A DNA stretch of 64,000 nt from Panopea generosa. Its lineage: Eukaryota; Mollusca; Bivalvia; Adapedonta; Hiatellidae. The stretch covers positions 55,571,853 to 55,635,852 of the forward strand of contig CM055899.1 in assembly GCA_029582155.1 (NCBI GenBank). The letters run 5' to 3'. Below, one piece after another: positions 1-64,000 of the stretch. Below the pieces are notes generated by a model. The model was not told where the DNA came from. It ran no database searches and saw only the letters and a list, made by a program, of their open reading frames with translations. Position 1 is the stretch's first letter. The number at the start of each line of letters is the position of its first letter. A program made the translations under genes and the position numbers.

Positions 1-2702
1 ATACTAAGTTCTGACAAAACGGTTACCAATCCTTTCATGGAATACCAGATGCGGCAATAGTAAAACTTTATATTTTGTGCAAATTATTGCTCAATACATT
101 TGGGCATCACTTTCTGTGGGTTAATAAAGAACATAGCTCGGACATTTTAATCATAGTTAACACGCAACCTTCCCATCATTTGATATAAATAAAAATGGCC
201 ACCAGAGACACATCTTGATGCATAAATGCTTGACGATGTTGGTCCTTATTGTCATTATCACATATTACTGAATACTTAACGATGAAAGAATATCTATTTT
301 ATAGCTTTAATATCACCAAAGAGCAATAGGTGTACGAAGTGTCTATTAGTCGTTTTAAAACAACAATTGTAGCATGTGATGAAGATTCTGTGTGGGAATA
401 GCAAACATGGCAGGCAATCAAATGGTGATGTCATGTTAAAAGAAGTTGATTGTGTATCGGAAATTAAAGTGGCGAACCGCACACACACGATGTTAATGTC
501 TGATACATATAATCATGATACCAGTTGTGACTGATACAACATTCACCATCTCTTTATACAAGGACAGAATAATCTTCAACCCAGATGTAAGATTTGTGCT
601 GTTTGCGTTTGTTTCTTATCGTTATACCATATACACATTGTAAGTTGCTCAACAAAAGCTTTACTCGCAACAGTTATCATTAAAAGTGGACGTGACATTC
701 AACTGTCAATAACACGAAAGCAAATAATGCAAAAAATGTTGGTCCTTGGGTTACACGTGACAGTGCAATGAAGTGGGCACAGGAGCGTCGCCGTTTGGTA
801 TTACAAGTGTCCATCATCTGCACTGCTAAAAAATGACAGTCCAAGTACATATTAAGAACGTTCGAATACTAATGTTGACGGAATTGGCCGAATACATACG
901 ATTTAATCAGAAATGTTACAACAATTACCGTCAGCGGAACAGCTAATTAGAATAAAAGAATTACTGATGAGTATATTTAGATTTAAAACACGATTTGTTC
1001 ATGTTTTAAGGAGCCGTGAAGGCCATGAGAATTCATGAACATTTCTGCCATTCATAAACAAGTTGTTTCTTTCTTCGTAAAGGAATTATTTTGAAATATC
1101 TGTTATGTTGCTCTAATTTTCAAACTTTAGAGATCTACTACTTTTTTTAAATGATGTTTATCAAACACCAGTGTTATTAGGTTTTAAATATATCAGTTAG
1201 TTCTCAAGTTTAATAGCGTATTTTTTTGAACATTCGTCTTAAAATGATAATTGGACAATCTAAGTTTTTATGTTTAAATCATTATATACAATATGTATTA
1301 CGCATACACGCATACAAATCATTCTATTTTGCACCGCGTTACAAACTTACTGCATCCGTGTTCTCTCCGATTCAATCGCTCAATACATTGAAATATGCCG
1401 AAAACGTTGGCCAGGACATAGCTTGAACGTAATTCTATCTCAGAAACACATTTGTTATTCTAGGGCCGTATTCACCAATCTGTTCTAAGACAACTCATAG
1501 CCATGATTCCAAGACTGTACTTGCAATTTTCATTCTTGAGTTTAAATCTATTTCAACAACCGTTTCAAGCCTAAGAATATTCTTTCGATTTTAAAGTCTG
1601 CCTTTGAGTATGCTTGACACAAACATTCTAAAACAGATCTTCTGTATAACTGTAAAGACATAAAAAAAACTCCCCAATTATATAGCTCTTATAATATGCA
1701 TTTTGTTTTCTTTTGCTCCTTATAACACACATTTGTAAAATATAAAAATAAACATGCATGTCAATTATTTGTACGGTTTGTTTGGGGATGGCCACCCCGA
1801 CCCCAACAGACCTATTACGGGGTGATTAAATGGGTCACCATATATTTGGTGACTGAAATTAAAAATAAAATTCTAAAACAAAAATGGCTGCCGTTAGACA
1901 TGTTTTAGACATGAAGTCAATGTCACGTTTGGACCTGAGCAGAGCAATCCTTTAGAGGTTTTGACAGAGGTTGAAATCTTTAGCCGCTAACGGTTCAGGA
2001 CGGCCACAATACATTTTATATTAGATATAATATACAACAGCAGAAGCGTCGCGTGGCAACTTTGCAAGTTTCTCAATGATGTCCACTTCCGCTGGTTGGA
2101 GTCCGGTGCGCATTTTTTAGAAATAGCAGTAGAAATGGGGACTTCTTGTGGTATTATTTATTTTTTTTTTTCAATTTTTACTCCTTATTGGTCGAGAAAA
2201 CATTATCTTGAAATATCTGGAAAAGTCCACAGTTTTCAATATTCCCAAGAGGATATGTGAAAACTGTCAAAACGCGTTTTTTTTTTTTACAAATTGCCGG
2301 TAAGTTTTGTTTTTGTTAATAGTTTTCACTCCAAATTGTCTTATTCAATGTAAAAGACATTTCGTTGACAACAACAAAATGTTATATTTTATTGTTTCTT
2401 CTATTGTCAATTCGCAAAATATTTCTAAACTTTATCTTATGTTCAATTTTGACAAAAACAGGTAAAGCAGAATCAAAATATTATGTGTAATGGAAACTTA
2501 CTCATGATCTGAAATGTGCCTGTTATATTTCTGTTTGGATTAAATTATCTTTATGGAGTTATAACCCTTTGTTATTTAATCTATATTTCATATTGCGTTT
2601 TCCTTGACCGTCAGTTTATTAATCTTAATACAACCCTCCGACTATATTGTAAGTATATTCAGTAGGCCCTATATATAATTGTATATTATTTCAAGCAACC
2701 GG
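1..2702. other. No gene seen
   Basis: AT-rich sequence apart from the MITE-like relic near 1.46 kb. The longest frames (66-72 codons near 1.2-1.5 kb) overlap each other and show no protein-like features. Confidence 0.5.
1463..1625. mobile_element. Relic related to MITE family 4
   Basis: Begins AGGGCCGTATTCACCAATCT with TTCTAAGAC and later CCTAAGAATATTCTTTCG, as in the element near 59 kb. No matching right arm could be defined. A similar CGGCCATATTCACAAAGC start is present at 54.65 kb. Confidence 0.35.
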
Positions 2703-2956
2703 CCAGGTCCGATTAGCTCAGTCGGTTACGCGTCTGACTATCAATCCACGGGTCGTGAGTTCAAATCCGCGCCCGGTAACAGTCTCCGTGATGATTGATA
2801 TACGACATTCAAGTGAAAAAGTTTTCAGTTGCTTGCGGAGATGGGGTGAGCTCGAGTACTGCTTAATCTTTCAGGATCCGAGGAAACTGTGGTTAGGTTT
2901 ACTGATCGTCTGTTAGCCATAGATGGCATAAAATGACGCTAAATATTCAATCAATC
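2703..2956 (+). mobile_element. tRNA-derived SINE, family A, full length
   Basis: The head has RNA polymerase III boxes: A-box-like GATTAGCTCAGTCGGTTACG and B-box-like GTGAGTTCAAATCC. A shared body follows (CTTGCGGAGATGGGGT, AGGATCC-AGGAAACTGTGGTTA, GATGGCATAAAA), and the element ends in CTAAATATTCAATCAATC. The anticodon-loop position reads CTATCAA, but the stem pairs poorly, so this is a SINE and not a tRNA gene. It is the reference copy for the other family A entries. Confidence 0.8.
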
Positions 2957-4180
2957 TATCCAAACAACCAATAGTATATTAAAGCAAATAACACTTAGTT
3001 CTGCTTCAATTCTTTTTTTTTTTCTTTTTTTTCCATAGTGTATACGCATACAATTTATAGTTACATACATAATGCAATATGCATTCTTCATATATATTTA
3101 TTCATGAACGTATTATCAGAAATAAAGTGTTTTATTAGGACAGAATAGGTCGGAGAGAAGAGAAAGAGAAAGATAGGTAAATTACTCCACACTGTCACTT
3201 TATATTTTAAATTATTTTATTAGAAAAATTGAAGTTTATTCAATTTGTTTTCATGTTGTGTAATTTTGTCTTTTGTCAGTGTAATTAATCTTTCGAAGTT
3301 TTCATGGTATTTTAGATATTTTTTAAAATTGTTAAACTTTGGTGTTGTTTTTGCATATTTGTTTTTAAAAATGAAGTATTTTGCATATATCAATATACAG
3401 TTTAATAAGTTTGTGTAGTTACGCTGGATAATTCAAATATATGTATATTGATTTTTTTCCTTTCAAAACATTTGAATTTCTGTCCAAAAACTTCTCTAAA
3501 TGTGACTTTCCAAAAATAGGTGTTAATTAGATTCTACATGCATATTGCAGAAATTACACAAACTTGCATTATTAATATTACATTAGAAATTTGTTGTTTG
3601 GGATTATTCTCATCAAGTATTTCTATTGAAACGCTCTTAATTTGTTATATATTAAAGACTTGATAGGTAAAGTGTGCACAGTTTTCCAGTTTATGTTATT
3701 TATTTCTTGTTCCCATTTAATATGTGACTTTATGACTAAAGTGTTTTTGATACAACTTAATTGTTTATTATATAAATATTTATTTGCACTCTTTAAAAAA
3801 TTAATTTGTTAAACTAGCTAATTTTGTTTCTTATTTGATAATAAATTATCATTCTTGGGTTTAACATTCCAAGAACGCGGTATACTTTGTATAAGTGTAA
3901 TAGATTTTAAAAATCTGTGTGATCTAAAGCATGTATATTTTTCATATATTAAAGGTATAAAATAATTTCTTGCTTCAATTCTTGTAGTTTACAAACATAA
4001 TCATTACACTACTTTTATTTAATTAAAGTTTTATGATAATATATGAGTAGAATGAATTCAAAACACGTGTTAAGGATTCCTAACTACTCACACGCCTCAT
4101 ATGTATATCGCGCATGTTTATGTAATGATGATGGCGTTCTCCTGTTGGACATTTATTGGGCTTGAAGGATTAATACTCTG
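2957..4180. other. No gene seen
   Basis: Very AT-rich, with a T-rich tract near 3,012-3,032 that may be an eroded retroposon tail. Nothing else supported. Confidence 0.5.
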
Positions 4181-5645
4181 ATGTGTGTTGTTTATGTTAT
4201 ATGGATTGTGTATGTAGTTTATGTTATATGGCTTGTCTATGTATTTTATGTTATACGGCTTGTGTATGTAGTTTGTGTAATATGGCTTGTGTATGTAGAT
4301 TATGTAATATGGCTTGTGTATGTAGTTTATGTTATATGGCTTGTGTATGTAGTTTTTGCAATATGGTTTGTGTATGTAGTTTATGTTATATGGCTTGTGC
4401 ATGTAGTTTATGTAAAGTGGCTTGTGTATGAAGTTTATGTTATATGACTTGTGTATGAAGTTTATGTAATATGGCATGTGTATGTGGTGTATGTTATATG
4501 GTGTATGTGTAGTTTATGTTATATGGCTTGTATATGTAGTTTATGTTATATGGCTTGTGCATGTAGTTTATGTTATATGTTATGTGTATGTAGTTTATAT
4601 TATATGGCTTGTGTATGTAATTTATGTTATATGTCTTGTGTATGTAATTTATGTTATATGGCTTGTGTATGTAATTTATATTATATGTCTTGTGTATGTA
4701 GTTTATGTTATATGGCTTGTGTATGTTGTTTATGTTATATGACTTGTGTATGTAGTTTATATTATATTGCTTGTGTATGTAGTTTATGTTATATGTTTTG
4801 TGTAGGAACTTTGTGTTACATGGCTTGTGTATGTAGTTTATGTTATATGTCTTGTGTATGTAGTTTATGTTATATGGCTTGTGTAATTAGTTTCTGTTAT
4901 GTAGTTTATGTTATATGGCTTGTGTATGAACTTTTGTTATATGTCTTGTGTATGTAATTGATGTTATATGGCTTGGGTATGTAGTTTATGTTATATGGCT
5001 TGGGTATGTAGTTTATGTTATATGGCTTGGGTATGTAGTTTATGTTATATGGCTTGTGTATGTAGTTTATGTTATATGGCTTGTGTATGTAATTTATTTT
5101 ATATGTCTTGTGTATGTAATTTATGTTCTATGGCTTGTGTATGTAATTTATGTTATATGTCTTGTGTATGTAATTTATGTTATATGGCTTGTGTATGTAG
5201 TTTATGTTATATGGCTTGTGTTTGTAATTTATGTTATATGGCTTGTGTATGTTGTTTATGTTATACGGCTAGTGTATGTAGTTTATGTTATATGGCTTGT
5301 GTATGTAGTTTATGTAATACGGCTTGTGTATGTTGTTTATGTTATACGGCTAGTGTATGTAATTTATGTTATATGGCTTGTGTATGTAGTTTATGTTATA
5401 CGGCTAGTGTAAGTAATTTATGTTATACGCCTTGTGTATGTAGTTTATGTTATACGGCTTGTGTATGTAGTTTATGTTATATGACTTGTGTATGTAGTTT
5501 ATGTTATACGGCTTGTGTATGTAGTTTATGTTATACGGCTTGTGTATGTAGTTTATGTTATATGGCTTGTATATGTAGTTTATGTTATATGGCTTGTGTA
5601 TGTAGTTTATGTTATACGGCTTGTGTATGTTGTTTGTGTAATGTA
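4181..5645. repeat. 27-bp minisatellite, about 54 copies
   Basis: The consensus unit is GTTTATGTTATATGGCTTGT plus GTATGTA. Exact 27-base spacing holds through most of the array, with disruptions near 4,490-4,512 and 4,890-4,930. Because the period is nine codons, open frames run through it on both strands (9-residue repeats such as VYVIWLVYV and YNINYIHKP). I read these as by-products; no start context, splice sites or non-repeat coding flank support a gene. Confidence 0.95.
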
Positions 5646-6477
5646 CTTTGAAAGCTCTTCTGGTAAATGTCCTTGACCTAACTGACAATAAATGTTTGTT
5701 TTTTATACATTAAGTGGTTAATCCAAATGTAGCTCCTGATATATGTGCCCGAAGATTGGTTAAACATCAATGATTCCATTAAACTCGTAATGAAATTTCG
5801 TAATGATATTTTTAGTCTCGACGGTTTCTTAAAGTGCACTTTGTGTGTTATAAAATTGGATTTTGTCTGACGTCTTGTATAATTAACAATGTTTCCGTAT
5901 CTTCTAGGAAAATCTTCTTTTTTTTTAAGTCTGAAAATTGGTTCAAATGTCGTTCCATGTCTTCCTTATTTATTACCATTAGATTATATTTGCCAAGGGT
6001 ATAATAACACACATAAGGTCATCTAATTAAGATCAGCACTAACTACACAGAGATTGTGTAAGATGATAGATTAAATGTCACAATTATAAGTAGGTTGACC
6101 TTAAGGCATAATTATCATATTCACCAACAATCCCTCAAAGCTAAACGTGAAGTGACTCATTTAATGCCTTATGCAAAGTTTAATATTTTGTTATATCTTT
6201 ACGTTATGTTTTAATCCGAAACATTACGCGTAGTAAAGCTGATACTATATTTAGTTTGTTCTACATGCTGTGTGTATATCATTTACATTTCACAGTGCTG
6301 GGAGTATGTTAGAATATTTATGGAAGATGATTCTAACTCTACTCAGTATTATAGTAAATAATGAACATCTTGTAACATCTCTTAAACTTTACTTGCAGGA
6401 ACGTGTCAGTAGTATAGTTATTTGTTTATAAGTGTATATGAATAGCTGCTCTCGACAGAGGTTTGATTAAACTTGAC

Positions 6478-6613
6478 ACGATGGCCACCTGGTGCTGTTG
6501 TTACCCGGGAAACGATGGCCACCTGGTGCTGGTGTTACCCGGGAAACGATGGCCACCTGGTGCTGGTGTTACCCGGGAGACGATGGCCACTTGGTGCTGG
6601 TGTTATCAAGGAA
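6478..6613. repeat. 34-bp minisatellite, 4 copies
   Basis: The unit is ACGATGGCCACCTGGTGCTG plus GTGTTACCCGGGAA, with the last copy diverged. It contains CCCGGG and is GC-rich compared with its surroundings. Confidence 0.9.
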
Positions 6614-6980
6614 ACGAACTCGACAGAAAATGACCTGACACGAGCTGTCAATAAAATAAGTCGATATTCCTATCAGCGATCCGTATTGTTTCCAGGTCCG
6701 CCATTTTTCTTACACAAGCTTACGGTCTCTAAGTAAATAGTATATAGTATATGACATTGTATTTACTTACAAAACAACGCCACATGACCATTGGCGGAAT
6801 GATAGCCGCTCTCGCGTCACGTCAGTCAATATCACCTCAGAGCTCAATTCGCAATCAAACTAGAGTAAACGAATATTATAAACTACAATGAAAGTAAACG
6901 CCATATGTAATATATGATGTATGTGGAGCACGGCGCTAAAGGTGAACACTCCATTAAAACAAGTCGATCACTTTTATACC

Positions 6981-7282
6981 GCAATGGTGGTCTATGGGTA
7001 GCATCCGCCTCACGTGCGGAAGGTCGTGAGTTCGATTCCCGGCCGGGTCATACCAAAGTCTTGAAAATTGGTACTATAAGTATCCTCTCTTAGTGTTTAG
7101 CATTTAGAAGATATTTCTGTTTGTTCGACCCAGTGTCAGTCAAATATGGCTGGTATATTACGCTATGTGTCAGCGCTCAGAATTAATGGCTCAAGTAGAC
7201 ACTGTCGCGATATGACTGGAAAACTGGTGAAAGTGACGCTAAACACCATTACAACAACAACAACAACAACAACAACAACAGC
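6981..7282 (+). mobile_element. tRNA-Val-like SINE, family B, with (ACA)n tail
   Basis: The head reads GGTGGTCTATGGGTAGCATC, then CCTCACGTG with a CAC anticodon position, then GAGTTCGATTCCCGGCCGGG. A body follows and ends GACGCTAAACACCATTACAA with an (ACA)n tail at 7253-7280. It is a retroposed tRNA-Val derivative, not a tRNA gene, because the acceptor ends do not pair. Confidence 0.75.
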
Positions 7283-7624
7283 AATCAATTTTATATCTGA
7301 TAAACATAATCAGGAAAACGTTAATTGATATAACAGGAGTGTTTATTTTAAGCAAAAGCAATACAGTACTTCATTACAAATGTACTATCAGTTGGCACGA
7401 AATAAAAGTAAAGCCATTCAACTTTGGTCATTATTGACAACCAAAGGGGAATTAACCTCCAGGCAGCAGTATTGCGTGATTTCTAATGTGTCATTTTTGC
7501 GACATCTTGTTGAATAATTGCATATTTAGATTAACAATTGAATTTAAGGACATTTCTAATTGACTTTCCAACATGACATATTTTTATGTTCCTAATTCTC
7601 AAATATCGTGTACTTTGATATGAA

Positions 7625-7864
7625 GGCCATAATAAATCAATTGCTAGATTATCATCCCCGCCCGCCCCCTAATTTTTATGACGCCCCGACCCTTTTCATT
7701 TTCATTAAAAAAAATAATAATAATAAATAAAAAAAAATGTTGTTATTTTTAATTAAAAAAAAAAGTCAAACATTTTAAAAATAAAGATTAAAAATTAAAT
7801 CCTTCCGCCCTCCCTTTTTTAACAAAAATTTGGATGATAATCTAGCAATTAATTTATAATGGCC
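7625..7864. mobile_element. MITE, family 1, 33-bp terminal inverted repeats
   Basis: It starts GGCCATAATAAATCAATTGC and its end, read in complement, starts GGCCATTATAAATTAATTGC. The arms match over about 33 bases with two differences. The interior is A/T-rich with C-rich shoulders (CCCCGCCCGCCCCC and CCTTCCGCCCTCCC). It has no coding capacity. A second copy is at 61.4 kb. Confidence 0.75.
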
Positions 7865-9449
7865 TAAGAAAACATTATTGACATTTCATTAAACGAATGT
7901 TTAAACGATAATCAGCAGAGATTTTTTTGCATTTTTTTTTCATGTGTGAAGATAAAATTAAAACTGTATAATTGTGCTATATGACAACCACTGTTGGAGC
8001 AAACTGACGGGTTGTACTCGGAACCTCAACTGTAACTGACTTAGCACGATTCAATTTGACATTAAATTAGTTCTAAAGACAAAACATTCAATCGCCTCGG
8101 GTGGTTCAAAATACGCTTTGTTTGTGCCTGAAACATTTAATAGAGTTATAAACTCGCTATAAACATTCTGCAAAAGACGCTATTAACATTTAAACAAGAG
8201 GCCCAAGAGGGCCTGAGGACGCTCTACTGACTCATAGTGGACAAAGAACTTTCTGAAATTCCACAATATTTACCCTCTTTGGGGTGGAGGGGGGGTCGTC
8301 TAAACAACTTATGGAAAAATATCCCGACCACAACCATACTGAACAAAAACTTAATTGCTATGAAAAAGAAACACTTTAAATTCCCATACCATTCATCTGT
8401 AAAAACAATATAGTCCCTTGTACGGAACCCTTATACAACCCAGCCCCTTAATTTGTCAGAACTTCAATCACCCACTCTTAGCGATTTCTTATGAGCAGAA
8501 ATGATTCAAATTTTAAAAAGAAGTGTTTTTTTTGTCAGATGAATGCAAAATGAAACAAATCAGTTTTCCGTATAAAATTCTATGCAAATGTTACATTACA
8601 GGGCTCATATATATCCCAGCCCCTTGATATACAGAATATTCAATCCTTGCTGGTGTAAGGATAATTTATATCAAATATGAACTAGTTTGACTGAAAGATT
8701 ATTGAGAGGAAATTTGTGAAAATTTTAACCTTATTGCACCATTTATCCCCTGGCCTCTATAAGATATATTAATGTAACTACATGTATAATCATCATTAGT
8801 AAGTCACTTATTCAAATGATTTGACAACATTCGTAAGTGACTAACTGGCTCAAAATGCAAATCCCTACAATAACATAATTGACTTGTTTACATGTAGAGA
8901 CAATTATTACCACCAACATTAACCCTGTGTTTGTTGTAATAATGTCCGTGTCCTTCACTACATTTATTCTTGATATGAATGATTTTGCACATTGTATTGT
9001 TAAATATCTATTTTAAAACATATAGCGTGCTAACATGACATGATCTATAAGCAAATATTTTGTGAATGTTTTTAGAGTTTACTTCATGAAACACTAGAAA
9101 GAATATAAAGCTTTAGATAATTGCAGTATTGCTAATCAAAACAAAGAGGTTTGTAAAACTGCTGCGTAATACATCAGCCATTCACATATATTAGCGTACT
9201 AAAGTACTTTAAAGGGACACGCTGCTATTTTCACTTATTCTATTTCTGAAAAGTATATATGATCATTAGGTATAATTACATTACCATAGCATATGCTAAG
9301 ACTATTGTTGTTCCTGTGTTTTAAAAAAGTGCATAACTTTTGTAACTAGTTGAAAGGCATTATATTTAGCAGATCTTCGACAGCAAGTGCAAATCATATT
9401 TTATAGATTTCCTGAGTTGTATCGGAAAGATAGAATATGAAGATAAATG

Positions 9450-9696
9450 CAGTAAAACTTCGATGGATTCAACCCGACGGGACTGGACAAAATAGTTCGA
9501 ACGAAGAGAGTAAAAAATACAGGTAAATATGTTGGCTGGACCTAATTTCTAGTTCGACTTTTCCAGACATCGGTGTTCTAGCCATCGGAGGTAGAATGAT
9601 ATAATTTAAATAGTATTTTGGCCGGGACCAAATAAGTGGTTCGAGCCATGTGTGGCGTTCCAACTATCCGTGCTCAAGCCAACGAAGTTCTACTGT
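9450..9696. mobile_element. MITE, family 2
   Basis: The left end CAGTAAAACTTCGATGG is matched by the complement of the right end, CAGTAGAACTTCGTTGG. The interior has repeated short motifs such as GTTCGAACGAA, AGTTCGACTT and GTTCGAGCC. It is 247 bp with no coding potential. Confidence 0.65.
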
Positions 9697-11179
9697 ATCT
9701 CATAAAATCCACTGGTACACAGTGACTGTTACTTAATGTAAACATCTATACGAGTATGGTTAAGAAACATATAACAGTTATTTTTATGTTTAAATATCAC
9801 TGAAAGTTTTCAAAATATGTCATGGTAACAATTTTCATATTTTTCCCATTAGCCTAATAATCATTTTTTTCTATAACTATTTTTGCCATGGTAACTAGGT
9901 AACTAAGTTAAAATGTACGTGTGGGATGAAAGGTTAGACTTGTTATACTTTTGATATGATACTGAACCAATTATACTTCCTAAATAAAACATACTAAATG
10001 GCATTAAAATGGTTTATTATTAAAAATTAAGTTATTTGGTTCCAATGACAATAAGATTTTTATACATTAAATATTGTTTTGTAGGTCACGTATATTGACA
10101 ATCACCTGATGGTTTACAAATTTTAGTATATATACGTTAAACACGTTTCATTCTATAAATATTGCGAATATATAGAAATTATTACAAAATCAGTTAATTT
10201 ATAAATAGTTGCCATGGTAACAAAATAAAATAATTTAATGTTTAAATCAATTAAATATGTTTTGTTTTATTTTCTACAAACAATGGGTAATACGTTGTAC
10301 CAGTTTCATTAAATTCTGAGACAGGGCCTTTTTATTGCCATTCGTGAACCAAGTTCTTCTACTTTATCATAACATAAAATCCGTCGCTATAGATATAGAG
10401 GCGTTTTAAATGTTGTTTAGATAATGTAAATATATATGATCATTTACTGCTTCAAGTATCAACTAAGATATGAATACCATGAATTCAACAATGACACTTT
10501 CATCAGTTCCCATTTACTTCAATTGTTTAAAGAGAATATATCAGGATTTTTCAAAATTTTAAAAATTGTCTTAAAACATTTTTTTCCTATATATCATGCC
10601 AATATATACTCGTGGACCTCATATTGCTAAAAGGATATATATTCAAACATGCCAAAAAATATATTGAAAAAGGATTTCCTAACTTGGGCTACGCGCCTAG
10701 GTTAGACTGAAATACATTTCCCGCTGAAAATTGCAACATATTTTGTGACGGATTAAATGAGTCACGTGATTTCAGTTTGATTCATTTGGCCCGTTGTACA
10801 GGTTAAGTCTTAGTAAAAATTGTTTCATTTTAGAAATAGTCCGAATGACCATGTGTAGTCGCCATGTAGTATTTAAGTGTTGTCTATTAATTTCGTTTCA
10901 GGTTGACCAATCCAGTTTAAATATCCATTTTGCCACGTTTTGATTGGTTTTACATACTAAGCCATTCGGATTTTATTTATTTATGATAATGAGATGATTT
11001 TATCCATTTTTAAAAATAGAATATTTTTAAGACATTTATAGCGTTTTTTTTCTCTGATATATACTCTCTTTAAACATAAGAAACAAACGAAACTTTTTTC
11101 ATATTTATTATACTTACGCTAACTAATGAAAATATCAAAACTCAGTTTCAGGAAATGTATTACGCTCCACTTTGTTTGT

Positions 11180-11222
11180 TTGTTTGTTGTTGTTGTTGTT
11201 GTATGGTGTTTAACGTAGCATT
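11180..11222 (-). mobile_element. SINE family B tail fragment
   Basis: The complement reads CGTTAAACACCATACAACAA with further ACA units, the same 3' end as the family B copy near 7.2 kb. Nothing of the head survives. Confidence 0.5.
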
Positions 11223-12001
11223 GCCCCTGAGAATCATATGCAGCAATTATCATAGTTGTGATTCTTATATGAGAATCATGTGTATTTCCAAGTCGTATGA
11301 GAATCATATTTGAATCATGCATGCTAAGTATAATGGAATGATGTGTGATATGCCTGTTATTAAGTCATTATATATTCAAAGTACTTAAGGAACTGAAATC
11401 TGGGCAAACAATTGTCAAGTAGATTATGTTTGTGTTAGATGTAGTCTGGTACATATATAAGCATACTGATTGAAAGTGATTTAGTAGAAATCGTTATTTA
11501 TTGTAGTTCATAGTAACCACTTCGGAAAAGGAAATGCTTCCACGGGGTAAATGTATTTTGGTAAAAAAAGTGATTGCATGTCGGTCGACATCTCACGCCT
11601 GTATATATGACAATAAAAAAAATGATATTTTGACAGAAGTTTCAGTATTTGATGCCTGAAACTTAGCAATAGGAAATTGGAAAATGAATACATGATTTCG
11701 GAAGTCTATTTTCATTTTGTCAACAGGTTAAATAGAAAAAAAAATATTTTGGATGATAAATGGCATTTACTTTTTTCATCATATTTTGAGGTTTACCAAG
11801 TTTCACTTCTGTCATTGGCGTCTCTCTATTAATGACAAGAATGCAAACTGTTTTTGTTTACTAAAGAACTAAGAATAAAATCAATGGTGGACTTACACCT
11901 ATATGGGTACAGTATAATACATAAGACTGGATAATATTACTTTGTTTAACTAACTTTTATTTAGAATTTTTAACTGTAAGCTTATATTTCAGAGTCCAAT
12001 C

Positions 12002-12165
12002 TCCAAGATGGCAGACATTGGTATATATTGAAGAAAGTTCAAGAAAGTTCAATATCCAAGATGGCAGACATATGTTTATACTGACGACAGTTCAAGAAAG
12101 TTCAATATCCAAGATGGCAGACATTTGTATATTTGAAGAAAGTTCAAGAAAGTTCAATATCCAAG
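12002..12165. repeat. 53-bp minisatellite, 3 copies
   Basis: The unit contains TCCAAGATGGCAGACAT and GAAAGTTCAAGAAAGTTCAA. Degenerate fragments (AAAGTTCAATCTCCAAG) continue to about 12,600. Confidence 0.8.
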
Positions 12166-13856
12166 ATAAAGTTTTATTTCAAAGACAGTCAAATCTCTCA
12201 GACATATGATCTACAAAGGTATACATATAAACATCAACACCAAGTTTACATTACAGAACTGTGTATGTCTAAAAACATATCCAATATAACCTAAATGTTT
12301 ATTATTTAAAAAGAAAAAGTTCATTATTTTAATTGAATTATATATATATATTAAAAACATTCATTCTTCAAGTTCAATTTATTTAATTAAAAAGTCAATC
12401 TCAAAACTATATTTTGTAATTCAAAGAAAGTTCAATCTCCAAGTTGAATTGAATATACATAAAAAAACTTCAATCTCTAAGATTATCTACATGTTTATTG
12501 TATATATCGTAAAAACATAGTTCAGTCACAAAGTTTGTATTTCAAAGACAGTTCAATCTCCAAGATGACATGTATTTAAAAAAGTTCAATTTCGATATAT
12601 AAATACATATATATTGTTGTTGTTTTTTTCTTTTTTTAAACAATCGCCAGGTTGAATCGTTCAAACAATATTAAAGATAATAAAGAATAAGTTAGTAACC
12701 AAAGACTTAATTAAAGAAGTACCAAATGAATGAATAGGGTTTTACGGCGTACTAACACAGAACTGCCGAAAATAGTTCCAAGATAACTGATATATTTATC
12801 TGAAATGAATTAGGATAATCGACCATTCAGAACTCAACTATTGAACTACATATTCAGCAATAGAATTTCAAGTACGTCCTTCGGGTAATTACAGTTTTTA
12901 CTATTTATAGAACATCAATTCTACGAAGCTTTGAAACGCGACTACTAAATTAAAACCTAGGAAAATTTGCCCAGGTAGATGTGATTTAAATCTAATGATG
13001 TTTTAGATCATTAAAGCTCGTTTGTGGCAGCAATAATTTGTGTCATTGATATCAGGAAGCATGCCAGGGTAGCAATACATAATATCAGCTAAGTACTTAG
13101 TGGTATTCTGTATCAACGTTTTGATATCAATACATGTATTCAGTATATCATATACAAAATAAAAACTTAAACAGTGCCACACATAAAACACATTGGAAAG
13201 TACCAATACCGCTATTATTGTATAAAACAAACGTTCAAACATCAAAATGACTTTAAAGGAGCTGTATCAGTAATGTGACTTGAAGTGATAAATGGTTATA
13301 TAGTATTACATGTTTTGATGTTTTGTTTCACCTAGCGAATGATGAAAATGAAAACCAGATGAAAGTTGTAGCAATGTTATTGTTGACATCTACCAAAATT
13401 CTGACCATTTAATGAGTACAGTACCAGAATGAGTCATTAATAAACTCTAAAATTAAATAAACAATTCTGTAGAATTATATGACTGAGATGTACACATGGA
13501 TTTGCATTCATAAAATACATATATTCTAGAAAGACTAAGTGTACCAGACCACTAGGTTAATGCAATGAATTTTACATCTTTACCAACAAATAAGAATAAC
13601 AAGTAACGATTCAGCGTTCTCACAAAATCATGCATTGCAAACATCAAGATTATAGGTCGTGTATTTCCACAATTTGTAACACATCATATAATTTAAATCA
13701 TTGCTAAAAACAAATATTTGTTTCAAATTAAATAGAAAACAATAGGCCCACTGGCCTTCACGGTCACCTGATTTGTCAATAAAACATAAGCATTAACCGT
13801 CATGTCACCAACAACAAATCACACTAAAGCCATTGAAATGAGTCTATTCAAGCATC

Positions 13857-14075
13857 AGAAATTAACTTTAATTTTGCAAACAGCTTATTATAAGTAACAG
13901 CTTAACTTTAAATTTGCAAACAGCCTATTATAAGATTTAGTATTACTTTTGCAAACGGCTTATTATAAGTATTACTTTTGCAAATATCTTAACTTTAATT
14001 TTGCTAACAGATTAACTTTAGTGTTGCAAACAGCTTTACTTTAATTTTGCAATTTTGCAAACAGTTAAATTATTA
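13857..14075. repeat. Degenerate short tandem repeats
   Basis: Irregular copies of TTAACTTTAATTTTGCAAAC and CAGCTTATTATAAGT alternate. No fixed period. Confidence 0.6.
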
Positions 14076-14443
14076 ATTTCGCAATCTAAAGTATGCAATG
14101 TGTAAGTGGCCTTAAATGGTACATTTTGTTCAACCTAAATAATGTATTGTCAAAATTAAAGCATTACTTGCCTGCCAATTACATTTTAACCAGATTGTTT
14201 TCTTTCACAAACAACGATATCGATGATATATATAACCGCATGCGTAGAAACATATCATGTTGTTAAAATACAATTGAGATTTTAATCTAAAGTCACGGAG
14301 ATTTTAGTATTTAGAACAAAATTGTAAAAATCATTTTAACAAAACGTTGTTAAATTTGTTGTTTTTATTTCTCTTTTTTTTTGTAAACAACGGCTTTACA
14401 ATTGAGTAATAAGATAACATCAGCTAAATAAACCAATTTATAT

Positions 14444-14691
14444 CAATCACAAACCTAAACTATAACTATCACAAATAATCATAAATCCGAAATAAAACAA
14501 TCACAAACCTAAACTATAGTAATCTCCAACTCGAACTACAACAATCACAAACCCAAACTACCACGATCACAAATACAAACTATAACAATCACAAACCTAA
14601 ACCATAACAATCACAAATCCAAAATATAGCAATCTCAAACCCAGACTACAACAATCACAAATCCAAACTATAACACTCAGAAACCCGAACC
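14444..14691. repeat. 22-bp minisatellite, about 11 copies
   Basis: Consensus AATCACAAACCTAAACTATA plus AC. It abuts the 77-bp satellite directly. Confidence 0.85.
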
Positions 14692-14692
14692 T

Positions 14693-17600
14693 TGTAAAGC
14701 ATACTTTGGTACAAGTGTAATGGTAACAGCAAGGTTGTACATTATCTTATACAATATGCTCAGCAAAGCTGTAAAGCACATCTTGGTACAGCTGTAATGG
14801 TAACAGCTAGGTTGTATATAATCTTATGCAATATGCTCAGCACAGCTGTAAAGCATACCTTGGTACAACTGTAATGGTAACAGCAAGGTTGTATATGCTC
14901 AGCAAAGCTGTAAAGCACACCTTGGTACAACTGTAATTATTACAGATATGTTGTACATTATCTTATGCAATATGCTCTGCACAGCTGTAAAGCACACCTT
15001 CGTTTAACTGTAATGGCAACAGCTAGGTTGTACTATATCATATACTATATGCTCAGCAAAGGTGAAGAGCACACCTTGGTACAATTGTAATGGAAATAGC
15101 TAGGATGTACATTATCTTATGCAATATGCTCAGCAAAGCTGAAGAGCACACCTTGGTACAATTGTAATGGAAACAGTTAGGTTGTATATAAACTTATGCA
15201 ATATGTTCAGCACAGCTGTAATGGTAGCAGGTAGGTTGTATATTATATTATGCAATATGCTCAGCACAGCTGTAAAGCACACCTTGGTACAGCTGTAATG
15301 GTAACAACTATGTTGTACATTATATTATGCAATATGCTCAGCACAGCTGTAAAGCACAGCTTGGTACAGCTGTAATTGTAACAGCTAGGTTGTACATTAT
15401 GTTATGAAATATGCTCAGCACAACTGTAAATCATACCTTGGCACAGCTGTAATGGTAACAACTAGGTTGTACATTATCTTATGCAATAAGCTCAGCACAG
15501 CTGTAAAGAACACCATGGTACAGATATAATGGTAACAGCTGGGTTGTACATTATCTTATGCAATATGCTCAGCACAGCTGTAAAGCACACCTTGGTACAG
15601 CTGTAATGGTTACAGCTATGTTGTACATTATCTTATGCAATATACTCAGCACAGCTGTAAAGCACACCTTAGTACAGCTGTAATTGTAACAGCTAGGTTG
15701 TACTTTATCATATGCAATATGCTCAGCACAGCTGTTAAGCATAACTTGGTACAGCTGTAATTGTAACAGCTAGGTTGTACATTATCTTATGCAATATACT
15801 CAGCACAGCTGTAAAGCTTACCATGGTACAACTGTAATGGTAGCAGCTTGGTTGTATATTATCTTATGCAATATGCTCAGCACAGCTGTAGAGAACACCA
15901 TGGTACAGATGTAATGGTAAAAGCTGGGTTGTACATTATCTTATGCAATGTGCTCAGCACAGCTGTAAAGCACACCTTGGTACAGCTGTAATGGTTACAG
16001 CTATGTTGTACATTATCTTATGCAATATGCTCAGCACAGCTGTAAAGCACACCTGAGTACAGCTGTAATTGTAACAGCTAAGTTGTACTTTATCTTATGC
16101 AATATGCTCACCAAATCTGTAAAGCATAAGGTGGTACAGCTGTAATTGTAACAGCTAGGTTGTACATTATCTTATGCAATATGCTCAGCACAGCTGTAAA
16201 GCTTACCATGGTACAACTGTAATGGTAACAGCTAGGTTGTACATTATCTTATGCAATATGCTCAGCACAGCTGTAAAGCACATCTTGGTACAGCTGTAAT
16301 TGTAACAGCTAGGTTGTACATTATATTATGCAATATGCTCAGCACAGCTGTAAAGCACACCATGGTACAACTGTAATGGTAACAGCTAGGTTGTGTATTA
16401 TCTTTTGCAATATGCTCAGCACAGCTGTAAAGCATACCTTGGTACAACTGTAATGGTAACAGCTATGATGTACATTATCTTATGCAATATGCTGAGCACA
16501 GCTGTAAAAAACACCTTGGTATAGCTGTAAGGTTAACAGATAGGTTGTACATTATCTAATGCAATATGCTCAGCACAGCTGTAAATCATAACTTGGTACA
16601 GCTTTAATGGTAACAGCTAGGTTGTACATTATCTTATGCAATATGCTCAGCACAGCTGTAAAGCATTCCTTGATACAGCTGTAATGGTAACAGATAGGTT
16701 GTACATTAACTTATGCAATATGCTCAGCACAGCTGTAATGGTAACAGGTAGGTTGTACATTATCCTATGCGATATGCTCAGCACAGCTGTAAAGCACACC
16801 TTGGTACAGCTGTAATGGTAACAGCTATCTTGTACATTATATTATGCAATATGCTCAGCACAGCTGTAAATCATACCTTAGTACAGATGTAATGGTAACA
16901 GCTAGGTTGTACATTATCTTATGCAATATGCTCAGCACAGCTGTGAAGAACACCATGTTACAGCTGTAATGGTAACAGCTGGGTTGTACATTATCTTATG
17001 CAATATGCTCAGAACAGCTGTAAAGTACACCTTGGTACAGCTATAATGGTTACAGCTATGTTGTACATTATCTTATGCAATATGCTCAGCACAGCTGTAA
17101 AGCACACCTTCATTTAACTGTAATTGTAACAGCTAGGTTGTACATTATCTTATGCAATATGCTCAGCACTGATGTTAAGCATACCTTTGTACAATTGTAA
17201 TGATAACAGCTAGGTTGTACATTATCTTATGCATTATGCTCAGCACAGCTGTAAAGCACACTATGGTACAACTGTAAGTGTAACAGCTATGATGTACATT
17301 ATCGTATACACTATGCTTAGCAAAGCTGTAAAGCACACCTTGGTACAGCTGTAATTGTAACAGCTAGGTTGTACATTATCTTATCCAATATGCTCAGCAC
17401 AGCTGTAAATCACACCATGGTACAACTGTAATGGTAACAGCTATGTTGTACATTATCTTATGCAATATGCTCAGCACAGCTGTAAAGCACATCTTGGTAC
17501 AGCTGTAATTGTAACAGCTAGGTTGTACATTATCTTATGCAATATGCTCAGCACAGCTGTAAAGCACACCATGGTACAAGTGTAATGGTAACAGCTAGGT

Positions 17601-18200
17601 TGTACACTATCTTATGCAATATGCTCAGCACAGCTGTAAAGCATACCTTGGTACAGCTGTTATGGTAACAGCTATGATGTACATTATCTTATGCAATATG
17701 CTGAGCACAGCTGTAAAACACACCTTGGTATAGCTGTAAGGTTAACAGCTAGGTTGTACATTATCTTATGCAATATGCTCAGCTCAGCTGTAAAGCATAC
17801 CTTTGTACAGCTCTAATGGTAACAGCAAGGTTGTACATTATCTAATGTGATATGCGCAGCACAGCTGTAAAGCACACCTTGATTCAGCTTTAATGGTAAC
17901 AGCTATGTTTTACATTATCTTATGCGATATGATCAGCACAGCTGTAAAGCACACCATGCTTCAGCTGTAATTGTAACAGCTAGGTTGTACGTTATATTAT
18001 GAAATATGCTTAGCACAGCTGTAAAGCATACATTGTAACAGCTGTAATGGTTACAGCTAGGTTGTACAGTATCTTATGTAATATGCTCAGCACAGCTGTA
18101 AAGCACACCTTGGTACAGCTGTAATGGTAACAGCTAGGTTGTACAGTATCTTATGTAATATGCTCAGCACAGCTGTAAAGCACACCTTGGTACAGCTTTG
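14693..18200. repeat. 77-bp satellite, about 45 copies, with higher-order structure
   Basis: The unit contains GCTCAGCACAGCTGTAAAGC, ACACCTTGGTACAGCTGTAA, TGGTAACAGCTAGGTTGTAC and ATTATCTTATGCAATAT. The palindrome ACAGCTGT occurs twice per unit. Shortened units (for example near 15,211 and 16,728) lack the piece between the two CAGCTGTAA motifs. Diagnostic variants recur at 385 bp (five units: 15,506 and 15,891) and at 1,209 bp (16,260 and 17,469), showing block duplications. Stop-free frames inside are short. Confidence 0.95.
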
Positions 18201-18990
18201 AACACATGTCCACCTAGTGGTCTGCTTTGAGGGAGTTTTCATGTTCAATATTTTTTCTGTTACCATAAAAACATTAATAGCCAAATTGATGAATTTTTCA
18301 GTTTCCGGAGCACAACTCCAAAACTGTTTAAGATAACTAAGGAACTTTGTACACATGTCAACCTTGTGGTCAATAAGTGCAATTTGCCATGAGACTGTTT
18401 TCATTTTTAAAAATTCTCTGTAATCTTCAAAGCTAGTGATTTAATAGTGCTTTTTGGCTATGGGGGAGCTTTCATTTTCAAATTACAGAACACAAAACAT
18501 GCGTGTATAATACGCCATGGCTGGGGATATTGATGATTATGTCTTGTTTTATTTCAGATGAGGTGCAAAAAATATGCTCAGTGAATTTCAACAGTATATT
18601 TTTCCAGGACTAAAATTGTGGTGATCATGCAAACAAATAAAACTATAAAATTCTCAAGCGCATGTGTCTGACTCGCTGTCTTCCATGATCCACTAAAGAA
18701 AATCAAACAATATAACTGTCTTATTAAATGTTTACCATTAGCTGATTAGAACCAAAGTTATAGACTTATTTTAAGGATGTCACATGGTAATCTTGTAACA
18801 TTGTAATGTGGTGTATGTTCAATTAAATATCGACCTTTTTACTTTCTTGATAGGAAACAGTTAGATATTTATATGATTTTCTTGCATATCACGTTTAACA
18901 TGACACTTGCGTTTTAATATCTGAATAATAAAAAATAAATGTACACCCTTACCCCTTTTTTGAAACAAATTTGACTGAAAATTTAGGAAT

Positions 18991-19709
18991 TCATTTATTA
19001 TGGTCTGAGTTGTGACTGATCTGGTCCATGACTCATTTATTGTGGCCTTAGCTGGAACTAATCTGGCCTTAGCTGTAACTGATCTGGTCAATGATTCATT
19101 CATTGTGGCCTAAGCTGTGACTGATCTGGCCTTAGCTGTGACTGATATGGTCCATGATTCATTTATTATGGCCTTAGCTGTGACTGATCTGGTCCATGTT
19201 TCATTTATAATGGCCTTAGCTGTGACTGATCTGGTCCATGATTCATTTATTATGGCCTTAGCTTTGACTGATCTGGTCCATGTTTCATTTGTTATGGCCT
19301 TAGCTGTGACTGATCTGGTCCATGATTCGTTTGTTATGGCCTTAGCTGTGACTGATCTGGTCCATATTTCGTTTATTATGGCCTTAGCTGTGACTGATCT
19401 TGCCCATTATTCATTTATTATGGTCTTAGCTGTGACTGATCTGGTCAATTATTCATTAACTATGGCCTAAGCTGTGACTGATCTGGTCCATGATTCATTT
19501 GTTATGGCCTTAGCTGTGACTGATCTGGTCCATTATTCATTAATTATGGCCTTTTCTTTGACTGATCTTGTCCATGATTCATTTGTTATGACCTTAGCTG
19601 TGACTGGTCTGGTCCATGATTCACTTATTATGGTCTTAGCAGGGACTGATCTGGTCCATGATTCATTTATTATGGCCTTAGCTGTGACTAATCTGGTCCA
19701 TGATTCATC
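18991..19709. repeat. 42-bp minisatellite, about 17 copies
   Basis: The unit is TTAGCTGTGACTGATCTGGT plus CCATGATTCATTTATTATGGCC. The 14-codon period keeps frames open on both strands (MALAVTDLVHDSFI repeats), which I do not regard as a gene. Units near 19,040-19,130 are rearranged. Confidence 0.95.
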
Positions 19710-19835
19710 AAGCTTTAAAGTCAAAATTATTATATACATTATTATTATGGTATTTAAACATGTTGTTTTTTTCAAAAGCAAATTCAATTTATGCAGGAAA
19801 AGTCTTAAAACACTTTTATTAATCCTTTATTCACT

Positions 19836-19976
19836 GGGAAAGTAATCAGTTACTTGCAAAATGGGTGTGCTTGAGTGCCGGTTAACCTTCCAAGATCCAA
19901 AGAAAGAGTGGTCATGTTAACTGATCATATGATAGCCCTCGATGGCATAAAAATGCCACTTAACAATCATTCAATC
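19836..19976 (+). mobile_element. SINE family A, 3' half only
   Basis: Contains AAGTAATCAGTTACTTGC, GGTTAACCTTCCAAGATCC, CCCTCGATGGCATAAAAATG and the terminal CATTCAATC. No tRNA-like head is present. It follows the 42-bp array. Confidence 0.65.
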
Positions 19977-20559
19977 TTTAAACAAGTATAATTATCTGAA
20001 ACTTGATAGTGTGCCAATACTTTCAATTTCAAATCGGTATGTTATTTTCTATCTTATTAATAAAATTGGAAAAAAAAAAAATATTTTTAGTCAGATTTAA
20101 CCAACAAATATGTATGTTCCTTTTTCTTATTTTTCTAATGGGCTAGTTTCAACATTTCAACACATAGCAGTTTATATATGGCATATCGAGTTTTATTTGT
20201 AGAGGAAGATCTCAGACTAATTCTGAGTATAAATACCATCCTTCCACAAGTAACTTGCAAACTTTCTCACTTCTTGCATAATTCCTGTCAGCATAACTCC
20301 TAAATTTCACAAATGATTATGATCAAACTTGGCAGCAAGTATCAGTATAAAGTTCTGTTGTGCATATTGTTGTCTCTGTAATAGTACCCAAGTTTACATC
20401 AAGCAACAAATATTAAAGAATTCAAAAAGAAATATTATGTAACTCTCTTGCACAATTCTAACTGATACAGTGGTAGATTAAAATTCTCAACATTTCTAAA
20501 TGACGTACAATATCTATGCTATATAATTGTCATATCATTGTATATTCATGAATATCTTA

Positions 20560-20745
20560 GAAATGCAATGACTTTAATTGATTGTATGATTGTATGTTTA
20601 TTTAGTATTTGAATGTATTTGTTATAACCTGGTACTTTGCTTTGTTGATGGCCTCAAGGGAGAACATTTATTGTAATTGATTGAGTTACCATCGTTAAAT
20701 AAAGAATTTATTATCATTATTGTTATTATTATTATTACTACTGTC
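20560..20745 (+). mobile_element. Probable 3' untranslated tail of a non-LTR retrotransposon
   Basis: The stretch TTGATGGCCTCAAGGGAGAA, then GAGTTACC, GTTAAATAAAGAATTTATT and a terminal (ATT)n-like run has the layout of a LINE 3' end with a short simple-repeat tail. Wording of this kind is familiar from CR1/L2-like elements in molluscs, but that is recollection rather than a comparison. No coding part is attached. Confidence 0.45.
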
Positions 20746-20940
20746 ACTAGTCAAAATGTCCACAATGTTACAATAAGGCTCTAGGCACATTGAGGGCATT
20801 TGTACTAACAGGCACATTTCCAGTTTAGTAAGTAATTTTTAGTTATTTTTTTGTCCAAGTCTGAATTTTAAATTAAAAAAATTGATGAATTCACAAGCAT
20901 TGATTTGTTCACATGAATAAGATTGATTTTATTATATAAA

Positions 20941-21112
20941 GTCAGTCCTGTCTTAAGCAACCAGTCAAGGAAAGGGGAAAATGGTCTTTTAAGACAGGTT
21001 TGTAGCTTAATATAGGTTAAATTGCTCTGAAAGCATAGCAATGGAAAAAGCAAATGTGACTGCTTAAGACAAGTGGCTGCTTAATAAAGGTGACCGCTTA
21101 AACAGGTTTGAC
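20941..21112. mobile_element. MITE, family 3, copy 1
   Basis: Runs from GTCAGTCCTGTCTTAAGCAA to CTTAAACAGGTTTGAC. The ends are inverted repeats of each other, and further internal inverted blocks (TTTTAAGACAGG, CTTAAGACAAGTGGCTGC) are present. Confidence 0.7.
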
Positions 21113-21169
21113 AGCACATTAATATGTAGCCAAAAAAGTATGCATGTAAGTTTAGTTAAACAGATTACT

Positions 21170-21343
21170 GTCAAACCTGTCTTAAGCAGCCAGTCAAGGG
21201 AATGAGCAAAAGTGGCCTTTTAAGACAGGTTGTTGCTTAGTACAGGTTAATTTGCTCCGAGTATCTAGAAATATGAAATAGAAAATGTGGCTGCTTAAGA
21301 CAAGTGGCTGCTTAATAGAGGTGACCGCTTACACAGGTTTGAC
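21170..21343. mobile_element. MITE, family 3, copy 2
   Basis: Runs from GTCAAACCTGTCTTAAGCAG to GCTTACACAGGTTTGAC. The layout matches copy 1, in the same orientation, separated by a 57-bp spacer. The left terminus is better conserved than in copy 1. Confidence 0.7.
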
Positions 21344-22568
21344 TGTACATGTACATTAAATTAATAAAAACAATTATATGTAATGAAAATAATTCCGTTT
21401 TATTTCTTATAGATTTTAAATTTGTCAAATATTTCCAAAAGCGCAATTAATTTGGGGGATAAATTTATGTGATTTATTTGTGGCCAAAATTTCTGTCGAT
21501 CGTGTACACACTATACAATTTTGTCGCATCATGGTCATAACTGATATCTGCGGGTGACAGATTTAAAAAAATCAAGTAAGAAGAGCAATAACTGCGTCTT
21601 TATTTGGAGAAAAAATTGTTGCAGTTGTTTCCCTTGAATTAAACAATTGTGCCAATAATGCAAATAGTCAAAATAACATAATAGTACTGATAACTGATAA
21701 TGAGGTAATAGGGAAGGTTGCATGATGCTTGGAACAGTGTATTAGGGTTGCTCTCTTTCACTATTTGGGTCTGTTGGAATATGTCTAAATGTCAGACTTG
21801 CATTTATTGCATATTGGATGGCATTTATTGCGTATTGGATTGTATTGATAGCATATTGTAACATGTACTATATGGTGTAATCGGTATGAGTCGTTTATAG
21901 CCAATGACAAATGTGTGATTTGGCAGATTTGTTATATATATATTGTGTTTAGAATCAGGTGTGTTCATGTGTTATTACAGTGATAGCAGATCTTTGGAAT
22001 AAATTTATATATTAAGTACGCAGCCGGCTGGCGGTTCAAAGGATTGTCCATGTTTTATTTAGGGCACTCGTGCTAATCTTAGTAGTACATTTGTTACCAC
22101 TTCACTCTCCATTACTTTAATATATTGATTGTTTATTTTGTAATGGGAATGTATCAAGAGTGTACAAAATAACAAATTGTGTAACAGTAACTAGTCAATA
22201 CAGTTGCTTATTTATTGTGTTCTCCATATGCACGTTGTAAAATAGCTCCGTTTTATTTCTTACAGATATTAAATTTGTCAAGGCATGTAATAATATAAAA
22301 AAAAAAGTCATCCTTGAAAAGAACTGTTTGCTGTACTCTGACTCATTTTTTTTCATGTTGGTAGGTAGCTTTTTCTTTGGACATATTTTGCTTTTGCATA
22401 GTGATTTTAACAAAAATGGACAGAAACCTTAAAAATAATTCAAAGCTTTGAAAGTCGATAAAAAAGTTTGGGTAGCTGTAATTTTTAGTGAGCAGGTAGG
22501 AGCACAGCAGATAGGGTTTTAAGAATAATCTTGTTGAGAAATGTTACAATGTGTGTGAAGCTTAAACA

Positions 22569-22775
22569 TGAAGTGTGGAGCACGTGGTAGAGCATCAAAC
22601 CCAGGACCGAAGGGTTGTGGATTGGATCCTACCCCGCGACTCTGTGTGGTGTTCTTGAGCAAGACACTTTTCCACATCTCTGCTTAGTACTGTTTCTACC
22701 CAGGAAGACTTCAAGTGTGATTTGTATAAGTTGTAATAACATATTTCACAATTGAAGTAAAATAAATAAATGTTA
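22569..22775 (+). mobile_element. Short tRNA-related retroposon, family D
   Basis: Contains a tRNA-like head (GTGGAGCACGTGGTAGAGCA), a B-box-like GGATTGGATCC, then TGTGTGGTGTTCTTGAGCAA, TTTCTACCCAGGAAGACTTC and an A/T-rich tail with AAGTAAAATAAATAAA. The same body recurs at 45.54 and 46.67 kb. Confidence 0.55.
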
Positions 22776-23134
22776 AATAAAACTAAACATGGAGTATACT
22801 GACACATACAAATAAAAGAATAATATTAACTCTGGTCATATAATGCTAAAAATGTTGTGTGAAATCTTTTGTAGTTAATTATTATTCTTGAATCTAAGTC
22901 TATAATATACAAATTGACCTGATGCGTGAGCAACTATTGCTGCACTCACTGGGCATGTGGCTTTGTTTGTCCAAGTAAATACAATGTCATACATTGTAGT
23001 GTTTACTAGAGACCGTTCGCTTGTCTAAGGAACATGACAGTATAGCAACCAATATTAATCACTGATTGGAATATTGACTTGTTAGATTGATAGCCCACGT
23101 CAGGTTAATTAAGTCTGATAAGACTCTTTTTGAA

Positions 23135-23673
23135 CTTTTTTTTATAATATTGATACAATGTCATGTAGTATATATGTTAAACTATTTTATAATATTGATA
23201 CAATGTCATGCAGTATATATATTAAACTATTTTAAAATATTGATACAATGTCATGCAGTATATATATTAAACTATTTTATAATATTGATACAATGTCATG
23301 TAGTATATATATTAAACTATCTTATAATATTGATACAATGTCATGTAGTATATATATTTAACTATTTTATATTATTGATACAATGTCATGTAGTATATAT
23401 ATTAAACTACTTTATAATATTGATACAATGTCATGTAGTATAAATATTAAACTTTTTATATTATTGATGCAATGTCATGTAGTATATATATATTAAACTA
23501 TTTTATAATATTGATACAATGTCATGTAGTATATATATTAAACTATTTTATAATATTGATACAATGTCATGTAGTATATATATATATATATTAAACAATT
23601 TTATGATATTGATACAATATCATGAAGTATATATATATTAAACTATTTTATAATATTGATACAATGTCATGTA

Positions 23674-23754
<81 letters not shown>

Positions 23755-24220
23755 ACTATTTTATTATATTGATACAATGTCATGTAGTATATATATTAAA
23801 CTATTTTTTATAATATTGAAACAATGTCATGTAGTATATATATAAATATTAAACTATTTTATATTATTGATGCAATGTCATGTAGTCTATATATTAATCT
23901 ATTTTATAATAATGATACAATGTCATGTAGTCTATATATTAATCTATTTTATAATAATGATAAAATGTCATGTAGTATACATATTAAACTGTTTTATAAT
24001 ATTGATACAATGTCACATAGTATTTATATATTAAACTATTTTATATTATTGATACAAGGTCATGTAGTATATTTATTAAACTATTTTATGATATTGATAC
24101 AATATCATGAAGTATATATATATTAAACTATTTTATGATATTGATACAATGTCATGTAGTATATACATATTAAACTATCTTATAATATTGATACAATGTC
24201 ATGTAGTATATATATATTTT
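23135..24220. repeat. 45-bp minisatellite, about 23 copies, with an internal (TA)n expansion
   Basis: The unit is ACTATTTTATAATATTGATA plus CAATGTCATGTAGTATATATATTAA. The TA-rich part of one unit has expanded into a pure (TA)n tract at about 23,677-23,750. Smaller expansions occur elsewhere, for example near 23,576-23,592. Confidence 0.95.
23677..23750. repeat. (TA)n microsatellite
   Basis: An uninterrupted TA dinucleotide tract of roughly 37 repeats that grew within one unit of the 45-bp array. Such tracts readily extrude cruciforms. Confidence 0.95.
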
Positions 24221-26120
24221 GATTTGAATTATACATTTAGGTGTTTAGGGTTGAATTATGAGAGAATACCATATTAGTGCCTGATTTAATCAGGTGAGGC
24301 AAAAAAAAAAAGCATGAGCCATATAGTATTCTTATAGTATTCTATTAATCGTAACATTATTTGTGTTGTTTTGTTTTATTTATATTTAAAATCAACAACT
24401 GATTTTTAATCCAGCAAACCATGTGTGTACATCTGCGACAAATGCGCCAGAAAATAGCTCCAACTTTTATCGATAAATTATATATAACAAAAAAAAAATT
24501 TCTGTAAACTTTTTATAACTATTAGCTTATATATTGATATAATAAAAAGTTTATTAACAGTTTATAAACAATGACATTTGTGTGTGTTGCTGCAAGATAA
24601 ACGTTCCTTGCTGATAAAGCAAAAGTTTTTTTCTTGCCTCCACTTTATTATTATGATAATCATAATGAAATACACAAGAGTCTAATTGATTCAGTTTATT
24701 TTGAACGGTTGGGTACTTGTAATGTCTAGACATATCTTAATATATGGCAGCAAATGCTTCCGTAGCTGAAAATAGAGGTTAATCAACAGAGGTTTCATAT
24801 AATTCTGGATGGCTGGTCACATATCTGAAAAAATCAAGTGTTCTAATATCTGTCTTTATTTTAAATGTCTAATATCTAACATTAATCTGTTTTTCAATTG
24901 AAAAAAAAAATGTTGTTCATAATATCTGACTGAAAAGAAATAATTCCCAATAGATATTTTCACTTCTATTTCCCCATCACAGAAATCTCTCGAAATCACA
25001 GGCAAAACTGTAATACAAATTGTATTATCATTAATTGTATTCTTGACTACCAGCGTTTCTTTTAACAACTTCTAAAATGCCAAAGTCTCACATGACATTT
25101 AAATCTGTAAATATGCATTCATTCTCAGACATGTTTTATTGACATTTTAGCTTGGTAAATGTGATAGTACATCTGATGTGCAATAAAAAATGATTTTCTT
25201 TCTTGAGCTTATTGTTTATTACATCCCGTATTATCCAAATATCAATTCCAATGTGTCCAACTAAGGCATCCAGCTATATTGAAATGTTACAATTATTATC
25301 ATCCACAAAATTGATGGACATTGAAATGGCATACATCCGTTTGTCTGTCAGCGTGTACATGGAGAGGGAGTTGCCCAAGATAAAAAGAAAACCTGATTAT
25401 GTTCAGTATCCATTTAAGTTTTTTCAAAAAAAAATTTTTAAGTGATATTTCTTTTGTTCCAAAATATTGAAAGTACAAATTAAGGCTCATTCCATGCGGT
25501 GTCTGTCCGTCAGTCATATTTAGGACCAACAGCCTTACAGACACAACTCCTCCCACAGTTTTAATTTGATTCAAATGAAACTTGCCTTGATGTACACGAG
25601 ATACATGATCTGGTTGTTAACCTGTGGTCTTGGCATTCCAACTCAATGATTTCTGAGTTATGATTCATTGATCTTTTTGATGAAATTGCATTTATTTGTA
25701 ACTTTGCATTTCAGCACATAGCTTTTGCATATCAGCACCTTCCATCATAAAATGTCATATGGGGATTATTGAAAGTCAGCATGGTCAATATTCTTAATGA
25801 TAAAGTTCAGTTGAACAATTCTTTATTCCTATTTCTTTATTCTTAATGATAAATTCAAAATTCTTATTGCTAAATGTTTCAATCTAATATGTCATTTGTA
25901 TACAAATTTGCAATGTGTTTTATCTTTTATTTCTATTAATTTTCATAGTTGTTAATAATAAGTCAAATTTTTTTCATGCCAAATGATTGTTTTTTATTCC
26001 TATTTACTAATTCTAAATGAAAAATGCTTAGGTGTTTGTTCCAATTGCTTAACACTTCATTCTTATATTGCTATTGTTTACTTCTCAAGTCTTACTTGTT
26101 ATGTAAATTTGATCTTACTG
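24221..26120. other. No gene seen
   Basis: AT-rich. The part 25,300-25,560 (CCGTTTGTCTGTCAGCGTGT and GTGTCTGTCCGTCAGTC) looks like an eroded dispersed repeat of the same kind as the start of the 47.4-kb element. Confidence 0.4.
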
Positions 26121-26348
26121 GGCCGGGCCTGATTAGCTTAGTTGGTAATGTGTCTGACTATCAATCCAGTGGTCGTGAGTTCACCACTGATTCAAGTGAG
26201 AAAGTTATCAGTTACTTGTGAAGATGGGTGTACTTGAGTACTGGTTAACTTTTCAGGATCCCAGGAAAGAGTGGTTAGGTTAACTGATCGTCTGTTAGTC
26301 CTTGATGGCGTAAATATGGCGCTGAATATTCAATTAATAAATCAATCA
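26121..26348 (+). mobile_element. SINE family A, internally deleted
   Basis: The head GATTAGCTTAGTTGGTAATG and body match family A. GTCGTGAGTTC runs directly into ACCACTGATTCAAGTG, so the B-box end and the first part of the body are missing. The 3' end GAATATTCAATTAATAAATC is intact. Confidence 0.75.
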
Positions 26349-26580
26349 AATAATCTTACTGGGACATTTTGAACCAGTGACACAAAAAACTACTTAACAA
26401 ACAGACTCACCTTAAAATGATTCATTTGAATGTTGAACAGAGAACTAATAAAATGAAACGAAAGCTGAGAGGAGACGAGGAAAGTTGCATTGTGGCTGTC
26501 TTGAGCACAGCAAGCATTAATTTCAATACCAGAGAGAATGAGAGAAAAAAGCAAGCAAATAAGCAGCACTCCTGATGCAC

Positions 26581-26699
26581 CTATGGGTCCATCCAATGAT
26601 ATGGAGCTTGGCCTGTTGCAGATAGACTGCTCCGTCTACTGAACTATCCATGGTGATGTCCAATCCCATTGTAGGTATATATTGCATATCTGGGGTAAA
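26581..26699 (-). CDS. Weak candidate internal exon
   Basis: On the minus strand a good acceptor (GGCATGTTTTACCCCAG|ATATG) precedes an open stretch that includes YIPTMGLDITMDSSVDGAVY and then AKLHIIGWTHR. The only donor that ends it sensibly is CATAG|GTGCATC, which is weak. No partner exons were found. Listed because its composition is unlike the surrounding AT-rich sequence. Confidence 0.15.
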
Positions 26700-26820
26700 A
26701 CATGCCAAATTAATAGTGTCATAAAATATAAATATTGTGTTTTCATCAGTTTTTTGCTGGCAGGGTAGAAGAAAACCCAGGAAAAAATATTTTTAAGTTT
26801 TTATGTTCATACATAGCTTA

Positions 26821-27101
26821 GCCCAATTAGCTCAGTTGGTAACGCGTCTGACTATCAATCAAAGGGTCGTGAGTTCGAATCCCCACCCAGCAACAGTCTC
26901 CGTGATGGTTGTTACATGACTTTGCATCTCACTATCATTTGTCTCACTGGTGATTCAAGTGGGAAAGTTATCAGTTACTGACAGAGATGGGTGTGCTCGA
27001 GTTCTGGTTGACCTTTCAGAATCCCAGGAAACAGCAGTAACGTTAACTGGTCATCTGTTAGCCCTCAATAGTATAAAATAATGTTAATTATTCAATCAAT
27101 C
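26821..27101 (+). mobile_element. SINE family A, full length
   Basis: Head CAATTAGCTCAGTTGGTAAC, perfect B-box core GAGTTCGAATCCC, body and terminal ATTATTCAATCAATC. It lies only about 0.5 kb from the previous family A copy and in the same orientation. Confidence 0.8.
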
Positions 27102-28531
27102 AAAACAAGAATGACACCACTAGTTCAAAAACATATCATATTTAAAATGTGAAGTTTCAGATGGTAATACTTGGAAACTACCATCTTTATATGGTTATAT
27201 TAATACATTCATAGTGTAAAGATGGACTGGATGCATAATTTCTCAAGTTAACACAAGTGAAATTTGATTTCAACATTGCTTTTTTATAATTTTCATTTTT
27301 ATAATATCTTAATGATGTGAATATGAAAATTTAGGATAGTTGATAGATTTAATAATGGCTTAATTGTGACCAGGTTTTGGACTAGTTTCCATACATCAGT
27401 TACATAATTTGTCCCTGTTTTAAGTTTGTATTGTATACCCTCTGGCAGCTTGTCTCTGACTGGCCAATTTGAATCAAGCTAATGTAAAATTTGTATATAT
27501 TTTATATTTATTCATGTCTCATCATATGTAGAACAACATAGAACAACATAGAACATAATACATAATACATAAAATAACACATGCCATTCTAAAAAGAATT
27601 ATAAGAAACAATATACAACTCATTAAATATTTCTTATTCATAATTTTTTTTCTCAGGAGTACAGAGTCTAGCCAATGCATCTCGCATCTTTAATAAAACT
27701 CTCTATAGATTTATCTATACTGCCTAAATACCAAACAATGGGAGAAAATATATAGACGTAGTGTATAATTCTGGTTTAATTTTTTTTGTGAGAGATGTAT
27801 ATGCTGACTCCATACCTCTGTGGTTGCTCTTCGTTCGAATCCCATTTTTAACCAATGATACCCAGGAATTTCCAAACATTTATGAATATAATTAATATCT
27901 GATGGCTCAGGTCTAGTCCTACCGGTTGTAAAAATGAGTTTAAAGTACAAATTTTTGATGATACACAATCATATTTTGCATCAGATACGATCCAGAGAGT
28001 CACAATTTAGGCTAAATATTACAATTATACCAGTTTATTATTGCATTATCTAACTGGTTATGGGGCTTTAGTTAACAAAATTGATTAATAATACAGTTTA
28101 ACTCTTAAAGAGAATATAATATGACCAATACCGTTATATAGAAAATCTTATACAAGTTGGCAAAAACATGTGAGGTTTTGTTGAGAATCCTATCATTTCA
28201 ACGAGTTTAATAGATTTAATAATAAATGGGCATGATCAAGTTATTTTTTCATCATACCACTCAGTAATATTGGATACTTACCAATTTTTATTTCTCTTAT
28301 TCTCTTTAAAAATGGGGAAAATGCATTATAAGTCGTGTTTTGGTTTCCATCAATCATTGTAAGACATCAGCATCTCAAGATTACATCATTATGTTATTCA
28401 GATGCTTGGTCAAGTTGGTAATATGTTGTCCTAGACCTGAACTGTAAATCAGTAGTAAATTTTAATCTAGCTTTATTTGGGTTATTACACACCTGCATCA
28501 ATAAATCATGCGATTTTCAATATTTAGCACC

Positions 28532-28776
28532 ATTTTTATGCCATCGAGGGCTAGCAGATGATCAGTATCTAAACGACTCTTTCCTAGTATCCTGGTAGGT
28601 TAACCAGAATATGAGTATATCAATCTCTGCAATTAATTGATAACTTTTTCAATTGAACCAGCGGTGAGACACAGAACAATGAGACACAATGCTGCATATC
28701 AAACATCATGGAAATAGTGGTCCAGCGGCAATTCAAACTCAACACTCCTGAATTGATAGTCAGATGCACAATCCAT
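28532..28776 (-). mobile_element. SINE family A, 5'-truncated
   Basis: The complement carries the family A tail (GATGGCATAAAAAT), the body with GGAAAGAGTCGTTTAG, and the tRNA-like part back to ACTATCAATTCAGG. The A-box half of the head is missing. Confidence 0.65.
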
Positions 28777-28849
28777 TTTATACTGATTTTCAATGAGAAT
28801 ATAAAAACACTTCAAATGCATTAGTGCTTCTTTTCCAAATTTTACTCTT

Positions 28850-28925
28850 GTCAGGGGTTGAACCTGAGTCTTCTACCAAAAAAGTAGATGTGTTGGCCAG
28901 TTACACCACAAAAGTCTAAAATTTG
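28850..28925 (-). other. tRNA-like pol III promoter relic
   Basis: The complement reads GGTGTAACTGGCCAACACAT, then ACTCAGGTTCAACCCCTGAC, with A- and B-box-like blocks at tRNA spacing. It does not fold into a convincing cloverleaf and is probably an eroded SINE head. Confidence 0.35.
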
Positions 28926-28964
28926 TACAAAGAATCTTGACTAAAATATTAACATAATTTTACC

Positions 28965-30185
28965 AGGTCAAATCAGCCATTTTTTATCATCAGCTATTAT
29001 TACAACCACCACAACCATATCTATGATGACTGGTTTCCCAGGCCAGTTTATTATCATCAGATAGTTAATACTACAACCAACACAAATATTTCCAAGATGA
29101 TAACTGGTTGCCCAAGCTAGTTTTTATCATCAGCTACTACTAAAATCAACACAAACATTTCCAGGATGATTACTGGTTTCATAGGCCAGTTTTTATCATC
29201 AGCTAATACTGCAAACAAATGTTTCGAAGATGATTACTGGTTTCCCAGGCCAGTTTTTATCATCAGCTAATGCTACAACCAAAACAAACATTTCCAAGAT
29301 GATTACTGGTTTCCCAGGCCAGTTTTTATCATCAGCTACTACTACAACTAAAACAAACATTTCCAAGATGATTACTGGTTTCCCAGGCCATTTTTTATCA
29401 TCAGCTAATACCACAACCAAAACAAACATTTCCAAGATGATTACTGGTTTCACAGGCCAGTTTATCATAATCAGCTAGCTAATACTACAACCAACACAAA
29501 CATTTCCAAGATGATTACTGGTTTCCCAAGCCAGTTCTTATGAACAACTTATACTACAACTAACACAAACATTTCCAAGATGATTACTGATTTCCCAGGC
29601 CAGTTTATTACCATCAGCTACTAATACTTCAACCAACACAAACATTTCCAAGATGATTACTGGTTTGCCAGGCCAGTTTTTATCATCAACTAATATTACA
29701 ACACAAACATTTCCAAGATGATTACTGGTTTGCCAGGCCAGTTTTTATCATCAACTAATATTACAACACAAACATTTCCAAGATGATTACTGGTTTGCCA
29801 GGCCAGTTTTTATCATCAACTAATATTACAACACAAACATTTTTAAGATGATTACTGGTTTCCCAGGCCAGTTGATTATCAACTAATATTACAACCAACA
29901 CAAACATTAACAAGATGATTACTGGTTTCCCATGCCAGTTTATTATCATCAGCTAGCTAATACTACAACCAACACAAACATTTCCAAGATGATTACTGGT
30001 TTCCTAGGTCAGTTTAAATTATCAGCTAATACTGCAACCAACACAAACATTAACAAGATGATTACTGGTTTGCCAGGCCAGTTTTTATCATCAACTAATA
30101 TTACAACCAACACAAACATTAACAAGATGATTACTGGTTTCCCAGGCCAGTTTATTATCATCAGCTATTACTGCAACCTACACAT
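28965..30185. repeat. About 74-bp minisatellite, block 1
   Basis: Units contain ACAAACATTTCCAAGATGAT, TACTGGTTTCCCAGGCCAGT and TTATTATCATCAGCTAGCTA. Lengths vary from about 60 to 80 through the spacer between ATCAGCT and ACAAAC. ACTGG and CCAGT within each unit are inverted repeats. Confidence 0.95.
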
Positions 30186-30475
30186 CCACTACAATCATTG
30201 TTTAGACTAATGGTTGCCCTCTGTTCTTCTCTTTATATTGCGCTGTGCTGCTGTTGGCCACTACTTATGACAATGTGCTATTTCTCAGGTTTTTGTAGTG
30301 TTCGCCCCTGCGCCACGTCGAGGCCCAACACATCCGTCTTTGGCAGGAGAAAAATATAGTCATGTATAAGGAAACAGACATACATGACCAATGTATGTTT
30401 GAAATTTTATGTCTGTTCTTTTATCAACCAGCTATTATTTTACCACAAAGCATTTATTTACCTTTCTTTTTCTCC
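30186..30475. other. Non-array spacer between minisatellite blocks
   Basis: About 290 bases of apparently single-copy sequence with CGCCCCTGCGCCACGTCGAG. No gene seen. Confidence 0.5.
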
Positions 30476-30596
30476 CAGTTATTACTGGTTTCCCAGGCCA
30501 GTTTTTAACATCAGCTACTACTACCAACACAAACATTTCCAAGATGATTACTGGTTTCCCAGGCAAGTTTTTATCATCAGCTAATACTGCATCCAA
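30476..30596. repeat. About 74-bp minisatellite, block 2 (two units)
   Basis: Two units of the same array, then a switch to the 30-bp repeat. Confidence 0.85.
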
Positions 30597-30600
30597 CAGC

Positions 30601-31005
30601 TATTGTTTCACCACAGTGCATTTATTTACCAGTTCTGTTGCCACAACTCAATTATTTACCAGTTCTGTTCCCACAACTCAATTATGTACCAGTTCTATTA
30701 CCACAGCTCAATCATTTGCCATTTCTATTGTCACCACTCAATCATTACAGCTATTGTTTCACCACAGTGCATTTATACCAGTTTTATTGCAACAACTCAA
30801 TTATTTACCAGTTCTGTCGCCACAACTCAATTATGTACCAGTTCTATTACCACAGCTCAATCATTTGCCATTTCTATTTTCACCACTCAATCATTTGCCA
30901 GTTCTATTGCCACAACTCAATTATATGCCAGTTCTATTGCCACAACTCAATTATTTGCCAGTTCTATTGCCACAACTCAATTATTTACCAGTTCCATTGT
31001 CTTAC
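30601..31005. repeat. 30-bp minisatellite, module copy 1, about 13 units
   Basis: The unit is CCACAACTCAATTATTTACC plus AGTTCTATTG, with an exact 30-base period. The ten-codon period keeps three forward frames open. It is followed by a 145-bp single-copy segment (31,015-31,160) that recurs after the second 30-bp block at 36.2 kb. Confidence 0.95.
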
Positions 31006-31179
31006 AATTATTCATATAATTCCTGAATTAGTTTCATATATTGGGCCTTGCAACCCATGGATGTAAAGCCCGCATTTAGGAACAAGTTGACACAAAAATT
31101 GTCCCAATCAAGTTGTTCTTTTGTTTACGCTATTTGGAAGCTGGATTTACCACAAGGACCAGTTTATTATCATCATCAG

Positions 31180-34100
31180 CTGATAATGAAAAACCAACAC
31201 AAACATTTCCAAGCTGATTACTGGTTTCCCAGGCAAGTTTTTATCATCAGCTAATACTGCAACCAACACAAACATGTCCAAGATGATTACTGGTTTCCCA
31301 GGCTAGTTTTTATCATCAGCTAATACTACACAAACATTTCCAAGATGATTACTGGCTTGCCAGGCCAGTTTATTATCATCAGCTACTAACTAATACAACC
31401 AACTCAAACATACCCAAGATGATTACTGGTTTCCCAGGCCAGTTTATTATCATCAGCTACTAACTAATACAACCAACTCAAACATACCCAAGATGATTAC
31501 TGGTTTCCCAGGCCAGTTTATTATCATCAGCTAGTTAAATCCACAATCAACACAAACATTTCCAAGATGATTACTGGTTTGCCAGGCCAGTTTATTATCA
31601 TCAGCTAGCTAATACTACAACCAACACAAACATTTCCAAGATGATTACTGGTTTGCCAGGCCAGTTTATTATCATCATCAGCTAATACTACAACCAACAC
31701 AAACATTTCCAAGATGATTACTGGTTTCCCAGGCCAGTTTATCATAATTAGCTAGCTAATACTACAAACAACACAAACATTTCCAAGATGATTACTGGTT
31801 TCCCAGGCCAGTTTATTATCATCAGCTAGCTAATACAACCAACACAAACATTTCCAAGACGATTACTGGTTTCCCAGGCCAGTTTATTATCATCAGCTAG
31901 CTAATACAACCAACACAAACATTTCCAAGATGATTACTGGTTTGCCAGGCCAGTTTATTATAATCAGCTACTAACTAATACAACCAACTCAAACATTTCC
32001 AAGATGATTACTGGTTTGCCAGGCCAGTTTATTATCATCAGCTACTAATACAACCAACTCAAACATTTCCAAGATGATAACTGGTTTCCCAGGCCAGTTT
32101 ATTATCATCAGCTAGCTAATACAACCAACACAAACATTTCCAAGACGATTACTGGTTTCCCAGGCCAGTTTATTATCATCAGCTAGCTAATACAACCAAC
32201 ACAAACATTTCCAAGATGATTACTGGTTTGCCAGGCCAGTTTATTATCATCAGCTACTAACTAATACAACCAACTCAAACATTTCCAAGATGATTACTGG
32301 TTTGCCAGGCCAGTTTATTATCATCAGCTACTAATACAACCAACTCAAACATTTCCAAGATGATTACTGGTTTCCCAGGCCAGTTTATTATCATCAGCTA
32401 GCTAATACAACCAACACAAACATTTCCAAGATGATTACTGGTTTCCCAGGCCAGTTTATTATCATCAGCTAGCTAATACAACCAACACAAACATTTCCAA
32501 GATGATTACTGGTTTTCCAGGCCAGTTTATTATCATCAGCTACTAACTAATACAACCAACTCAAACATTTCCAAGATGATTACTGGTTTCCCAGGCCAGT
32601 TTATTATCATCAGCTAGCTAATACAACCAACACAAACATTTCCAAGATGATTACTGGTTTGCCAGGCCAGTTTATTATCATCAGCTACTAACTAATACAA
32701 CCAACACAAACATTTCCAAGATGATTACTGGTTTGCCAGGCTAGATTATTATCAGCAGCTTTTACTACAACCAACACAAACATTTCCAAGATGACTACTG
32801 GTTTGCCAGGCCAGTTTATTATCATCAGCTAGTTAAATCCACAATCAACACAAACATTTCCAAGATGATTACTGGTTTCCGAGGCCAGTTTATTATCATC
32901 AGCTAGTTAAATCCACAATCAACACAAACATTTCCAAGATGATTACTGGTTTGCCAGGCCAGTTTATTATCATCAGCTAGCTAATACTACAACCAACACA
33001 AACATTTCCAAGATGATTACTGGTTTGCCAGGCCAGTTTATTATCATCATCAGCTAATACTACAACCAACACAAACATTTCCAAGATGATTACTGGTTTC
33101 CCAGGCCAGTTTATCATCATTAGCTAGCTAATACTACAACCATCACAAACATTTCCAAGATGATTACTGGTTTGCCAGGCTAGATTATTATCAGCAGCTT
33201 TTACTACAACCAACACAAACATTTCCAAGATGACTACTGGTTTGCCAGGCCAGTTTATTATCATCAGCTAGTTAAATCCACAATCAACACAAACATTTCC
33301 AAGATGATTACTGGTTTCCAAGGCCAGTTTATTATCATCAGCTAGTTAAATCCACAATCAACACAAACATTTCCAAGATGATTACTGGTTTGCCAGGCCA
33401 GTTTATTATCATCAGCTAGCTAATACTACAACCAACACAAACATTTCCAAGATGATTACTGGTTTGCCAGGCCAGTTTATTATCATCATCAGCTAATACT
33501 ACAACCAACACAAACATTTCCAAGATGATTACTGGTTTCCCAGGCCAGTTTATCATCATTAGCTAGCTAATACTACAACCATCACAAACATTTCCAAGAT
33601 GATTACTGGTTTCCCAGGCCAGTTTATTATCATCAGCTACTACTACCAACACAAACATTTCCAAGATGATTACTGGTTTGCCAGGCTAGATTATTATCAG
33701 CAGCTTCTACTACAACCAACACAAACATTCCCAAGATGACTACTGGTTTGCCAGGCCAGTTTATTATCAGCAGCTAGCTAATACTTCCACCAACACAAAC
33801 ATTTCCAAAATGATTACTGGTTTGCCAGGCCAGTTTATTATCATCAGCTAGCTAATACTACAACCAACTCAAACATTTCCAAGATGATAACTGGTTTGCC
33901 AGGCCAGTTTATTGTCATCAGCTAGCTAATACTACAACCAACACAGACATTTGCAAGATGATTACTGGTTTGTCATGCCAGTTTATTATCATCAGCTAGC
34001 TTATACTAAAACCAACACAAACATTTTCAAGATGATTACTGGTTTACCAGGCCACTTTATTATCATCAGCTAGCTAATACTACAACCAACACAAACATTT

Positions 34101-36195
34101 CCAAGATGATTACTGGTTTGCCAGGCCAGTTTATTATCATCAGCTAGCTTATACTACAACAAACACAAACATTTCCAAGATGATTATTGGTTTGCCATGT
34201 CAGTTCCAAGATGATTACTGGGTTGCCAGGCCAGTTTATTATCATCAACTAGCTAATACTACAACCAACTCAAAACATTTCCAAAATGATTACTGGTTTC
34301 CCAGGCCAGTTTATTATCATCAGCTAGCTAATACTTCAACCAACACAAACATGTCCAAGATGATAACTGGTTTGCCATGCCAGTTTATTATCATCAGCTA
34401 GCTAATACTACAACCAACACAAACATTTCCAAGATGATTACTGGTTTCCCAGGCCAGTTTATTATCATCAGCTATCTAATACTACAACCAACACAAACAT
34501 TTCCAAGATGATTACTGGTTTGCCAGGCCAGTTTATTATCATCATCAGCTAATACTACAACCAACTCAAACATTTCCAAGATGATTACTGGTTTGCCAGG
34601 CCAGTTTATTATCATCAGCAAGCTAATACTTCAACCAACTCAAACATTTCCAAGATGATTACTGGTTTCCCAGGCCAGTTTATTATCATCAGCTACTAAT
34701 ACAACCAACTCAAACATTTCCAAGATGATTACTGGTTTCCCAGGCCAGTTTATTATCATCAGCTACTACTACCAACACAAACATTTCCAAGATGATAACT
34801 GGTTTCCCAGGCCAGTTTATTATCATTATCAGCTAGCTAATACTTCAACCAACACAAACATTTCCAAGATGATTACTGGTTTGCCAGGCCAGTTTATTAT
34901 CATCAGCTACTAATACAACCAACTGTAACATTTCCAAGATGATTACTGGTTTCCCAGGCCAGTTTATTATCATCAGCTACTGCTACCAACACAAACATTT
35001 CCAAGATGATTACTGGTTTCCCAGGCCAGTTTATTATCATCAGCTAGCTAATACTTCAACCAACAGAAACATTTCCAAGATGATTACTGGTTTGCCAGGC
35101 CAGTTTATTATCATCAGCTACTAATACAACCAACTGTCACATTTCCAAGATGATTACTGGTTTCCCAGGCCAGTTTTTATCATCAGCTACTGCTACCAAC
35201 ACAAACATTTCCAAGATGATTACTGGTTTCCCAGGCCAGTTTATTATCATCAGCTACTACTACAACCAAAACAAACATTTCCAAGATGATTACTGGTTTG
35301 CCAGGCCAGATTTTATCATCAGCTAATACTACAACCAACACAAATATTTCCAAGATGATTACTGGTTTCCCAGGCCAGTTTATTATCATCAGCTAGCTTA
35401 TACTACAACCAACACAAACATTTCCAAGATGATTACTGGTTTCCCAGCCCAGTTTATTATCATCAGCTAGCTTATACTACAAACAACACAAATATTTCCA
35501 AGATGATTACTGGTTTCCCAGGCCAGTTTATTATCATCAGCTAGCTTATACTACAACCAACACAAACATTTCCAAGATGATTACTGATTTGCCAGGCCAG
35601 TTTATTATCATCAGCTACTAATACAACCAACTGAAACATTTCCAAGATGATTACTGGTTTCCCAGGCCAGTTTATTATCATCAGCTACTAGTACCAACAC
35701 AAACATTTCCAAGATGATTACTGGTTTCCCAGGCCAGTTTATTATCATCAGCTACTAGTACCAACACAAACATTTCCAAGATGATTACTGGTTTCCCAGG
35801 CCAGCTTTTTATCATCAATTATATTACAACACAATAATTTCCAAGATGATCACTGGTTTCCCAGGCCAGTTTTTATCATCATTTACTACTACAACCTACA
35901 CAAACATTTCCAAGATGATTACTGGTTTGCCAGGCCAGATTTTATCATTAGCTAATACTACAACCAACACAAACATTTCCAAGATGATTACTGGTTTGCC
36001 AGGCCAGTTTATTATCATCAGCTAGCTAATACTACAACCAACTCAAACATTTCCAAGATGATTACTGGTTTGCCAGGCCAGTTTATTATCATCAGCTAGC
36101 TAATACTACAACCAACTCAAACATTTCCTAGATGATTACTGGTTTCCCAGGCCAGTTTATTTTCATCAGCTACTACTACCAACAACTAAAACATT
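31180..36195. repeat. About 74-bp minisatellite, main block, about 70 units with higher-order repeats
   Basis: Same unit as block 1. Two main subtypes, GGTTTCCCAGG and GGTTTGCCAGG, alternate. Marker variants show block duplications: the GGCTAGATTATTATCAGCAG subunit recurs at 439 bp (32,739 and 33,178) and again 506 bp later, and the AAGACGATTAC subunit at 286 bp (31,858 and 32,144). Confidence 0.95.
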
Positions 36196-36205
36196 TCCAA
36201 GATGA

Positions 36206-36420
36206 TTCACCACAATGCATTTATTTACCCGTTTTATTGCAACAACTCAATTATTTACCAGTTCTGTTGCCCCAACTCAATTATGTAACAGTTCTATTAC
36301 CACAGCTTAATCATTTGCCATTTCTATTGTCACCACTCAATCATTTGCCACTTCTATTGCCACAACTCAATTATTTGCCAGTTCTATTGCCACAACTCAA
36401 TTTACCAGTTCCATTGATTT
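36206..36420. repeat. 30-bp minisatellite, module copy 2, about 7 units
   Basis: Same 30-bp unit as at 30.6 kb, followed at 36,428-36,575 by the same single-copy segment (ATAATTCCTGAATTAGTTTC and TTTACGCTATTTGGAAGCTG). Confidence 0.9.
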
Positions 36421-36575
36421 GCCATTACTCATATAATTCCTGAATTAGTTTCATATATTAGGCCCTGCAACCCATGTAAACCCCGCATTTAGGAACAATT
36501 TGACACAAAAATTGTCCCAACTGAGTTGTTGTTCTTTTGTTTACGCTATTTGGAAGCTGGATTTACCACAAGAAC

Positions 36576-37737
36576 CAGCTGTTTCCAAAGGGTGTGTGGA
36601 GCTCAAATAGGTCCTAGTACCCCAAACTTGAGTCTCTGTCATGACAACCAAACAACCCAGTCCAAGGACTGGGTTTCTGTTTGCTTGCTGCCTTCCTTGG
36701 ACATGGTAGCCATTTTCAGACTCCCTCTCTCTCTGGGATTGAACCCGATTCCAAAATACCCGTAAAAACCATGGTAGGCATATAACGTACCATCTACAGT
36801 TGATAGGGCAGATGCTTACAAGATAAAGTCGCTAAAGCCAAATGTTATTCAGAGTTCTAATAAGAGCACTTCTGATAGAGCTTTGTTGCATGTATTAGCT
36901 CTAAATTACAACAATACAAATGTATTGTACTATCTAGTGAACCATATCTGATTTAAAGAGACATTCGCAGCTTCACATTGTTCCGTGTGGCATGCAAGCT
37001 TTGTTCTGAGACGAGCGTAAATATGGAGATCAAAATGCAGGTGAGTTTGCCAGCAAGCCGACAGACCCTCTTGAATGTAAACTTACAATATTATACTTTA
37101 GCCATGAGCATCTATTGTACTATACACTCGAATTGTCAAAGTAAAACATGGACTGCATGGCTCCACTATTTAGCTGATGATCTACAGCAGTATCGTAATA
37201 CAGCTGAGTTTCAAACAACCAATGGTTTCTCTGCTAGCATAAATTTACAGGTCTGATCGCAGACCGAGGTGGTCACTACAGGACAAGTCAAGACATGTGC
37301 ATGTTAATAATGGAACTAGCTGAGCTACTAGTCCACCAACAAGCTTCTCGGGACCAAGATGATTGCTGCGCCACTGAAAGGAGGAACCAGAGTTCGTTCC
37401 TATCGGGTGGTGACTGATGTGCCATTACCAAGGTGAATGCAGGATGAATTATCAAATGGTGTATTGGCCTATTTTCAGTAAAATATTCAATGTTGCCACA
37501 AGTTTCCACATCTGCATAAATACTAACACTAGGGATTTTTTTTGTTTTTTGTTGTTTTTTTTGGTTGTTTTTTTGTGTTTTTTTGTTGTTTTTTTTTTTT
37601 TTTGGTTTGTTAGTTTTGTTATTTTTTTTTTTTTTTGGTTAGTTTTGTTAGTCACATAATACAAAATGACAAATGAGAAGTACTCCTATACTAAAGTATG
37701 GCACCCTAAGTATGACATCCATCTATATGGCAATCCA
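36576..37737. other. Unassigned, partly coding-like region
   Basis: 36,580-36,780 has a perfect CCCAGTCC/TTGGACTGGG-type inverted repeat (CCCAGTCCAAGGACTGGG). At 37,024-37,042, ATGGAGATCAAAATGCAG is followed by a consensus donor GTGAGT on the plus strand, but no matching acceptor exon could be chosen. 37,537-37,638 is T/G-rich low complexity. Confidence 0.35.
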
Positions 37738-37912
37738 CCAGTTCCAACCTGGTACGAACTGCAGAAAGAGCATCCGGCACAGGTTTCTAAACCTTCCTAA
37801 CTGGGACAGCAGTGTGCACTAGACACAAGACACTCTACTCTGCCAGAGTATCTAAGACGCGGCTGGGGACATGAACTGGAGACACCACATAAATAGGTGC
37901 CATACACCATAC
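37738..37912 (-). pseudogene. Decayed tandem copy of terminal exon 3
   Basis: Immediately after the exon 3 stop, the minus strand repeats the exon in degraded form. The best-preserved block is GTCCCAGTTAGGAAGGTT, identical in both copies and spaced alike relative to the flanking GTTCGTACCAGGT / ATTCGTACCAGGT. Earlier matches include GGTATGG-GGC-CCT and CT(C)TGGCAGAGT against CTCTCGCAGAGT. The copy contains in-frame stops (for example TAG within GGTTTAGAAACC) and lacks an acceptor, so it cannot encode the same tail. It may now be 3' UTR. The duplication unit is about 205-210 bases. Confidence 0.6.
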
Positions 37913-37917
37913 CTGAT

Positions 37918-38169
37918 CTAGTAAGACAGCCTCTCTGGACGGCGAACTACCCGACCTGACCTGGTACGAATCTCCACAGGAGCGTTCAGTACAGGTTCCT
38001 TAACCTTCCTAACTGGGACATCTGTGTACCGGACAGGTAGTCTAGGCACTCTGCGAGAGCGTCTCAGAGACACGGGAGGGGGCGTGAGTTGGTCAGGTAG
38101 TGCCGCACAAACAGGCGCCATACAAGGCACAACGTACCTCTCAGCTGCTGGAAGGGCATCACCGGCAAA
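37918..38169 (-). CDS. Terminal exon 3 of the three-exon gene, basic tail resembling retroelement Pol C-termini
   Basis: A strong acceptor (pyrimidine-rich TTTTCTCTTTTCAG|TTTGCC) opens an 84-codon stretch ending in TAG at 37918. It joins exon 2 in phase 0 and encodes residues 96-178. The first third is mixed (starts FAGDALPAAERY). The rest is Pro/Arg-rich, with SLRRSRRVPRLPVRYTD and, at the end, IRTRSGRVVRRPERLSY. R-S/T-R-S-G-R followed by P-x-R-L/F/Y is typical of the tails that follow integrase in Ty3/gypsy-type Pol proteins, which suggests retroelement ancestry of this exon; that is inference. The three exons sum to 537 bases including the stop. The intron between exon 2 and this exon is about 12.6 kb and packed with repeats, so additional skipped or undetected exons are possible. 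A decayed copy of this exon lies directly downstream. Confidence 0.55.
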   Translation of the reverse strand, partial: FAGDALPAAERYVVPCMAPVCAALPDQLTPPPVSLRRSRRVPRLPVRYTDVPVRKVKEPVLNAPVEIRTRSGRVVRRPERLSY

Positions 38170-38860
38170 CTGAAAAGAGAAAATAAAATATTGGTTAAGA
38201 ATAAAACTTTCAAATCATTATCAAATTCAATATGTAATCTTACTGTTTAGATAAAATAATTATTTATCCAATAAGTTAAAACCATCACACTAGAAAACCA
38301 TAATTATATGCTCAAGAAGACTTCTAGTTAATACTTCCTACATTTAAGAGCTGTTGGAATGACAGCAAACTCGATTATTCGAATATTTGTCACAAAAGTA
38401 CAAAATTGACTAAGACTGATGCAGAGGCAAGCAAACAAGAGTAATCTAACAAAACTGAGTAGGACTTATAACTGCAATACCTTGTATGAAGTTTCAACCC
38501 AATACAATTACAGTGACTGCCGAGTTATAAAATTTTCTAAGTTAAACAAAGTGCCTAATTTGCAACAAAATCTGGCAAGAGTTATCCCAATTGATTAATT
38601 TAGTTGGTTTCATGCATACACAGCCATATATAAAGTTTCATGCAAATACATTGAGTGGTTGATGTGATCTGGACTTGATGGTACTTGCACACAAAACTTT
38701 AACCAGCTAGCCAGTATTTAAGCTGAAATGTATTTAATTTAATACAATTTTTATTTAAATCTGGGTGTGGATGTGGGGGTGTATATGTCAAAGTTTAATA
38801 AACAGGGCTGTGCAGTTGTAATACAATGAAAAAAAGTTGGAGGGGGAGGGTGTCTTGGGG
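38170..38860 (-). other. Intron 2 sequence adjoining exon 3
   Basis: AT-rich, no gene. Contains repeat wording (CAAAACTTTAACCAGCTAGC) shared with the 40-41 kb region. Confidence 0.4.
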
Positions 38861-41000
38861 TTGGTAACAAAGTGTATCTTATTCAATACAGAACACAATT
38901 TTAAGAAAACAATTGGAGGGGGTGGATGGTTTTGGGGTTGGTAACAAAGTGGCAGAATAGTATTAAATTTAAAACGAAAACAATTTAAAAGAAAAGAAAA
39001 ATGAAAAAAATGTTGGGTGGTGGGGATGTCCTTGGGGTCAGTAACAAAGTTGAAATGGGGGAAAGTATTTAATTTAAAACAAAACAAAATTAAAAAAAAT
39101 AAAAATAAAAAAATGGGCAGGGATGGGGGTTGGATAAGAGTGAGGGTTTTTGGGTCAGTAACAAAGTTGAAATTGGGCAGAGTATTAGATTTAGTACAAA
39201 ACAAAATTTAAATAGAAAAAAAAAAAAAAAAATGGGCGGGAATTGGGGTGGGGGGATGGGGTAGTAGGGGTGAGGGTCTTGGGGTTGGTAACAAAGCTGA
39301 AATGGGGCAGAGTATTTGATTTAATACAAAACAAAATTAAAAAATTTGGGTTGGTAACAAAGTTGAAATGGGGCAGAGAATTTGATTTAATACAAATCAA
39401 AATTATTTTATTTTTAAAAAATGGGCAGGGATGGGGGTGGGGGGGGGGGGTAGGGGTGAAGGTCTTTGGGTTGGTAACAAAGTTGAAATGGGGCGGAGTA
39501 TTTAATTTAATGCAAAGCAAAATTTAAAAAAATGGGCGGGGATGGGGATGGGTTGAGGTGTGGGGGTGGTAGGGGTGAGGGTCTTTGGGTTGGTAACAAA
39601 GTTGAAATTGGGCAGAGTATTTGATTTAATACAAAACAAGATATAAAAAAAAATGAAAAAAAAATGGGCGGGGATGGGGAGTGGGGAGTGGGGGTGCTAG
39701 GGTTGAGGGTCTTTGGGTCGGTAACAAAAGTTTAAATGGGGCAGAGTATTTGATTTAATATTAAACAAATTTAAAAGAAAAAAAGAAAAAAAATGGGCAG
39801 CAGGGTGGGGGTCTTGGTTGGGCTCGGGCAGGAAAGTCCATTTAATAGGTCAAGGTCAGTGATGTAAACTTTTTTAGTTGATGGTGATCAGCTTACAGAA
39901 ATAATAGTACAGTATTACTGGGAAAAAAATAGATTCAAAAAAAAAAAAATAGATTCAAAAAAAAAAAAATTGATTTAAAAAAAAAAAAAAAAAAAAAAAA
40001 TTCAAAACCCGAGCTAAACAGAAACTGTTTTAGAGCCCAAAGTATGTAAATTAAGGTAGGTTAGCTATATACATGGTTTGTATAACATGATATGAATGTG
40101 TTTATGAAATTTAATCACTGTAACACGAGTTGTTTGTTCAGAAACAGAGAAAAAGCTGAGCTAAACATAAAACTTTAACCAGCGGACAACAACGACGTCA
40201 CCGCCGCCAGGGTCATGACAATATATCTTCGTTTTTTTCCAAAAAGATGACCTAAAAATTCAATAACTCGACTATTCTAACCTCGTCACGAAACATGTAT
40301 TATTATGTACTATCAGAAAAACAGATATATCTATATGAATGAAACAATCTTTCATATAAGCAAAATAGTAAAATACATTTTTTTTTGTATGTGCAAGTAG
40401 GATTATTAGGGCAGAATACACACATGTCTAGGTACTTAAGTTGAAATGTATTTAATTTAACATAATTGTTTTTTAAATCTGGGTGTTGATGGTTGGGGGG
40501 TGTATGTGCCATTCATGTATGTTATGTGTAAGTTTAAGAAACAGGGCTGTGCAGTTTTAATACAATAAAGAAAACAGTTGGAAGGGAGCATCTTGGGGTT
40601 GGTATCAAAGTTGAAAAGGGGCAATTGGTAACAAAGGGGCAGAATAGTATTAAATTTGAAACAATTTTTAAAAAAAAATGGGCTCTTAGTGCGGCGGGGG
40701 TGTCCTTAGGATCAGTAACAAAGTTCTTAGTGGTGTGTGTGTGTGGGGGGGGGGGGGGGGGTGTTTTTAGGGTCGGTAACAAAGTTGAAATGGGGGAAAG
40801 TATTTGATTTGAAACAACAATTGTTTTAAGATAATGGGGGATGGGGGTTTGGGTCTTTGAATCCGTTGCAAAGTTGAAATGGGGCACAGTTGTCAAAATT
40901 TTAAAAAGAAAAAAAAAGGGTGTGGGTCTTTGGGGAGTAGGGGTGAGGGTATTGGGGTCAGAAAATTTAAATTGGAAGAGAATTTGATTTAATACACAAA
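38861..41000. repeat. G-rich dispersed repeat in a loose tandem array
   Basis: Copies of TTGGTAACAAAGTTGAAATG, GGGCAGAGTATTTGATTTAA and TACAAAACAAAATT alternate with A-runs and G-rich blocks such as GGGATGGGGGTGGGGG. There are roughly nine copies between 38.86 and 39.77 kb, then degraded ones near 40.6-40.9 kb. Frames that stay open through it are repeat artefacts. The G tracts could form quadruplexes on the plus strand. Confidence 0.85.
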
Positions 41001-41564
41001 AAAAAAATGGGCAGCATGTGCGTGGGTGGTCTTGGTTGGGCTTGGGCAGGCAGCCGATGGTAAGGGGACAATGGGCCTGGCATATTCAAACTGATACAAA
41101 ATATTTCCCATCTATGATCAATTTATCAATCTGGATACATTTACATGTACAATTCATATAAATACCCAATAACAGTTTTGAGTTCTTAAAACGTAACACT
41201 TTTAACCAAATAATGTTAGTATTAACCAAGTCCATTAAATAGGTCAAGGTCAGTGATGTACAGAGAAAAAGCTGAGCTAAACATAAAACTTTAACCAAAC
41301 CCAAGCTAAACAAAAAAACTTCAACCTAAGGTTTTAAAGCCCAAAGTACAGAAAATTTGGTAAGTTAGCTATACATTGTTTCTATAACATAATATGAATG
41401 TGTTACGAAGTTTAGTCACCATAACATGAGTAGTTATTCAGAAACAGAGAAAAAGCTGTGCTAAACATAACACTTTAACCGGCAGACGCCGCCAATGCCA
41501 GGGTCACAACAATAGCACAAAAAGACGAGCTAAAAAACCATTGAAAGGAATATAACTCTTGAAA

Positions 41565-41695
41565 GCTGCCAGAGAACAGCCAGAGTACAGCTACCAGAGG
41601 ACAGCTGCCAGAGCACAGCCAGAGTACAGCTGCAAGAGAACAGCCGGAGCACAGCTGCCAGAGTACAGCTGCCAGAGAACAGCCAGGGCCCAGTG
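41565..41695. repeat. Short GC-richer minisatellite
   Basis: Alternating ACAGCTGCCAGAG and AACAGCCAGAGT motifs, about five double units of roughly 26 bases. The open minus-strand frame across it (repeated CSLAAVLW) reflects this repetition. Confidence 0.8.
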
Positions 41696-42264
41696 TTTTT
41701 ACTATTCTAGCCTTCTCACAGATAACATGTACCATCAGAAAAAAAACAGGCATATCTCTACCCATTAAACCATCTTTAAGATCAAATAGTAGATAATGTG
41801 GTGTTCAGGTGTGTGCTTGAGGGGTTTTCTGATATCAAAGTTAAAATTGAGCATATTAATTAGTTTAATACAAAAAGAAAATTAAAACAAACAAGAACAA
41901 TAGGAAACACTTGTGCGAGGTGGTGGGGTGGATGTGATTGGAGACCTTGAGCATGTATCAAAGTTTTAACGAAGTTGATTTTTTTATTACAAAAAAAAAA
42001 AAAAAACAGAGAAGGGGAGATAAAATTGGGTAAAGTATTCAATACAAAACAAAATAAATACAATAAAGACTGTCAGAGAACAGCATTAGCTTGACAATTC
42101 TAGCCTTGTTACACCAGAGGGAATGGAATGTTGAGGGGGGCAGGAGTAATAAAGCTAAAATATGGAAGAGTACTAATATTTCATTTTAAAACACGACAAA
42201 ATTTTATACAATAGACATAGGTTGAGGGTATTGAGCAGTAATATAGTTAAAATAGGGCAGAGTA

Positions 42265-43249
42265 CAAGGGGGGAATCAGAAAGTTTGTAGGCTTTTGCTA
42301 CAACTTTTTTATTTATAATTGTATTCTAATAATACTCAGGGAGCCTTCGCCTTTATATATTTGCAGTAATTTTTCAAAAAAAAATGATAATTTTTTATCA
42401 TTTATTTAGTTTATGTTCTATAGTAACTATGGAAATGTTGAATTATGTAGTTGGGACAGTTTTTTGCTTTTTTTCTACCTCTTCTATCATAACAAGAGTA
42501 GCACTGCCAAAACGAGTTTAATTTTTAAATAACACCAATGTGTGCTATGTCGTATGCTTGTTTACATCCTTTTAAAAAAAGCCACCAATTATATGCATCT
42601 CAAAATGACGTCCTTATCATGATGTTACTTTATGCCATTTTGTTCGAAACAAATTGGTGTTGGGGTACTTGAAAATGGATAAGCACGGGGAATACTGCAG
42701 CTCTGTAAAGTTCTGTCCATGTTAGGTATTACATCTGCTTAAACAGAGTATGTACGGTGAATCTTATGTTAAAGGTCTCATGTTTTTAAATGTCACAAAA
42801 TTAATGTTTTTGAGATAGCTGGGAATCAGTGATTAAAAAAGAGCAAATTAGAAGTCAATTTGAAGACATATTGGAATTAAAGCATGTTTAACAGAATTTT
42901 GTGTCCAGTATACCATCTTCGGATTTTGTTAACATGTTCACTCAATGGTGTTAATGGTGATAAAAACATACATACCAGGGAGTAGAGTATTTTGAGAAGG
43001 AGGGACTCACAGTATATTTGAAACAAAAGCACCTTGTTTAAATATTGACGTCGGTTTTTGTTGAATACAACATCATCATTTTGCCCCAACATGTCTAACT
43101 TAACTATGCTTTGAATCATGCCTTAATTTTTTAAATGCTAAAATTTTCAAAACCATGCCCCATATACATTTATTTCAAATACAATAACACTATTGTGCAT
43201 TGTATAACTGATATATAAATAAGTCTACAAACTTTCTGATTCCCCCTCG
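42265..43249. mobile_element. Mariner/Tc1-type element with terminal inverted repeats, flanked by TA
   Basis: The element has 29-30-bp terminal inverted repeats: CAAGGGGGGAATCAGAAAGT at the left, and the complement of the right end reads CGAGGGGGAATCAGAAAGTT. Each end abuts a TA (42263-42264 and 43250-43251), the target-site duplication of Tc1/mariner elements. The 985-bp length is slightly short for a full mariner. The longest internal open frame (80 codons, minus strand) shows no transposase motif I recognise. On the plus strand a short stretch near 42675 (KMDKHGEYCSSVKFC) might be an eroded HTH start. I read it as a decayed or non-autonomous copy. It has split a repeat unit: sequence ending in ggcagagTA on the left resumes as TA plus the same family on the right. 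Confidence 0.8.
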
Positions 43250-43389
43250 TATATCAATCCATTTACAAGAAAATGTAAGAAAAAAAAATTGGGATGGGTG
43301 TGATGTGGAGAGGGGGTGGGGTCCGTTAATAAAGTTGAAAAAATTGAGCAGAGTATTTTATTTCATTTAAAACAAAATTCAAATAAGAG

Positions 43390-43680
43390 TTGTCAGAAGA
43401 CAACAAAGCTCACCCCGGGGTGTCTAAGTCCAAAAAGGGCCATAACTGTGCCAAAATGCAATCCAGAGTTATGTTTCTTGTCTGTGAGTTACATTGATGA
43501 TGGTGAACACACATGTGAAGTTTCATTCACATCCAATAAATGGTTGCATAAATATCTTAAACTTAAACGCAAAGGTTTAACCTGGGTGCCCACAGACGAC
43601 AATGACAATGATGCTGGGGTCATGGCAATAGCTCTCCTTGGACTTTGTCCCAGCGAGCTTAAAAAAAATTCCTTTCTTAT
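43390..43680. repeat. Bivalve-type dispersed repeat (GGGCCATAACTGTGCC family)
   Basis: Includes AAAGGGCCATAACTGTGCCA, ATGATGGTGAACACACATGT and CATGGCAATAGCTCTCC. I know this wording from molluscan genomic repeats. The 128-codon plus-strand frame across it is a by-product. A relative lies near 40.15-40.23 kb (CACCGCCGCCAGGGTCATGA). Confidence 0.55.
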
Positions 43681-43872
43681 TTGCAACAAGTTATTTTTTT
43701 AAAAATCAGGGATGAAAGGGGTTGTTGATGGGTTGGCGGTTCATAAAATTAAAATTTGGCAAAATAGTTCATTTCATTTAAAACAAAATTCAAACAAGAG
43801 CACTATAAGTGGGTGCGGACGCTAGTCTTTTTAAAGTCCATTTAGGCGGTCATGGTCATTTTGTAAAATAAA

Positions 43873-44590
43873 GTTTGCAGAATGATGGTGATGATGTATA
43901 GCAAGTATGATTAGAATCGGATGAAAACTGTAGGAAGAGTTGAGGCCACAATGTACATGTGTTTATGAAATATTTTAAAGTCAGGATAAGGGGGCATAAC
44001 TCCTTCAATAATAATTTGGGTGAAAAATCCTTATGATATGCATATGTTCAGATGATGTTGATGATGTATAGCAAGTTTGATTAGAATCGGATGAAAACTG
44101 TAGGAAGAGTTGATGCCACAATGTACATGTGTATATGAAATATTTTAAAGTCAGGATAAGGGGGCATAACTCCTTCAATAATAATTTGGGTAAAAAATCC
44201 TTATGATATGCATATGTTCAGATGATGTTGATGATGTATAGCAAGTTTGATTAGAATCAGATGAAAACTGTAGGAAGAGTTGAGTCCACAATGTACATGT
44301 GTATATGAAATATTTTAAAGTCAGGATAAGGAGGCATAACTCTTTCAATAATAATTTGGGTGAAAAATCCTAATGATATGCATATGTTTAGATGATGTTG
44401 ATGATGTATAGCAAGTTTGATTAGAATTGGATGAAAACTGTAGGAACAGTTGAGGCCACAATGTACATATGTATATGAAATATTTTAAAGTAAGAACAAG
44501 GGGGCATAACTCATACAATAATAATCTGGGTGAAAAATCCGACAATATGCAGTTGTTCAGATGATTGATGATATGAGTAAGTTTGAGTTT
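43873..44590. repeat. 170-bp tandem repeat, about 4.2 copies
   Basis: GATGATGTATAGCAAGTTTG recurs at 43,891, 44,061, 44,231 and 44,401 with exact 170-base spacing, and partially near 44,570. Each unit carries AAGGGGGCATAACTCCTTCA. Confidence 0.9.
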
Positions 44591-45156
44591 ATTTATTAAT
44601 TATCAATAAAATGTTTTTAAAAAAAATAAGATACTGAATCCAAAAGAGGTTATGTTCTTTATAATACACATTAACAAAAAACACACACAACAGAGCCAAC
44701 ATTTGGTTGAAAATTGATATACCGGTAAAACAAACAAAAATAAGAATTGTGAGACAAATGTGAAAGTAATGTCTATATACAACTTGCACCTCAAGTTCAA
44801 CATTTAATGCCTTGAACGGAATTATTGCAACCCTTTAAGACTCTTAAAGAGTACAAAAAAATCAAGGTATAAGCAGACAACTATGCGCCATGTAAGATTC
44901 ACTTAACTATAGGTATGCATGTAAATGTAATAAATCACAACTTGCACCAAAACTTTAACATACAGTTTAAAGACAAAATCTGACCTTTTCTGCCTTAAGG
45001 TTAGGAGCTCAATATGTTACATAATGCCTTAAAGTCATACAAAGTTTCAGCCATATAACTAAAATCAATGCACACTTATGACCTTGACTTCGAAATTAGG
45101 AGCCCATAATACAATGTATTCCTCGGAGTATAAGCATGTACAGTTATACGGAGGGT

Positions 45157-46290
45157 AACATCCGCCTTAATTCAGATTGCTTAATTGCAAATTTCAACTA
45201 ACTTGTTTATTTAATTTGATAATTTAATTCACTTAAATGCCCACTTCTATCTTCTATGTGAGTGAACTACATGCAGATGGTAAATTACAGATTGTATTCA
45301 CTCAAATGATAATTTCATGTTCTTAATTAGTGTATAAAATGCATGTTGCAATTGGATAATTACAAATCTCATTCACTCAAATACCAACGTCTTGCTTTTA
45401 TATAATTATATGCCAATTTGTGTTAATTGCATATTGCAAATTATTATGAAGTACTATTCTTTATCAAACAATATTTTTTATGTGAAAAAGGCTAACTCTT
45501 TTGTTTGTTACATCAAATAACAATGTATTCTATAATGAGGTCATAGGTTCGGTCCTCCACCAACGCAATGTGTGGTGTCCTTGAGTAGGACACATTATCC
45601 GAATGTTTAGTACTGATTCTACCAAGGATGACTTTGACTTTGTCTAAGTTGTAATAGCTTATTTCTCAATCAAAGTAAAATAAAAATAAATTTAAAATAA
45701 AAGTTTAAAGTAATGGGTGGGGGTGGGGGGGGGGGGGGGAGATTTATCTAAACTATCATCGTTTTTATCCTAATTACTTTTTGATACAGATTTGTTATAG
45801 AAAATTAAAAATATAAAAGCATTAGTTTACAACTAGCCATTACATCTCTATGGAGATGCATAAATTTACATAAGCCTTATCAAACTTGTGTTCATGTCCA
45901 TTATATTCATTATTCATTATTTTCATGTTCATGTTTTTTATATTTATGTTCATTATTTTACATTCTTGTAGTAAAGTTGTATGTTGTGGGGTATTTTTTG
46001 TTAATGTTCATATGTTCATAATTTTTGCTCTTATACAATATTGCAATATTTGACCCACCATATTCAGAAGCTACACCATTTGATTTGTTTACTTGAGAAC
46101 AGCTTAAACATGTTATTGACCGATACAGGTAAGACAGGTTATTGGTACTCAAATATGAAGTGTTTGCATATGAAACGGTAATTTCAAGCTTGACCTATAC
46201 CATACAGTGATGAACATGGCTAATTATAACTAACTTTGAATCAAACTCAAAATATCACAGAGGCAAGTGACAATATTTCTATATTCCTAG
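45157..46290 (+). repeat. 1.13-kb tandem duplication, unit 1
   Basis: This unit starts ACATCCGCCTTAATTCAG and ends ATTTCTATATTCCTAG. It repeats head-to-tail as the next 1,135 bases with only a handful of differences (gcaaat/gcgaat, ttatatgcc/ttttatgcc, cggtcc/cgatcc, caagctt/cacgctt, one T, and the length of a G run). It includes a retroposon D copy and a poly-G tract near 45,724-45,740. Confidence 0.9.
45537..45693 (+). mobile_element. Retroposon family D, copy inside duplication unit 1
   Basis: Carries GAGGTCATAGGTTCGGTCCT, TGTGGTGTCCTTGAGTAGGA, ATTCTACCAAGGATGACTTT and AATCAAAGTAAAATAAAAAT. The 5' head is poorly preserved. It was present before the 1.13-kb duplication, since both units have it. 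Confidence 0.55.
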
Positions 46291-47425
46291 TACATCCGCC
46301 TTAATTCAGATTGCTTAATTGCGAATTTCAACTAACTTGTTTATTTAATTTGATAATTTAATTCACTTAAATGCCCACTTCTATCTTCTATGTGAGTGAA
46401 CTACATGCAGATGGTAAATTACAGATTGTATTCACTCAAATGATAATTTCATGTTCTTAATTAGTGTATAAAATGCATGTTGCAATTGGATAATTACAAA
46501 TCTCATTCACTCAAATACCAACGTCTTGCTTTTATATAATTTTATGCCAATTTGTGTTAATTGCATATTGCAAATTATTATGAAGTACTATTCTTTATCA
46601 AACAATATTTTTTATGTGAAAAAGGCTAACTCTTTTGTTTGTTACATCAAATAACAATGTATTCTATAATGAGGTCATAGGTTCGATCCTCCACCAACGC
46701 AATGTGTGGTGTCCTTGAGTAGGACACATTATCCGAATGTTTAGTACTGATTCTACCAAGGATGACTTTGACTTTGTCTAAGTTGTAATAGCTTATTTCT
46801 CAATCAAAGTAAAATAAAAATAAATTTAAAATAAAAGTTTAAAGTAATGGGTGGGGGTGGGGGGGGGGGGGGGAGATTTATCTAAACTATCATCGTTTTT
46901 ATCCTAATTACTTTTTGATACAGATTTGTTATAGAAAATTAAAAATATAAAAGCATTAGTTTACAACTAGCCATTACATCTCTATGGAGATGCATAAATT
47001 TACATAAGCCTTATCAAACTTGTGTTCATGTCCATTATATTCATTATTCATTATTTTCATGTTCATGTTTTTTATATTTATGTTCATTATTTTACATTCT
47101 TGTAGTAAAGTTGTATGTTGTGGGGTATTTTTTGTTAATGTTCATATGTTCATAATTTTTGCTCTTATACAATATTGCAATATTTGACCCACCATATTCA
47201 GAAGCTACACCATTTGATTTGTTTACTTGAGAACAGCTTTAAACATGTTATTGACCGATACAGGTAAGACAGGTTATTGGTACTCAAATATGAAGTGTTT
47301 GCATATGAAACGGTAATTTCACGCTTGACCTATACCATACAGTGATGAACATGGCTAATTATAACTAACTTTGAATCAAACTCAAAATATCACAGAGGCA
47401 AGTGACAATATTTCTATATTCCTAG
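46291..47425 (+). repeat. 1.13-kb tandem duplication, unit 2
   Basis: Second unit of the head-to-tail pair. The junction reads CCTAG|TACATCCGCC, with at most a base or two of shared sequence, so it does not look like recombination between long flanking repeats. The near-identity implies a recent event, or an assembly artefact from unmerged haplotypes. Confidence 0.9.
46671..46828 (+). mobile_element. Retroposon family D, copy inside duplication unit 2
   Basis: Almost identical to the copy 1,134 bases upstream, but with GGTTCGATCC at the B box where the other copy has GGTTCGGTCC. Confidence 0.55.
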
Positions 47426-47438
47426 TATAATCTTTATT

Positions 47439-47965
47439 GTCCCCCACTTTTTGAAAAGTGGGAGACACAAATTGGGGTCTGTCTATCTGTCCGTCTGTTA
47501 CACTTTCCGTGCCATAACATAAGAATGCCTGAATCAAACCTTTTGAAATTTTAATACAATGTTTATAATGACAAAACCCAGGCAAAGTTTGATTTAAGGG
47601 GTTGTGACTTGTTGTAAGAGTAATGCCCCTTTAATTTGTGAAAAATCTTATTTTTGGGGGGTTTCCATACAACAACTTAAGAACGCCTGAATCAAATCTT
47701 TTGAAATTTTGATACAATGTTTTTAATGACAAAACTCAGGCTAAGTTCAGTGGTTGTGACTTTTGTCATTGTAGAGTTGTGCCCCTAATTTATGAAAATT
47801 CCTATTTCTTTTGGTTTCTGTGCAAAAGCTTATGAATGCCAAAATCAAATCTTTTGAAATTCTAATATGTTTATAATGACAAAACACAGGCTAAGTTTGA
47901 TTTTTTTTCCCATGCAAATACTTAAGATTATGCCTGAATCAAATCTTTTGAAAAATGTGGGGGAC
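47439..47965. repeat. Dispersed repeat with GTCCCCCAC termini and internal repeated module
   Basis: Begins GTCCCCCACTTTTTGAAAAG with a small CCCACTTTT/AAAAGTGGG hairpin and ends AAAAATGTGGGGGAC, the terminal 9 bases being inverted repeats. Inside, a module with CCTGAATCAAATCTTTTGAA and TGACAAAACTCAGGCTAAG recurs about four times. No coding capacity. It starts about 14 bases after the 1.13-kb duplication ends. Confidence 0.6.
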
Positions 47966-49114
47966 ATAAATTCCCTGAAATTGTATAGTTATACTATATA
48001 TAGGGATATGGAATGTATATGATCATTAGCCCCTGTGCTCAATATGATGTCATAAATAAACATTACCAGTGCTAAGGTATACATAAAACTTACGCATTTG
48101 ACACTGTATCACATGCATCAGTTTTCAGAAGCTACATCAATTTATTTGTTTACAGCAATGTGCTGATGTCAGTGCCAGAAAATCAAATTTATCATAGCCA
48201 TCTTGTTAAAAAGACTTTTAAACCTTCTTGAATGAAGAGTTGTTGTCAAGCAGTGCGTGTATGATATTTGTTGCAATGGGATTCTGTTTTTTACATCTCA
48301 ACTCTCAATTAAAATATCATTTCCTGCCATGTTTCGGCAAATTCATTGTTATTTTAGACAAATGATAATTATATATATGCTTTATATTAATAATATCTTT
48401 AATTCATGTTTTTAGACTTTTATAGGATTTAGACAGATAGTTTACGGACTACTTTGTCTTTTTATAGCTTTTGTAATAGCTTTCATGATTAGTAAAGGTT
48501 TTATTTTAATACTCAAGCTGTTTAACTCACATTTCAAAAACTTTTGCAACACTATTCCATATAAAATCTGTTAATTATATACGGAGATTCAACAGTTTAG
48601 TCGACATTTTCATGCAAGTTTATCTATAATACAAAATAAGATTTCAATATATTTTTCCATTTAACTATATTTGAAACGAAATCCCTATTCTAAAAATAGA
48701 CTCTTTCTAATATGAAAAAATCCAGCATACAACCCCAATAAACTCCTACATTTTATTAAAATTCATCATTATAACTACTGTAAAACATGTGTGCCTGTTC
48801 AGATATTGTGTTGAACCCCTTTAAACTGAAATCCTTGAATCGCACCTGTGTATAACAGATCAAATTGAAACCAAAATGAAACCATGTGACTGATTTAATA
48901 TGTCACAAAATATGATTGCACTATTTTAGTCTAACATAGATGTGTAGCTCAAGTTATGATATCCTTTTTTAATATATTATTTTGGCATGTTTACATATAT
49001 ATATATCCTTTTAGCATTTTTGGGTCAGTGAGTATACATAGGCATAATATATTGGGATAATATGTTTTTAGCCAGTTTTAAAAATTTGAAAAATCCTGAT
49101 AAACTCCCTTTAAA
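47966..49114. other. No gene seen (within intron 2)
   Basis: AT-rich sequence between the GTCCCCCAC repeat and the 50-bp array. No exon borders stood out on the minus strand. Confidence 0.4.
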
Positions 49115-49955
49115 TATACAGTATTGTAACAGATTATAGAACAACAAAGAGTCAAAGGATTTCCAAATATACAGCAATGTTACATTTCAGATAACAGCAG
49201 GAAGACCAAATATGCATTATGTTACAATCCAGAAAATACCACAAATTGCAAAAATACATTATGTAACAACCCAGAAGATAGATCTACCAAAAAGTCCAAA
49301 TATACATTATGTAACATTTAAGATAATAGATCTACCATAAAGTCCAACAAAGTTCAAATATAAAGTACCGGTATGTAACAATCCAGATAATACCACAAAG
49401 TGTAAAAATACATGATATCATAATCCAGGAAAACAGATCTAACACAAAGTCCAAATATACATTATGTAACATTTCAGATAATAGATCTACCACAAAGTCC
49501 AACAAAGTCCAAATATACAGTATGTAACAATCCAGAAAAAGACCACAAATTGCAAAAATACATCATGTAACAATCCAGAAAATAGACCTACCACAAAGTC
49601 CAAATATACATTATGTAACATTTCAGATAATAGATCTACCATAAAGTCCAACAAAGTTCAAATATAGAGTACCGGTATGTAACAATCCAGAAAATACCAA
49701 AAATTGCAAAAATACATAATGTAACAATCCAGAAAATAGATCTACCACAAAGCCCAAATATAAATTATGTAACATTTCAGATAATAGATCTACAACAAAG
49801 TCCTACAAAGTTCAAATATACAGTATGCTATAATCCAGACAATATCACTAAGTCCAAATATACAGTATGTAACAATCCAGATAATACCAAAAGTCACACA
49901 AGTCTAGTATACATTATGTAACATTTCAGATAAAACCTTGAAGTCTAACAAAGTC
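49115..49955. repeat. Minisatellite of about 50-bp units with a 304-bp higher-order period
   Basis: Units contain CATTATGTAACATTTCAGAT, AATAGATCTACCACAAAGTC and CAAATATACAGTATGTAACA. The ACCGGTATGTAACAATCCAG variant recurs at 49,367 and 49,671. Confidence 0.85.
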
Positions 49956-50764
49956 TAAATGAATCCTTTCCACCTCAGTCTATAAATCTGCCAGTGTGAC
50001 CTTTTCTTTTATTCACTTTAATATTCTAACTGTACATGCACATTTACTTATGAATGGATATGTTTTTGAGGTGACAATTGTGTTTTACTTTGTGAAAACA
50101 TTTGAATGCTGACCTATATACAACACTATAAAATTTAGTCTGTAGTTCAGACCTAGCTCTCCCAATTTGGTCTGTTAAATAGCAATGTCCTATTTGAGCA
50201 CATTGATTGGACAGTTGCTTAAATTGAAAGTTTAAATGATGTCACAGTTTAGTAAGCATTCAATTGCCATTAATTGTGGGACAGGCATAGAATTCCCAGC
50301 TTTTTCATTGGGGTTGATAGACCTGATTCGGGAAATATGAGGTTCTGGTATGTAAAACTTAAAATATAAGGACAATGTATTACAGATGCAGAGTGATCAG
50401 AAAGGTCCTCATCAAGTATTTCCATGAGGATTTTCACATATTCACAGCATAATAGATTAAAGGTGATTGATGTCTAATGTAGAACAGGCACCGACTGATC
50501 AGAAAAGCACAATTGAGCCTTTGACTCAATAGAGCTACAATTTATTGACAGCTGCAGGGGTGTAAAATTCCATTTAGTCACAATTATTTTTTTTTGTGAG
50601 TAGAGTACCGGTAGATCATTTTCAAAAATTTCTTTCAAATCTGTATTTTTGAAACATTTAAATATGAAATCCCAAAGTTGACAGTTTATACTGTTTATGA
50701 AACTTTTCACCCCTGAAAGTAGAGAAACATTCAGATATGATGTTTGAACAATCTTTGTATTTAC

Positions 50765-50920
50765 CTCCTGAGCCTGAGCTGCACAGCGACCCCTCCCCGG
50801 CAACTCGACACCTACAACCCGGTCCACAGACAGCACGGCAGCAGGAACCACAGCGACGGCAGCCACAGCGACAGGCACAGCGACAACACACACCACGGGA
50901 TCCACAACCACCACGGACGT
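50765..50920 (-). CDS. Exon 2 of the three-exon gene, Val-rich segment
   Basis: The exon is bounded by an acceptor (ATTGATTGTAG|ACG) and a donor (CAGGAG|GTAAATAC). It is 156 bases, exactly 52 codons, and joins exon 1 in phase 0. In that frame it encodes residues 44-95: a valine-rich hydrophobic run (for example VVCVVAVPVAVAAVAVVPAA), then a short polar end with RGRC and AQAQE. The exon is strikingly GC-rich compared with its flanks and is built from short degenerate repeats of GTCGCTGTGG. A second frame is also fully open and would give a Cys/Arg-rich peptide with 16 or so Cys. Only the Val-rich frame is consistent with phase 0 on both sides. The long hydrophobic run could be a membrane segment. 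The low-complexity composition makes the protein reading less certain than the splice sites. Confidence 0.5.
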
Positions 50921-51174
50921 CTACAATCAATATTTATAACATTACATATAATGTCAATGCATGTATCATACACAAATCTTGAAACCGTCATAAATTCTTT
51001 GAAACTGGACCATTATTTACATCATGGTTGCCCTATCATTTGTAGATGTGTACTAGCATAGGTAAAATACAATAGTAACAACATATCTTATTAGATTTTT
51101 GAAAACAAAATTAATGTTTAATGGATTCCATCTGAAAAATTTATACTAAATAAAGTTATTTTTTATCAGAAATA

Positions 51175-51467
51175 CAGGCCTGATAAGCTCAGTTGGGTAC
51201 GCGTCTGACTATCAATCCAGGGGTGACAAGTTTGAATCCCCGCCCGGCAACAGTTTCCATGATGATTGATATACAACAATGTGTCTCAATATTGATATTC
51301 TCTCACAGCTGATTCAAGTGGGACAGTTATCAGTTACTTGCAGAGATGGGGTGTGCTTGAGTACATGTTAACCTTTCTGGACCCCAGGAAACAGTGGTTA
51401 GATTATCTGATCGTCTGTTCACCCTCGATGACATAAAAATGATGCTAAATATTCAGTTTATTCAATA
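51175..51467 (+). mobile_element. SINE family A, full length, in intron 1
   Basis: Head CTGATAAGCTCAGTTGGGTA, B-box TTTGAATCCC, body CAGAGATGGGGTGTGCTTGA and the 3' AAATATTCAGTTTATTC. It sits in the first intron of the minus-strand gene, antisense to it. Confidence 0.8.
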
Positions 51468-52207
51468 AAACATGTGTTTTTAGAGAAATTTGTTAAAAAC
51501 AATAAAACTAATTACAGATATCATGAACCATCAAGATAAACTGTGACGTAGAGGAATCAATATTTACTGTATGGCATATTTCTCTTTATCCATTCGTGTT
51601 TAAATTTGCCGTTTTTACAGGTGACAATTTTAAAGGAGACAGACTATTGTACAAACTATTATCTATAACACAACTACTGGGTATACATTTACTGTGTAGC
51701 ACACATAATTAATCCAGATTTGTAGCACACATAGTTGATCCAAACTGAAGTACTGTATTACTCACGTTTACCCTGTCATGACACAGTAAGTTTTGAACAC
51801 GCACCGCCTTTCCTGCATACAAAACACGTGAAACTTTGTACAGCCCAGCAATAATAATATCGGAGGATGACGGAATTGGCCGAGCATGTACGACTATCAT
51901 TTCGAACAAGGTCTGCGTTCAGTTTAATTACATGTTTAAATTCAGTATCTGAGGTTAATTATAGACTTATACGTTATCAATGGAGTATTTTGTCAGAGAC
52001 ATATAAATAACGTAATTAGGTCACTGATTCCGTGAAGTGATTCATCTGTTCATTTCAGAGTAAAGTGTTTATTCATCTTATTGGCCTGTTTTTTATTCGT
52101 AAGCTATGTAGCCCGCTTAGCTATACGATGCCATTTATTGTTGGCCTTTTGGATATTTGCGGCAGAGAGTAATGGATCAGAAAACAGAAAACTGTTTTAA
52201 TACTCAC

Positions 52208-52336
52208 CTCAGGAGCTGGACTGCAGGTACCGAACACAGCATCTACAAGATGCTCCACCACGGAAACTGCTGATGACACCATCGATGACACACCAGTCTT
52301 CACCATACCCACAACACACGAGAACAAGGAAGCCAT
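52208..52336 (-). CDS. Exon 1 of a predicted three-exon gene, 178-residue protein of unknown function
   Basis: This exon encodes residues 1-43. It starts MASLFSCVVGMVKTGV and continues as a Ser/Val-rich, partly amphipathic stretch ending in SPAPE. It is followed by a textbook donor, GAG|GTGAGTA, and the break falls exactly between codons (phase 0). The ATG is the first after the TATA box and has G at +4, although position -3 is T. Residues 6-36 are hydrophobic with scattered Ser, which could be a weak membrane or signal-like segment or an amphipathic helix; I see no clear cleavage site. The next exon is about 1.3 kb downstream across an intron that carries a SINE. I do not recognise the family. 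The case rests on promoter, splice sites and frame agreeing across three exons, not on homology. Confidence 0.55.
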
Positions 52337-52392
52337 GAACTGATTTTCTGAAATACTTGAAATCGAGAAAATTAGAATTTGAACACGAAGTC

Positions 52393-52441
52393 GGCGCGAA
52401 ATGCAACGACAGGGGTATATATAGGCAACGTTGGTCACGTG
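52393..52441 (-). promoter_or_regulatory. TATA-box promoter with E-box upstream of the three-exon gene
   Basis: On the minus strand the sequence reads CACGTG (52441-52436, a canonical E-box), then TATATATA (52423-52416), then about 80 bases to the first ATG at 52336. The usual 25-32 base spacing puts transcription start near 52390-52397, giving a 5' leader of about 55-60 bases with no upstream ATG. The local GC content rises around 52385-52405 compared with the AT-rich surroundings. The frame of exon 1 stays open upstream as far as an ATG at 52552, so an upstream start with a longer N-terminus is not excluded, but it would put the TATA box inside the coding region. Confidence 0.55.
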
Positions 52442-52729
52442 GTTAAACATTCTATTGTGTTTTGCCAAAAGGTGCGAACAACACATATTTGAGTAACGTA
52501 AACAAGTAAAAAGTTCTGAGGGTTGTCCAACAAGTAACGAGATGATCTTCATCGATTTTGATAAATCCTTCGAAACTTTGGTAAAAAATAGAAAAAATAG
52601 AAAAAATGTATACGGTACAAATCGTTATTTTATTACCGCCAAAATTGGGCGGTAGTGTTATGGATGTGTTGGTCGCTCACGCCAGATATTAGCTAAATGT
52701 CCGTATATCAATTACCATTGAGATTTTGA

Positions 52730-52810
52730 CCTGACTGGGTTTTTTCAACGGAGGATTCAAACTCATGACCCTGGATTGATAGACAGGAGCGCAACGGGAC
52801 CAGTGTTAAC
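52730..52810 (-). mobile_element. SINE family A head relic
   Basis: The complement reads CTATCAATCCAGGGTCATGA followed by GTTTGAATCCTCC, matching the anticodon-arm and B-box part of family A. The body is missing. It lies about 0.3 kb upstream of the minus-strand promoter. Confidence 0.5.
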
Positions 52811-53014
52811 ACGTGAAACATATTAATTTGTTATATTATTTATTATAGTCACTTAGTTACGTCATTATGTTCTAAATATGGCGGGTTTCGCGGAAAACGT
52901 ATTTTATTACAGCTGACAATATTATCACAGAATGTTTGTATATATGGCAAATATGGTCCTATAATATTATTACCATGTATCAAAATTAAGCAACACATTG
53001 TTAATTTTTCATAG

Positions 53015-53189
53015 AGGTGCCATAGATTTTCCGTCGTCAAGACTCGAGGCAAATGGAACAGTATTACACCAGGAGAACGGTGTGAACGTATACGTGTTCA
53101 TGAGACAAGTTAGAAAACACTTAGCCAATATACACATACAAAAGCTATCGTACGACCATCCACAAGGAAATGTACATCTTCTATTTTAA
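53015..53189 (+). CDS. Candidate terminal exon, unknown protein
   Basis: The sequence TTGTTAATTTTTCATAG provides a plausible acceptor, followed by about 57 open codons (GAIDFPSSRLEANGTV, later VYVFMRQVRKHLANIH and SYDHPQGNVHLLF) to a TAA. The composition is balanced and not repeat-derived, and CpG-containing codons are present. An AATAAA sits roughly 250 bases further on, near 53437. No upstream exon was found; the minus-strand promoter at 52.4 kb lies between this and most upstream sequence. Could equally be chance. Confidence 0.2.
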
Positions 53190-54140
53190 AGGCACTGTGT
53201 TGTGACATACATGCATTACGGCGGACACCACAGTCACGTGTCAACATTACTGAAAATAATGAAACATTATTGTGCCTGTGCATGCGGATATCTATATCAA
53301 ATCTTTTTTTTCAAACTTTGCGGGTAAACACATTGATGACATAGGACGTGAATAATCGATGCTATCAAACAGTTGAAAAGATTATCATGAGTATGGTGCC
53401 GTATAATTTACAAACCGTCGTTGCACTATTTGCAAAAATAAATTGACAGTACCGATGGTTCATCTCTATATATATATGGTGTTCGTCTTTGTTTCGTTTA
53501 ATTTCATGCCGTAATATTAAGAAAGTTTCTCTGCAATAAATATAAACTAAAGCGGATACTTTCTTTCGATTTTTACACCTCTCCATAGCCTTAGGTCACG
53601 TTGGTTCGCCACCGTGATGCCTTTAAGCAAAGCGATAGCAATTGATGTTGTGGGAAGAAATTGCATTGCATTACAATGCGTGTAATTACAACGCCTGAAA
53701 CAGGCGTAGATGCATTAAGTTTAGCGCAATTTTGTTTTTTAATACATTTTATTCAACTTTTGTATTGCGGTAGTCTAAATCGCCCCATTACTTTTCGAAC
53801 ACCCCTCATTTATCCGTCTATAAGTAGTTCAAAGTTAGAGTGAACACAAACTGCACACACGGCCCGACCACATGTACATATAGTGATGATTAGTGAGCGT
53901 GTAATGCTCCCAGGTGTGTTTACCTGTAATCCGATAAAATGTCATGCTCAGTAAATATATATATTTAATATGTATATATTTTTCATGACTGCGTCTTTTT
54001 TTCTCTTGGGGATCATTTAGCTGTCTGACCACTTATACCTCTCTTCAACGTTAAATTAATGCACAGTTGGGGTTGGGAACATAAATGATTTTTTATTTGA
54101 AACAAAAAACATACAACAGCTTGGTTTATTTTTTATTATA

Positions 54141-54279
54141 AGTTACTTGCGGAGATGGGGTGTCCTTGAGTACTGGTAAACCTTTCAGGATCCCAGGAAA
54201 CAGTGATTAGGTTAACTGACCGTCTGTTAGCCCTCGATGGCATAAAAATTAGCTAAATATTCAATCAATAAATCAATCA
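54141..54279 (+). mobile_element. SINE family A, 3' half only
   Basis: Begins AGTTACTTGCGGAGATGGGG, continues through CAGGATCCCAGGAAACAGTG and GCCCTCGATGGCATAAAAAT, and ends AATATTCAATCAATAAATC. Confidence 0.7.
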
Positions 54280-54390
54280 TATTTTTATTATTATTTTCAA
54301 CATTTTGTTAATAATGACTATCGCGTGTATTTTAAATTACGACCATTTGTTTGAGGCGTTTGTATCCAACTTCTATTATTGATACCAAGT

Positions 54391-54622
54391 GAGGGTTATC
54401 CGTGGCCGAGTGGACTAAGGCGCCGTCTTAAGATCACTTACCTCTCACCTCTAAGATCGTAGGTTCGAGTCCCGTTCGCGCCAAACACTTTATGTGAGAA
54501 AGTTTGCCTGTTACTTGCGGAAGGACGGTGGTTCTTCTCAGTCCGAGGTCTTCCTCCACCAGTAAATCTGGATATGCAAGAATGAATTGTGTTGGAAATG
54601 TCGTTAAACCCCATTAAAAACA
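54391..54622 (+). mobile_element. tRNA-Leu-like SINE, family C
   Basis: The head carries TGGCCGAGTGGACTAAGGCG (a class II tRNA D-arm), an anticodon position TAA, a variable-arm-like stretch and a B box GGTTCGAGTCCC. A SINE body follows (GTTACTTGCGGAAGGACGGT, CCTCCACCAGTAAATCTGG) and ends near GTCGTTAAACCCC. The acceptor halves (GGTTATCC and TTCGCGCC) do not pair, so it is not a working tRNA. Confidence 0.65.
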
Positions 54623-55966
54623 ATTGATATGGTGGTCACAGGTCATGTCTTTCACGGCCATATTCACAAAGCTTTTTGGATCTTTACTTAGAAAGTACCG
54701 TAACTCAATAATAAATTATAATCTTAGCTTAGATGAAAACAATTTCTTAATTTAAAGTGACACTCATACAACCACTAAGAAAGATTTCAGCTAAAAATAA
54801 GTTTAAGTAAGTAAAATATTTTATATTAAAAAATCATCAACTCTGTAGCTAGAAGTCGTTGATTTCGAAATCTTAAAATAGTATTTGAGGTGATAGTTTG
54901 GAAACTGCCTTCTGTAAATAAAATTGGAAATCCTCTATACAAAATTCAATTTGTACACATAAAGCTATCGTTTTGTGTAAAGATTTCGTGATTGTTATAC
55001 CGCATGTATATATCTACGATGCAGCACGTGCAAATCGTGAATTATCACCTGAATAGCTATTCGATAATACTTGGCTGACTTCATTGAAAGGCGTATTATA
55101 AAGTACATGTTATCATGTGTCAAATGCATGACTTGTCTTTGTATACTTGTTATTCAGTCAGATTTCAGTATACACGTTAATATGTCAATAGAATATAAGG
55201 GGTCTAACAGTGTGTGTTTATTTATCCCTTTTGTTTATTATATATTATTTATATTTTATTTGTAAAATTTTATTTATATGTTTACTTTTCTGCGCGACAA
55301 ATCATCATTTAGTGGTGAACATTTGTGCTAATTTATTTCAAAATATCTTAATAAATGCCAGGGATATGAGGCAGACACGAAAGTATGTCTATATGTGATT
55401 ATATGAAACCAATAACCGCCAATTGTGGCCCAGGTAGTATTTATGTTTGATCATAACCATTATCGTGGTTAAATTACTAGCCCTTGTGTGTTTAGGGTGC
55501 TGAGTGAGGGCAATAATAGGATCCATGTGACCATGCGTGTTGGAAGGGTAGAATGAAACACGTATTTTTGTTGAAACTCTACAGTTCTACAATTATCAAG
55601 TTCCATTCTGCATTAATGTTCATTTGCTGGTGTAGTTTTTAGATCTTTCTTTTTTTAATTCATTGTGAAATTGAGTCTGGAATAATCATTCTTACATTTC
55701 CTGCATATACCTGTTTTGTTCAGTACACGGTCAAAACCAATTCATTTATCATTTAATATGTTGCTATTTTCCCCCCTAAGCATGATTGATAAAATAATTA
55801 TCTCATAGGATATATTGATTATTTTAATATTGTTATTATCAAATTATTATTATTTTATCATTTTACTTTTACAATTATAGCACCACGTGTATTTTTAATT
55901 TAGTGCTGGATATATATCTCTATATAAGCCTTGTTAAGACAGCCCATTGCTATATCAGAGTAAAGA

Positions 55967-56088
55967 GGAAGGACGTTCTACATCTACTTCTTCCAGTGGT
56001 TAACCCCACCAACCATGCGTGATTGGGGGAAGGACGTTCTACATCTACTTCTTCCAGTGGTTAACCCCACCAACCACGCGTGATTATT
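55967..56088 (+). repeat. 61-bp direct duplication, 2 copies
   Basis: GGAAGGACGTTCTACATCTA through CCACCAACCATGCGTGATT is present twice, head to tail, differing at about one base (ATGCG/ACGCG). Confidence 0.9.
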
Positions 56089-56201
56089 ACAGGGAGGTGT
56101 GTTGTCTGTGGACTATGTTAAACGTTTTTGATAAAATTCATAGCAATAAGTAATTGTTATAAAAAGTCCTACTCCTACAGGATCAAAACAAGCGTAACTG
56201 C

Positions 56202-56453
56202 CTAATGGAGGGAACCCAGTAGCTCGGTGAATTGAGCTAAACTGGGTGTACCTAGGACATGATCTGGAAGGCTATTCCAAGCACGTAATGTCTTTGGAGA
56301 AAAGGCATTTGCACAATACTGGGTACGAGATTGTGAGGTCAGATAATTCAGGATACGTGTTGGGATAAGGTTGGGATGATGAACAAGCCCAGATCTAATT
56401 GTATAGAAATAGATTAGAGAAGATTTTAGTCGCCGATGTCCGAGGGTTTTCAA
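56202..56453 (-). pseudogene. 3' fragment of a non-LTR retrotransposon: C-terminal tail of the reverse transcriptase ORF
   Basis: The 83-codon open frame begins KTLGHRRLKSSLIYFYTI and ends with FSPKTLRAWNSLPDHVLG, then SLAQFTELLGSL and a stop. The pattern R-R-L-K-S-x-L-x-x-F-Y-x-I, then F-x-P-R/K-T-x-R-x-W-N-x-L-P and a final S-L-x-x-F-x-x-x-L is the conserved tail of CR1/Jockey/L2-type reverse transcriptases. Only this last part is present; the sequence upstream (above about 56455) is an unrelated minisatellite. That is the expected result of 5' truncation during target-primed reverse transcription, or of later recombination. No catalytic residues are included. Confidence 0.75.
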
Positions 56454-56517
56454 ATTAGGTGTTCAACATGGATGTTTCACTCTAGTTTGACTCTCCAGTA
56501 TAAATGCAATAACATCA

Positions 56518-56785
56518 TCAGGACAGGGATGATGACGGGTACAGGGGACAGGGATGATGACGGGTACAGGGACAGAGACCAAGGTAGGGACAGAGACAGG
56601 GACAGTGATGGGAACAGGGATAGAAACCAAGGCAGGGACAGAGACAGGGACAGTGACAGAGACAAAGGCAGGGACAGAGACAGGAACAGTGATGGGAACA
56701 GGGATAGAGACCAAGGCAGGGACAGAGACAGGAACGGTGATGGGAACATGATAGAGACAAAGGCAGGGACAGAGACGAGGAACGA
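56518..56785. repeat. GGGACA-derived minisatellite, 48-bp period
   Basis: Hexamers related to GGGACA are arranged in 48-bp (and one 36-bp) units marked by CAAGGCAGGGACAGAGACAG. Frames are open on both strands (RDRDSDGNRDR and VPVSVPALVS types). Confidence 0.9.
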
Positions 56786-56985
56786 GAACTTACACTGAAT
56801 TCTCTGTACTCACTGGAAACATGGCATAGGTGGATTTTTTTTTATAATTTCAAAAGTCATACATAACAGATTTGGTTGAACCTTAGCAGATTTGTTCTTG
56901 AATGTATGATGTTTATGTCAACTGAATTGAAAATAGTGTTTACTTTATAAATGACACCTGTTGTAAAATTCAAATTTTCCTCCAG

Positions 56986-57158
56986 TTGTGATTAACAGCT
57001 GGTCTGAGTTCATGACCCAACTCTCCAGCCAACTACAGTCCAGCTTCTATGGAGATAAGCCCACAATTCCACTCTTGGCCGGAATGAATTCCACTCTTCC
57101 GCGGGAATTGAAGACTATAATAAATGCTACATACATGTACATACATTGTAGTTTTTAG
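56986..57158 (+). CDS. Candidate terminal exon, unknown protein
   Basis: A good acceptor (AAATTTTCCTCCAG|TTGTG) precedes an open frame with unusually protein-like composition for this window: VINSWSEFMTQLSSQLQ, then a segment with FYGDKPTIPLLAGMNSTLPR, ending in a TAG at 57156. AATAAA lies at 57119-57124, inside the last codons. The exon would enter in phase 2. I found no convincing upstream exon on the plus strand; the preceding 0.5 kb is a GGGACA-type minisatellite. It could be an exon of a gene whose other exons are distant, a retrocopied fragment, or chance. I recognise no family. Confidence 0.27.
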
Positions 57159-57803
57159 TTGTGCTAAAAAATTTTATTGACAATTGTTATAAGATTGCAT
57201 GCATGGCATAAATTAAAGATATATACTTTGTCATTATTTTTATAAAGGAATATTGTGTTGATTTGGAAAACATTTCTGTAACCATTTCTAAAACACACTT
57301 TTTCATAATGTCCCTTCTGTGACATAACTAGGCCCAACATTACCATTATTGACCTACAACAATATTTAGTCAGTTTTATTGTTGTAAAGAAAGGAAAAAT
57401 AAAATGCACAGATCAATGAACTTGTTTTAATGATACAGTGAACAGGGTGAACATTTGAATATGATTCAGTATAAAGTTTTAAGATATTTTACTAAATAAT
57501 AATTTACAGAAGAAGCAATTAAATTAAGATTAATAATGTATTTTATTCAAACTGATTCAAACTTGATTTAATTAAAGTCCAATTTTGTGTATTCATTACA
57601 AGAATGTTGAATTTTACATACACTGACCATTCATCCGATCTGTTGTAAATCAGTAGTTCACACAGCTTATATCAATCCAAACCACATGTTTAGGTTTACA
57701 AATGTTAAGATAAGAACAAGCAGACCAGTAGTTTAGCCACACCTTCTCCATATTTGCTTAATTGCTTACCAGTCAGTTTTTTCGATATAGTGAACCCTGG
57801 CCT

Positions 57804-58042
57804 TTAACCCTTTACTCATTAGATACCCGTTTTTCCGCACCAATCACAGAAGGCCTTTGAAAACAGTGCAGGAAGAGTTCACATTGCTTGTAACGAGCAA
57901 TCTGAACACTTCCTGCACTGTTTTCCATTCTGTCAGTTATTATAAACATAATTCACCCAATAATTCAAAAGGCATCTATATTAGGTGTCCAAAGGCATCT
58001 ATATTAGGTGTCCAAAGGCGTATATATGATGTAAAGGGTTAA
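57804..58042. mobile_element. Foldback element with TTAACCCTTTAC ends and an internal 30-bp-stem hairpin
   Basis: Its termini are TTAACCCTTTAC and GTAAAGGGTTAA, exact inverted repeats of 12 bases. Inside, 57859-57888 and 57896-57925 form a hairpin with 30-base arms, 28 of them matching, around a 7-base loop (TGTAACG). Two and a half copies of GGCATCTATATTAGGTGTCC follow. I associate this layout (AACCCTTT ends around a long perfect stem) with bivalve MITEs, from memory. Confidence 0.7.
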
Positions 58043-58538
58043 CACTGATAAGCAATGTAAATTAATTAATTGACTAACATGAGTTTTTCTAAACATGTAA
58101 ACAAAAACTGTTTTTCTTCACTAACTGCATTACAAATCTCATGAGAATAGCATTCTGAGAGGCTTGAGAGAGAATTCATGATATTAATTTTTGAAAAAAT
58201 AACCAATCTGTGATAGGTTTTAACAGTTACAAGTTAGACATGGTTTTTACTCAAGTTATTGACTATTTAATTAGCCAGTTAAAGTTACATGCGAGATAAA
58301 CATTTGCATAGGTGCTGGATACAACTATCCCTGGTGTTCATAATCTTCACCATAGAGAGTTCAGAGCTGGGTTAAGCACTGGTAAACAGCAAGCACATTT
58401 CTCCACATGTGTTTTTAAAAGTGTGTAAACTGTGATAACCGCTGTGTATACCGATGTTCTATAGTAATGTTTGAGACAGTATCCCAAGTACTGCTAAAAT
58501 GGAGCATCATCCTGCAGACATATGGTATGATACCAGTC

Positions 58539-58640
58539 ACATTATACTGACACCGGGCTGACCAAATCTAGAACATTATAATGACACCGGGCTGACCAAA
58601 TCGAGAACATTATACTGACACCGGGCTGACCAAATCTAAA
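58539..58640. repeat. 34-bp tandem repeat, 3 copies
   Basis: The unit is ACATTATACTGACACCGGGC plus TGACCAAATCTAGA. It lies on the 3' side of the family B SINE head and may derive from a SINE body. Confidence 0.85.
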
Positions 58641-58694
58641 ACTATCTTCTAAATGTTGAGCACCAAGCAAAGAAGCTTTTAGTTCCATTTTTCA

Positions 58695-58782
58695 AGTCTT
58701 TGGTATGACCCTATCGGGTATTGAACCCATGACCTTCCGCAGACAAGGCTGATGCTCTACCCCCAGACCACCGCTGCTATTA
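58695..58782 (-). mobile_element. SINE family B head fragment
   Basis: The complement reads GGTGGTCTGGGGGTAGAGCA, then TTGTCTGCGGAAGGTCATGG and GTTCAATACCCGATAGGGTC, followed by ATACCAAAG as in the family B copy near 7.0 kb. Three copies of a 34-bp repeat lie just on its 3' side. Confidence 0.65.
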
Positions 58783-58968
58783 CTGTTATGACAGAGGAGT
58801 GACCATAATATGCAATCAATATTTTAAATAAACAAACTAAGTTTACTACATTTTTAAAGTACTCCAGCAAATTGAGCTGTTTAACTTCATTTATTTATCT
58901 CTTACACTTATCGAGACAAAAGATCTACCATGTTCTTCTTTGTCACTAACACTCAAACAATTACCAGA

Positions 58969-59223
58969 CCTGGGGTGGTATTCACTTGAACCATTCTTAA
59001 GAGTATTCTTAGACTTGAACTCAAGAAAGAATTTTGAAAAACACACTTAGGGACTATTTTTGAGACCAAAATTTGCAAGTATGTAGTGACGCCTAATATG
59101 TAGTCAAATAAACTCTCACAATTATTCTATCTGTCATGGTAACCTAGATAGGTTGAAATTTGGATTTTCAAGCTCAAATCTAAGAATATTCTCAAAAATG
59201 GTAACGGTGAATACGACATCAGG
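58969..59223. mobile_element. Long-armed palindromic MITE, family 4
   Basis: The left arm starts CCTGGGGTGGTATTCACTTG and the complement of the right arm starts CCTGATGTCGTATTCACCGT. Similarity continues for about 50 bases through (A)GA(A/G)TATTCTTAGA. It has no coding potential. Confidence 0.6.
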
Positions 59224-60004
59224 TTTTTTTTCTTATATGGCACTATGGGCAGAAAAACTAGTCTGGGTTCAAATAAATACACACAAAACAAGCTTATTCA
59301 GTTTATAAATGTTTAAATGCCTCTGTATCTGTATAAAGCACAATATAGAAGTCGGTAAAATATTTATATAATCTAGTTACAGTAACAGCCATAATAATTT
59401 ATAGTAATAATTATTCTTTAACAAAAATATATAATAGTCTCTGACCCACAACCAAACAGTTATCAAGGGGAATACTGAAAAAAAACCAGTAATTTTAATG
59501 TACATAAAATATAATACGTGGCACAGGGATTGTATCAAAAGAGAAAATGGCTACTGGTGTTCGTGCCAAATCTTGTAGCAATCGTTAAACTGATAACAGA
59601 AAAGAACAGGACTCAATTTCAAGAAAATTTACGTTTATGACAATTATCGTTAAGATTATCTTAAAATATTATTTACGTCTATTGCACAGAAGAACTCTTA
59701 AAGTTACAGCAAATATCAGACGTAACCTACGATTAAAATTTTTTTGTGAAGTGAAATTTAAAACCTTGCGTTTACAATTTTTTTGTGAAATAGATCCCAG
59801 TTCATTTTTCTTATATTCTGTACAAAGTTTTTACTTAGATCATCCATATATCACCGCATTATAATGAAAAAAGATGTCAAGTGCCTTCTTATTTGATATA
59901 CACTTGGTACTTGGTAATGGGACAACATATATCATACATGTTTACATAAACATATGAAATATTCCCAGAATATTTTAGACAATAACAATATCATAAGGCT
60001 TGTC
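59224..60004. other. No gene seen
   Basis: AT-rich. A 75-codon frame at 59,637-59,864 contains an internal imperfect repeat (AAATTTTTTTGTGAAGTG and CAATTTTTTTGTGAAATA) and shows no family features. Confidence 0.4.
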
Positions 60005-61200
60005 AAACAAGAGGGCCATCGTGGTCCTAAATCTCTCACCTGCCGTGCAAGAGATTCACAGTGCTAAATATATGTAAAGCTGTTTTTGATGATTCAAAGG
60101 CCACAACTCCCAGCATTAATGATTAAATTTATTGGCCACAACTCAGACTTAAATCATCTGTTTTGGCAAGAACAAGAATTTGTCTCGTGGGTGCTTAATA
60201 GTAAACAATACTTAATAGTGCAATTTGTGATAATTCATGGGCCATAACTTTGACATTAATTATTTGATTTGGCCAGTTCAAGAATTTGTTTTGTGGGTGC
60301 TTAAGTGTAAAACCTACTAAATAGTGCAATTTGTGATAATTCATGGGCCATAACTCAGACATTAATGATTAAATTTATTGGCCACAACTCAGACTTCAAT
60401 CATCTGTTTTGGCAAGATGAAAAATTTGTCTTATGGATGCTTAAGTGTAAACAATACTAAATAGTGCAATTTGTCATAATTCAAGGGCCATTTTTATGCC
60501 ATCAAGGGCTAACAGACACTCAGTTAACCCTACCACATTTCCTGGGATGCTGGAATGTCAACCAGTACTCGAGCAGACCCCATCTCCGCAAGCAACTGAT
60601 AACTTTCCCACTTGAATAAGTGATGAGAGAAGAATGATAATGAGACGCAATGTTGTATATAATCAATCATCACAGGGACATTACCCAGACAGGGATTCAA
60701 ACTCATGATCTCTGGATTGATAGTCAGACATGCTACTGACTGAGCTAATCACTCCTGGCTTTTTTGTCTGATCAAACTCTGGTAGACTAGTAGGGTATCT
60801 GCTATATATACAACTTTGCAAACAGTCAACATTTTGTTTCAAATATTACTAAAGCGTGGCTGTGTTGATTTTTTTCTATACTACCCGTAGTGCAATTTGT
60901 CATAATTTAAGGGCCTTAACATTGACATTAATTATCTGATTTGGCCAGTTCAAGAATTTGTTTTGTTGGTGCTTAAGTGTAAAAAATACTAGACTATATA
61001 GTGCAATTTGTGATAATTCAAGGGCCATAAATTTGACAATGATTTTCTAATTTGGCTAATTCAAGAATTATCTTATGGGTGCTTAAAGAATAACAAAAAT
61101 TGCAATATGTGATAATTCAAGGGCCACAACTTCAACATTAATTACATTTATCTAATTTGGCTATTTCAAGAACTGTCTAGCTGCGACCTTGTGGATGTAT
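60005..61200. repeat. Dispersed repeat array starting AACAAGAGGGCC, interrupted by a SINE
   Basis: After TCAAACAAGAGGGCCATCGT, modules of about 120 bases with GTGCAATTTGTGATAATTCA, GGGCCATAAC and AAGAATTTGTTTTGTGGGTG recur about eight times. A SINE A copy (60,491-60,760) splits one module. A shorter relative starts at 8,195 (AACAAGAGGCCCAAGAGGGC), and another fragment at about 13,740. Confidence 0.7.
60491..60760 (-). mobile_element. SINE family A, nested in a dispersed repeat array
   Basis: Read on the minus strand, the order is head (ACTGAGCTAATCACTCCTGG seen here as its complement), B box, body and tail ending TGATGGCATAAAAA. It interrupts a 'gtgcaatttgtgataattc' repeat that resumes on the far side, so it inserted after that array formed. 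Confidence 0.75.
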
Positions 61201-61370
61201 TGCTATTGTATAAGTTTGGTTAGTTAAAGTAAGCCAAAAAAAAGTTGTCTGAGACATCAGTGCATGTATATACTGTGAGCATGCATACAGCTACGGGGGG
61301 TACATTCTGGCCTCACATATTTTTCATACTACAAGTGTAAGTCATGGAGAAATTAAATTTTGAACCATTA

Positions 61371-61563
61371 GGCCATTATAAATTTATTGGTAGATTTTCA
61401 TCAAATTTTTTTCTTAAAAACGGGGAAGCTGGGAGGATTTTATTTTTTTATTTTCATTATTAAAATTTTTGATGTTTTTTTTATGAAAATAAAAAGGGTC
61501 GTGGTGACATGAAAATTAGGGGTCGGGTGGGGATGATAATCTAGCAATTAATTTATTATGGCC
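61371..61563. mobile_element. MITE, family 1, second copy
   Basis: It starts GGCCATTATAAATTTATTGG and its complement end starts GGCCATAATAAATTAATTGC. It has a G-rich interior shoulder (GGGGTCGGGTGGGG), in the opposite orientation to the copy at 7.6 kb. It lies about 85 bases upstream of the mariner transposase relic. Confidence 0.75.
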
Positions 61564-61646
61564 TTATCTGTGCCAAGTACATGTACATGCAAGTGGTAAC
61601 TGGTGTGACTGTGACAACTGTAGAATTTTCGATAGAATCTGTTAAA

Positions 61647-61985
61647 ATGGGTTGCGAGCTATTGAGAAAATGGAGCAGTTAAGAGATTTGAGAGCAGTGA
61701 TGAAGTATCTGCACAAAAAAATATATAACCCAAAGATATCCACGAAGAAATGAAAACTACACTTGGTGATGACTGACCTTCATATTCAACTGTAAAAAAA
61801 CAGCATGGAAGAACCGGCAATGAAGACGGTCCAGTATGGTCACCCAAAAGATGACACTACTGAAATTCATTTTGAAGCTCCCCATCACATGGTAATGCTT
61901 GATAAAAGAGAGACCTCTCAGTATGCTGCTAGTATTGCAGGAATATGCTTCAATTAATTCCGATTAAATCAGGGAAGATTATGTT
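61647..61985 (+). pseudogene. Mariner-like transposase N-terminal region, broken
   Basis: Conceptual pieces in different frames give a recognisable order: LRAVMKYLHKK (start of the HTH), KDIHEEMKTTLGDD, then an in-frame stop, PSYSTVKK, a mangled W-x-x-F region, EDGP, and finally HHMVMLDKRETSQYAASIAGI. This is the N-terminal DNA-binding region plus linker of a mariner-family transposase. At least two frameshifts and a stop interrupt it, and the catalytic D,D34D half is absent. A MITE lies immediately upstream (61371-61563). The element is dead; the TIRs were not identified. Confidence 0.75.
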
Positions 61986-62451
61986 GGAAAATAATGTGAA
62001 TAAAGTTTTAAATCAATACTGTTTATTATGTTAGGCCAGGGATGCTTTGATGTACCTTTATATTTTAACACATGGTACACAGATGCACACAAGTTGTCAC
62101 TAACAGTGAAAAATATTATATATATATTGCATTTATAAAGTGACTTACTTCATTAAACCCACCAGTGAGATTCAGCATCCATGTTCACTATGCAAGTATG
62201 TGAAAAGCTTCATCTATAACCACTACATTTTGTTGACAAAGAATTTTGCTTGTACCATTTAACCTACATGATACACTCTATCATTGGGTCAGGATGACAG
62301 TCACATGCTCCTGCAAATCATGCAGAACTCGAGTGAGGTCAATCAAGTTGTTATTAAAGTATATGATTACTTAGCATCTGGCACAAACATCACTGAGTTA
62401 TGCATAAAATAATTTAATCAAAAGTGTACGGCTGGAATATAGTAAGTAAGT

Positions 62452-62835
62452 TATTTCAGGAATATCATGTTGATATTTTAAAAATATTTCAGGAGTATCA
62501 TGTAGAGATTTTAAGAATATTTCAAGAGTATCATGTTGAGACTTTAAGAATATTTCAGGAGTATTGTGTCGAGATTTTAAGAATATTTCAGGAATATCAT
62601 GTCGAGATTTAAAATATATTTCAGGAATATCATGTCGAGATTTTAAGAATATTTTAGAAGTAGTATCATGTCGAGAATTTAAGAATATTTTAGGAGTAGT
62701 ATCATGTCGAGAATTTAAGAATATTTCAGGAATATCATGTGGAGGTTTTAAGAATATTACAGGAGTAGTAGTATCATGTTGAGAATTTAAGAATATTTCA
62801 GGAGTATCATGTTGAGATTTTAAGAATATTTCAGC
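62452..62835. repeat. 33-bp minisatellite, about 11-12 copies
   Basis: The unit is TATTTCAGGAGTATCATGTT plus GAGATTTTAAGAA, with 3- and 6-base insertions (AGTAGTATC) in later units. The 11-codon period gives ILRIFQEYHVE-type open frames, not a gene. Confidence 0.95.
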
Positions 62836-63680
62836 GGTATTCAGTCGAAATAAGGATAAAGTTACTTCTGTTGTCAGTCCATACCTGATGTTCTTGTAAT
62901 AGCGATATTGTTTTGATCTCTCTATAACCTTGTTATGCGAGACTTAGCAATGTAAAGTAGAAACATGTTTCCTATGTTTGCTTGGTGATATATATTTGTA
63001 TTATTTCACTGTTTTAACAAAAGGCTGCAGCCATTGGAGATTCTGTCTCAATGTGTATATACACATATCATTTACAATGTTAAGCATACATAATTAAAGA
63101 CTTCACCATATAATATATTACAATAAAAAGATATAAATAAGAATTTACACAAATATGTCATATTCATTTATATTTAACATCACAATCTTCAAATAATGTA
63201 TAATTTAAAAATATACTAATTTAATATATACAATCAAGTAAATATATATTGATATACATGTACACTATTTTATAAATGAATGAAAGATCACCCGTGACCC
63301 ATGATGTGATTATATGACCTCAAATCATTACACACATATCACTGTAGAATGTAGGCTAAAATTTACGAAACATTTTATGATATCCAAACACTGTCCTTGA
63401 CAACCCTCCACCCACAAACATTTGATTCAGCTTAGAAAAAGAGGATCTTACATGAGTGTTCATTTTTTATTGAATTTATCAAAAGAGTTGGCAAAAATTT
63501 ATTATACTGAAACCAAGCTTAGTTTGCCACAGAGGTGAATAAATGTATTAATAAATGAGTACGAATATGAGATTCTATTCAATGTATTATCACACCATGT
63601 GCACTGAGAAATATGATACATTTACCATTAATTTTCAGGTCACCTTTATTTTTATTTAGGAATGTGGTTCAGAAATTGAT

Positions 63681-64000
63681 GCATGCATAGTTTTATCTAT
63701 TGCAACTTGGAGAACCAAGCATAGTTTTATCTATTGCAACTTGGAGAACCATGCATAAATTTATCTATTGCAACTTGGAGAACCATGCATAGTTTTATCT
63801 ATTGCAACTTGGAGAACCATGAATAGTTTTATCTATTGCAACTTGGAGAACCAAGCATAGTTTTATCTATTGCAACTTGGAGAACCATGCATAGTTTTAT
63901 CTATTGCAACTTGGAGAACCATGCATAGTTTTATCTATTGCAACTTGGAGAACCATACCTAGATTTATCAATTGCAACTTGGAGAACCATGCATATATCA
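63681..64000. repeat. 34-bp minisatellite running off the window end
   Basis: The unit is GCATAGTTTTATCTATTGCA plus ACTTGGAGAACCAT. About nine copies are visible and the array continues past base 64,000. Confidence 0.95.

What the first reader, a model, noticed from the sequence alone, without database searches (positions are those of the whole stretch)
37918..52441. Uncharacterised three-exon gene with TATA promoter and all phase-0 introns
A TATA box, a first ATG 80 bases downstream, a 43-codon exon, a 52-codon exon and an 83-codon terminal exon join without a single frame conflict, and all four internal borders have consensus splice signals. The chance that three unrelated open stretches on the same strand all agree in phase 0 with good borders is low. 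The product (hydrophobic N-terminal and Val-rich middle, Arg/Pro-rich basic tail) matches no family I know.
Basis: partly seen in the sequence, partly recalled or inferred. Interest (0 to 1): 0.75.

Follow-up and report, generated by a model that had tools for sequence, protein, structure and literature searches.

The report
Large unknown three-exon gene family
The predicted three-exon gene is real: it is one of dozens of intact copies of an unknown small-protein gene spread over two chromosome-sized pieces of its genome, with a distant sister family on other pieces.

Summary
Alone it is only fairly unlikely by chance (4 of 100 shuffles hold a model as good). The window's own genome (1.47 Gb) settles it. 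Exon 1 has 70 matches and exon 2 has 35, all on contigs C3 and C6. Of 77 exon-3 matches used there, 62 have exon 1 upstream on the same strand within 20 kb, and all 34 with exon 2 keep the order 1-2-3. The 30 best exon-3 loci keep acceptor, frame and stop. A sister family (63 near-full-length copies at 90% or more) lies on other contigs; against it the shared tail has saturated dS and dN of 0.34-0.48. Copies keep introns and flanks with varying borders, so they spread by DNA duplication, including between C3 and C6. No known family matches. The product has a helical N-terminus, Val/Ala-rich middle and unstructured basic tail. Function is inferred: perhaps a self-associating binder of nucleic acid or anionic surfaces.

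The parts
52416..52423 (-). TATA box (TATATATA), its end 80 nt before the ATG
   Evidence: TATATATACC in all 3 promoters read (window, C6:57.69 Mb, C3:72.82 Mb). TATATATA is common here (75 per strand).
52208..52336 (-). Exon 1, 43 codons, MASLFSCVVGMVKTGVSSMVSSAVSVVEHLVDAVFGTCSPAPE, ends phase 0 at GAG|GTGAGT
   Evidence: 70 matches, all on C3/C6; donor GAG|GTGAGT in 7 of 7 copies read; one helix predicted.
50921..52207 (-). Intron 1 (1,287 nt); part of it is a dispersed repeat of about 280 bp
   Evidence: repeat seen (query positions about 46-324; 40 of 8,034 candidates scored).
50765..50920 (-). Exon 2, 52 codons, Val/Ala-rich; weak but conserved acceptor TTGTAG|ACGTC, donor GAG|GTAAAT
   Evidence: 35 matches, all on C3/C6; acceptor kept in 6 of 6 and donor GAG|GTAA in 7 of 7 copies read.
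38170..50764 (-). Intron 2 (12,595 nt), rich in minisatellites; over 66 paired copies exon 1 to exon 3 is 3.6-29.8 kb, median 10.7 kb
37918..38169 (-). Exon 3, 83 codons + TAG, Pro/Arg-rich basic tail with two similar Arg-rich repeats
   Evidence: (30 of 30 best loci intact).
37722..37815 (-). Partial duplicate of exon 3 in the 3' flank, 72% alike; stops in all three frames over its longer extent
36541..37020 (-). Degenerate 18S rRNA-like fragment that marks one subgroup of gene copies
   Evidence: 19 near-complete matches on C3/C6, window included, each downstream of an exon-3 match, one of these a fragment.
53000..53600 (-). Upstream flank; all 83 listed matches lie on C3/C6 near exon-1 matches
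   Evidence: 40 of 723 candidates scored.
24500..25650 (-). Downstream flank shared (nearly) full length by five other gene loci among the matches listed
   Evidence: 40 of 819 candidates scored.

Best explanation
SHOWN: a three-exon gene that is a member of a large family with conserved exon order, borders, frame and stop. Copies are scattered on contigs C3 (47-77 Mb) and C6 (mainly 48-70 Mb). They multiplied by DNA-level duplication of gene plus flanks with varying borders, with movement between these two contigs. A distant sister family with a longer terminal exon is scattered on other contigs. INFERRED: each intact copy is transcribed from its own TATA promoter and spliced twice. The 18.7-kDa product (pI 9.3) has an N-terminal amphipathic helix for self-association or surface contact, a hydrophobic Val/Ala-rich linker, and an unstructured Arg/Pro-rich arm (pI 11) that binds nucleic acid or another anionic partner. 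That function is my best guess, about 0.3 likely.
For: Exons searched separately, with no splicing assumed: all 70 exon-1 and all 35 exon-2 matches lie on C3/C6, as do the 77 exon-3 matches used. Of these 77, 66 have exon 1 upstream on the same strand within 40 kb (62 within 20 kb, each with its own exon 1). All 34 with exon 2 keep the order (33 distinct exon-2 matches); 2 exon-1 neighbours were on the wrong side or strand. Acceptor AG, full frame and TAG hold in the 30 best exon-3 loci and in 3 of 3 older paralogues. No stop inside 75 of 77 exon-3 matches. Over 29 exon-3 sequences: 31 synonymous and 40 non-synonymous changes, dN/dS 0.53-0.59, p 0.006-0.02. Against the sister family dS is saturated and dN 0.34-0.48. 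Introns are kept, so copies are not retrocopies. Flank sharing is nested: 40 scored candidates near exon 1, six loci 12 kb downstream, two loci 8.5 kb upstream. C3 and C6 copies interleave on the tree (7 changes, at least 3 forced by supported branches). Helix; unstructured tail; composition.
Against: No RNA or protein evidence. Within the closest subgroup exon 3 is no better conserved than its non-coding neighbour (mean 97.5% against 97.8%, 15 loci), and in L036 it is worse (92.2% against 96.5%). dN/dS of 0.53-0.59 is mild constraint, and it is 0.71-0.94 against the three older paralogues. The absence of nonsense changes is not significant (1.3-2.0 expected, P of none 0.14-0.28). In the window-C3 comparison the exons are not outstanding: 19%, 6% and 3% of windows are as alike as exons 1, 2 and 3. 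43 of 77 exon-3 copies have no exon-2 match. One locus looks frameshifted (C3:71693723 and 71693803) and two hold stops. The function rests on composition and a five-sequence helix model.
Confidence: 0.85

Rival explanations
1. A mobile element's gene: the three exons belong to a large transposon or provirus-like unit whose movement explains the copies.
For: High copy number, both orientations, conserved upstream flank. The basic tail recalls, from memory only, the C-terminal tail of LTR-retrotransposon polyproteins. Some stretches upstream of sister-family copies read N, for reasons unknown.
Against: None of 10 other window open frames tested reached a Pfam cut-off. How far flanks are shared differs between copies. 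The window family is found on two contigs only. A pattern scan for the recalled motif found 2 viral contigs whose frames there do not look retroelement-like by eye.
Confidence: 0.15
2. A secreted structural or defence protein (shell matrix, byssus or antimicrobial type), expanded as such low-complexity families often are (recalled).
For: Val/Ala/Pro-rich make-up and cationic tail; no known domain.
Against: The N-terminus has no basic n-region and is modelled as one long helix. It was judged by eye not to be a typical signal peptide; no signal-peptide program was available.
Confidence: 0.25
3. Mostly dead gene copies carried along by segmental duplications; the open frames persist because the duplications are young.
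For: No excess of exon conservation within the closest subgroup; dN/dS 0.53-0.94 among window-family copies; absence of nonsense changes not significant.
Against: Older paralogues and the saturated sister family keep frame, stop and tail; 75 of 77 exon-3 matches have no stop inside.
Confidence: 0.15
4. The spread over C3 and C6 is an assembly artefact: repeat-rich contigs placed on either of two chromosomes.
For: Interleaving of C3 and C6 copies on the tree would look the same.
Against: Copies lie across about 30 Mb of each contig in both orientations; the contig labels are more clustered on the tree than in most shuffles (4 and 6 of 500 as low). The gene itself is not touched by this.
Confidence: 0.15

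Closest known systems
Lineage-specific expanded gene families (general kind; recalled; PMC7653742, on gene presence-absence in the Mediterranean mussel, seen only as search listing and start of abstract)
   Same: Many copies of an unknown gene, dispersed, spread by DNA duplication with introns kept.
   Different: Found on two contigs only, with exchange between them, plus a sister family on other contigs; no recognised domain.
C-terminal tails of LTR-retrotransposon polyproteins (recalled motif; no call supplied it)
   Same: Two Arg-rich repeats in exon 3, with invariant RRSxRxxRxPxxYxDxPVR and RTRxGRVxRRxxRLSY over 15 sequences.
   Different: No reverse transcriptase or integrase noticed beside it; three-exon structure.

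Membership tests
Protein-coding multigene family | Homologous exons in the same order and strand at many loci | tested here: met
   66 of 77 exon-3 copies with exon 1 upstream within 40 kb (62 within 20 kb); all 34 with exon 2 in order.
Protein-coding multigene family | Conserved splice borders, frame and stop | tested here: met
   30 of 30 best exon-3 loci; exon-1 donors 7 of 7, exon-2 donors 7 of 7, exon-2 acceptors 6 of 6; 3 of 3 older paralogues.
Protein-coding multigene family | Purifying selection on the protein | tested here: met
   dN/dS 0.53-0.59, p 0.006-0.02; 0.14-0.15 with saturated dS in 3 of 4 pairs with the sister family, the fourth not computable. Not visible within the closest subgroup, and 0.71-0.94 against older paralogues.
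Protein-coding multigene family | Spliced transcripts | not testable with these tools
   No RNA data held.
Processed (retro-)copies | Loss of introns in copies | tested here: not met
   Exon 1 to exon 3 stays 3.6-29.8 kb apart over 66 pairs, median 10.7 kb.
LTR retrotransposon polyprotein tail | Reverse transcriptase and integrase upstream in the same frame | tested here: inconclusive
   Exon 3 follows an acceptor, not a long upstream frame; no Pfam cut-off reached in 10 window frames; none noticed by eye in frames of 85 codons or more of 8 fetched loci, which were not run through Pfam.
DNA transposon or other mobile unit | Fixed ends shared by all copies | tested here: inconclusive
   Extent of shared flank differs by copy, but no end was mapped to the base and the lists are capped.
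Any Pfam, NCBIfam or PDB family | Match above the curated cut-off | tested here: not met
   Pfam and NCBIfam best hits 12-14 bits, far below cut-off; PDB no match up to E = 10.
Secreted protein | Cleavable signal peptide | not testable with these tools
   No predictor available; judged by eye only.

The most novel reading that the evidence does not exclude
A gene family tied to two chromosomes: its copies move back and forth between C3 and C6 and stay in those regions, because the protein (self-associating helix plus DNA-binding arm) acts on, or gains from the transmission of, those very regions, as a chromatin organiser or a selfish driver. The sister family would do the same on another set of chromosomes.
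Probability: 0.1. Interest if true: 0.85.

Novelty: new variant of a known kind. Interest (0 to 1): 0.5.

Why it matters
It is an unnamed protein family with dozens of intact copies and an old sister family that also expanded in the same genome, invisible to the domain libraries searched. Its confinement to two contigs, with exchange between them, makes a testable case for how dispersed gene families spread and why they stay regional.

Tried and rejected
Rejected: that the window sequence alone proves the gene (4 of 100 shuffles as good). Rejected: retrocopying. Considered and left open: gene conversion or recombination among copies. Intron 2 beside exon 3 first looked unalignable between subgroups, while the alignable upstream flank differs by 12-15%, close to the dS of 0.09-0.16 between those subgroups, so nothing special is needed there. 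But the C3:72.8 Mb copy has 15% flank difference against a dS of 0.03 in exon 3 (L026), which is not explained.

Led nowhere: viral-contig searches for relatives (77 and 42 pattern stretches, none confirmed); the recalled retroelement-tail motif (2 contigs, unrelated by eye); paper searches for tail motifs (0 papers) and for similar families (nothing on this family noticed in the 10, 8, 5 and 8 papers listed). The tail model is of low confidence and was not used for a fold search. Not done: a genome-contig scan (prokaryotes); the far 3' border at window 8,600-9,700 (not completed).

Rows dropped and caps: of the 80 exon-3 matches on C3/C6, 77 were used; left out were C3:70962239 (residues 6-42), C3:71693723 (a fragment abutting a counted match) and C3:58686404 (sister-family type). 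One search scored 150 of 213 candidates, 150 of 308 (its list was cut), 40 of 723, 40 of 4,193, 40 of 819; one search scored 71 of 71, 36 of 36, 23 of 23. The 30 loci are the best-scoring ones. and one search used the 29 of 30 that have equal length. In one search the window copy and L036 were in neither group mean.
Full report
THE OBSERVATION. By a generic weight matrix (values recalled) donor 1 and acceptor 3 are among the best on the strand, donor 2 is fair and acceptor 2 is weak. A scan for phase-consistent three-exon models of this size finds 12 that reach this score on the real minus strand, this one the lowest of them, none on the plus strand, and at least one in 4 of 100 local dinucleotide shuffles. 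So the window alone makes the gene likely, not certain. Exon GC of 52-65% against a mean of 33.5%, and a strong period-3 signal in exon 2, point the same way.

THE TEST IN THE OWN GENOME. The window is G000:C6:55,571,853-55,635,852 of a 1.47-Gb genome in 39 contigs. Each exon was searched separately. Exon 1 gave 70 matches and exon 2 gave 35, every one on C3 or C6. Exon 3 gave 150 scored matches (of 213 candidates): 80 on C3 and C6 and 70 on other contigs. I used 77 of the 80 and dropped three fragments or sister-type rows. Of the 77, 66 have an exon-1 match upstream on the same strand within 40 kb (62 within 20 kb; median 10.7 kb over the 66). All 34 with an exon-2 match keep the order 1-2-3; one pair of exon-3 rows shares its exons 1 and 2. 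Only two exon-1 matches within 40 kb lay on the wrong side or strand. This co-occurrence, found with no splicing assumption, shows that the three exons belong together.

BORDERS AND FRAMES. The 30 best exon-3 loci all keep the AG acceptor, the frame and a TAG stop. Exon-1 donors read GAG|GTGAGT in 7 of 7 copies, exon-2 acceptors TTGTAG|ACGTC in 6 of 6, and exon-2 donors GAG|GTAA in 7 of 7; a seventh exon-2 stretch did not reach its acceptor. Three older paralogues also have AG, an open frame, TAG and an exon 1 ending in GAG|GTG. Two of the 77 exon-3 matches hold stops, and one further locus looks frameshifted.

SELECTION. Over 29 equal-length exon-3 sequences (26 different) parsimony counts 31 synonymous, 40 non-synonymous and no nonsense changes, dN/dS 0.53-0.59, p 0.006-0.02 depending on the transition rate; the lack of nonsense changes is not significant in itself (1.3-2.0 expected, P 0.14-0.28). 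Against the three older paralogues dN/dS is 0.71-0.94. Against the sister family dS is saturated while dN is 0.34-0.48, a ratio of 0.14-0.15 in the three pairs where it can be computed, the window-sister pair not being one of them. Against my reading: within the closest subgroup exon 3 (mean 97.5%, 15 loci) is no better kept than the broken partial copy of itself just downstream (97.8%), and in L036 it is worse kept (92.2% against 96.5%). In the more distant subgroup exon 3 is still 90.2% alike over 13 loci, while that copy was detected only as 27-nt pieces in 2 of them, though longer alignments trace some of this flank at about 73-74% overall in several loci. In the window-C3 comparison 19%, 6% and 3% of windows are as alike as exons 1, 2 and 3.

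HOW IT SPREAD. The copies keep their introns, so they are DNA duplicates. A piece 0.7-1.3 kb upstream of exon 1 is matched, in the list, only near exon-1 matches on C3/C6 (40 of 723 candidates scored). A piece 12 kb downstream is shared nearly full length by five other gene loci (40 of 819 scored). A piece 8.5 kb upstream is shared full length only with the locus at C6:57.69 Mb (40 of 4,193 scored), which has exons 1 and 2 but no exon 3 in the 30 kb read. The C3:72.8 Mb copy shares at least window 24,500 to 56,358 in pieces, about 32 kb. Extents therefore vary, as in segmental duplication, not as expected of a transposon with fixed ends. A degenerate 18S rRNA-like fragment downstream of exon 3 marks one subgroup: 19 near-complete matches on C3/C6, the window included; the other five of 24 matches are four pieces on C4 and a 38-nt piece in the window. 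On the exon-3 tree of 33 sequences C3 and C6 copies interleave: 7 changes, at least 3 forced by supported branches. Yet the labels are more clustered than in most shuffles (4 and 6 of 500 as low), and 17 of 27 inner branches are weak. An assembly artefact in placing repeat-rich contigs cannot be excluded.

THE SISTER FAMILY. On C2, C5, C9, C12, C13, C15, C16, C18, C20-22, C26 and C27 lie 63 near-full-length matches with 90% or more identity to a single longer terminal exon (158 codons after a CAG acceptor), all without stops; other matches are shorter, more distant or broken. It shares the tail with the window gene: 31 columns are invariant over 15 sequences, three of them sister-family. Its upstream exon was not found by the exon-1 searches.

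WHAT THE PROTEIN MAY DO. No family in Pfam, NCBIfam or the PDB matches. Exon 1 is modelled as one helix, residues 2-38, mean pLDDT 82.6, from only five sequences, with 18-residue hydrophobic moments of 0.15-0.42. Exon 3 is modelled with hardly any structure (pLDDT 59, pTM 0.14) and has pI 11. I infer an intracellular protein that self-associates or docks through the helix and binds nucleic acid or another anionic partner through the tail, about 0.3 likely. The rivals are a secreted structural or defence protein and a mobile element's gene.

VERDICT. It is a new variant of a known kind: an expanded, unnamed gene family, unusual in being found on two contigs only. Nothing in print about it was noticed in the searches; those papers were seen only as listings and abstract starts.

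Noticed in passing
window 36541-37020 (-): Degenerate 18S rRNA-like fragment (Rfam 135 bits), carried along with gene copies on C3/C6; also two pieces in opposite orientation at C4:29.14 Mb.
   Followed up: partly
window 45158-47427: Tandem duplication of about 1,135 bp, 99.6% identical, inside intron 2.
   Followed up: partly
L057 (C12:34168001-34176500) and C12:33.27 Mb: Local clusters of sister-family-like fragments on one strand, some in open frames up to 283 codons.
   Followed up: no
L049, L051, L052, L056: Stretches of 0.9-3.6 kb (cut by the end of the fetched piece) upstream of four sister-family copies read N; reason not known and not pursued.
   Followed up: no
window 56205-56462 (-): Open frame that looks, by recalled motif, like the end of a non-LTR retrotransposon reverse transcriptase; no Pfam hit.
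   Followed up: partly
window 28843-28915 (-): tRNA-like match, 53 bits; gene or SINE part not decided.
   Followed up: no
window 4182-5639, 15212-18197, 31328-36207: Large minisatellite arrays (units 27/54, 77 and 74 bp); the last array is also present, in many copies, in the C3:72.8 Mb stretch.
   Followed up: no
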